42,956 nt of DNA, taken from assembly GCA_024276655.1 (NCBI GenBank), contig JAJRWU010000138.1:1-42956 (forward strand). The letters are read 5' to 3'. The notes below the pieces were generated by a model. It saw only the letters and a program-made list of their open reading frames with translations, ran no database searches and was not told the origin of the DNA. This document shows positions 1 through 42,956 of this stretch, in pieces. Each line of letters opens with the position of its first letter. The stretch's first letter is position 1. Made by a program: the position numbers and the translations under genes. This DNA comes from Planctomycetota bacterium (GTDB taxonomy: Bacteria > Planctomycetota > Planctomycetia > Pirellulales > Pirellulaceae).

Positions 1-199
1 GCACCGCAATTGAATCAAAGTCCCTTGCTTTTGGCCTAAATGCGAAAAACGCAACCCAGAAATACTGCCTTTAGTCCGCTTTGTTACTCACGACTAGCGA
101 TTCACCAAAACTCAACGTCACGCTGAACCAGTACACCTTGAGTCTGCTTGTTGCACCCAGTTTTGAAAACAGACCCATAACACACAGAGTATTTAGAAA
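1..199. other. Upstream non-coding stretch at window edge
   Basis: No convincing gene lies here. An opposite-strand open frame across 71-571 overlaps the isomerase gene and has no recognisable features, so I treat it as a shadow. The stretch is more AT-rich than the following gene and presumably holds its promoter, but I cannot pick a convincing -35/-10 pair. Confidence 0.5.
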
Positions 200-1864
200 A
201 TGACGCCCCCCCTGCCGAAGATTCGCAAACCTCGCAAGGTCGGTGATAAAACCGTGCTCTTGGTCGCCAACGGCGACCTGCGTCTCTCGGCCAACCAAAA
301 TTGCTGGCCGGCGCAACAAGCCATGGAGGAAGGGCTTTGCCGCGCCGCTGGGGAGCAAGGCTATGAAATTGCTCGGGCGCATCCTTATAAAAAAAAGGAG
401 CGGCATGGATTCATCGCCTCGCAAAAAGAGGGCCTGGAAGTTTTTTCGCAAATCGACCCCGACGCCAAACTGATCGTGGCGGAGGCGGTGTGGCAATATT
501 CCCATCATCTGTTGCCGGGGCTGATTTCGCATCGGGGCCCCATTCTCACGGTCGCGAATTGGTCGGGGCAATGGCCCGGCTTGGTCGGCATGTTGAATCT
601 AAACGGCTCGCTGACCAAGGCGGGCGTTTCCTACAACACGCTCTGGGCCGAAGATTTCAGCGAAGCTTCCTTCCAGCGCAATTTACAGCGTTGGCTGACC
701 ACGGGCGTCGTCCGCCATAAAACTTCGCATGTCGCGCCGCTGAAGAAATTGCAAGTCAGCGCCGGCGCACGGAAAATCGGCGAAGCGCTCGCCGCCGAGC
801 TACAGCACGACAAAGCGATCATGGGCGTGTTCGATGAAGGCTGCATGGGCATGTTCAACGCTATTATTCCCGACCACCTGCTGAACCCGACCGGCGTGTT
901 CAAGGAGCGGCTCAGCCAATCGGCCTTGTATTACGAAACCCGGCAAGTTGACGATGCTGAAGCGGGCGCCGTCCGGCATTGGATGGAGCGCCGCGGCATG
1001 CAGTTTCATACCGGCTCGAACCACGAACAAGATCTAACCGACGACCAGATTCTCGACCAGTGCAAAATGTACATCGCGGCGGTGCGTATTGCCGACGACT
1101 ACGGCTGCGCGACGATCGGCATTCAATACCAACAGGGCCTCAAAGATTTGTTGCCCGCCAGCGATTTGGCGGAAGGCGCCTTGAACAACAGCGACCGGCC
1201 GCCGGTGAAAAGTCGCGATGGCCGCCGCGTTCTGTATAAAGGCCAGCCGTTGCCGCATTTCAACGAAGTTGATGAGTGCGCCGGGCTCGATGCTCTGATG
1301 ACTTTTCGCGTACACCGAGCCTTGGGGCAACCGGTGGAAAATACGCTGCACGATATTCGCTGGGGCGATTTCGACGCCTCCCGTTCGACCGACGCCTACG
1401 TGTGGGTGTTTCTGATCAGCGGCTCCGCCCCGCCGGCGCATTTTGTCGGCGGCTGGAAAGGCGCCTGCAGCGAGCGGCAACCGCCGATGTATTTCCCCAA
1501 CGGCGGCGGCACGTTGAAGGGCGTTTCCAAGCCGGGCGAAATTGTCTGGTCGCGAATCTTCATCGAAAAAAATCGCCTGAAGATGGATCTCGGCCGCGCC
1601 CAAGTCGTGGCCTTGCCGCCTGAAGAAACGCAGCGCCGCTGGCAAGCCACCACGCCGCAATGGCCAATCATGCATGCCGTTTGTTATGGCGTCAGCCGAG
1701 ATCAGATGATGGCCCGGCACAAGAGCAATCATATTCACGTCGCTTACGCCGACTCACCCGCCCAGGCCGATAAAGCGATACTCACCAAGGCCGCCATGGC
1801 CCAAGCACTGGGCCTGGAAGTCGCGGTTTGCGGCACGCGCAAAAACAACAAGCCGTGGGCGTGA
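200..1864 (+). CDS. L-fucose isomerase family protein (FucI-like)
   Basis: A 554-residue soluble protein without signal peptide or membrane segment. Its C-terminal third resembles the L-fucose/L-arabinose isomerase superfamily: a glycine-rich segment after PMYFPNGGG (about residue 427), TTPQWP (about 483) and SNHIH (509-513). E325, the D358/E359 pair and H511 are plausible counterparts of the Mn-binding Glu, Asp and His of FucI; this placement is inference. Family members interconvert aldoses and ketoses, but the substrate cannot be read from sequence. The length is close to that of E. coli FucI. Only the ATG at 200 fits the start, and no strong Shine-Dalgarno is visible. The next gene begins 39 bp downstream on the same strand and is a GDP-mannose dehydratase, so an operon for deoxysugar metabolism is likely. 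Confidence 0.72.
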
Positions 1865-1903
1865 AACAGTTGGGCGTATTTTTTCTGTCAAGGATTATCG
1901 ATC

Positions 1904-2941
1904 ATGAGCACCGCACCAACCGCCTCGCCGCGAAGGGCGTTCGTCACCGGCGCCACCGGTCAAGACGGCTCCTACCTGATTGAACTGCTGCTCTCCAAAG
2001 GGTACGAAGTTCATGGACTCGTGCGGCGCACCAGCAGCATGAACCGCGGCCGGCTTGACGCCATTGCAATCGACGACGAACTGCGCAAGCGGCGTTTGCT
2101 GCTGCACTACGGCGACGTGACCGACGTGGCCTGCCTGGCGAGGCTGATTCTCGATGTTCAGCCCGATGAAATTTACAACCTAGCCGCGCAGAGCCACGTG
2201 CGGGTGTCGTTCGATAATCCGCTGTACACGGTGCAGGTGGGCGGCTTGGGAGCGCTGAATATTCTCGAAGCCGTGCGAGAATTGAGCGGCAAAAAATCGG
2301 TGCGGTTTTATCAAGCAGGCACGAGCGAAATGTTTGGCGGCGCGCCAGGAACGGCGCCGCAATCGGAAACCACGCCGTTCCATCCCCGCAGCCCTTATGC
2401 CTGCGGCAAGGCGTACGCCTTCCATCAGACGGTGAACTACCGCGAAGCGTACGGCCTGTTCGCCTGCAACGGCATTCTTTTTAATCATGAGTCGCCGCGG
2501 CGCGGCGAAACGTTTGTCACGCGGAAAATCACGCTGGCAGCCGGTCGCATTCGCGAAGGTCTGCAAGACAAACTATTTCTCGGCAATCTGGACGCCAAAC
2601 GCGATTGGGGCTACGCCCAGGATTTCGTCGAAGCGATGTGGCTGATGCTGCAACAAGACGAACCCGACGATTACGTGGTGGCCACCGGTGAAACACATTC
2701 CGTCGAAGAGTTTCTCGACGTCTCGTTTGGGCGGCTCGAACTCGATTGGCGAGAGCATGTCGAACTCGATCCTCGTTTTCTTCGCCCGACCGAAGTACAC
2801 CTTTTGCAGGGCGACGCCTCCAAGGCCCGGGAAAAACTGGGCTGGAAGCCAACCACGTCGTTTGCCGAGTTAGTGTGTTTGATGGTCGACAACGATTGGG
2901 AGTTGGCCCGGCGCGAGCGCGAGGCCGCATCCAAGTCGTGA
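1904..2941 (+). CDS. gmd: GDP-mannose 4,6-dehydratase
   Basis: A 345-residue short-chain dehydrogenase of the extended type. The N-terminal Rossmann motif GATGQDG (G16, G19, G22) binds NADP, followed by the family hallmark [10 protein letters not shown]. The catalytic Tyr-Lys pair is Y165-x3-K169 (YACGK), preceded by TSEMFG, and [17 protein letters not shown] is diagnostic of Gmd. The enzyme converts GDP-D-mannose to GDP-4-keto-6-deoxymannose, the entry step to GDP-L-fucose and GDP-rhamnose/perosamine used in surface glycans. AAGGA lies about 10 bp before the ATG. It probably forms an operon with the upstream isomerase-family gene. No GDP-fucose synthase (fcl) is present in this window, so the end product is open. 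Confidence 0.93.
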
Positions 2942-3013
2942 AGCCGTGGCTCCTGTTGAGGCAGTGAACGCGAACCCTACGCCCATTAGAAACAGTACTT
3001 CTGGGTGACAGGC

Positions 3014-3042
3014 TTGGATTGTTCGATGAGAGTCCTTAAAAT
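3014..3042 (+). promoter_or_regulatory. Possible promoter before the SAM-HAT-like gene
   Basis: TTGGAT (3014-3019) and TAAAAT (3037-3042) are separated by 17 bp, about 50 bp before the GTG start at 3091. The -10 box is good (5/6) but the -35 is only half-matched. Confidence 0.3.
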
Positions 3043-3090
3043 ACGCCCCAGCGTTTAAACTGGCGTTTCGTTAGGCGGGGGGCGGAACAG

Positions 3091-3378
3091 GTGGCGGGAA
3101 AAATCGAAGGCCAAGTGGTGGCGGTGTCGGCGACAGGCGACCTCGTCACGGATATCACCGCCGAGCAATTGAACGCGGCGCCAACCGATGAAACCGTTGT
3201 CGTGCATTGCGATGGTCACGAAACAAACGGCATTTTTCCGGCCGACCACCAGCAACCGGCATTCACGCTGCTCGCGGTGCTCGACGCCGAAAGCCGGCTG
3301 CTGCTCACCATCGTCGACGACAGCGCACAGTTGATGTTGGGGATTGCCGCCGGGGCGGTCGTCACGGTCAGGTGGTAG
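3091..3378 (+). CDS. Stand-alone SAM hydroxide adenosyltransferase C-terminal-like domain protein
   Basis: A 95-residue protein starting with GTG, with a purine-rich Shine-Dalgarno-like run (AGGCGGGGGGCGG) just upstream. It opens with GKIEGQVVAVSATGDLVTDI, resembling the G.V...D.FGNL.TNI strand pattern of the C-terminal beta-barrel of DUF62/SAM hydroxide adenosyltransferases. It ends with DDSAQLMLGIAAGAVVTVRW, resembling that family's closing DS...LGI..G..V.V. pattern. The catalytic N-terminal domain is absent, so it is unlikely to hydrolyse SAM alone. It may bind a ligand or protein, or be a fold relative of unknown role. No signal peptide. It converges on the LamG gene downstream. Moderately sure of the fold, unsure of function. 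Confidence 0.6.
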   Translation: MAGKIEGQVVAVSATGDLVTDITAEQLNAAPTDETVVVHCDGHETNGIFPADHQQPAFTLLAVLDAESRLLLTIVDDSAQLMLGIAAGAVVTVRW

Positions 3379-3682
3379 TGCGGCGTGGTGGCTTCCCTTC
3401 CCACATACTTCGCCTGGCACGCCAATAATTATTCCGTCCCATAATTATTCCGAGCAATGGAATCGATATCGGATAGGTGCTTAGAGCTCCTAACATAACC
3501 CCTGCTTGGCGTTTCAAACACGGAGTTTGATCCTGACCTACCAAGTTATGTTAGAAGGTATTAGTACCGCTCGATAAATAACTGTCGTATTTGTGTAGCC
3601 ATCGTCGCCAGACGGTGGGTGAGCGGTGAACCATCCCACGCTCTGGCGAGCATGGCTACGACCCTAATTTTCCGCTCGATGC
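3379..3682. other. Convergent intergenic region with inverted repeat and repeat copy 1
   Basis: This lies between two gene 3' ends. It contains a perfect 10-bp inverted repeat (CTAACATAAC at 3490-3499 and GTTATGTTAG at 3545-3554) and almost all of copy 1 of the 125-bp interspersed repeat. No coding region is visible. Confidence 0.7.
3490..3554. repeat. Inverted repeat, 10-bp perfect arms
   Basis: CTAACATAAC (3490-3499) faces GTTATGTTAG (3545-3554). TTGG (3506-3509) and CCAA (3541-3544) extend the pairing after a 6-nt bulge. No U-tract follows, so it is not a standard terminator. Confidence 0.6.
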
Positions 3683-3685
3683 TTA
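3561..3685. repeat. 125-bp interspersed palindromic repeat, copy 1
   Basis: First of three near-identical copies (others at 24766-24890 and 25082-25207). Each begins TTAGYACCGCTCG and ends in GCTTA, with CCGCTCG near both ends. The core is a hairpin with 25-nt arms (3595-3619 and 3635-3659) and a 15-nt loop. Its terminal TTA (3683-3685) supplies the TAA stop of the minus-strand LamG gene. No ORF lies inside, so a MITE- or REP-like element is the best description. Confidence 0.85.
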
Positions 3686-6523
3686 TCGAATTTCCACCCA
3701 TTTCATGATTCGCAGCAGGATCGGTTTTCCCGAGCCGGAGATATTCGCTATTTCGTCGGCGCAGAGCGCGCGGGCGAATACCTGCACGTCGTCGAGGAAG
3801 CCTTGAAAGTAGCGGGCGCCGGAGAGTTGGCTGGTATCGGCATCCTTGCCGCCGAGAAGGAATGCCGCGGAAAAATTGAGATTATTTCCCGTGCCGGAGC
3901 CGGCCGTGCCGGCGGTGTCGTCGACGCCGTCGATAGAGATTTGGTTGCTGGTCGGTGAGTTGGGATAATGAACAACGGCGAAATGATACCAATCGCCGGC
4001 GTTCCACACTGTTTTGGTCGTCCATGCATAGCGATAGGCGCCGTTGGCTTCCACCTTAAACACCAACGAGCCATCGGCAACGGAACTCTGGTTGTAATCC
4101 GCGCCCACCAGCGCCACGAGCATGTCGTTGTTGTTGTCTTTATATTTTCCGAGCAAAATTTGCGAAGCGGAGGAACTGGCGTTGAAGGCGTTGGCGAGTT
4201 TGAACCAGCCGCTGATCGTCACGTCTCCCGTAATTCTCAAACTGGCGTTATCGGGCGCCGAAATGTAATCGGAGGTCCCATTGAACTGCAAAGCGCCGCC
4301 AATAGCGCCGCCGGTCGGCTGCCAAACCGGCGCGCCCATGAAGGAGGCGTCGTTGGCGTAAAAGGAACTGTCGAGGGCGGTGACGCCCGACGACGCATCC
4401 AATCGCCAGCGGGCGGAGAGTCCGTAGAGCGAACTGACTTCCGCGCCGGAGAGGTCGTCGCCATAGACAATGATTTCATCAAGGTCGCCGTTGAAATACG
4501 ACTGCCCGAGGTTGACGCCGAGGCGTCCCGCGACGAGGTCCACCGCGGAATGAACGGCGGTGGTTTCGCTTATCTGGCCCGTCATTTCACCATCGATGTA
4601 CAAACGCATTTCGGTCGAACTCTTGACCGCCACGACATAATGCCAAAAGCCATCGGCCACGGTTACCGAAGAAAGCAACGTCGCGCCGCCGGAAGAGGCC
4701 GCCGGGAAGCGATGCACGAAGTTCACATACCCATTATTGACGCTCAAAATCATCAGGTGGTCGTTGGAGCCTTGCGCCGTTGCCGCGAATATTGTTTGGT
4801 CGGCGGAACTGCTCGTTTTGAACCACGCTCCGACCGTATAGGCTTTCGCTCCTAGTTCGGCGGCGCCAAAATCAACCCACGCATTCGTGCCGTTGGCGGT
4901 AATGGCCGACGCACAGCGGGCCGACGTAAAAACGGCGCCGCCTTGCAGGCTGCCATCGGGGCCCGACGTTTCATTTGTCGCAACCAAACCGCTGCCGTCG
5001 TCGAATTTCCAAAAGCCGACCAACGCACTTTCATAACAGCCGATATCCCAGGCCAGGCCGATCGGCCTGGGGCGGCCGTCAATGTCGTCGTCCACAATTC
5101 CGGTAACGTCGACGCCGGCGTCGATTGCGGGCGAATTGCTTTGCAGCGTGTAGTCTCGCGCGGAGGCGTCGGCGAACATCGGGTCGGACGTCCACTCGCC
5201 CGTGCTCTGCGAGGTTCCGCTGAACGCCGCGCCGCTGTTTCCGTAAACAAGGTTGTAGGTGTGTGTTCTCGAACCGCCGTTGCTATCGAACCCGTCTTCG
5301 CCGTTGAACGCCAGGATCGAGTTCCGCACATCGAGCAGCCCGGCATCTTGCCGGACGCCGTCCTTGCCGTTGTGGGCGATCGTGCAGTTGATGATGGTTA
5401 CGTCGTCGTTGCCGTCCTTGAGTTTGACGCCCTCATCCTTGCTGTCGCGTATTATGCAGTTCGTGATCAGCACTTCGCCTTCATCGGTGACGACGCCTTG
5501 CTTGCCGCCATAAATTTCCAAACCGATCAGCTCAGCGCCTCTGCTTTCCTTAATCTTGATGGCTTCCTTGCTGACGTTGCCTTGAATTTTGAAGCCGTCA
5601 AAAACCCAGTAGTCGTCTTTGTCGAGCGAGATGACTTTTTCACTCACACGCGACAAAATAACATCGCCGGCGCTCCAGCCTGAAATTGAACCGGTCGAAT
5701 CGGCGATCACTCGAATCGGATTTCCCGAGGAGCCGTCTCCCTTGGGTTCGATCCGATCGGTGTACACGCCGGCTTGAACGTAAATGATATCGCCCGCTTG
5801 CAGCGCGCTATCTCGCGTGGCCGCACGAACCGTTTTCCAGGCTTCCGCCGCCGAAGGCCCTGTTCCGGTGTTGGCGTCGTTGCCGTCGGTCCTGACGTAA
5901 TAGAGGGTGGGAACGGCGAAGGTGGCGTAGATCGAAATTTGTCGTGTGTCGACGGCGTCGGATGCTCCCCAGGGATTCAGGTAGCCGTTGTTTTCGGCGT
6001 CATAGTTTCTGACACGGCTATCTCCGCCGGAACTGTTGTAGCGATAGCCATCGTTGCTTTTTTCAAACGACACTGCGAGCCAATAATCGCCCGCGGTAAG
6101 CTGCACGGCGTTTTGCAGATAGATGGTTTTCCAGGCCCAAGTTTCATGGGGCGTGCTGGAAGAATTGGTTTGCCCCAGAAGCGCACCCGGCTCTCCGGCG
6201 GCGTCGGCGTAGATGGCGTATCGGACGCCTTTCTCATCGTCGCCGTAGATGTATGCGGAAATACTGTTGATTGTGGTGTCAGCCGCGAGCGTGACGCGGG
6301 TCGCGTGTTGCGTATTGGCGACGCTCAACTGTGACGACGAAAAAACCGTGTTGTAGCCAACCTCGCCCGCCGAAGCTTCTTGCATCGCTAGCCATGGGGC
6401 GAACGCAACGAGGCAACATGCAATCAACACGCGCCAAAAGGAGGACCAGATACCAGCCGTCCTCGAAAGAATTGCAAAAAACACGCGGCATTTCCCCTGG
6501 AAGAAGATCGAACGATCGCGCAT
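3683..6523 (-). CDS. Secreted right-handed beta-helix protein with two LamG-like domains
   Basis: A 946-residue protein. The N-terminus has a long n-region, a hydrophobic core at about 31-46 and a likely signal peptidase site after ASA (residue 52). Residues about 54-205 resemble a choice-of-anchor beta-sandwich domain. From YYVRTDGNDANTG (208) to about 495 is a parallel beta-helix with many short N/D-rich turns (for example VLITNCIIRDS, VTIINCTIAHN). Two LamG/concanavalin-like domains follow, starting near GFWKFDDG (about 503) and SARWRLD (about 712). A role in binding or cleaving extracellular polysaccharide is plausible but unproven, and no catalytic residues could be assigned. GGGAG sits 6 bp before the ATG, supporting this start. 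The stop codon lies inside the 125-bp repeat. Confidence 0.85.
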   Translation of the reverse strand: MRDRSIFFQGKCRVFFAILSRTAGIWSSFWRVLIACCLVAFAPWLAMQEASAGEVGYNTVFSSSQLSVANTQHATRVTLAADTTINSISAYIYGDDEKGVRYAIYADAAGEPGALLGQTNSSSTPHETWAWKTIYLQNAVQLTAGDYWLAVSFEKSNDGYRYNSSGGDSRVRNYDAENNGYLNPWGASDAVDTRQISIYATFAVPTLYYVRTDGNDANTGTGPSAAEAWKTVRAATRDSALQAGDIIYVQAGVYTDRIEPKGDGSSGNPIRVIADSTGSISGWSAGDVILSRVSEKVISLDKDDYWVFDGFKIQGNVSKEAIKIKESRGAELIGLEIYGGKQGVVTDEGEVLITNCIIRDSKDEGVKLKDGNDDVTIINCTIAHNGKDGVRQDAGLLDVRNSILAFNGEDGFDSNGGSRTHTYNLVYGNSGAAFSGTSQSTGEWTSDPMFADASARDYTLQSNSPAIDAGVDVTGIVDDDIDGRPRPIGLAWDIGCYESALVGFWKFDDGSGLVATNETSGPDGSLQGGAVFTSARCASAITANGTNAWVDFGAAELGAKAYTVGAWFKTSSSADQTIFAATAQGSNDHLMILSVNNGYVNFVHRFPAASSGGATLLSSVTVADGFWHYVVAVKSSTEMRLYIDGEMTGQISETTAVHSAVDLVAGRLGVNLGQSYFNGDLDEIIVYGDDLSGAEVSSLYGLSARWRLDASSGVTALDSSFYANDASFMGAPVWQPTGGAIGGALQFNGTSDYISAPDNASLRITGDVTISGWFKLANAFNASSSASQILLGKYKDNNNDMLVALVGADYNQSSVADGSLVFKVEANGAYRYAWTTKTVWNAGDWYHFAVVHYPNSPTSNQISIDGVDDTAGTAGSGTGNNLNFSAAFLLGGKDADTSQLSGARYFQGFLDDVQVFARALCADEIANISGSGKPILLRIMKWVEIR

Positions 6524-6666
6524 CGCGATCTCCCTGGAAACCTACCTTGCCGGGCCGGGCAAATTGGCGCCGTCAGGCGGGCAAACGCTGTCTCGATGAC
6601 GAGTCTGGCCATTTACGACGGTTGTGCGGACAGCAGCGGCGCCGGTAGGCTGGAATGAGTTCGGGT

Positions 6667-6696
6667 TCACGCCTTGGAAAGTCACGCCTTGGAAAG
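6667..6696. repeat. Perfect 15-bp tandem duplication
   Basis: TCACGCCTTGGAAAG occurs twice in a row (6667-6681 and 6682-6696) in the divergent gap between the LamG and GIY-YIG genes. Confidence 0.9.
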
Positions 6697-6732
6697 TGTG
6701 GAAAAAAAGCCGTGGGCTGAACCGAGGCGGGT

Positions 6733-7050
6733 ATGGTTCGAAAGCGGCGAGAGGATTTGCAATCCGTGGCGAACACAACAGACACATCGGCTGATGCATG
6801 GTTTGTTTACATTCTACGATGCGCCGACGGCTCGCTTTACACGGGCATCACTAAGAATGTCGACCGGCGGCTCGAACAGCACAATGCCGGCACAGCCTCA
6901 CGCTACACGCGCAGCCGGCTGCCCGTTACACTCGAATACCTGCAAGAGCAGCCCAGCCAGAGTGCGGCTTTGAAGCGAGAAATCGCGATAAAATCCCTCT
7001 CGCGGAAGGCGAAGGAAGCACTCATTTTGTTTGGGAAACAGGCATTTTGA
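6733..7050 (+). CDS. GIY-YIG nuclease superfamily protein (YhbQ/UPF0213-like)
   Basis: A 105-residue protein that is essentially one GIY-YIG domain. VYI (25-27) and YTG (36-38) form the two signature strands. R45/R46, H50 and E83 match the family's catalytic Arg, His and metal-binding Glu. Small stand-alone members such as YhbQ are nucleases or nuclease-like proteins of uncertain DNA-repair role. The first 22 residues are not part of the domain. A GTG at 6766 (residue 12) preceded by GAGAGG at 6749-6754 is an alternative start giving a 94-residue protein closer to the family's minimal length. It is divergent from the LamG gene and followed by a hairpin. Confidence 0.88.
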   Translation: MVRKRREDLQSVANTTDTSADAWFVYILRCADGSLYTGITKNVDRRLEQHNAGTASRYTRSRLPVTLEYLQEQPSQSAALKREIAIKSLSRKAKEALILFGKQAF

Positions 7051-7082
7051 AACACGGATACCGCCGCCAAGCGGCCGTGTTC

Positions 7083-7105
7083 CTCCCCTTTTTTTCAAGG
7101 GGGAG
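7083..7105. terminator. Hairpin after the GIY-YIG gene
   Basis: CTCCCC (7083-7088) pairs with GGGGAG (7100-7105) across a T-rich loop, 33 bp beyond the stop. There is no U-tract after the second arm on the plus strand, so it may be a dispersed repeat rather than a true terminator. Confidence 0.4.
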
Positions 7106-7469
7106 CTAGAGGGGGCCCGAAGGAACCGGGTGATCTCTTCAGCAAAGCATCCCAGACGAAAACACGCTGAAGCGTGAACTCCAACGGTGGGCGGCAAGTC
7201 AAACAACGACGTGCAGTTCCACAGAGGGGTTTCTTTCGTCCAATTCGCTCTTTTTTGACAATAATTATGATTGTTTGGGAACGAACGACGGGAAAAGGCC
7301 ATCGAATTGTCGGCAGAGTGTCTACCCTAAAAAAACCGCAACACAGGGTGGTTTGGGCACCCTGCTAAAGAGCGGGTTTCTGGAAACCGGTTTGTTTTGT
7401 CGACGATTCATCAGATCACACAATGGGTTAGGAAAGACATGATGTTTTTAACGTGAACGCAGTTGTCGA

Positions 7470-7497
7470 TTGAAATAGGGATTATCTGGACTATAAT
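7470..7497 (+). promoter_or_regulatory. Probable sigma-70-type promoter of the giant gene
   Basis: TTGAAA (7470-7475), a 16-bp spacer and a perfect TATAAT (7492-7497). Transcription would start near 7504, leaving a leader of about 185 nt before the ATG at 7691. Confidence 0.55.
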
Positions 7498-7690
7498 CGC
7501 AAGATGATCCTGCTAGGCGGGGGGGCTGCAAGTTTGCGCCCCTACTGTCTGAGGTGAATGCGATCTAGCCGCTCTGGTGCGATGCTACGCCGCCATTTTT
7601 CCTACGTTGCTCATCTACTGTCATTTTTTCATAGGTAGTCGATCCTCGCGTATTCGTTGAGGCTCGTCATGCACACTTAAGGGTTGCTTC

Positions 7691-10600
7691 ATGGCCATCC
7701 GACGTAATCGTTCTTTGTCGTCGAGAAAACGCCGTCAGTCCGCCACACAAAAACGAGACTTCCGCATCGAGCATTTGGAAGATCGTCGTTTGCTTGCATT
7801 TGCCGTGGGCAATGTGCTTGGCGACAATCCCGACTGGCTCCCGCCGCAAGGGAACTCCACTCCGAGCGCCTATGGATTCCCCGGAGTGATTCCGGAAGGC
7901 GCCTTGGAAACTGCCGCCGGCGCATTTGACGTTCGGTCATCGCAACTTCCAGCGGACGGCAATTCGCTGAGCCCCGAGCAAATTCAAGCCGCGTTGGCCT
8001 TGAGTATTGGCCTGCCCAACCTGAGTTACAAGGTCGACACGCTGTTGGGCGTGCCATCGTTTGTGTCGAATTCCGGCGGGTATCTGACCCAAACCTCGGC
8101 CGCCGCCGCGGAAGAGATCGCTCAAGGTTTCTTGGTCGACAACGCCGCGTTTTTTGGGCTCACCAGCGCCGACACTGCTTCGTTGGATATCGCGAACCAG
8201 CATGTTAGTAATGTCAGCGGCGTGGAGCATGTGTACCTGCAACAAACGCTCAACGGGATTGACGTTTACAACGCCGTATCGAATGTGAGCGTCGACGATT
8301 CTGGCCGCGTGTTGGTGGTGGGCAACAGTTTCGCACCCGATGTTTCCAGCAGCGTGAATCGCCTGACGCCCGCGATTTCCGCAACCAGCGCCATAGAGGC
8401 GGCTGCGGCGAATTTGGGCGTTTCCTTGACGGAGCCGCTTGCGGCGCCTGCTTCGGTCAATCCTGCTGATCGCTCCCTTACTTATTCCGATGGCGGCATT
8501 TCGCGCGACCCGATCCCCACCAAGTTGATGGTTTTCCCGACCAATCGCGGCGAATCTCGCTTGGTTTGGAACCTGACCGTCAACATGACGACCAGCTCCG
8601 ACTGGTACAACATCAATATAGACGCGGAAACCGGCGATGTTCTCAGCCGCGCGAACTACACCGCGTATGAGAGCCTTCGGGTGTTCCCGCAGCCCTTGGA
8701 AGGCCCTGCCGATGGTCTTCATACAGTCGTGACCGATCCGTTTGATCCCGTCGCCTCGCCCTTTGGTTGGTTCGACACCAACGGCGCATCCGGCGCCGAA
8801 TTTACGATCACCCGGGGCAATAATGTTTGGGCCTTTCCTGATCGAGACGGCAATACCGCCAGCGACGGCAATGAACCCAATGGCGGCGCCGCGCTCAACT
8901 TCGACTTTGCTTTTGATCCTTCCGCCTCACCGCTTACCAACCGCGATCAAGCAACGGTCAATCTGTTCTACTGGAATAACATCCTGCATGATGTTCTGGT
9001 GCGTAGCGGTTTTGATGAAGCTTCAGGTAATTTTCAGGTCACCAACTATTCCGGAAATGGGCTGGGCGGCGACGCAGTCCAGGCAGCCGCGCAATTTGGC
9101 GCCGACAACGGATCCACGGACAACGCATTCTTCGCCACGCCTCCCGAAGGCCTCTCGCCATTGATGGGAATGTTCGAGTTTACGCAAAGTAATCCGCGCC
9201 GCGATAGCGACAACTCCGCCGTGATTATTGTCCATGAGTACGCGCACGGTATTTCCAATCGGTTGATCGGCGGCCCCAACAATGTATCCGCGTTGCAAGG
9301 CCTACAAAGCGGCGGCATGGGCGAAGGCTGGGGTGACTTTTACGGCATGGCGTTGACGGGCAAAGTCGGCCAATCTGGTAATACGGTTCGCACTGTTGGC
9401 AACTATGTGCTCAACAATAGCGGCGGTATTCGCAGGCTGCCGTACAGCACCGATATGAGCGTCAATCCGCTCACGTACAACGATATCGACCCGGCACAAA
9501 TAGATGTCACCTTCCCGCCGAACCCTCCGTTTGATCCTCGGCAGAATCCGGCGGACCAAGTACACAACATGGGGGAAGTTTGGGCTTCGACGCTGTGGGA
9601 CATGTACTGGAACCTCACCAACCGAGACGGCTTCGACCCCGACCTTTACACCGGCAGCGGCGGCAATAAGTTGGCCATAACGTTGGTCACCGAAGGCATG
9701 AAGCTCACGCCGGCCCGGCCCACGATGCTGGAAGCCCGCGATGGCATCGTGGCGGCCGACGTCGCGATGAACGGCGGCGCCAACCTGCGTGAAATCTGGA
9801 CCGCCTTTGCCCGCCGCGGCATGGGATTCAGCGCTCTCGATGGCGGCAACGACAACAGCACCGCGGTTACCGAAGCTTTCGATTTACCTCCCAACCTACC
9901 CGCTCCGGGAGGCAATATTTCCGGGCCTTCGCGCGTGCCGCAATTGCTCGAAATTCAAACCAACGATGGCGAGCTTCTCCAACCCGGCGACGTGCTCAAC
10001 GTGGCGCCGCGAGAATTCCGGCTGCTGTTCGAGGGCGGCTCCAACTTGAGTGAATTCACGCTGGCCGATGGCGTGCAGTTAGTGGCCAGCGGCGGCGATG
10101 GCGATTTTTCCAACGGCAATGAAGTGATCGTCACACCCGGCTTTATCGGTCTGGGCGACACCGCCAATGAACTGATCATTCGCGTGGCGGAGGCCCTGCC
10201 CGATGATCAATACGAACTGACCGTCATCGGTTCCGGACTGCGCCCGCTAACAAACATCGCCGGCGAGCGGTTCAACGACGGCGTCGATGAAACGCGCGGT
10301 TTTGAACTTGATTTAGGCGCGCAAGTGCTGTCGGTGGTGCCCCAACCTATTGTGCGAGATAGCGGCGGGAATCTTGTTCAAAATAAACGTCAAGTCGTTG
10401 TTTACTTCAACAACGACGATTTGAACCCGGCCGACGCGGGAAATCCTGCGTTCTACCAACTGGTGCAGACCAACGACACGCTCACCGAGAACGACGATGT
10501 CATTATTCTGCCGGCGTCGGTCACGTACGACGCCGCAGCCGATACGGCCACCTTGGAATTCGCAAATGACCTGCCCGACGGAAAATTCCGTTTGCAGATC

Positions 10601-13600
10601 GGCGTTTCCGAGGAACGCGATAACAGGCTGGGCTTGGCGGTGCGGGTCGGTTCGATCTTTTCAATTGCCGGAACCGATTTCTCCACCAACGCCTCTATTG
10701 GCGACGACATCGGCGCCGACGACGTCGATTTGTATCGCTTCCGCTTGGAAGCCGCCGCCACGGTCGATATCACCGCCTCGCCCAGCGCCCTGCTCAATAC
10801 GCAGTTGCGTCTGTTCAACGACGCCGGCGTTGAACTCAATATTTCCGACAACGGCGCGGCCGGCGCGGCTGATACGCTCACTTCGTTGGCGCTGGCCGCC
10901 GGAACCTATTACGTGGGTGTTTCCAGCAGCGGCAACGCGGGCTACAACGTGCTCAATGGTTCGGGCGCCGCGGGCGGCGCTACCACAGGCGGCTACCGGC
11001 TCGATATCGATTCCTCGCTAGTCAGCAGCGCGTCGGACGATAACTCCAGCTTCGCCACGGCCACCTCACTGGGGAATTTGGGCATCGGCGGGAAAACGGT
11101 GGGAGCGGCTCTTACTCCGCAAACAGCGCTCGTGTTTCCGGGGCTTCCCGGCGGTAACGCCGAACCGGGGCACCGCCAGATTCCCGTGGAAGATCACGGC
11201 GCCGGCAGCGGCATCGGCGGCGGCGATAACACCGTGGAAACGCTTTCATTCTTTTTTCCAGTTATCTACGGTAGCGACCCAATAACCGGCGCCCCGCTCA
11301 CCAACGCCATTACCGAAAACCAGAAAGACCGCACTCGCGAAATTTTCGCCTTGTACGGCGAGTACCTGGGGGTGGATGTTCAGGAAACACTCGGCGGCGG
11401 AACCTCAATCGCCACCGGCGATGCACGCGCTTTAGATCCGACCATCCCGCCGGGTGTCAGCCTAGGCGGTCCGGGCGCTGTTGTCATTGCCAATGGCAAT
11501 TTCGGCGATAGCCCCTACGGCGGCGGCTGGTTCGGCGTGGCGTTTCATGAAATCGGCCATAGCATCGGTTTGGGCCACTCCTATGATATTCCCTCGATTC
11601 AAGGATCGGGGCTGCCCGGCGAGCCCGTTTTCCCAGGCGACAACGACCTCGTTCACGCCAAGCGGCTGCATCCTCTGGTGGGAACCGATGTCGACCTCTA
11701 TCAATTCGATGTGACGGAGCCGGGCGTGTTCTCGGCGGAAACCCTCGCCGAACGTCGGGCCTCCGGCGATACCGGCCTCGATTCCGTCTTGCAGTTGTAC
11801 CGAGAGGTGAACACGCCCAGCGGCGTGGTCCGGGAACTACTGGCCCAGAACGACGACTACTTCAGCAGCGACCCGTACCTCAACCTTCCCCTGGCGCCCG
11901 GCCGCTATTACCTGGGCGTGAGCGCTACGGGCAATACGAATTACGACCCCACCATTTCCGATTCCGGTTTTGGCGGCACGTCGCAGGGCGCTTATGACCT
12001 TAAAATTGATTTCGCGCCCGACACGCTCGCCACGCTCAACGACGCCACCGGCGTCGCACTCGATGGCGATGCCGACGGCGCCCCCGGCGGTGCGTTCAAC
12101 ACTTGGTTCCAAGTGGGCAATACGATTTTTGTCGACAAAGCGAACGACACCGTTGCCGGGCCGAACGGCGCAGGTACGCTGGCTGATCCGTTCGACACGG
12201 TCAGCACCGCCTTGGCCTTTGCTGATAGCCCCTTCAACAATGTGGACATCGTCCGCATCGTGGGCAACAACCTCGACCGCCCGTATTTAATCGGTGAGAA
12301 CAACGCGGGTTTGAACCTGGCCGACGGGCGGGAATTCCTGGTTCCCCAAGGCGTGACGGTCATGATCGACGCCGGCGCCGTGTTCAAACTGCAACAAGCA
12401 ATTATTGACGTCGGCTCGAACAGCATCACGCTCGACCGCTCCAACGGCGTGCTGCAGGTGCTTGGCGTCCCGGAGAGCCCGGTCGTGTTCACTTCATTGC
12501 GCGACGACAGCATCGCCGGCGACAGCGATGGCCTGAGCGGCGCGCCCGCGCCCGGCGACTGGGGCGGCTTGGTCTTCAACGCCGATTCCGATTACGAAGA
12601 CGCCGGCATTTTCCTCAATTTGGTCAATAACGCGGACCTCCGTTACGGCGGCGGCAAGGCGTTTGTCAATTCGGTGGAAGACACCTTCTCACCGATTTTT
12701 CTGGCTACCGCTCGGCCGACGATTTCTTACAACACCATTACTAACAGCGCCAACTCCGCCATTTCCGCCGACCCCAACAGTTTTGATGACGTGCTCGGCC
12801 GAATTGGTCCCGATGTGTACGGCAACCGCGTTTTTGATAACAGTATTAACGGCCTGTTTGTGAGGGTTCGTGTTGGCGCCAACAACGTGATCGACAAACT
12901 CACGGTCAACGCTCGGTTTGACGACAACGACATCACACACGTTTTCACCGAAAATCTGGTGATCGAAGGCACTCCCGGCGGCCCGCTCTCGGGCGTGGCG
13001 CGTTTCGATGCGCGTTTGGCGATCGATCCCGGCGTTACGGTGAAACTTGCTAGTTCGCGGATTGATGTCGGTTTCGGCGCCCAATTATTGGCCGAAGGCA
13101 CGCCGGCGCTGCCGGTGGTGTTCACCTCGCTCGCCGACGACAGCTACGGCTTCGGCAACACATTCGACACCAACAACGACGGCGCCATCACGACGCCCGC
13201 TCCGGCCGATTGGTCGGGGCTCCTTTTCCGGCAGGTGGCCACCGGTAGTCTGGATAACGCCCTGGTGGCCTTCGGCGGCGGCACGTCGAAACTCAACGGG
13301 CAGGTGGAAGAGTTCAACGCGATTGAAATCCAACAGGCCGACGTCCGCATTGCCAACAGCACGATTGAAAACAATGCCGCCGGGCAAACCAACGCCGCCC
13401 GCAACGGCCTGAGAGGGAATCGGGCCACGGCGATTTTTGTTCGCGGAGCGCAGCCGATTCTGGTCGATAACATCATCCGGAATAATGAAGGCGCCGCGAT
13501 CAGCATCAACGCCAATGCGATGCAAGCCACGCGCCGCCCCGATTACGGGCGGAGCACCGGCCCGGCCGACCAATTCCAGGATTTTGCCGACAACGCCGGC

Positions 13601-16600
13601 CCCTTGGTGCGTTTGAACCGCTTGGCCGACAACGACCTCAACGGCATGGAAGTCCGCGCTGAAAGGGTGGTTATTGATTCCATCTGGGACGACACCGGTA
13701 TCGTTCACATTGTGAACGGCGATATCTCGGTCGGTAATTTACACACGTTCGGCAGCCTGCGATTAGAGAGCAGCCGTAGCGAGAGTTTGGTGGTGAAGTT
13801 GGCCGGCTCCACCGCCGGTTTCACCGCCACCGGCGCCCCCGGCGATATCGACGACCGCATCGGCGGCACGGTGCAAATCATCGGGCAGGCGGGCCGCCCG
13901 GTTATTCTCACTTCGCTCTCCGACGACACCGTCGGCGCTGGTTTCACGCCAAATGGACAGGCGCAAATCGACACCAACGGCAATGGCCCCAGCACCGGTT
14001 CCGCCGGCAATTGGCGCAGCGTGCGCTTTGAAAAATACGCCAACGACGCCAACACTGCGTTGGTCAACGAAGCGGAGGCTTCCAGCACCGACGGCGTCGA
14101 TATCAACGGCGCTCCGATCGAAGCCGAATTCCTGGGCGAACTGGCGCCCGACGAAAAAAGCGGCGACGACAACCGCCGATTGGGCTTTGACGTCAACGGC
14201 TTTATTAGCTTGAACGACGCCGCCGATGTTGACGTCTATAGCTTCACGGGAGTTGCGGGGTCTCGCGTCTGGATCGACATCGACCGCACCTCCGTCGAGT
14301 TGGATACGATCGTGGAATTGATCGACGCCAATGGCGCGGTTCTGGCCCGCTCGCTCGACGCGGGGAATCTCACCGGATTGGCCACTACGCTTACCGCCAC
14401 GGGTTTCCTCGGCGGCGATTTTTACACCACCAACCCGCGCGACGCCGGTTTTGAAGTCGTGCTTCCGGGCAACGCCGGAGATTCCGATACGTTTTTTGTC
14501 CGCGTGCGCAGCCAACCCCAGGCGGGCGAGATTAACGACATCAGCAAGGGCCAAACGCGGGGCGACTACCAACTCGGCATTCGCCTGCGGCAAGATGAAC
14601 GGCCCTCCGGCTCGACCGTGCAACTGGCCGATATTCGCTTCGCCACCAACGGCATTGAACTGATCGGCCTGCCGAATCAGTCGCCGCTGATTGGCGAATC
14701 GACGGAAACGCGAGCCAATAACGACAGTTTTGCCGCGGCCCAACCGCTGGGGAATTTGCTGTCGAGCGATCGGAACACGATCAGCGTCGGCGGCGTGCTT
14801 TCCAACGCCAACGATGTCGATTGGTACAAATTCGAAGTCGACTACGATTTGATCCAATCGATTGGCGGTGTGAACGGCGGCCCCAAATCGTTCGCCACGG
14901 TGTTCGATATCGATTGGGCCGACGGTTTGGCGCGGCCCGATACGATTCTCTCCGTGTTCGATGCACAGGGCAACTTGATACTCGTCAGCCGCGATTCCAA
15001 CGTGCAAGACGATCGGGCCAACGGCGGCGGCGGCCCCGGCGACCTAACCGATCTCACCTCCGGTTCGTTTGGTCCGTTGGATCCTTACATCGGCCCGGTG
15101 CAGTTGCCGGCTGGCAGCCCGGCGGGCGGTAGCAGTACGTATTACGTGGCGATTTCCTCCAACGCCCGTATTCCGACGGCCCTCAACTCGCAATTCGAAT
15201 CGAATGCCGCGAAGCCGAACGTGCGTTTGGAGCCGATCAATTCGATCAACCGCGTGGTCGACGACCGCATCGGCTCGGTTGGCTACACCAGTGGCTCCGA
15301 ACTCAGCGGGAACGCACCAGTATTGCCGCAACTACCGGCAGGTGGAGGTGACGCTCCGCCAATCTTGCCGATCAACGGCAATGCTCTCTCGCTGGATACC
15401 AACGTGATTCAGTTCACGTTGGCGGACGTGCGCTTGTTCGTGAGCCAGCCGAGGCGGCTCTATACCGTGGATCCGCTCAACGGCGGCAACGTGGTGAACG
15501 TCGGGAATTTGTCAGGGGGCAATAATGGGATTCAGGATATCGAAATACGGTCGGATGGCCGGTTGATAGGTTACGAAAGCTTGTTCAACACCGCCAACAC
15601 CGCTAGGCAAGTCGTGCAGATTAATCCTGATACGGGCGCGTCGTTGAACGCCAACCGAGACAGCATTCCAAATGTGCCTGTTCCTCCTCCGAACCCGCCG
15701 GTTCCCAGTCAGCTAACAACCGATATGGTCGACGCGGTGGCCTTCCGGCGCACTGGAGTCGGTGTGTACGGCCAAGTATTCTACTCGGTGAGAGACGGTG
15801 CGACCTCCCGGTTATATTCTGCAAATCCCACGACTCTTTCGGCCGCGCCGGTGCAGAACCAACCTTGGGGCACGCGAGGCACGATCGACGCGGGCGGAAT
15901 CACTGGCGGCATGGCCATCGGCAACAATGGCATGCTTTACGGCGTGAACAATTTTGGCAGCTTCTACTCAATCAACACTGGCAATGCCCAAACAACCCTA
16001 AGGGGTTCCGTACCGGGGGCGAACTTCGTCGGGTTAGCCTTGGGGCCTCAGAATGTGAACGACGGCGCCTATCGAAACATGTTGTTCGCCATCACGCAGG
16101 GCGGAGATTTATACGCCTTTGACACGAGTGGTAATCTACAACCGATCTTCAACGGCGCTACGAGCGTGAATGTTGGGCAAGGTGGTTTAACCGGTTTGGC
16201 CTTCTCGCCGCTCGATTTCAACCTTTGGCATCCGACCACGCAGCGCGGCGGCGACCCCGGCCACGGCGTGACACAGGCCTTCGATTTCAGCCGCGACGAC
16301 TCAACGGCCTTTGGCGCGACCGTCGGCGACGATGCCAACGGCCGTGCGGTGGATGTGGACGAGCGTTCCGGCGGCGCCAGTTTCTACTTCGGCCTGGAAA
16401 ATTTTGTCTCAAACCCCGGCAACGGCAACTATCTGCCCTACGACACCAACAACACGCAACTGGGCATTTTAGGTCAGCGAGAACAAGAAGACCTCACCAG
16501 CAACCCCAGCATCGGCGGCAACTTCAATCTGCCGGGCGGCGCCAAGGGCAGCCTCGTGACCAACGAATTCAGTTTGGCCGGCTCCGTCGGCGATGACCTG

Positions 16601-19600
16601 CCGACGCTGTACTTCACCTATTTCCTCGATACGCAAGGCGCGAATTCAACTTCCGCCATGGCCGATAGCGCCCGGGTTTCCATTTCGAGCGATGGCGGCG
16701 CGAATTGGAGTTTACTGGCCACCAACAACTCCGTCCTGTCAACGCCCCAAACTCCCGCTGAGTTGGCGCAATTCCTTTCCACGTCGGCCAATGGCGCCGG
16801 CGCCGGCAAGACGCAAACGCAGGTGGTGCAGGAACTGTTTGATACCGCCAATTGGCGGCAGGCGCGGGTCGACCTGCGAGATTACGCCGGGCAAAGCAAC
16901 ATCACACTGCGGTTCGATTTCAGCACCTACGGCACGCTGAACCAAGGGCTTCCGGGCGATGGTTCTGGTGATATCACTAACCCACGCGGCGGGCGAGACA
17001 ACAACTTTGAAGGTTTTTATATTGATGATATCGTGGTCGGTTACGCCGAACGCGGCGAAATCGTCAGCGGCGATGCGGGCGGCAACAGCCTGAACACGGT
17101 CGCCTACAACGTGCCGGAGAATCCCGACCTTCAAGCGCCGGAACAGGCGTTGGCGGGCGCCTACCAACTGGAAATTCGCCGTGGTACGGAGTTCATCGCG
17201 GGCGAGGGCGGCGCCGGCAACCCGGTGACCGCGATCGATGCCCTCACTTTGGTTTCACAGGGGTTGTTGCAAGACACCAACTATCGGTTTATCCGCGAAA
17301 ACAGCGGCTTGGGCGACCGCAACCTGCCGCGCGAGCAGGGCCATATTCAAATCGAAGGCAATCGGATCAGCAATGTTACGGAATTCGGCATCCGGGTGGA
17401 CGCCGGCGTTCGCGAAGCAGGCAACAGCCTTCAGTTTCCGGGCGGCGTGCGCAACTTGCCGGGCTTGAACGCCCAACGTTTGGCGCCGGGCGTTACGTTG
17501 AAAAGCAACCTGATCACGTTCGTGGGGCAAGGCGGCATTTTCTTCAGCGGCGACCCCAACCCGGGCAGCACGCCGTTGGCTTCGGTGCCGTTTGGCCGCA
17601 TCGTGAACAATACGATTTACGGTGGCAACCAGGCCGTGGGCGATGGCATTTTGGTAACGGAAAACGCCGGCCCGACGATCTTGAATAACATCATCTCGAA
17701 CACCGCGACCGGCATTTCGGTTACCAGTTCGCCGCAAACGGTGGTGGTCTCGAACCTGTTCAAGGATAACACCGCCAACGGGCTTGTCGGCGCGGACGCA
17801 ATCACGCTGTCGAGCACCGATCCTTTGTTTGTCGACCCGGTTTTGGAGAATTTCTATCTGGCCAATGGCTCGTTGGCGGTGGATAGCTCCCGCAACACCT
17901 TGAATGAGCGCGCCGGCATTGAGGCGGTGAAGTCGATCGTGGGCATTTCGCCATCCACCATCAACGCGCCGACGCGCGATGTGTTTGGCCAACTCCGGGT
18001 CGACGACCCCTCGGTTGATCCGCTGGGACAAGGCGCCAACGCCTTTATTGATATGGGCGCCGTGGAACGCGCCGATTTCGCACAGCCGTTCGCCTCCTTG
18101 ATCGCTCCCTTCGATAACGATGTGGAAGGCGTCGACCTGGATCCCATTCGCACGGTGGTTCAACTTGAGAACGGGTTGATCACGAGGTTCCAGATATTGT
18201 TCGACGACGCCCGCGGCTTGGGCGTCGATCCGGCAACGATTTCAGCCCGTTCGATTATTTTGAATCGCGACGGCAAACGCCTGATCGATGGCGTCGACTA
18301 CACGTTCGGCTTCAACGCCACCAGCGGCGTGATTGAGTTGACGCCCTTGACGGCCATCTGGCTGCCCGATAGCACCTACACCATTCGCTTGGCGAACCGC
18401 GAAGTCACGATCGCCACCGTTTCCGATGGCGGCAACATCCAGGATGGTGATTCCTTCACCATTACCGATACCGCCGGCTCGCCGGTAACGTTTGAATTTG
18501 AAAGCGGTTTGAGCTTGCAGATTCCCGAAACGCTGACCATCGAAGTTCCGTTGGCTGGCGGTTCGCCGGGCGGCATCGTGGATGGCGACCGATTCACTTT
18601 CAATTTCGAGCAGTTCGAGTTCGACAGCAACGGCCAAGCCAGCAGCCGCTTCGTGATTCCGTTCGGCGACGGGGCGAATCCGTCGTCGCGCGAGGAAATT
18701 GCCGACGCCATCGTTGTGCAACTCCAAGCGGCGGGCGTTGGCGTGCCCCGCAATCTGGGCGATGGCGTGGTGCGTTTGGGTAGCCAAGCTGGTGATTTTC
18801 TCAGTACGGCCGGCGCCCCGACGCTCATTCGTGGAGGGATTGCCGGCGGCGTGGGTGATGGCCAAACCTTTACGATCACCAATGGCGCCAGTTTGGTCGA
18901 TCCGATCAACACGCCGGAGCAAATCGTTACGTTTGAATACGAGAACACCGATGTCGCGGTTCCCGACGGCGTGGCGCCGGGCAACATTGCCATACCGTTT
19001 AGCCTCGCCGATTCCGCCGATGAAATTGCTATCGTGACCGGCCAGATTGTGGCCGCCACGGCGGCGGTGGAGTTGCCAGTCGCCCAATTTGTGGGCGATG
19101 GCCGCGTTCACTTGGGCGGCCGGGAAAATACTCCCACGCGAAATGGCCACTTGATCGATTCGTCGCTGACCACCGTTTCCGATTTCGGCGACGCCGGCGT
19201 GCTTACCTCGCTGAGACTCAATCTTCCCGGCGGGCGCGACCTCTTCGTGCCTGCGGCGGGCGGCCAACTCGGCGGCCACAACGGCGGCATCAGCGATGGC
19301 GATACCTTTACCATCGACGACGGCGTCACGCGAACCACGTTCGAGTTTGATCACAACGGAATTAGCAATCCCAATAACACCATCATTGCCTTCTCCCCCT
19401 TCTTCACCCAGGCGCAACTCGCGATCTCGATCGTGGTCACTTTGCAGAACGCGCCGAACTTGAACTTGAACCCGGTGAACCTGGGAAATGGCCAGATCTT
19501 CATCGGCGGCACGCCGGCCCACATACTTACGGTTGATAGCCGCACGCTCAAGCAACCGTTCAAACCGGGCCGCCTAACCGATGGCGAAACCTTCACTTTG

Positions 19601-22600
19601 GTCGAAGGCTCCAGCACCCTGACCTTTGAGTTCGACAGCGACGGAAACGTCGCGACCGGAAATACTCCCGTCAATTTCGCCACCGTGAGCACGGCCGATC
19701 AGATCGTGGACGAAATGGTCCGCGTGATTGGGCTTTCCGGTTTGAACGTGTCTCCCCGGAAACTCGGCAGCGACTTCCTGGAATTGGGCGAACTGGTGGG
19801 CGTTCAGGTCGACACGACGGGAACATCCGTATTCGCCACTGGTGTTTCGGGGGGCACGGAGCGCATCGATTTCGTTCCCTCAACAACGGCCAACCCCGCC
19901 GAATTGGTTGCCACACTGGTCGTGGCGGCAATTGCCAACAGCCCGCTGCAAGGCGTGTCGCCGGTGCAAGATGGTTCGCAACTGATTTTCACAGGCGTGG
20001 GCAGCATTGTTGGGTTGGCGAATACCACGGTGGTCGGCATTGCCGATAACGCCGGAAACCTGCTCGCGCCCAATCAGCCCGCCGGCGTCACGTCGTTCAC
20101 GGTTCTTACGCCCGCCCTTCAACTCGACTTTGGCGATGCTCCCGATCCCTCCTACCCCACGTTGGCTGCAAGCAATGGCGCCCGCCATATTATTACCGAC
20201 ACGCCCTTGTTCCTGGGAGCCCGGGTGGACGCCGAAACCGATGGCCAGCCCAACGCGGCCGCCTCCGGCGACGATGCGTTCGACATCATTACAGCACTCA
20301 GCACGTTGACTGTTGTGTTTGACAGCAACGATGTGCAATCGCTCCAAATTCCAGAGAACGCCGGCGTGGCCGATGTGAACGACGGCGATGTTTTCCAAAT
20401 AGATAACGGCGCCGTTTCGGTGGCCTTCGAGTTCGACAGCGATGGCCTGACCACCGAAGGCAATGTCGTGGTTCCGTTCGCGGGCGGTGAAACAGCCGAT
20501 CAAATCGCCGACCTCCTCGTGGCGGCTATCGGCGGCGCGGGGCTGGGAGTGACGCCGACCAAGTCGGCGAACAACGTGCTGCCCAACAACGACGACGAAG
20601 ATGGCGTCTCGTTCCTGAGCAAATTCAACTCCTTCCTCGATACCTCGATCGAAGTGATCGCCTCGGGCGCCGGCTTGCTCAATGCCTGGATCGACTTCAA
20701 CGCCGATGGCGATTGGGACGACGCCGGCGAGCAGGTGTTTGTCGATGAACAGTTGGCCTCGGGGGTCAACCCCTTAACCATTCGCACGCCCATGGGCGCG
20801 GTGGCTGGCCTAACCTATGCTCGCTTCCGCTTCAGCACCGACGCCGGCCTCTTGCCCACGGGCCTCGCCTCCGATGGCGAAGTGGAAGACTACCAAATTG
20901 ATATTATTCCCGGAACGCCTCCCACGGTGGTCGACGACCCCTCGCCCGCCAACACGCCGGCGTACACCACGACCGAAAATGCCTTGTTGACGATCAACCC
21001 CGCCGCCGGCGTGGTGGCCAACGACTTCGACCCCGATGGCGATGCTTTCAGCGTCAGCAGTTTTGACGCGCTGAGCGCCAACGGCGCGGCGGTCGTTGTG
21101 AATGCCGATGGCTCATTCACCTATGATCCCGACGGCCCGCTCGATTTCCTGGCCTTTGGCGAGGAACTGTTCGACACCTTCACGTATACGGCGTCCGACG
21201 TCAACGGTTTGACATCGACCACCGCCACCGCCACGATTCGCGTGCTCGGAAGAAACGACGCCCCCGTCGCCATTGACAACGCGTACGCCACCGATGAAGA
21301 AACGTCGGTCATCGGCAACGCCCTTACCGACAACACCGGTTTAGGCGTCGATTTCGATCTTGATGCGAGTAACACGCTGACCGTCATTTCCATCAATGGC
21401 GGCGCGCTTGGCGGCGGCGTTGTGTTGCCCTCGGGCGCCTCGGTCACACTGGCCGCCAACGGCGATTTCACCTACGACCCCTCAAACGCCGCTTTTGCGA
21501 ATCTACTGGCGGCGGGTGAAAACGGTGTCGATTCCTTCACCTATTCAATTAGCGATGGCAGTGGCGGCGTGGCAACCGCCACCGTATCGCTTACCATTCA
21601 AGGCGTGAATGATTCGCCCGTCGCGACCGACAACGCCTACACGCTCGATGAAGACAGCACCCTGGCGGCGAACGCTATTCTAGACGACACCGGCGCCGGC
21701 GCCGACTCCGATCCAGACGCCTCCGACATGCTCGCCGTCACCCTCGTTAACGGAAACGCGGCCGATGTTGGTAATAGCGTCGTGCTGGCTTCCGGCGCCA
21801 CCCTGACCCTCAACGCCGATGGCTCGTTCCTTTACGACCCGACGGTCGCGATGAACTCCTTGGCGGTGGGAGAGTCGATGGCCGACCTCTTCACCTATAC
21901 GATTTCAGATGGCCTCGCCACGTCACGGGCGACGGTGTCGTTAACCATCACAGGACGCAACGACGCCCCCATAGCCTTCGACAACGCCTACGCCACCGAT
22001 GAAAAAACGACCGCCCTCGGCGACCTCGTCGGCGACGATACCGGAGACGGCCTCGATTTCGATCCAGACGCCAACGATATTTTGGTGGTCTCGGCGGTCA
22101 ACGGCGTTGCGGGCAATGTTGGCGGCACACTCTCGTTGCCCTCGAACGCGCAGCTTACCGTGCAGGCGAACGGCGTGTTCGCCTACAACCCGACCACCTC
22201 CGGCGGTTTTAATGCCTTGGGCGTTGGTGAATCGGCGGTGGAAACGTTCACGTACACCATCGACGATGGAAATGGCGGAGCCTCCACGGCCACCGCAACC
22301 ATTTCGATCAGCGGTGTGAACGATCAGCCTATTGCCAACGCGAAGTCGTTCGTCACCGATGAAAACACGCTCTTTTCTGAAAACATCATTAACGGCGGCG
22401 GCGCCGCCGATTCTGATATCGATCAATCAGATATCCTCAGTGTGGTGGCCATCGATGGCGCCACTGGCGCTGTGGGGCGGGAAGTGGTGCTTCGCTCCGG
22501 CGCGAGGTTGACCGTCGAAGCGGACGGTTCCTTTGTGTACGACCCCACAACCTCGCCCGCGTTGAACGCCCTGCCAGCTGGGCAATCAACCTCCGACACA

Positions 22601-24637
22601 TTTTCATACACCATTAGCGATGGCCAAGGCGGTTTCGCCTCGGAAACCGTTGCCATACAAGTGACGGGCGTGAACGACGCCCCCGTCGCGGTGGATAACA
22701 CCTACAATGTGAACGAAGACACCGCTCTGAGCGGCGACCTCATTCTCAATAATTCGGGCAATGGAATTGACGCCGACCCCGAAGGCGGACTTCTGGAAAT
22801 TTCCCGAATCAATGGCGTGGCAATATCCGATGGCGACGTCATAGTGCTGGCGTCGGGCGCGGAGCTCACGATCTTAGTTAACGGCCAGTTTACCTACTCG
22901 GCCATTCCGGCGTTTGACGGGCTTTCAGTGGGTGAGACCGCAAACGACGACTTTAACTACACATTAATCGACGACCAAGGCGTGGAGTCGACCGCGAACG
23001 TTACCATTACCATTACCGGCGAGAACGATGCGCCGGTTGCAATAGACAACAGCTATGGCGTCAACGAAGACGTCACGGTTATTGGGAATATGCTGGTCGA
23101 CGTTGACGCTACACTCGGCGCCGATTTTGACGTCGACGCTCTCGATTTCCTCGTGGTTTCCGCGGTTGAGGGCAGCACCGCCGCCGTCGGGCTTAACATC
23201 ACACTGCCTTCCGGCGCCAAACTCGACACGGCGGCCGATGGCACATTCGAATACGACCCCAGGTCATCAAGCGTATTCGGCGCCCTGGCTCCCGGTGAAA
23301 CAGCGTCCGATTCCTTCATCTACACGATTACCGATGGCAACGGCGGTTTCTCCACCGCCACGGTGTCGATTACTGTGAGCGGCGTGAACGACGGTCCCCT
23401 GGCCACGCTGAATATTTACAGCACCAATGAAGACACGGCGGTGTCTGGGAATGTTATCAGCGAAGACACCGGCGCCGGCGCCGACCAAGACCCCGATATC
23501 ACCGACATACTCGCTGTCTCGGCGATCAACGGCAATACCTCCGATGTGGGTTCAACCATCACCTTGCCTTCGGGCGCCGAGCTGGTTGTCAACGCCGATG
23601 GCTCCTTCACGTACGACCCCTCCACTTCCTTGGCGCTGAACGCCTTGGCCGTGGGGGCGCCGGGAACCGATTCCTTCATTTACACGATCGACGACGGAAA
23701 CGGTGGATCCGACACGGCCCTGGTGGCCATTTCCGTCACCGGCGTGAATGATCGGCCGGTCGCGGGGGCCGATACCGCCAGCACCACGACAGCCTCCTCG
23801 GTCACGATTGCTGTTCTCGCCAACGACACCGATATCGACGGCGTGATTGATCCTAACAGTCCGAATGTGTTGGTCGTTGACCGGCTGCCAGACTTTGGCT
23901 CGCTTTCTCTCAACGGCGACGGCACGATCAACTACCAAGCCGACAGTTTGTTCGTCGGGCAAGACACCTTCCAGTACCGCGTACGCGACGATCAAGGCGC
24001 GCTTTCGCTGCCGGCCATCGTCACGATTGACGTCAGCCAAGGCAATCCTGGTTTTACCAACCCAAGAAACCCGGCCGACGTCAACGACGACGGCAACGTC
24101 GATCTTCAAGACGTGTTGATCTTGATCAACGACCTGCGCGAAAATGGCAATCCCCATGTGCTCACGCCTCCGGCTTCGGGAGTCGCTCCGTTTGTTGATA
24201 CGAACGGCGATCTTTCGGTCAGCACTTCCGATATTATCGTCGTGCTGCAAGCACTGAGAACCCAAGAGGCGGAAGGCGAATCGGCGCCGGCTGGCGTGCT
24301 GGATTTGTCTCCGCTGCAATACCCTTCAACGCCTTCGACGCCAATCACGCTGGACACGCCCTCGGCGGTGAGTCCTTCCGCTGCGAATTTGGCGACTGCG
24401 AATTTGGCGACTGCGGAACCGGCGGCTTCCGACCAGGCGGTGCTGCCGTCGTTCGGCGCCAATTCGCCGGCGTTGGAAAGCAGTTTTGCTCGTTATGGTT
24501 CTTCCGGCAGCCGACATCGTTTGCAAGACCTGGAAACCGCGTTAGATGACATCGCCGACGACGTTTCCTCGGAGTGGAAGGAAAACAGCCAGGGAGATCC
24601 GCTAGGCGACATCGATGGCTTCCTACCTCCCGCGTAG
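7691..24637 (+). CDS. Giant modular surface protein: M36 fungalysin-like and metzincin-like proteases, beta-helices, cadherin-like repeats, dockerin
   Basis: An uninterrupted 5648-residue ORF with AAGGG 7 bp before the ATG. There is no classical signal peptide: a basic N-terminus is followed by LEDRRLL (29-35), an LEPR-XLL-like motif of planctomycete surface proteins. Approximate order: FTP propeptide 90-215; M36 peptidase 325-735 with H515-E-Y-A-H519 and E545; Ig-like 740-990; PPC 990-1115; metzincin-like domain with H1286-E-I-G-H1290 and H1296; PPC 1331-1450; beta-helix 1477-2110 with three PVxxTSLxDD modules; two PPC 2125-2500; propeller-like 2590-2860; jelly-roll-like 2875-3120; beta-helix 3214-3470; five FEFDSDG modules 3575-4140; GEVED region 4141-4406 holding a sixth module; nine cadherin-like repeats 4411-5448; dockerin 5460-5515; acidic tail. 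No Met-turn methionine follows the metzincin histidines. It is probably an extracellular protease/adhesin attached through its dockerin (inference). Confidence 0.9.
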   Translation: MAIRRNRSLSSRKRRQSATQKRDFRIEHLEDRRLLAFAVGNVLGDNPDWLPPQGNSTPSAYGFPGVIPEGALETAAGAFDVRSSQLPADGNSLSPEQIQAALALSIGLPNLSYKVDTLLGVPSFVSNSGGYLTQTSAAAAEEIAQGFLVDNAAFFGLTSADTASLDIANQHVSNVSGVEHVYLQQTLNGIDVYNAVSNVSVDDSGRVLVVGNSFAPDVSSSVNRLTPAISATSAIEAAAANLGVSLTEPLAAPASVNPADRSLTYSDGGISRDPIPTKLMVFPTNRGESRLVWNLTVNMTTSSDWYNINIDAETGDVLSRANYTAYESLRVFPQPLEGPADGLHTVVTDPFDPVASPFGWFDTNGASGAEFTITRGNNVWAFPDRDGNTASDGNEPNGGAALNFDFAFDPSASPLTNRDQATVNLFYWNNILHDVLVRSGFDEASGNFQVTNYSGNGLGGDAVQAAAQFGADNGSTDNAFFATPPEGLSPLMGMFEFTQSNPRRDSDNSAVIIVHEYAHGISNRLIGGPNNVSALQGLQSGGMGEGWGDFYGMALTGKVGQSGNTVRTVGNYVLNNSGGIRRLPYSTDMSVNPLTYNDIDPAQIDVTFPPNPPFDPRQNPADQVHNMGEVWASTLWDMYWNLTNRDGFDPDLYTGSGGNKLAITLVTEGMKLTPARPTMLEARDGIVAADVAMNGGANLREIWTAFARRGMGFSALDGGNDNSTAVTEAFDLPPNLPAPGGNISGPSRVPQLLEIQTNDGELLQPGDVLNVAPREFRLLFEGGSNLSEFTLADGVQLVASGGDGDFSNGNEVIVTPGFIGLGDTANELIIRVAEALPDDQYELTVIGSGLRPLTNIAGERFNDGVDETRGFELDLGAQVLSVVPQPIVRDSGGNLVQNKRQVVVYFNNDDLNPADAGNPAFYQLVQTNDTLTENDDVIILPASVTYDAAADTATLEFANDLPDGKFRLQIGVSEERDNRLGLAVRVGSIFSIAGTDFSTNASIGDDIGADDVDLYRFRLEAAATVDITASPSALLNTQLRLFNDAGVELNISDNGAAGAADTLTSLALAAGTYYVGVSSSGNAGYNVLNGSGAAGGATTGGYRLDIDSSLVSSASDDNSSFATATSLGNLGIGGKTVGAALTPQTALVFPGLPGGNAEPGHRQIPVEDHGAGSGIGGGDNTVETLSFFFPVIYGSDPITGAPLTNAITENQKDRTREIFALYGEYLGVDVQETLGGGTSIATGDARALDPTIPPGVSLGGPGAVVIANGNFGDSPYGGGWFGVAFHEIGHSIGLGHSYDIPSIQGSGLPGEPVFPGDNDLVHAKRLHPLVGTDVDLYQFDVTEPGVFSAETLAERRASGDTGLDSVLQLYREVNTPSGVVRELLAQNDDYFSSDPYLNLPLAPGRYYLGVSATGNTNYDPTISDSGFGGTSQGAYDLKIDFAPDTLATLNDATGVALDGDADGAPGGAFNTWFQVGNTIFVDKANDTVAGPNGAGTLADPFDTVSTALAFADSPFNNVDIVRIVGNNLDRPYLIGENNAGLNLADGREFLVPQGVTVMIDAGAVFKLQQAIIDVGSNSITLDRSNGVLQVLGVPESPVVFTSLRDDSIAGDSDGLSGAPAPGDWGGLVFNADSDYEDAGIFLNLVNNADLRYGGGKAFVNSVEDTFSPIFLATARPTISYNTITNSANSAISADPNSFDDVLGRIGPDVYGNRVFDNSINGLFVRVRVGANNVIDKLTVNARFDDNDITHVFTENLVIEGTPGGPLSGVARFDARLAIDPGVTVKLASSRIDVGFGAQLLAEGTPALPVVFTSLADDSYGFGNTFDTNNDGAITTPAPADWSGLLFRQVATGSLDNALVAFGGGTSKLNGQVEEFNAIEIQQADVRIANSTIENNAAGQTNAARNGLRGNRATAIFVRGAQPILVDNIIRNNEGAAISINANAMQATRRPDYGRSTGPADQFQDFADNAGPLVRLNRLADNDLNGMEVRAERVVIDSIWDDTGIVHIVNGDISVGNLHTFGSLRLESSRSESLVVKLAGSTAGFTATGAPGDIDDRIGGTVQIIGQAGRPVILTSLSDDTVGAGFTPNGQAQIDTNGNGPSTGSAGNWRSVRFEKYANDANTALVNEAEASSTDGVDINGAPIEAEFLGELAPDEKSGDDNRRLGFDVNGFISLNDAADVDVYSFTGVAGSRVWIDIDRTSVELDTIVELIDANGAVLARSLDAGNLTGLATTLTATGFLGGDFYTTNPRDAGFEVVLPGNAGDSDTFFVRVRSQPQAGEINDISKGQTRGDYQLGIRLRQDERPSGSTVQLADIRFATNGIELIGLPNQSPLIGESTETRANNDSFAAAQPLGNLLSSDRNTISVGGVLSNANDVDWYKFEVDYDLIQSIGGVNGGPKSFATVFDIDWADGLARPDTILSVFDAQGNLILVSRDSNVQDDRANGGGGPGDLTDLTSGSFGPLDPYIGPVQLPAGSPAGGSSTYYVAISSNARIPTALNSQFESNAAKPNVRLEPINSINRVVDDRIGSVGYTSGSELSGNAPVLPQLPAGGGDAPPILPINGNALSLDTNVIQFTLADVRLFVSQPRRLYTVDPLNGGNVVNVGNLSGGNNGIQDIEIRSDGRLIGYESLFNTANTARQVVQINPDTGASLNANRDSIPNVPVPPPNPPVPSQLTTDMVDAVAFRRTGVGVYGQVFYSVRDGATSRLYSANPTTLSAAPVQNQPWGTRGTIDAGGITGGMAIGNNGMLYGVNNFGSFYSINTGNAQTTLRGSVPGANFVGLALGPQNVNDGAYRNMLFAITQGGDLYAFDTSGNLQPIFNGATSVNVGQGGLTGLAFSPLDFNLWHPTTQRGGDPGHGVTQAFDFSRDDSTAFGATVGDDANGRAVDVDERSGGASFYFGLENFVSNPGNGNYLPYDTNNTQLGILGQREQEDLTSNPSIGGNFNLPGGAKGSLVTNEFSLAGSVGDDLPTLYFTYFLDTQGANSTSAMADSARVSISSDGGANWSLLATNNSVLSTPQTPAELAQFLSTSANGAGAGKTQTQVVQELFDTANWRQARVDLRDYAGQSNITLRFDFSTYGTLNQGLPGDGSGDITNPRGGRDNNFEGFYIDDIVVGYAERGEIVSGDAGGNSLNTVAYNVPENPDLQAPEQALAGAYQLEIRRGTEFIAGEGGAGNPVTAIDALTLVSQGLLQDTNYRFIRENSGLGDRNLPREQGHIQIEGNRISNVTEFGIRVDAGVREAGNSLQFPGGVRNLPGLNAQRLAPGVTLKSNLITFVGQGGIFFSGDPNPGSTPLASVPFGRIVNNTIYGGNQAVGDGILVTENAGPTILNNIISNTATGISVTSSPQTVVVSNLFKDNTANGLVGADAITLSSTDPLFVDPVLENFYLANGSLAVDSSRNTLNERAGIEAVKSIVGISPSTINAPTRDVFGQLRVDDPSVDPLGQGANAFIDMGAVERADFAQPFASLIAPFDNDVEGVDLDPIRTVVQLENGLITRFQILFDDARGLGVDPATISARSIILNRDGKRLIDGVDYTFGFNATSGVIELTPLTAIWLPDSTYTIRLANREVTIATVSDGGNIQDGDSFTITDTAGSPVTFEFESGLSLQIPETLTIEVPLAGGSPGGIVDGDRFTFNFEQFEFDSNGQASSRFVIPFGDGANPSSREEIADAIVVQLQAAGVGVPRNLGDGVVRLGSQAGDFLSTAGAPTLIRGGIAGGVGDGQTFTITNGASLVDPINTPEQIVTFEYENTDVAVPDGVAPGNIAIPFSLADSADEIAIVTGQIVAATAAVELPVAQFVGDGRVHLGGRENTPTRNGHLIDSSLTTVSDFGDAGVLTSLRLNLPGGRDLFVPAAGGQLGGHNGGISDGDTFTIDDGVTRTTFEFDHNGISNPNNTIIAFSPFFTQAQLAISIVVTLQNAPNLNLNPVNLGNGQIFIGGTPAHILTVDSRTLKQPFKPGRLTDGETFTLVEGSSTLTFEFDSDGNVATGNTPVNFATVSTADQIVDEMVRVIGLSGLNVSPRKLGSDFLELGELVGVQVDTTGTSVFATGVSGGTERIDFVPSTTANPAELVATLVVAAIANSPLQGVSPVQDGSQLIFTGVGSIVGLANTTVVGIADNAGNLLAPNQPAGVTSFTVLTPALQLDFGDAPDPSYPTLAASNGARHIITDTPLFLGARVDAETDGQPNAAASGDDAFDIITALSTLTVVFDSNDVQSLQIPENAGVADVNDGDVFQIDNGAVSVAFEFDSDGLTTEGNVVVPFAGGETADQIADLLVAAIGGAGLGVTPTKSANNVLPNNDDEDGVSFLSKFNSFLDTSIEVIASGAGLLNAWIDFNADGDWDDAGEQVFVDEQLASGVNPLTIRTPMGAVAGLTYARFRFSTDAGLLPTGLASDGEVEDYQIDIIPGTPPTVVDDPSPANTPAYTTTENALLTINPAAGVVANDFDPDGDAFSVSSFDALSANGAAVVVNADGSFTYDPDGPLDFLAFGEELFDTFTYTASDVNGLTSTTATATIRVLGRNDAPVAIDNAYATDEETSVIGNALTDNTGLGVDFDLDASNTLTVISINGGALGGGVVLPSGASVTLAANGDFTYDPSNAAFANLLAAGENGVDSFTYSISDGSGGVATATVSLTIQGVNDSPVATDNAYTLDEDSTLAANAILDDTGAGADSDPDASDMLAVTLVNGNAADVGNSVVLASGATLTLNADGSFLYDPTVAMNSLAVGESMADLFTYTISDGLATSRATVSLTITGRNDAPIAFDNAYATDEKTTALGDLVGDDTGDGLDFDPDANDILVVSAVNGVAGNVGGTLSLPSNAQLTVQANGVFAYNPTTSGGFNALGVGESAVETFTYTIDDGNGGASTATATISISGVNDQPIANAKSFVTDENTLFSENIINGGGAADSDIDQSDILSVVAIDGATGAVGREVVLRSGARLTVEADGSFVYDPTTSPALNALPAGQSTSDTFSYTISDGQGGFASETVAIQVTGVNDAPVAVDNTYNVNEDTALSGDLILNNSGNGIDADPEGGLLEISRINGVAISDGDVIVLASGAELTILVNGQFTYSAIPAFDGLSVGETANDDFNYTLIDDQGVESTANVTITITGENDAPVAIDNSYGVNEDVTVIGNMLVDVDATLGADFDVDALDFLVVSAVEGSTAAVGLNITLPSGAKLDTAADGTFEYDPRSSSVFGALAPGETASDSFIYTITDGNGGFSTATVSITVSGVNDGPLATLNIYSTNEDTAVSGNVISEDTGAGADQDPDITDILAVSAINGNTSDVGSTITLPSGAELVVNADGSFTYDPSTSLALNALAVGAPGTDSFIYTIDDGNGGSDTALVAISVTGVNDRPVAGADTASTTTASSVTIAVLANDTDIDGVIDPNSPNVLVVDRLPDFGSLSLNGDGTINYQADSLFVGQDTFQYRVRDDQGALSLPAIVTIDVSQGNPGFTNPRNPADVNDDGNVDLQDVLILINDLRENGNPHVLTPPASGVAPFVDTNGDLSVSTSDIIVVLQALRTQEAEGESAPAGVLDLSPLQYPSTPSTPITLDTPSAVSPSAANLATANLATAEPAASDQAVLPSFGANSPALESSFARYGSSGSRHRLQDLETALDDIADDVSSEWKENSQGDPLGDIDGFLPPA
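18440..20110 (+). repeat. Tandem FEFDSDG modules (five copies, coding)
   Basis: Five divergent modules of roughly 80-145 residues inside the giant protein. Each starts with D-G-(D/E/Q)-x-F-T-(I/L/F), followed by FEFDSDG or a variant, a TADQI-like helix and a closing V..LG.G...LGG strand. DGDxF-type starts lie near nt 18444, 18581, 18855, 19291 and 19576. A sixth copy is at about 20276-20587. I do not recognise a named domain. Confidence 0.75.
20921..24034 (+). repeat. Nine cadherin-like (tandem-95/VCBS-type) repeats (coding)
   Basis: Nine modules of about 115 residues encode residues 4411-5448 of the giant protein. Most start NDxPVAxDNxYxxxEDT and contain VLPSGAxLTxxADGSFxYDP and DxFxYTIxDGxGG. 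The first starts PPTVVDDPSPANTPAY and the ninth is degenerate. Acidic calcium-binding character is typical of such adhesive stalks. Confidence 0.85.
24068..24232 (+). other. Dockerin type I domain (coding)
   Basis: Two EF-hand-like calcium loops encode residues 5463-5474 (D, N, D, G, D pattern in DVNDDGNVDLQD) and 5503-5514 (DTNGDLSVSTSD), near the C-terminus of the giant protein. In clostridia such pairs bind cohesins; in planctomycetes the partner is generally unknown. Confidence 0.85.
24381..24410 (+). repeat. 15-bp tandem duplication within the giant gene tail
   Basis: CTGCGAATTTGGCGA occurs twice in a row, encoding the duplicated ANLAT in the low-complexity tail. The period is a multiple of three, so the frame is kept. 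Confidence 0.9.
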
Positions 24638-24765
24638 GTACGCGCCTTTTGGAAAAACGCCTAAGGAACAGTACCAAAATAACTTCCGTATTTCATCTCG
24701 GACTGAGCGGGGTGATAGCCTGGGTTATTCTTGCCAAAAACGCCTCGCAGATCAGCCCCAGCGCG

Positions 24766-24890
24766 TTAGCACCGCTCGATAAATAACGGTCGCATTTGTG
24801 TAGCCATCGTCGCCAGACGGTGGGTGAGCGGTGAACCATCCCGCGCTCTAGCGAGCATGGCTACGACACTAATTTTCCGCTCGATGCTTA
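24766..24890. repeat. 125-bp interspersed palindromic repeat, copy 2
   Basis: Same length and ends as copy 1, starting 128 bp after the giant gene's stop. The left half is identical to the other copies, while the right hairpin arm carries two substitutions. Confidence 0.85.
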
Positions 24891-25081
24891 GCGTCCTGTT
24901 CTCCGCGAATGCTGTTAAACCGTGAGCTAACGCTCATCGGCTGAGGGATCTTATTTCCGCCCAGCTTCTTCCCAGCGGACCTCCGCCTCCTCGCGACCTA
25001 GTCTCCCTTCTTCGCAAACGCATAAGGGTTATACGGCGCCGAATAGACGGTTGACGCAATTTCCCGCCCCACGGTGCATAC

Positions 25082-25207
25082 TTAGCACCGCTCGCTAAAT
25101 AACTGTCGCATTTGTGTAGCCATCGTCGCCAGACGGTGGGTGAGCGGTGAACCAATCCCACGCTCTGGCGAGCATTGCTACGACACTAATTTTCCGCTCG
25201 GCGCTTA
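25082..25207. repeat. 125-bp interspersed palindromic repeat, copy 3
   Basis: 126 bp because of one extra A in the loop region (ACCAATCCCA). The left arm is identical to copies 1 and 2, and the right arm has one substitution. It lies in the same orientation as copies 1 and 2. Confidence 0.85.
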
Positions 25208-25344
25208 CGCACTCCGGCAGGGGCTAGGCGGCAACATTTGCCAAACGGCGCGTCTGGAGTTTATCCTGGTGTTGGCCTGCGTTGCCTTCGGTTGACGTGT
25301 TTCGGGTCGCTTGATTGAGCATTCCGTTGGAGTCGTAAACAAAT

Positions 25345-28308
25345 ATGTCGAATATATTTTCCCCGCGCATGTCGCTTTCAATGGTGTTGCTCGTCGCCTG
25401 CGCGGCCAAAGGCGTGGCTGCCGCGGAGCCTACCGCCGCATCTGCTCCGCAACCCCAGTCGCCGCCGAAATCGCCCCGCGATTCGTTGGCCATGCATCGG
25501 GTTGGCGAGGGTTATGTCGTGGAGTTGGTCGCGGCGGAGCCGCTGGTTGTCGACCCCGTGGCGATTGCCTGGGGCGCCGACGGCAAGCTTTGGGTGGTCG
25601 AAATGGCCGACTACCCCAACGGCATCGACGGAAACGGCAAGGCCGGCGGACGCATTCGCTACCTGCAAGATTCCAACCGCGATGGGAAATACGATACGTC
25701 GACGTTGTTCCTGGAGGGCGTTAATTTTCCCACCGGAGTGCTGCCTTGGCAGAACGGCGTGCTGGTCACCGCCGCGCCGGAAATCTTCTACGCCGAAGAC
25801 ACCAACGGCGACGGCAAGGCCGACCTCCGCAAGTCGCTCTACACTGGCTTCTTTGAAGGCAACCAACAACTGCGAGTCAACGGACTGCGTTGGGGGTTGG
25901 ATAATTGGGTCCATTGCGCGCTTGGCAGTCATCATGGAGGTTACGCCGCGCAAACCAAAATTCGCTCCGCCATCAGCGGCGTCGTGACACAACTGGGCGG
26001 CCGAGATTTTCGCATTCGCCCCGATCAGGGCTTGCTCGATCCTTTGGCCGGTCCCTCGCAATTCGGCCGTAATCGAGACGACTGGGGCAACTGGTTCGGC
26101 GAGCAGAACAGTTACCCGTTGTGGCATTATGTGTTGGAAGATTACTACACCCGCCGCAACCCCTTCGCGGCGCCGCCCGATCCTCGCAAGCAGTTGCTGC
26201 TGCCGGCGAATCCGAAGGTGTATCCGGTCAAGGCGGCGCAGAAGCGGTTTCACAGCTTTGAGCAGTCGGGGCATTTCACCTCGGCTTGTTCGGCGATGAT
26301 CTATCGCGACACGTTGCTCTTCAAAGGCCGCGAAACGCAGCATGCGTTCACCTGCGAGCCGTTTCATAACCTCGTTCACCACGCCGTGCTTCGCGACGCC
26401 GGCGTGAGCTTCACCGCCAAGCGCGCCGCTGAGGAGCAGGAATCGGAGTTCTTCGCTTCGGCCGATCGTTGGTGTCGGCCGGTGATGGCGCGAACCGGTC
26501 CCGACGGAGCGTTATGGGTCGTGGACATGTACCGCTATATGATCGAACACCCGCAGTGGTTGCCAAAAGAAGGCCAAGAAGAACTCAAGCCGTTCTATCG
26601 CTCGGGCGATGATCGCGGGCGAATCTATCGCATTTACCGCAAGGGCGAGGCGCCGCAACGCGTTCCGCAAGTTGGCGGCATGAACACCGAACAACTCGTC
26701 GCGATGTTGGAAAGCCCGAACGGCTGGCGGCGGGATACAGCGCAGCGATTGCTCGTGCAACGGAAAGACGCGAACGCCGCCGTGCTGCTGGAAAATCTGG
26801 CCGCCACGAGCCAGAACCCATTGGCTCGACTACACGCGCTCTGCACGCTCGACGGTTTGAACGCGTTGGGCGCCGACGCGCTGGAGCGCGCCTTGGCCGA
26901 TTCCCACCCGGCGGTTCGGCGCCGCGCTGTGCGTTTGGCGGAGCCGCTCGCGGGCCGGCACCCCCAGTTGATCGAGAAAGTGCTTTCGCTGGCGCAAGAC
27001 CCTGACGCCAAGGTTCGTTTGCAAGTCGCTTGCTCGCTGGGCCAATGGGAACACGCGCGCATCGGCCAAGCTCTTGCGCAACTCGCCATGACCGAGCCGC
27101 GAGATTCTTACACGGTTGCGGCGGTGATGAGTTCGCTGAACAAAACGAATATTGCTGGCGCCTTGGCCGCAACGCTGGAGGTTTGCCGCCAGGGCGGGGC
27201 GGCGGGCAAACTCGCCGGCCGGTTGCTCGCGATGGCCGTGCATTTGGAGCAAAACGAAGCCATCGCGGCCGGGGTTCAAAAAGTGATCGCTGATCAAGAC
27301 GGGCGGTTTGCCGCTTGGCAATTTGTCGCCGCGGCCGATATGTTCGACGCACTCGCGGGTAGTGGCGTTGCGCTCGAATCGAGGGTTGACGCAGCCGTGT
27401 TCGCGCAAGTAACCGCCTTGATCTCGACGGCGCGAACATATGCTCCCGACGATCAGGCCGACCAGCAACTTCGGCAAGCCGCCGTGCGGCTATTGGCAAG
27501 GCGGAAAGAGAACCTGCATCACGATCTTCAACTGTTGGGCGAGTTACTCGCGCCCCAGACTCCCGCACCGATTCAAGAGGCCATCGTTTCGCATTTGGCG
27601 CGGCGGCCCACGCGTGAAGTTGCCGAAGTGCTGCTAGCGAACTGGAAGAGCCACGGCCCCGCGCTGCGCACCAGCATTCTCTCGGTGCTCGCGACTCGCC
27701 GAGATTGGATTGAGGTTCTGCTAGACAACATGGAAAGCGCGAACGTCGTGTCGGCCGATATTGACATCGCGATGCGGCAGCGTTTGGCGGCTCGCAAGGA
27801 AGCCGGCTTGCGCTCGCGATTGGAGAAACAATTGGCGTTGGCCGTAACCGCCGACCGCCAAGAGGTGCTGTCGAATTTCGCCCCGGCGCTGGCTTCCCAC
27901 GGCGACTCCAAACGCGGCGCGACCCTGTTCGAATCGAAGTGTTCTCAGTGCCACAAGATCGGCGAAAAAGGCCACGAAGTTGGGCCGAACCTTGTCTCGC
28001 TGACCAACAAAACGCCGCAGTCCCTACTCACCGCGATACTGGATCCCAGCCAGGCGGTGGAGCCCAAGTACATCAACTACACGGTCATCACGGACGACGG
28101 CCTGACCTATACCGGCATGTTGGCCTCCGAAACCGGGAACAGCATCACGCTGCTGGGCCCTGAAACCAAACGGCAGGTGATACTCCGCAATCAGGTTGAA
28201 CTGATGCGCAGCACAGGAAAATCGATGATGCCCGAGGGCTTTGAAAAAGTACTTTCGGCGAAAGACTGCGCCGATATCATGGCCTTCATTTCCGGCCTTG
28301 GTCGTTGA
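25345..28308 (+). CDS. PVC-type membrane-bound dehydrogenase / HEAT / CxxCH cytochrome fusion
   Basis: A 987-residue exported protein. The hydrophobic core (MSLSMVLLVACAA, from residue 9) and VAAAEP give a signal peptide. The ATG at 25345 has GGAG 12 bp upstream, and the ATG at 25369 is an alternative. Residues about 45-430 match the putative membrane-bound dehydrogenase (propeller) domain typical of planctomycetes and Verrucomicrobia. About 440-850 is helical and HEAT-like. The C-terminus from about 855 is a c-type cytochrome with C866-SQ-C869-H870 and a likely Met ligand at M961 or M962 in SMMPEG. The expected role is periplasmic oxidation of a sugar or alcohol with electron transfer through heme; the substrate is unknown. 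Its 3' end overlaps the convergent beta-helix gene by 23 bp. Confidence 0.9.
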   Translation: MSNIFSPRMSLSMVLLVACAAKGVAAAEPTAASAPQPQSPPKSPRDSLAMHRVGEGYVVELVAAEPLVVDPVAIAWGADGKLWVVEMADYPNGIDGNGKAGGRIRYLQDSNRDGKYDTSTLFLEGVNFPTGVLPWQNGVLVTAAPEIFYAEDTNGDGKADLRKSLYTGFFEGNQQLRVNGLRWGLDNWVHCALGSHHGGYAAQTKIRSAISGVVTQLGGRDFRIRPDQGLLDPLAGPSQFGRNRDDWGNWFGEQNSYPLWHYVLEDYYTRRNPFAAPPDPRKQLLLPANPKVYPVKAAQKRFHSFEQSGHFTSACSAMIYRDTLLFKGRETQHAFTCEPFHNLVHHAVLRDAGVSFTAKRAAEEQESEFFASADRWCRPVMARTGPDGALWVVDMYRYMIEHPQWLPKEGQEELKPFYRSGDDRGRIYRIYRKGEAPQRVPQVGGMNTEQLVAMLESPNGWRRDTAQRLLVQRKDANAAVLLENLAATSQNPLARLHALCTLDGLNALGADALERALADSHPAVRRRAVRLAEPLAGRHPQLIEKVLSLAQDPDAKVRLQVACSLGQWEHARIGQALAQLAMTEPRDSYTVAAVMSSLNKTNIAGALAATLEVCRQGGAAGKLAGRLLAMAVHLEQNEAIAAGVQKVIADQDGRFAAWQFVAAADMFDALAGSGVALESRVDAAVFAQVTALISTARTYAPDDQADQQLRQAAVRLLARRKENLHHDLQLLGELLAPQTPAPIQEAIVSHLARRPTREVAEVLLANWKSHGPALRTSILSVLATRRDWIEVLLDNMESANVVSADIDIAMRQRLAARKEAGLRSRLEKQLALAVTADRQEVLSNFAPALASHGDSKRGATLFESKCSQCHKIGEKGHEVGPNLVSLTNKTPQSLLTAILDPSQAVEPKYINYTVITDDGLTYTGMLASETGNSITLLGPETKRQVILRNQVELMRSTGKSMMPEGFEKVLSAKDCADIMAFISGLGR

Positions 28309-30226
28309 CCAGCCGCCGGCGCCGATAGTGGGCTTCCAGGCCGGCTTTTGTTGATTCAGGCGTGGGCGGCTTCCATTTCTCCGCCAACACTTCCGTGTTG
28401 GCCTTGAACGTGATGGTTTTAGGATCGGTGGCGTTGAAGCGAAATGTTGGAATCCCCTTGGAGGCAACCAGTATATTGTTGCGAACAAGGTCGGCGCTGG
28501 CTTTGTGAAAACGAATCGGGCTGCGCTCAATGTTGTAGATCGTGTTCTGTTCGATCAACAGTTCCGAACTGCCTTCATCGATGAACAACCCGTTGCTTTC
28601 CGCCCGACCCGCGTTCAACGGAACATCGTGAATCAGGTTGCCGCGCAACGCCGAGCCGGGTTGCCGCCCCAGCGTGTAGATTCCTCCGCCATCGGACAGG
28701 ACTTGCATCACGTGATGAATGTGGTTGTATTCGACCACGTTTTTCTTGCAGGGCGTGGGGTTGGTGTTCCACATCCAGCCAATGGAAACGCCGGTGTAAG
28801 GCAGGTCGTGGATTTCGTTGTGGGCGATCACGGTTCCCTCGGTAATGCCTCCCCAAATCCCCACGCAGCCGTAGTACGTGGCGCCGCAGTGATGGATATG
28901 GTTGTTCGCAATCAGGTTGTTCTTGGCCAGTAGTTGCAACGACGTACTTTGCCCGCCAGCCATCACGCCGTTGCCGCCAACATCGAAAATTTGATTGCCG
29001 ACCACACGGTTCTGTTCGCAAGCGCCTTCCAAACTAAGCGCGGTTCCGCCCACATGGGAAATGCGGCAGTTTTCAAACCGACATCCAAACGCGTTTTCCA
29101 GCACCACGGCCGCCGGCATCCGGCTTCTTCCCCGCGCGCCGCTCCGCGGCTCATGAAAACCGGCTTGAATACCGGCATAGCCGGAGGGCAGATTCGGCCC
29201 GCTGCAATGGGAGAACGTCAAACCGGAGAAAACGAGGTTCTTGATCTGCGATCCTGTTTCGCAATCGCCTCGCACGACCAATAGTTGTTCGAGAACCGGA
29301 GCAATGATCGTGGTTTGGCCTATCCGTTCACCGGGGCGCGGAACATAAGACAGCACGCCTTGTTTCCGATCCAGATACCATTCGCCGGGCGTATCTAAAA
29401 GTTCCGGTGCATGCTCGACAAAGTATCGCGGATGCTGCTCGAAGCCGGTAATTCGGAAGAAGCTGTGTCCGCTGGATCCGATAGGATCGGTGAAGCTCAC
29501 CATGTTTGTCTTCTCATTGATATTCTTGATTCCGACTCGCGAAATCGACCAGTCGTGTAGAAAGACAACCCGTGCGTCCGCCAGATTCGAGTACCGTTGC
29601 AGATCGTTTTTCTTGAACTGGAAACTGGTGTGGTCATCGGGCCCGGTCGCGGCAACGCGGAAAAATCCCTGGTCCGGCTCACGAGCCGGCGGACGCCGCT
29701 TGCCGCCCACGAAGAGTTGCTGGAAGAACCAATTGCCGGCCTTCACTTGCGGTAGGGAGGCGGTCCAGCGGCCATCTGCTTGGCGCCGACTTTTGATCGC
29801 CCGCCTGCCGCTGAACACCGGCCGTTCGCCAGGATACGCCGCGTAAGTGATGGAATGTGCGTCGGAGCCGGAATCTTGCAGCTCGAAGCGTATGGGCTGT
29901 TTCAAGACATACGAGCCGCCGCGAACCAGCACGAGGATCTCTTTTTCGAGGCCGGCTTGCTTTAATTTTCGCACGGCGTCGCGTGCGCGTTCGAGCGATG
30001 CAAACGGTTGTTCCCGCGTTCCCGGCGATTTATCACTGCCATTGGCCGCGACGAAAAAATCGGCCCCCTTCGTTTCGCGAGCAGTGGCGGTCTGAGGATA
30101 CAGTAACAGCAACAAACCCAGGCCAAGGAGCGGCGCCATCCAGAACGGTTTCGTTTTCATCGCCCCATATTTCGGCAAGCCGGCCATTGCCTGCTTCGGA
30201 AACTTTTGTCGTTGTGTGTCCGGCAT
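28286..30226 (-). CDS. Secreted right-handed parallel beta-helix protein
   Basis: A 646-residue protein. After a hydrophobic segment (LLGLGLLLLLYP, about residues 33-44) come FFVAANGSDKSPGT and FASLERARDAV, the standard entry to secreted pectate-lyase-like beta-helix proteins. Repeating coils follow, such as VVGNQIFDVGGNGVMAGG, IANNHIHHCG and VIAHNEIHDLPYTG. Relatives include polysaccharide lyases and glycosidases, but no catalytic set could be assigned. The ATG at 30226 has AGAGGA 8 bp upstream. An internal ATG at 30160 (MKTKPFWMAPL) would give a more ordinary signal peptide, but its GGGG lies only 3 bp away. It converges on the PVC cytochrome gene with a 23-bp tail overlap and is co-directional with the Gfo/Idh gene at 30308-31666. 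Confidence 0.83.
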   Translation of the reverse strand: MPDTQRQKFPKQAMAGLPKYGAMKTKPFWMAPLLGLGLLLLLYPQTATARETKGADFFVAANGSDKSPGTREQPFASLERARDAVRKLKQAGLEKEILVLVRGGSYVLKQPIRFELQDSGSDAHSITYAAYPGERPVFSGRRAIKSRRQADGRWTASLPQVKAGNWFFQQLFVGGKRRPPAREPDQGFFRVAATGPDDHTSFQFKKNDLQRYSNLADARVVFLHDWSISRVGIKNINEKTNMVSFTDPIGSSGHSFFRITGFEQHPRYFVEHAPELLDTPGEWYLDRKQGVLSYVPRPGERIGQTTIIAPVLEQLLVVRGDCETGSQIKNLVFSGLTFSHCSGPNLPSGYAGIQAGFHEPRSGARGRSRMPAAVVLENAFGCRFENCRISHVGGTALSLEGACEQNRVVGNQIFDVGGNGVMAGGQSTSLQLLAKNNLIANNHIHHCGATYYGCVGIWGGITEGTVIAHNEIHDLPYTGVSIGWMWNTNPTPCKKNVVEYNHIHHVMQVLSDGGGIYTLGRQPGSALRGNLIHDVPLNAGRAESNGLFIDEGSSELLIEQNTIYNIERSPIRFHKASADLVRNNILVASKGIPTFRFNATDPKTITFKANTEVLAEKWKPPTPESTKAGLEAHYRRRRLVNDQGRK

Positions 30227-30307
30227 GGAAAATATCCTCTATTGTCATGATGTTGGTTAACCGCACCCCAAGCTATACCCCTGTTGTTTATACATAGGTT
30301 TCACCCC

Positions 30308-31666
30308 CTACACGTGTTCCGGCACGACGTACGGCGGGCGATAGCTGGGCTTGTTGAGCAACGCGTTCGCTTCGTCGTCGCCGACGACCATTTCCGTTTT
30401 TGGATCAAAGTTCAATTGCCGTCCCACCTGATAGGCGGTGCGCGCCAACAGGCAGAGCGCCATCGATTTTTGGCCTTCCTCGATTTCGGCGTGCAGAATG
30501 CTGTGGTCGCGAGCGCGAATCGCGGCGATCCAATTCTGGAAATGCGGCAAGTCGGCCATCGCATGTTCTTCATCGGCCTTGCTCGGACCTGGTTCGCCCT
30601 TGGGCCCCATGAACGTGTGGTAGCTGCTGTAGTCGGGGAAGATCATATAGCCCTTGCCGCCAAAGAAGATCGTACCGACGGGAAAGTTGGGTTGAACGAA
30701 CGGAAATTGGTCGCGAAAACCCGCCTCGCTGTTGGTGTACCAAGAACGATGTTCGTAAGTGACCAACGGCTCGGCGTTTTCAAACCGATACGTAATCGCG
30801 ACATGCGTGGGCGAGGTGCGGTCGTCGTCGTGAACAAACTTACCGCCCGTGGCCGTGACCTGCGTCGGGTGGCTGTCGAGCCCAAGCCCCCAACGCAGGA
30901 TATCCAATTCATGAATCGCCTGGTTGGCGAAGGCGCCGCTGGCCAGCTCCAGGTTCCAGTACCAGCGCCGATGCCAGAACTGGCTGTACTTGCGCAGGGG
31001 TTTCGGCCCCAGCCATTGATCCCAGTCGAGGCCCTTTGGCACGGGGCTAGGATTGACGCGGCCCAAGTTGCCGCGAATCTTGTAGTCCAGACCGCGAGCC
31101 ATGTAGACCTCGCCGATGGCGCCTTCCCGCAACTTCGCGATTCCCTCCATGATATTGGGGCTCGAGCGGTTCTGCGTGCCATGTTGGACGATCCGATTAT
31201 ACTTGCGCGCCGCGGCAACCACTTGCCGGCCCTCAAACAGATTGTGCGCGCCAGGCTTCTCGACATAAACATCCTTGCCCGCTTGGCAGGCCCAAATGGT
31301 GGATAGCGCATGCCAGCGATCTCCCAAGGCGTCGCTAACCGCATCGATCGATTTGTCGTCGAACATTTTTCGCATGTCGCTGTAGCGGGTGAGCTTCTTG
31401 CCTTTCAATTCAGGGTAGCGTTCCGTGGCCGAATCAAGTTTGTTTTGATCGCAGTCGCAGATCGCGACAATCTCGACATTGTCGCCGGCCAATTTTGACA
31501 ACGCCGCCACGTGCGACCGCATGCGTCCTCCCAGGCCTAACAAACCCACTCGGATACGGTCGTTCGCGCCGCCGCGAGCTTGGGCAATTGCTGGAGCCGC
31601 CACCAGCGCCGCACCAGTAACAGCAGCCGTGCTCTTGAGAAAATCTCTTCGATCTGTGCCTGCCAT
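30308..31666 (-). CDS. Tat-exported Gfo/Idh/MocA family oxidoreductase
   Basis: A 452-residue protein starting at the ATG at 31664-31666, where AAGGAG lies 7 bp upstream. A longer frame to 31759 adds 31 non-conserved residues and is rejected. RRDFLK (6-11) and an Ala-rich stretch form a Tat signal, so a folded cofactor-loaded protein is expected outside the cytoplasm. RVGLLGLGGRM is the NAD(P)-binding Rossmann motif, and E136-K137-P138 is the family's EKP motif contributing the catalytic-site lysine. Family members oxidise or reduce sugars and inositols; the substrate is unknown. The beta-helix gene follows 82 bp downstream on the same strand. Confidence 0.9.
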   Translation of the reverse strand: MAGTDRRDFLKSTAAVTGAALVAAPAIAQARGGANDRIRVGLLGLGGRMRSHVAALSKLAGDNVEIVAICDCDQNKLDSATERYPELKGKKLTRYSDMRKMFDDKSIDAVSDALGDRWHALSTIWACQAGKDVYVEKPGAHNLFEGRQVVAAARKYNRIVQHGTQNRSSPNIMEGIAKLREGAIGEVYMARGLDYKIRGNLGRVNPSPVPKGLDWDQWLGPKPLRKYSQFWHRRWYWNLELASGAFANQAIHELDILRWGLGLDSHPTQVTATGGKFVHDDDRTSPTHVAITYRFENAEPLVTYEHRSWYTNSEAGFRDQFPFVQPNFPVGTIFFGGKGYMIFPDYSSYHTFMGPKGEPGPSKADEEHAMADLPHFQNWIAAIRARDHSILHAEIEEGQKSMALCLLARTAYQVGRQLNFDPKTEMVVGDDEANALLNKPSYRPPYVVPEHV

Positions 31667-31673
31667 GGGAATG

Positions 31674-31679
31674 CTCCTT
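31674..31679 (-). promoter_or_regulatory. Shine-Dalgarno that fixes the Gfo/Idh start
   Basis: AAGGAG on the minus strand, 7 bp before the ATG at 31666. It supports the internal start over the one at 31759. Confidence 0.8.
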
Positions 31680-31888
31680 TTATCCGGTTCGGTTGAAAAC
31701 ACAGTACATTGGCGCCGGTTCTTGCCCTTCGCACGGTTGCCGCCGATTGTTTCAGGCAACGGCTCCCTACTTGCAAATCAGTGTAACGGTTTCTATACTA
31801 AACAACCACAGTCCTGTTTGTCTAGTAGTGACGGCGGACGCCAACACACACCTTCCTCAATCGTTGCGCCTAATATGTTGCGTCTAAT

Positions 31889-32902
31889 ATGATGAACGGT
31901 CGCGAACGAGTTTTGGCGTTTTTAGCGGGTGAATCGGTCGACCGATTGCCGTTGATGCCTGTCGTGATGATGTTTTGCGCCGACCAGATCGGCGTCAAAT
32001 ACGGGGAGTATGTCCAGGACTTTCGAGTTTTGGCCGAAGCGCAGATTCGCACGGCGGAGCGATTCCACTTCGACATCGTCTGCAATATGTCGGATCCGGC
32101 GCGAGAAGCAGCCGACTGCGGGGCGCGTGTCGAATTCTATGACGACCAACCCGCCGCGATCATCGAGAGCGACGCGCTGTTGGCGAACAAGGAAACGCTC
32201 GCAAGTTTGGCGGCGCCCAAACCGCTGGGCGGCGGCAGAATGCATGCCGCCGTCAAGGCCTTGCGTTTGATGAAAGAGCGCGTGGGAAATGAGAAGGCCG
32301 TTATGGGCTGGGTGGAAGGGCCCTGCGCCGAAGCTGCTGATCTGCGCGGCATCAACACCTTGATGTTTGATTTCTACGACGATCCTGCGTTCATCCGCCG
32401 GCTGTTCGATTTCACTCTCGATATGGCCTTGGATTACGCGCGGGCCCAAGTCGATGCGGGCGCCGATATCATCGGCATCGGCGACGCGGCGGCGTCGTTG
32501 ATCGGCCCCAAGTTCTACAATGAATTTGTCTGGCCTCATGAGAAGAAACTCGTCGATGGAATCCAGGCCATGGGCGCCGCCGCTCGACTACACATTTGCG
32601 GCAACACGAACGCGATCGTCGAAGGCATGGGGAGTTTGGGCTGCCAGATCGTCGACCTGGATTACTTCACGTCGATCGCCGCGGCGCGGCAGGCGATGGG
32701 GCCGGAGCAAATTTTGCTGGGCAATATCGATCCCGTCCGAGATCTTCGCAACGCCAGCGCTGTTTCGGTGACTGCCGCGATTGCCGAATGCCATCGTCAG
32801 GCTGGCGACCGTTTTATCGTTGGCGCCGGTTGTGAAGTTCCCCGCGACACGCCGCTGGAAAATGTTCGCGCCATGACCAACTACGCGTGTTCGCGGCTTT
32901 GA
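31889..32902 (+). CDS. Uroporphyrinogen decarboxylase-superfamily methyltransferase (MtaA/MtbA-like, with zinc site)
   Basis: A 337-residue cytosolic TIM-barrel protein of the URO-D superfamily. It starts with NGRERVLAFLAGESVDRLP, typical of corrinoid-dependent methyltransferases rather than heme-pathway HemE. H235-I-C237-G and C315 (GAGCEVP) form the H-x-C...C zinc site used by MtaA/MtbA-type enzymes to activate a thiol. A true HemE lacks this pattern. The methyl donor/acceptor pair cannot be inferred. The start is the first of two adjacent ATGs, and no Shine-Dalgarno is visible. The short frame ending at 31892 overlaps the start as ATGA. It is divergent from the Gfo/Idh gene and followed 134 bp later by a second superfamily member. 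Confidence 0.85.
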   Translation: MMNGRERVLAFLAGESVDRLPLMPVVMMFCADQIGVKYGEYVQDFRVLAEAQIRTAERFHFDIVCNMSDPAREAADCGARVEFYDDQPAAIIESDALLANKETLASLAAPKPLGGGRMHAAVKALRLMKERVGNEKAVMGWVEGPCAEAADLRGINTLMFDFYDDPAFIRRLFDFTLDMALDYARAQVDAGADIIGIGDAAASLIGPKFYNEFVWPHEKKLVDGIQAMGAAARLHICGNTNAIVEGMGSLGCQIVDLDYFTSIAAARQAMGPEQILLGNIDPVRDLRNASAVSVTAAIAECHRQAGDRFIVGAGCEVPRDTPLENVRAMTNYACSRL

Positions 32903-32940
32903 ATCGAAAATAACTACTTGGGCGGCGCGGCAAAGCCACG

Positions 32941-33000
32941 CGCCAATTCAGAAGCCCGGATTTTTCAAAAAGCCGGGCTTCTCAAACGCCAATTCAGAAT
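32941..33000. repeat. Hairpin flanked by 13-bp direct repeats
   Basis: CGCCAATTCAGAA occurs at 32941-32953 and 32988-33000, enclosing a perfect 10-bp stem (AGAAGCCCGG at 32950-32959, CCGGGCTTCT at 32973-32982). No U-tract follows. It may attenuate or terminate transcription between the two URO-D-like genes, or be a small duplicated element. Confidence 0.65.
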
Positions 33001-33036
33001 TTAATTTGTCCACGCTTCCTTGGAGTGACCGCCAAT

Positions 33037-34503
33037 ATGAGTACGACTCTTGACTCGGCCAAGTCGCTCGACATTGAAGCCCGGTACGCGCAGCGGTTCG
33101 CCCGCTACACGACCGCCATGCGGAATGAAATGCCTGATCGCATTCCCATTCGGCCGTTCGCCGCTGAGTTCACCGGCGTGTATGCCGGGTATACCTGCCA
33201 GGAATTGACGCACAACTACCAGAATGCGTTTGACGCCGTTTGCAAATGCGCGGCCGACTTCGAGTGGGACGCGGTCGTGCCAAATATGGTTTACGTCTGG
33301 ACCGGCCTAGCACAATCGCTGGGGCTCAAATACTACGCCATTCCCGGAATCGATATCCCCGCCGACACCGGCTTTCAATACCGAGAGCCAAAGCCCGACG
33401 AAGCCTTCATGAAGCCCGATGAGTACGACGCCTTGATCGAGGACCCCACCGGATTTTTGTACAACGTGTGGCTTCCCCGCGTCGCGGCGCCGCTGGTTCC
33501 AATCGGTGAACCGTGTACGGTTGAGAACAATTTGGCGTTGGTGAAAACCAGCATGGCGATGATGCAGTATTTCGCGGCTTTTGGTCCTCAAGTGGAGCGA
33601 CTGCGAACGGAGTGCGGCACGGTTTCCGCGATTGCCGGCATTTTGAAAGCTCCGCTCGACATCATCGCCGACAAAATGCGAGGCTATCTGGGGCTGGTAG
33701 ACGATTTGTTCGAGCGGCCTGAAAAAGTTCTCGCGGCTTGCGAGGCGCTGGCGCCGCATTTGGCGCACGTTGCAAAAACAACCGGCGACCCCGAGAGAAA
33801 CGCGCCGGTCGGCCTTTGGATGCACCGGGGCGGCGTGCCGTTTGTCTCACCCAAGATCTTCGAAAACATCTATTGGGCGACGCTCAAACCGATCATTCAA
33901 GATCTTTGGTCGGAAGGTCTGCAAACGCTGTTCTACGCCGAGGGCAGTTGGGACCACCACCTCGAATCGTTTGCCGAACTGCCCGACCGCAGCATCGTGT
34001 ACCACCTCGACCAAGGCGACATCTACAAAACGAGAGACGTGCTCGGCGACAAATTTTGCTTGAGCGGCGGCCTGCCCAATACGTTGCTTTCCTTGGGCGA
34101 GCCGCAAGATGTTCGCAAGCGTTGCCTGGAGCTTATCGAAGGCATTGCACAAGACGGCGGTTACATCATAGACGCCAGCGCGATTATCCAGAACGATGCG
34201 ACCGTTGAAAATATCCGCGTCATGACCGAAACGACGCTGGAACATGGCGTCTATTCGCGCGGCCACAGCGGCGGGAGCTTGACCGCCGGCGGCCCGCGTC
34301 CGTTGCCCGAACATGCAAGGCCCGGCTCGTTCCTGGCGCCTCCCGCAGCCGACAAACCGCAGCCCGGCGAGTGTTATGCGTGGCGTAAGAAAAGAGCGGA
34401 AATCGGCCCGATCGAAGGCGATGAAAACATCTGCCAAAAGACATGGCAAGATATCGACGCTCTCGGCAACGCATTCATCTGGCAACTGCTGTTGTCTTTT
34501 TAG
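33037..34503 (+). CDS. Uroporphyrinogen decarboxylase-superfamily protein lacking the zinc motif
   Basis: A 488-residue protein from the ATG at 33037. GGAG lies 11 bp upstream and overlaps an alternative GTG at 33025, which would add four residues. The barrel pattern MRNEMPDRIPIRPFAAEF at the start and IIDASAIIQNDATVENIRVMTE near the end match the URO-D superfamily. At the position of the neighbour's HxCG zinc motif it has IVYHLDQGDIYK, and no GCE-type cysteine follows, so the thiol-activating zinc site appears missing. It is about 150 residues longer than its neighbour. It could be a decarboxylase-like enzyme, a corrinoid methyltransferase with another chemistry, or a partner subunit. Confidence 0.8.
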   Translation: MSTTLDSAKSLDIEARYAQRFARYTTAMRNEMPDRIPIRPFAAEFTGVYAGYTCQELTHNYQNAFDAVCKCAADFEWDAVVPNMVYVWTGLAQSLGLKYYAIPGIDIPADTGFQYREPKPDEAFMKPDEYDALIEDPTGFLYNVWLPRVAAPLVPIGEPCTVENNLALVKTSMAMMQYFAAFGPQVERLRTECGTVSAIAGILKAPLDIIADKMRGYLGLVDDLFERPEKVLAACEALAPHLAHVAKTTGDPERNAPVGLWMHRGGVPFVSPKIFENIYWATLKPIIQDLWSEGLQTLFYAEGSWDHHLESFAELPDRSIVYHLDQGDIYKTRDVLGDKFCLSGGLPNTLLSLGEPQDVRKRCLELIEGIAQDGGYIIDASAIIQNDATVENIRVMTETTLEHGVYSRGHSGGSLTAGGPRPLPEHARPGSFLAPPAADKPQPGECYAWRKKRAEIGPIEGDENICQKTWQDIDALGNAFIWQLLLSF

Positions 34504-34558
34504 GTTTTGCTGGAGAACGCGTTGTTGGCTGGTTTGTTGTTTGCCGCGTGATCAGCGA

Positions 34559-34588
34559 TTGACGTTCGCGCCGCGAGCAAGGTATCAT
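34559..34588 (+). promoter_or_regulatory. Probable promoter of the Rrf2 gene
   Basis: TTGACG (34559-34564), an 18-bp spacer and TATCAT (34583-34588), about 75 bp before the GTG start. Confidence 0.5.
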
Positions 34589-34594
34589 ACAAGT

Positions 34595-34605
34595 TGAGAA
34601 ACTCA
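34595..34605. promoter_or_regulatory. Possible Rrf2 operator
   Basis: TGAG-AAA-CTCA is a perfect 4-bp inverted repeat with a 3-bp spacer, just downstream of the -10 box where an autorepressor would bind. This is inference only. Confidence 0.3.
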
Positions 34606-34661
34606 TTAAACTACCTTTGGTTAGTTGTCTTTACCCAACCCATTCTTGAAGGGCGGAATTC

Positions 34662-35123
34662 GTGGCAAGTGGTCAGTTCTTTTCGCAACGCTTCAGCTAT
34701 GGCCTCCATGCTTTGGCGTATGTCGCTACGAAGCCGGCCGGCGAGTTGGCCACGCTGCCCGAGTTGGCCGAATGGATGCTGACCATCTGGCCCAGTTCTT
34801 CGAATACGTATTTATCGAATGTTGTTCAGCGGATGGCGCGCGGAAAGCTGTTGCGCAGCCATCGCGGAATTGCGGGCGGCTATTCTCTGGGGCGGTCGGC
34901 TGAAAAAATCTCGGTCCGCGATGTCGTTGAACTGCTGGAAGGCATCGAGACCAATCGTTGCGGATTGTCGCTCGAAGACGAATGTCCGGTGATGGGGCGT
35001 TGTGCGATCCAACGCAAATTGGCCAAGCTGGAGGAAGGTTTTCTGCAATCGCTGGCGGGCCTCACCGTGGCCGAACTTGCCAAGGATATTAAGCCGACTC
35101 TGCCCAAAAAAAAGGGCGGTTAG
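34662..35123 (+). CDS. Rrf2 family transcriptional regulator with probable Fe-S cluster
   Basis: A 153-residue protein starting with GTG, preceded by GAAGGGCGG. The N-terminal winged helix matches the Rrf2 family (YGLHALAYVATKP, then LSNVVQRMARGKLL and SHRGIAGGYSLGR). Three cysteines, C100, C108 and C114, are spaced CX7CX5C. This is the cluster-ligand arrangement of the iron regulator RirA as I recall it, while IscR and NsrR use CX5CX5C. It probably senses iron, Fe-S status or redox, and may regulate itself and the neighbouring cytochrome gene. The C-terminus is lysine-rich. A bidirectional hairpin terminator follows. Confidence 0.88.
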   Translation: MASGQFFSQRFSYGLHALAYVATKPAGELATLPELAEWMLTIWPSSSNTYLSNVVQRMARGKLLRSHRGIAGGYSLGRSAEKISVRDVVELLEGIETNRCGLSLEDECPVMGRCAIQRKLAKLEEGFLQSLAGLTVAELAKDIKPTLPKKKGG

Positions 35124-35160
35124 GGAATGGCCCCGAAATAAGTTCCCGGCTGTCGCTCAA

Positions 35161-35197
35161 AAAAGCCCGCATTTTGAAAATGCCGGGCTTTTATTTT
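35161..35197. terminator. Bidirectional intrinsic terminator
   Basis: AAAAGCCCG-CATTTT pairs with AAAATG-(C)-CGGGCTTTT through about 15 bp with one bulge. A T-rich tract follows on the plus strand and the A-run on the other side gives a U-tract on the minus strand. It separates the convergent Rrf2 and cytochrome genes. Confidence 0.8.
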
Positions 35198-35241
35198 GGT
35201 ATGTAAATTCGGAACCGTTCCCAAACGCCTCGCGGTTTTGG

Positions 35242-37176
35242 CTACAAGGAAAGCAAGTAGGCGGCCAAATCATCTATCTCGCGGTCGGTTAGCGCGTCGG
35301 TCTTTCCGTGTTGCTTCCGCTGGTTCTCCACGGTGAGAACGTCTTTGAGAGTCAGGGCGCGGCCGTCGTGCAAATAAGGGGCGGTGCGATACGCTTCGAG
35401 TAGGGAGGGCGTATCGTAGCGGCCATCTGGTTCGTTCTCGCTGAGCACGCCGACATTGTGCATTTTTTTGTCGGTAAAGTACGGAGCAGGATGGCACCGC
35501 AGACAATTCGCCCGGCCCTCAAACAACGCTTTGCCGCGCTCGGCGGCCTTGGTCAGCTTGCCGTCGGGCGTGAGGTGAGGACTCGGCAGCGGCCGCAATG
35601 AAGTGAGATAAGCGAACAGGTCATTCACATCCTGTTCGGTGGAGGCCAGCATGTTGGTCGATTCCAAACCGCCCTTCGCGCAATCGCGAGCCGACGCCAT
35701 CGTGGCGCGTCGGTTCATGGGCTCGGTCTTATCGAAGTGGACAAGGCTCAACGTATCTTTGGGATTGCCGATTCCATCGCCCAGAAAATCCCACCGCAGG
35801 CCATCGACGCGACCCTCGTTTGCATGGCAAGAGGCGCAACTGTGCCAACGTTGGAAGGCATGCGTTGCGTCGTGAAAGATGATCTCGCCGCGCCGCGCCG
35901 CGTTTGGTTCTGGTTGCGGACCCAGCGAGATTGTTCCTTGAAGCTTGCCCGTGTCCGCCCGAAGCACGGCGACGGCGCCCGAGTAATAATTCGCCACAAA
36001 CAAGTGTTGGCCGTTCGCGGAAAGAGCCAGTCCGCGAGGACCTGTCCCGCCGGATGAAGTTCGCCGAATGGCGCCGGCGATGAATAGCGCCGTCAAGTCA
36101 TTTTCAAGGTCGGCGATTTTTCCTCGGTCCTGTTGGATTTGCGTCCAGATATTTGCTCCCGATCCTGCTTTGAGGGCGGGCGATTGCAAGGGAGCGTTTC
36201 CGTGCAACAACTCGTGAATCAGGCCGATCTCGATCAACGAAATTTCATGCACGCCGGCATGGCTGATCCACAGCCGGTTGCCGTCGTGCGAGCATACGAT
36301 GCTGTTCGGGTCGGCGGCGCCTTGGGTCAAATCGTCGAGCAACAGCGTCGCGAGCCGCGAACCGTTTGCGATGTCGACGATGCTCAACGCATTCGTGTTC
36401 ACCCAGCCGTGCTCAAGTTGTGTGATCGGCATGTTGAATCGGCCCAGTCCATGCACGACGTAGGCCCATTTTCCATCGGGGCTGATACACACGCCAGCGA
36501 CCATTGTTGCTCCGGGAGGCAGTTTCACCGTGGCGGCGGTTTCGAGCGAGCGGGCGTCGATGATGCTCAACGCGGCCGACAAGGTTGGATCTGTTCCCCG
36601 CCCCAGGGGAAGCAAGTTCGCCGCCACGATGAACTGCTCATCGGGCGTCGCGGCGAGACAACTTGGCTCGCGAACAACTGGAATCTGTTTGATCGCCGCC
36701 GCCGGCCGCTGGCCGAGATCGATCACAGAAATGGAATTGCTGTCTTGATTACCAACATACAGCCGTTTGGTGTTGTCGGCCGTGACGAGCGAAGTGGGCC
36801 ACTTGCCAACGCCGATTCGCGACACGACTTCTCGGCTCTTCGTGTCGATCACGGCCACGCTGCCGGCGCCGTGCTCCGCAACATAGAGCGTGCTTCCGTC
36901 GGCCGAAAGAGCAAGGCCCCGCGGCTGGCCATGCAGTGCGATCTCGCCCCGTTTCGTCATTTCCGCAGCGTCGAGAATGACCAAGCTTCCCCCGGTTCGG
37001 TCCGACACGTATACGGTTTCACCATCGGGCGAGGCAACCACGCAAATTGGCGACCGATATTCCCTTCCGACGGCCGGCGACCGGGAACTCTCTTCTCCCC
37101 GCGCCAGATGCGGAAACATCAAGACCGCCCCCAGCAAAACGACCGCCGGAACCTTGCCCTGCGTGGACCGAGTCAT
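35242..37176 (-). CDS. YVTN beta-propeller / di-heme cytochrome c peroxidase-like protein
   Basis: A 644-residue exported protein with signal peptide (VPAVVLLGAVLMFPHLARGEE). Residues about 40-420 contain YVTN/NHL-type propeller blades, for example SPDGETVYVSDR, SADGSTLYVAEHG and SANGQHLFVANYYSG. The C-terminal part carries two heme sites, C447-AS-C450-H and C558-LR-C561-H, with PYLHDGRALTLKDVL near the end as in the MauG/cytochrome c peroxidase superfamily. It probably acts in the periplasm as a peroxidase or oxidase with electron relay; the substrate is unknown. It is convergent with the Rrf2 regulator and divergent from the DUF1553 gene. Confidence 0.87.
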   Translation of the reverse strand: MTRSTQGKVPAVVLLGAVLMFPHLARGEESSRSPAVGREYRSPICVVASPDGETVYVSDRTGGSLVILDAAEMTKRGEIALHGQPRGLALSADGSTLYVAEHGAGSVAVIDTKSREVVSRIGVGKWPTSLVTADNTKRLYVGNQDSNSISVIDLGQRPAAAIKQIPVVREPSCLAATPDEQFIVAANLLPLGRGTDPTLSAALSIIDARSLETAATVKLPPGATMVAGVCISPDGKWAYVVHGLGRFNMPITQLEHGWVNTNALSIVDIANGSRLATLLLDDLTQGAADPNSIVCSHDGNRLWISHAGVHEISLIEIGLIHELLHGNAPLQSPALKAGSGANIWTQIQQDRGKIADLENDLTALFIAGAIRRTSSGGTGPRGLALSANGQHLFVANYYSGAVAVLRADTGKLQGTISLGPQPEPNAARRGEIIFHDATHAFQRWHSCASCHANEGRVDGLRWDFLGDGIGNPKDTLSLVHFDKTEPMNRRATMASARDCAKGGLESTNMLASTEQDVNDLFAYLTSLRPLPSPHLTPDGKLTKAAERGKALFEGRANCLRCHPAPYFTDKKMHNVGVLSENEPDGRYDTPSLLEAYRTAPYLHDGRALTLKDVLTVENQRKQHGKTDALTDREIDDLAAYLLSL

Positions 37177-37268
37177 TGTTCAGCCTCCCTGACGTATTTG
37201 AATAGCACAATCATTGAACAGCCGCGTCAACCTAAACAAATTAAACTAAACTATGATTGTAGTCATTT

Positions 37269-37293
37269 GGTGTTTGAAAAACAATCGAACACC
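37269..37293. promoter_or_regulatory. Inverted repeat in the divergent promoter region
   Basis: GGTGTTTGA (37269-37277) faces TCGAACACC (37285-37293), 8 of 9 pairs, within the 254-bp gap between the divergent cytochrome genes. It could be an operator for a dimeric regulator. Confidence 0.35.
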
Positions 37294-37430
37294 GTGTTTT
37301 GTCGTGTCGGAAGAAGATCGCGGGAAATATTTCTGTTAGAATGGTAGTCTGCATAGCTTCCCCTCCATCCGAATAATGCTCGGCGCGTCCTGCCTGATTG
37401 CCCGCCTTCCCACCAACGTGAGGATTCCAG

Positions 37431-39215
37431 ATGCCTCGATCACACCGCTTGGCCCTTCTCCTTGGCGTCGCGGCGCTTTCGCTGTTCGCGCGTGATGCGG
37501 CGTCGGCCGGCGATATCGATTTCAGCCGTGATATCCGGCCCATACTTGTCGAAAAGTGCTACTCCTGCCATGGCCCCGACGAGACAAAACGGGAGGGAGA
37601 ATTGCGATTGGATTTCGAGGCCGATGTCTTTGCCGAGCGAGATGCGGCAACCATTGTTCGCGGCAAGCCCGAGGAGAGCGAGTTGTATCGGAGGCTCATC
37701 TCGGAAGACGAAGACGAACTGATGCCGCCAGCCGATTCCGGTAAGGTCGTTTCAGACAAACAGAAAGCGTTGCTGAAGAAGTGGATCGCCGAGGGCGCCG
37801 AATGGCGAGTGCATTGGTCGTTTGAGAAACTGTTCAAGCCCCAGATTCCTAAGCTCCAGGCGCTCAAGCCAACCGGTTCGCCGGGAAAGTTTGCTCGCGG
37901 CGAATTTGTTCGCGGCGACATTGATCGCTTCACGTTGGCTCGCATGCAACGCGAAGGCTTTGCGCCGAACCCGGAAGCCGACCGCCTGACGTTAATTCGC
38001 CGGCTCAGTTTCGATCTGCTCGGCCTGCCGCCCACTCCGGCGGAGGTAGACGCCTTTATCAAGGATGCCTCGCCACAGGCTTACGAAAACCTTATTGATC
38101 GTTTGCTCGCCAGCGAACACTACGGCGAGCGCATGGCGATTTACTGGTTGGACGTCGCTCGCTACGCCGACACCAATGGTTATCACAGTGATAATCCTCG
38201 AACGATGTGGCTGTATCGCGACTACGTGATCGATGCGTTCAACGCGAACATGCCCTTCGATCAATTCACCATCGAGCAGTTGGCGGGCGACTTACTGCCA
38301 GGCGCCGGGCGGCGAGGACGGATCGCCTCGTCTTACAACCGCCTTTTGCAAACCACCCAGGAAGGCGGCGCGCAGGCCAAGGAATACTACGCCCGATACT
38401 CCGCCGACCGCGTGCGAAACACCGCTGGTGCTTGGCTGGGCGCGACCATGAACTGCGTGGAATGCCACAACCACAAGTTCGACCCCTTCACGATGAAAGA
38501 CTTCTACTCCATGGCGGCGTTCTTCGCCGACATCGACGAGCAAGCGGTCGGCGGGCCCCAACACACCAAGTTTTTCACTCCCCAACAACAAGCCAAGCTC
38601 AAACAGGCCGATGCCCGCATCGCGGAGTTGAGTAAGACGGTCAAATCGCTGGAAGCGAAACCGGAGCAGGCAGCCGCCAAGAAGGAACTGAAGCAGGCGC
38701 AAGCGGAACGGAAGAAAATTCACGATTCGGCGCCGGAGCTGATCATCACCAATGCCAGAGCCACGCCTCGCGAAATTCGAATCTTGTCGCGAGGCAACTG
38801 GATGGACGATTCCGGCCCGGTTGTCTTGCCGGCAATTCCCGCATACTTCGGGCAACTGGAAACGGGAGACCGGCGAGCGACGCGGCTCGACCTCGCCCGC
38901 TGGATTGTCTCGCCTGAGAATCCGCTGACGTCGCGCGTGTTCGTCAATCGTGTTTGGATGCTGCTGTTTGGGGCCGGCATTTCAACCGATCTTCGCGATG
39001 CCGGCACGCAGGGCGAACTGCCCACGCATCCTGACTTATTGAATTGGCTATCGGCCGACTTTATTGAACATGGGTGGGATGTGAAGCGGCTCGTCAAACA
39101 AATGGCGATGTCGGGAACGTATCGGCAGTCGTCGTTGGCGGACGAAAAAAAACGCCAGCAAGATCCTTACAACCGCCTGCTCGCGCGGCAGAACCGTTGG
39201 CGGCTGGATGCCTAA
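37431..39215 (+). CDS. DUF1549/DUF1553 planctomycete cytochrome, N-terminal part cut by in-frame stop
   Basis: A 594-residue product with signal peptide (LALLLGVAALSLFARDAASA). A PSCyt1-type heme site C43-YS-C46-H is followed by GPDETKREGELRLDF. The DUF1549 region begins near IDRFTLARMQREGFAPNPEADRLTL. The start of DUF1553 includes RGNWMDDSGPVV and NPLTSRVFVNRVWMLLFGAG. The frame ends at TAA (39213-39215) right after RQNRWRLDA, where relatives continue EFVRDAAL. The following codons read FVRDAALSISGLLVDKVGG in the same frame, so one GAA-to-TAA change explains the break. The intact protein would be about 796 residues and is normally co-encoded with a DUF1501 protein, as here. It may be a pseudogene, a recent nonsense mutation or a sequencing error. 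Confidence 0.85.
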   Translation: MPRSHRLALLLGVAALSLFARDAASAGDIDFSRDIRPILVEKCYSCHGPDETKREGELRLDFEADVFAERDAATIVRGKPEESELYRRLISEDEDELMPPADSGKVVSDKQKALLKKWIAEGAEWRVHWSFEKLFKPQIPKLQALKPTGSPGKFARGEFVRGDIDRFTLARMQREGFAPNPEADRLTLIRRLSFDLLGLPPTPAEVDAFIKDASPQAYENLIDRLLASEHYGERMAIYWLDVARYADTNGYHSDNPRTMWLYRDYVIDAFNANMPFDQFTIEQLAGDLLPGAGRRGRIASSYNRLLQTTQEGGAQAKEYYARYSADRVRNTAGAWLGATMNCVECHNHKFDPFTMKDFYSMAAFFADIDEQAVGGPQHTKFFTPQQQAKLKQADARIAELSKTVKSLEAKPEQAAAKKELKQAQAERKKIHDSAPELIITNARATPREIRILSRGNWMDDSGPVVLPAIPAYFGQLETGDRRATRLDLARWIVSPENPLTSRVFVNRVWMLLFGAGISTDLRDAGTQGELPTHPDLLNWLSADFIEHGWDVKRLVKQMAMSGTYRQSSLADEKKRQQDPYNRLLARQNRWRLDA

Positions 39216-39821
39216 TTCGTCCGCGATGCGGCGCTCTCGATCAGCGGTTTGCTGGTCGATAAAGTGGGCGGCCCTTCGGTCAAGCCGTATCAGCCAGCCG
39301 GCTATTGGATGCACCTGAAGTTCCCCAATCGGGTCTGGAAACACGACACGGGCGAAAACCTCTACCGGCGTGGATTGTACACCTGGTGGCAGCGGACTTT
39401 CCTTCATCCTGCGCTGTTGGCGTTCGACGCGCCCACGCGCGAGGAATGCACGGCGCAGCGTGCGCGTTCCAATACTCCGCTGCAAGCGCTCGTGATGCTG
39501 AACGACCCCACGTATGTTGAGTCGGCCCGCAAGTTCGCCGAACGCATCGGCCGCGAGGGCGGCGAGTCAGTTGAGGATCGGATACGTTTCGCCATGCGTT
39601 TGGCGACATCGCGAACGGCGAGCGATGCGGAAGTCGGCGTATTGCAAAACCTCTACAAGCAGCAACTCCAGGAATATTCCAGCCACAAGCAAGCCGCCGA
39701 GAAGCTGTTGGCAATCGGCGCCTCGCCCAGAGAATCTTCCATGGATATCGCACCGTTGGCCGCCTGGACCGACGTGGCCCGAACGGTGTTGAATCTGAAC
39801 GAGACAATCACACGCAACTGA
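39216..39821 (+). pseudogene. C-terminal remainder of the DUF1553 protein after the in-frame stop
   Basis: Same frame as the preceding gene. The codons from 39216 read FVRDAALSISGLLVDKVGG, then YQPAGYWMHLKFPNRVW and TFLHPALLAFDAPTREECTAQRARSNTPLQALVMLNDP, the highly conserved DUF1553 C-terminus. The first possible start is a TTG at 39249 inside the conserved domain, so independent translation is unlikely. A 13-bp tandem triplet spans its stop codon. Confidence 0.85.
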
Positions 39822-39848
39822 CACACGCAACTGCCCCACGCAATTGAA
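39810..39848 (+). repeat. Three tandem 13-bp units at the DUF1553/DUF1501 junction
   Basis: ACACGCAACTGAC, ACACGCAACTGCC and CCACGCAATTGAA follow one another. They cover the DUF1553 stop codon (39819-39821) and a TTG (39844) that could start the DUF1501 frame. Confidence 0.8.
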
Positions 39849-39858
39849 GAAATATCTC

Positions 39859-41301
39859 ATGCAAGACAACAACCCCATGCGACTGCTGCAAACTCGCCGC
39901 TCGTTCCTGGGCCGCGCGGGTTGTGGCGTCGGCGCCATGGCGCTCGCTTCGCTGTTAGATACGAACGACCTCCCGGCGCGGGCCGCTTCGGCGCAACCCC
40001 AGCGGTGGACGGGCGTCCTCAAGCCACTGCATTTCGCGCCCCAGGCAAAACGCGTGATTTACCTGTATCAGGCTGGCGGCCCCAGCCATCTGGAAACCTT
40101 CGATTACAAACCCAATTTGGCCAAGCTCGACGGCCAGCCGATTCCCGAATCGCTCACCAAGGGGCAACCAATCGCACAGCTTCAAGGGCGGGAGCTCAAG
40201 GTGATGGGCGCCCAACACCCGTTCAAGAAGTATGGCGATTCGGGGCAGGACATCTGTTCGATTTTCCCGCATATCGGTTCCGTGGCCGATGAAGTTGCCA
40301 TTGTGCGGTCGATGTACACCACGGCAATCAACCACGATCCCGCCCACTCGTACATGAATTCGGGAACGTCGATCAACGGCGCCCCGAGCGCCGGAGCATG
40401 GTGGCTGTACGGCTTGGGCAGCGAAACCGATAACCTGCCCGGTTTCGTGGTGCTCAGTTCGGTGGGTAAGTTTGGACAAGCCCAACCGATCGCGGCGCGT
40501 CAATGGAGCGCCGGCTTTTTGCCGTCGCGGTTCCAGGGCGTCGAGTTCCGCTCCAAAGGCGATCCCGTGTTGTATGTGGGGAATCCACAGGGAGTCAGCC
40601 GAAATGGGCAGCAACACGTCGTTAATGCGGTTAACAAACTCAACGCGCTGCGCGACGATGTTGTCGATAATCCCGAAATCGCGACGCGGATCGCACAGTA
40701 CGAAATGGCCTTCAAAATGCAGGCTTCGGTTCCTGGCTTGATCGATATTTCTGGCGAGTCGCAGGAAACGCTCGACCTGTACGGAACCCAGGGCGCCGAT
40801 GGCTCCTTTGCCGCCAACTGCCTGCTTGCGCGACGTCTGGCGGAGCGCGGCGCCCGGTTCATCCAGTTGTACCATCGGGCTTGGGACCATCACGGCGGCA
40901 TTAAGAAAAACATGGCCGGCACGGCCTCCGAAGTTGATCAGGCGACAGCCGCCTTGATCAAAGATCTTAAGCGACGCGGCATGCTCGACGAAACCTTGAT
41001 CCTCTGGGGCGGCGAGTTTGGCCGCACGCCCATGGCCCAGGGAAGCGGGCGGGATCATCACATCAAAGGGTTCTCAATGATGTTGTGCGGCGGTGGCGTG
41101 AAGGGAGGCGTCTCGTATGGCGCCACGGACGACTACGGCTACAACGCCCTGGAGAATCCTGTTAGCGTTCACGATCTTCACGCCACGATGTACCACTTGT
41201 TTGGAATCGATTTCAAACGATTCACTTTTGGTTTTCAAGGCCTGGACTTTGGCCTCACGGGCGTCGGGGCGCCGCGCGTCTTGACTGAAATTCTCGCTTG
41301 A
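39859..41301 (+). CDS. Tat-exported DUF1501 protein
   Basis: 480 residues from the ATG at 39859. A TTG at 39844 would add five residues, and an ATG at 39877 is also possible. TRRSFLGRAG (from residue 12) followed by an Ala-rich stretch is a Tat signal. The body matches DUF1501, a sulfatase/alkaline-phosphatase-fold family: LYQAGGPSHLETFDYKP near the start, FIQLYHRAWDHHGG in the middle, then ILWGGEFGRTPMAQGSGRDHH and YHLFGIDFKRFTFGFQGLDFGL at the end. The H/D/E-rich motifs look metal-binding. It normally pairs with a DUF1553 cytochrome, and the pair's function is unknown. It is co-directional with the broken DUF1553 gene and convergent with the Gfo/Idh gene. Confidence 0.88.
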   Translation: MQDNNPMRLLQTRRSFLGRAGCGVGAMALASLLDTNDLPARAASAQPQRWTGVLKPLHFAPQAKRVIYLYQAGGPSHLETFDYKPNLAKLDGQPIPESLTKGQPIAQLQGRELKVMGAQHPFKKYGDSGQDICSIFPHIGSVADEVAIVRSMYTTAINHDPAHSYMNSGTSINGAPSAGAWWLYGLGSETDNLPGFVVLSSVGKFGQAQPIAARQWSAGFLPSRFQGVEFRSKGDPVLYVGNPQGVSRNGQQHVVNAVNKLNALRDDVVDNPEIATRIAQYEMAFKMQASVPGLIDISGESQETLDLYGTQGADGSFAANCLLARRLAERGARFIQLYHRAWDHHGGIKKNMAGTASEVDQATAALIKDLKRRGMLDETLILWGGEFGRTPMAQGSGRDHHIKGFSMMLCGGGVKGGVSYGATDDYGYNALENPVSVHDLHATMYHLFGIDFKRFTFGFQGLDFGLTGVGAPRVLTEILA

Positions 41302-41336
41302 TCTTTGCCGGCGGCCAAGCATTTTTGCCGAGTGTT

Positions 41337-42533
41337 TTAGCTGGAAAACTGCGGGATTTTCATCAGTTCGCCGTCTTTCAGCGCCGATTGATGCGCCACC
41401 ACGCCGGCGACGGTCATGTTCAGCGCGGCGGCGATATCGACCAGCGGCGGGCGGTCGGCGAGAATCGAGGTCACGAATTCGTTCATGAGTTGGCCGTGCG
41501 ATCCGCCGTGTCCGCCCGCCTGGACGCCCGGCGGCAGCGGCGGTCGATCGGTGTTCGGTAGTTTCTTTTCCCGCCCTTGGTATTTGCCATAGAAGCTGCC
41601 CTTCTGGCCGCGAACCCGGCCTTTTTCGCCATGGTCGCCGGGAGTGTCCCAACTGACCGCCATTCGCGCCATGCCGCCTTCGCTGGTGCGCAAAAGCGCG
41701 ATTTCGGTGCCAAACGGATTTTTGTAGCGGTTGTTCTCCGGCTGTAGCAGTTTCTTCGCGCTCGGTATTCCCATGCACGACACTTCCGTGAAGCTGCCGC
41801 TGGTAACGCCCACGTAATAGGCGTTCGAATGTGTTGGATACCATTGCGGCGGCAAGCCAATTCGCCAGCCCTGGTACGAATCGATCTGCTCGACGGAGTC
41901 GTGATAGTATTCGCCTTCGGAGTAGAGCAGTTTGCCGAACCCGCCCGCGTTGTAGATCTGACGCATGGCGTGGAGATCTTGGTGGAAGTACGACGTTTCG
42001 AACATCATATACTTGCGGCCAGACGCCGTAACAGCTTCAAACAACTTCTGGGCGTCGTCGAGCGAACCGTGAACCGCCGGCACGGCGCTGGCCACGTGCT
42101 TGCCGTGTCGCAACACTTCGATGCAATGCCGCGCGTGGCTGGGGGCGTCAGTGGCGCAGAAAACCGCTTCGATCGTGTCGTCTTTGACCAACGCCTCAAG
42201 CGACGGATACGTTTTTTCGCAACGACACGCCTTGGCCAAATTGGCGCAGCGATCGGGGAATAAATCACTCACGGCCACCACTTCAACATTAGGATGGTCT
42301 TGAAAACTGAAAGCGGCGCCGAAACGGCACACGCCGTATCCCACGATGCCGACGCGAATCTTGCGGTCGGAAATCGGCTCCCAGCCTTTTGAAGCGTTGG
42401 GGTCGGCTTTCGCTTCCTCGAACCCCTGAATCGGCTTCTTCTTCTGGGCCGCGGCGGAAGCCGTCATTCCCAAAGCAGCGGCGCCAACACCGGCGGACCA
42501 CAAGAAAGAGCGTCGTGAGGTGGAATCGTTCAT
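41337..42533 (-). CDS. Tat-exported Gfo/Idh/MocA family oxidoreductase, EKP-less
   Basis: A 398-residue protein. AAGGAG lies 9 bp before the ATG. SRRSFLWSAG (6-15) with AAALGMTASAAAQ forms a Tat signal. KIRVGIVGYGVCRFG is the NAD(P)-binding Rossmann motif, followed by VVAVSDLFPDRC. At the usual EKP position it reads GKHVASAVPAVHG, so the conserved Lys that contacts the substrate in Gfo/Idh enzymes is absent. The C-terminal half has the usual mixed sheet of the family. It may use an alternative catalytic base or be non-catalytic. It is convergent with the DUF1501 gene. Confidence 0.86.
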   Translation of the reverse strand: MNDSTSRRSFLWSAGVGAAALGMTASAAAQKKKPIQGFEEAKADPNASKGWEPISDRKIRVGIVGYGVCRFGAAFSFQDHPNVEVVAVSDLFPDRCANLAKACRCEKTYPSLEALVKDDTIEAVFCATDAPSHARHCIEVLRHGKHVASAVPAVHGSLDDAQKLFEAVTASGRKYMMFETSYFHQDLHAMRQIYNAGGFGKLLYSEGEYYHDSVEQIDSYQGWRIGLPPQWYPTHSNAYYVGVTSGSFTEVSCMGIPSAKKLLQPENNRYKNPFGTEIALLRTSEGGMARMAVSWDTPGDHGEKGRVRGQKGSFYGKYQGREKKLPNTDRPPLPPGVQAGGHGGSHGQLMNEFVTSILADRPPLVDIAAALNMTVAGVVAHQSALKDGELMKIPQFSS

Positions 42534-42956
42534 CGTAGATTACTCCTTGCATGTTGGCCGTGGGTTGCTATGGACCAGGCGCCTTTTGTTCGCCGCCCAT
42601 TTACTTTTCGTGATAAAGTCGTTAATCTAAACCGTTGTTAATTAGTATCATCGTACAACAAAATAATAGCGAGCGTCAATACAGCAGCTGGTTGTCGAGC
42701 GTTCGAGTACGGGAGCTATCATGCCGGAACCCACGCGGGATATTGCAAAACGGTACGAGGCGGTTCTCACCGGAAACGGCGGGGCGGCACTGCTACATTC
42801 CCATTTGCGATGTGCTTTGTGTGCCACTGGCTTTGCCCAATAGCGTCCGGGAATTCGGGTTGGGACGGGGGAGCGGCGCGAAGTTTTTTGGATTTTGTAA
42901 TTTGCCGGCATGGCGGGCGCGGGGCGGTGGCGGCGGGGTTGATGTCGGCGCATGCA
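42534..42956. other. Non-coding right edge of the window
   Basis: An AT-rich part (about 42600-42680) presumably holds the minus-strand Gfo/Idh promoter. The rest is GC-rich with only a short opposite-strand frame (42648-42953) of arginine/proline-rich, non-protein-like composition. I see no gene, RNA or repeat here. Confidence 0.5.

Follow-up and report, generated by a model that had tools for sequence, protein, structure and literature searches.

A giant planctomycete protein carrying an M36 protease and a metzincin-like unit apparently nested in a PPC-type domain

In the ADAM family, a metzincin domain is carried by adhesion-type proteins, and many members, the pseudopeptidases, are ligand-dead (PMC11266112). 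By analogy, this family is the nearest functional parallel to the protein considered here. The methionine of the metzincin Met-turn is described as invariant; MMP-2 was only slightly disturbed by Leu or Ser at this position, and serralysin with His, Ser or Asn in its place was too unstable to be isolated (PMC1266349). Huge planctomycete proteins are also on record, as giants with Big_9, Cadherin and Dockerin_1 domains to which Planctomycetota is the biggest contributor (PMC11573180). The word "peptidase" is missing from the main text of that article, which therefore does not name a nested protease module. Titles and abstract beginnings in the literature on planctomycete giant proteases, M36/PPC proteins, PPC insertions, pseudo-metzincins and Gln at the Met-turn likewise do not describe the module reported below, which leaves its absence from the full texts unproven.

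The window, that is, the whole stretch of DNA analyzed (42,956 nucleotides), is one contig of a draft host genome of 5.96 Mb. A preliminary description had reported, in its giant frame P0001, two zinc-protease motifs within one chain of 5648 residues. This was confirmed, with coordinates and residues correct (Table 1). P0001 contained exactly two HExxH motifs, at 515 and 1286, which is far beyond chance, as the residue content of P0001 (29 His, 198 Glu, and 650 Gly) predicts 0.005 HExxH and ~3e-6 HExxHxxGxxH. A chance motif or an assembly artefact might nevertheless be suspected, given the draft state of the assembly, but nothing else speaks for it. Besides the minute expected count, both sites were intact in a congener (G001), whose contig was collinear with window positions 290-16908 except for three gaps of up to ~0.7 kb. 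An assembly error is thus disfavoured and, the congener's contig with the same architecture already refuting it, such an explanation has practically no probability left. P0001 carried surface-type domains recognized by Pfam. Its C-terminus scored 22.8 bits against a cut-off of 22.9 for dockerin type I (PF00404), and no cohesin partner for this dockerin-like end was found in the genome itself, the assembly of which is 96% complete. As a further observation, cysteine was counted zero times across the 5648 residues (window 7691-24637).

Table 1. Features of the giant frame P0001, in window coordinates
Feature	Residues	Position	Strand	Evidence
Giant ORF P0001	5648 aa	7691..24637	+	ATG start, 0 internal stops
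Weak planctomycete extracellular N-terminal motif	25-36	7763..7798	+	PF07595 E 0.12, under cut-off
FTP propeptide motif	167-214	8189..8332	+	Pfam PF07504 E 7.3e-11
M36 fungalysin catalytic domain	330-715	8678..9835	+	Pfam PF02128 E 1.1e-123
HEYAH (zinc ligands His515, His519; catalytic Glu516)	515-519	9233..9247	+	motif scan, 4k90 alignment
Glu545, M36 third zinc ligand, in GMGEGWGD	545	9323..9325	+	aligned with 4k90
Linker (Ig-like in the preliminary description)	745-985	9923..10645	+	Pfam match absent
PPC domain	1011-1079	10721..10927	+	Pfam E 2.1e-13
Second PPC-type domain (host of the metzincin-like insert), N-terminal strands	1104-1149	11000..11137	+	model strands 22-26, 32-38; ColG alignment
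Metzincin-like catalytic domain, apparently nested in PPC-type domain	1154-1331	11150..11683	+	MMPs, model 51..228, Z ~12
HEIGHSIGLGH	1286-1296	11546..11578	+	motif scan
Gln1304, Met-turn position, 8 residues past His1296	1304	11600..11602	+	alignment
Host PPC/FDP-type domain, C-terminal part	1332-1447	11684..12031	+	NF038127 39.5 bits; model strands 231-340
Further PPC stretch		14225..14377	+	E 7.7e-5, under Pfam cut-off
Right-handed beta-helix		17336..17893	+	PF13229 E 6.9e-16
GEVED domain		20678..20899	+	Pfam E 1e-15
~Nine cadherin-like / Big_9 repeats		20936..24028	+	Pfam E 1e-97; NF012211
Dockerin type I-like C-terminus		24074..24256	+	Pfam E 1e-4, 0.1 bit short of cut-off

By its sequence, the upstream unit is a member of M36. 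It matched PF02128 with 413.5 bits (cut-off 23.3) over profile positions 3-368 of 368, and aligned with the fungal Mep 4k90 at E 4e-80, HEYAH falling on HEYTH. Alignment with 4k90 and 7z6t also placed the third-ligand Glu: E545, which had been proposed as a metal ligand, coincides with the same Glu (GGMGEGW) of the solved fungal enzyme. The FTP-M36 unit with H515, E516, H519, and E545 was thus found intact, its propeptide lying upstream (PF07504, E 7.3e-11). The window's unit shares with 4k90 and Pfam M36 the FTP propeptide, a complete catalytic domain, HEYxH, and the third-ligand Glu. Unlike fungal Mep, it sits in a surface-type giant of 5648 residues, and it did not reach the cut-offs that NCBIfam sets for its models of bacterial M36 linked to sortase or T9SS. 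H, E, H, and E were kept in 29/29 M36 rows reaching the site, short and weak rows such as L042 and L059 included. For M36 enzymes, cutting off their own FTP propeptide is ordinary, and membership of the family suggests that the window's unit is very probably an active protease maturing in this way. Its omega between the two congeners was 0.113 (few changes, simple counting method). Fourfold sites differed at 28 of 330 in residues 90-715, lower than downstream (Fisher p 7e-6). A recent acquisition of M36 was dropped as a candidate, equally low divergence patches occurring elsewhere in the congener comparison.

The second motif, HEIGHSIGLGH, was present as described, with the full ligand set H1286, H1290, and H1296. 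The two zincin units are indeed unrelated, the third ligand being Glu in M36 and the third His in the second unit. In profile searches of both segments, M36 was over its cut-off and matrixin was not: PF00413 gave 19.5 bits with the whole protein and 21.1 with the module alone, vs a cut-off of 24, the match covering the zinc motif (1281-1302, E 9.5e-4). At the family level, 72 of the 76 aligned module members matched PF00413 at E<=0.01, and a profile made from these 76 found MMP structures (E 9e-8, profile positions 107-220), the family's Met aligning on the Met-turn Met of MMP-1. At this position, the window's protein has Gln1304. The AlphaFold2 model of residues 1104-1447 (mean pLDDT 86.4, pTM 0.81, with low confidence over 1154-1180) contained an active-site helix at 1278-1291 and a further helix at 1317-1326. 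HExxHxxGxxH would therefore lie on an active-site helix in a matrixin-like fold, as the metzincin assignment of the preliminary description implied, and MMP-9 (4h2e) superposed on the model with Z 12.5 and rmsd 3.0 over 141 aligned residues. With matrixins (MMPs, karilysin), the unit shares the predicted fold, HExxHxxGxxH, and a Met-turn position that lies 8 residues past the third His. Unlike M10 matrixins, it has Gln for Met and is apparently nested in a PPC-type domain, and a matrixin-style cysteine switch would be impossible within the cysteine-free P0001. Because both the Met-turn and the Pfam cut-off tests failed, we filed the unit as metzincin-like, and the strict labels "metzincin" and "matrixin" were not kept. 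A strongly conserved EPGHR..H segment (residues 1154-1169, window 11150-11197) precedes the catalytic domain; it was largely kept in dead modules as well (G1160 1.00, R1162 0.90, H1161 0.68).

Foldseek alone gave similar E-values for MMPs, for PPC/collagen-binding domains, and for the clostridial enterotoxin C-terminal domain. Its top row, pro-meprin, was set aside (rmsd 16.8, TM 0.22). With VIA-align, MMPs spanned model residues 51-228 (Z ~12, rmsd ~3) and clostridial collagen-binding domains spanned 3..338 (Z 13.9, rmsd ~2), these ranges giving first and last residues only. The best structural match was ColG s3b (4hpk_B), with 113/113 residues aligned. In the model, two strands precede the insert and seven come after it, and the flanking sequence reads SSFATATSLG before and TDVDLYQF after. 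NCBIfam found an FDP/PPC-type domain at 1332-1438 (NF038127, 39.5 bits vs 29), the FDP profile beginning after the insert, at profile position 16; PF04151 fell just short of its cut-off on this host copy (24.0 vs 25.9 bits). Profile match and fold both pointed to a host of the PPC / FDP (DVUA0089) type. On the alignment ranges, the secondary structure, and the flanking sequence, the simplest reading is that a protease was apparently inserted into a PPC-type domain, between the first strands and the DxDxY strand, where ColG s3b has no such insertion. This amends the layout first proposed, in which an Ig-like and a PPC domain separated the two proteases: the PPC domain at 1011-1079 is real, the Ig-like label found no Pfam match, and the second site is predicted to lie within a further PPC-type domain.

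The examined relatives of the second unit were divided about equally between intact and dead sites. Among 119 module rows covering the site, a hand-picked subset of the hits without several weaker and contig-end ones, H, E, H, and H were all kept in 59 (53 also with the Gly), and 60 had lost one or more zinc ligands, the catalytic Glu, or both. On a tree of 115 rows, built without active-site columns, with four rows not entered and direction not inferred, the intact and dead states required 17 changes, at least six of them forced by starred branches, vs a shuffled mean of 39. Of the positions conserved at >=80% in the intact or the dead set, eight dropped by more than 0.35 in dead rows (1218, 1257, 1260, 1286, 1287, 1290, 1296, and 1298), drops were smaller at 1158, 1161, and 1219, and most were alike. 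A dead member (L216) was predicted to have the same fold (pLDDT 86.7; ColG Z 13.7, MMP-9 Z 12.5) from an alignment of mostly intact members. The two other full modules of the window's own genome (L104 and L105) were both dead. Their omega values vs the congener were 0.035 and 0.093 (0.034 and 0.112 in the metzincin part), and at 0.03-0.11 these copies look constrained; for the window's metzincin part, omega was 0.092 (few changes, simple counting method). Dead copies show that modules can be retained without catalysis, which counts against reading the window's unit as active.

At the Met-turn, the 59 ligand-intact modules had 42 Met, 14 Gln, 2 Leu, and 1 Asn in a visual count. Within the named set, which holds the best 80 of 385 relatives and is biased toward close, intact modules, 74/80 kept all ligands, with 51 Met, 22 Gln, and 1 Leu. 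L194 is an example of the Met type. The Met/Gln label changed 11 times on the module tree over the 51 ligand-intact rows that carry it, labels being taken from a text pattern under which L061 and L014 came out as N. Gln at this position could weaken or abolish catalysis. The role of the Met-turn is an old question, for which a natural family alternating Met and Gln gives ready-made comparisons.

These data raised the question of whether the window's second unit is already a pseudoprotease, its ligands kept and its activity lost through Gln1304 and lack of need, so that it would serve as a structural or binding module only. The frequent loss of catalytic residues (60/119) from a scaffold most of which is conserved to the same degree, the low omega of the dead copies in the same genome, the dead module in the sole M36 fusion of another genus (see below), and the instability of serralysin Met-turn mutants (PMC1266349) would all agree with it. 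However, the window and its congener keep every catalytic residue, and Gln in 22/74 ligand-intact named modules would be odd if Gln meant death. We regard an already inactive unit as rather unlikely. The metzincin-like unit, with all catalytic residues kept and apparent constraint, is probably still a zinc-binding, cleaving protease in which Gln replaces the Met-turn Met. A stand-alone relative of the metzincin part (L266, G794:C89) was also seen, in a frame of 287 aa with the motif QEIGHALGLGH, whose first residue is Gln; the tail of this frame is presumably PEP-CTERM-like.

The second unit recurs as a module in giant proteins of planctomycetes. It was found in 61/98 related genomes, the window's own included, most hits being in genomes without M36, and named relatives were nearly all titled planctomycetes; a cultured species, Roseiconus nitratireducens, also carries a module (L227). 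In a sample of 392 genomes of the phylum, modules were matched across both halves in 20, each sharing family, order, or class with the window. M36 occurred in 12/98 near relatives, 25/396 genomes of the order, and 59/392 of the phylum (52 over cut-off). Among the order's 27 genomes with M36 (25 from the 396-genome sample plus G048 and G056 from the 98 near relatives), three had both units in one frame, namely the window's own (G000), its congener G001, and G357, of another genus; modules were sought there with one sequence at E<=1e-5, which may miss weak ones. The phylum sample, with up to five candidates scored per genome, had M36 plus module only in G000. In the G357 fusion (module L086), M36 was intact and the module had lost H, E, H, and H. 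Two label changes were needed on the M36 tree, likewise on starred branches alone (a quick tree, with one very long row). Since L086 also stood far from the window on the module tree, M36 and the module were likely joined in two separate fusions. Other giants had a true N-terminal matrixin (L067, L069, and L075 by Pfam, more by motif). As M36 or matrixin was found there in different giants, the N-terminus is a place where proteases get added.

Among further giants, L267 (G463:C1) combined in one frame the module, a leishmanolysin-like domain (PF01457, E 1.4e-8), and HEIGHAAGF. A 6306-aa frame of the window's own genome (L268, G000:C297:19081-19419) matched the PPC part of the module only. A 282-kb contig of G357 (C183) held five module-bearing giant frames of ~6,300-11,100 aa, one with M36.

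The frequent removal of PPC domains after secretion had suggested a staged self-processing, in which M36 matures, removes PPC parts, and so frees or activates the metzincin. The presence of both units in one chain agrees with it, and there is a precedent in a secreted M4 protease whose mature forms, carrying a single PPC domain or lacking it, are stable (PMC3327674). Yet the second catalytic domain is apparently inserted in a PPC-type domain and would be broken if that PPC were removed. Moreover, most sampled module genomes had no M36 match (module in 61/98, M36 in 12/98), and the units met in only 3/27 M36 genomes of the order, in one case (L086) as an intact M36 with a dead module. M36 was seen in the flank of just 1 of 80 named module loci (L186; forward frames within 6 kb, often less, the best 80 of 385). 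Staged self-processing is possible on the sequences, with no conserved basis here, and we consider it improbable.

The reading that we favour, with reasonable though not strong confidence, is a secreted surface giant with an ADAM-like protease/pseudoprotease module, onto which M36 was grafted. P0001 would be secreted and of surface type, its core belonging to a planctomycete family in which a PPC/collagen-binding-type domain hosts a matrixin-like catalytic insert. The N-terminus would, in the window's genus, have gained a complete FTP-M36 protease. The giant would likely act as a long tether, its repeats binding extracellular polymer or neighbouring surfaces and holding the proteases there. 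Like ADAM pseudopeptidases, the module puts a metzincin-type domain into adhesion-type proteins, with many ligand-dead members (PMC11266112). ADAMs differ in having unrelated domain partners, and their pseudopeptidases typically keep the Met-turn, whereas ligand-intact members of the module often have Gln.

Several relatives carried modules ~17-36 kb apart on the same strand. Of 22 scored pairs of neighbours no more than 40 kb apart, a limit chosen once the data had been seen and with statistics that ignore kinship, 14 were dead upstream and intact downstream, 1 was the reverse, 6 were dead/dead, and 1 was intact/intact; "intact" here means that H, E, H, and H are kept, three intact ones being without Gly. 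G284 and G306, added as a test once the pattern had emerged, were both dead upstream and intact downstream and are among the 14. Two looser pairs, 44-47 kb apart (G357 and G048), were intact/dead and were excluded from the count. Beside the window gene, no giant gene was present among the ten scanned neighbours, which include fucose-isomerase-like, GDP-mannose dehydratase, LamG/beta-helix, URO-D, cytochrome c, and DUF1501 genes. Zinc sites that changed repeatedly between intact and dead on a conserved scaffold, together with ordered dead/intact pairs, would make a bacterial parallel to ADAM pseudoproteases and offer a first handle on the function of planctomycete giant proteins. Tentatively, and short of calling it probable, we propose a planctomycete counterpart of ADAM: a giant family with a nested metzincin-like domain and a Gln/Met turn, about half of whose members are fold-conserved pseudoproteases, in which an upstream dead and an intact giant may pair in many genera and M36 or matrixin was added N-terminally in few lineages. 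The paired frames were adjacent, with gaps of ~100-380 bases, in the six genomes read on both sides (G028, G023, G059, G007, G040, and G038), and adjacent giant pairs were also noticed in G036 and others (L270-L278).
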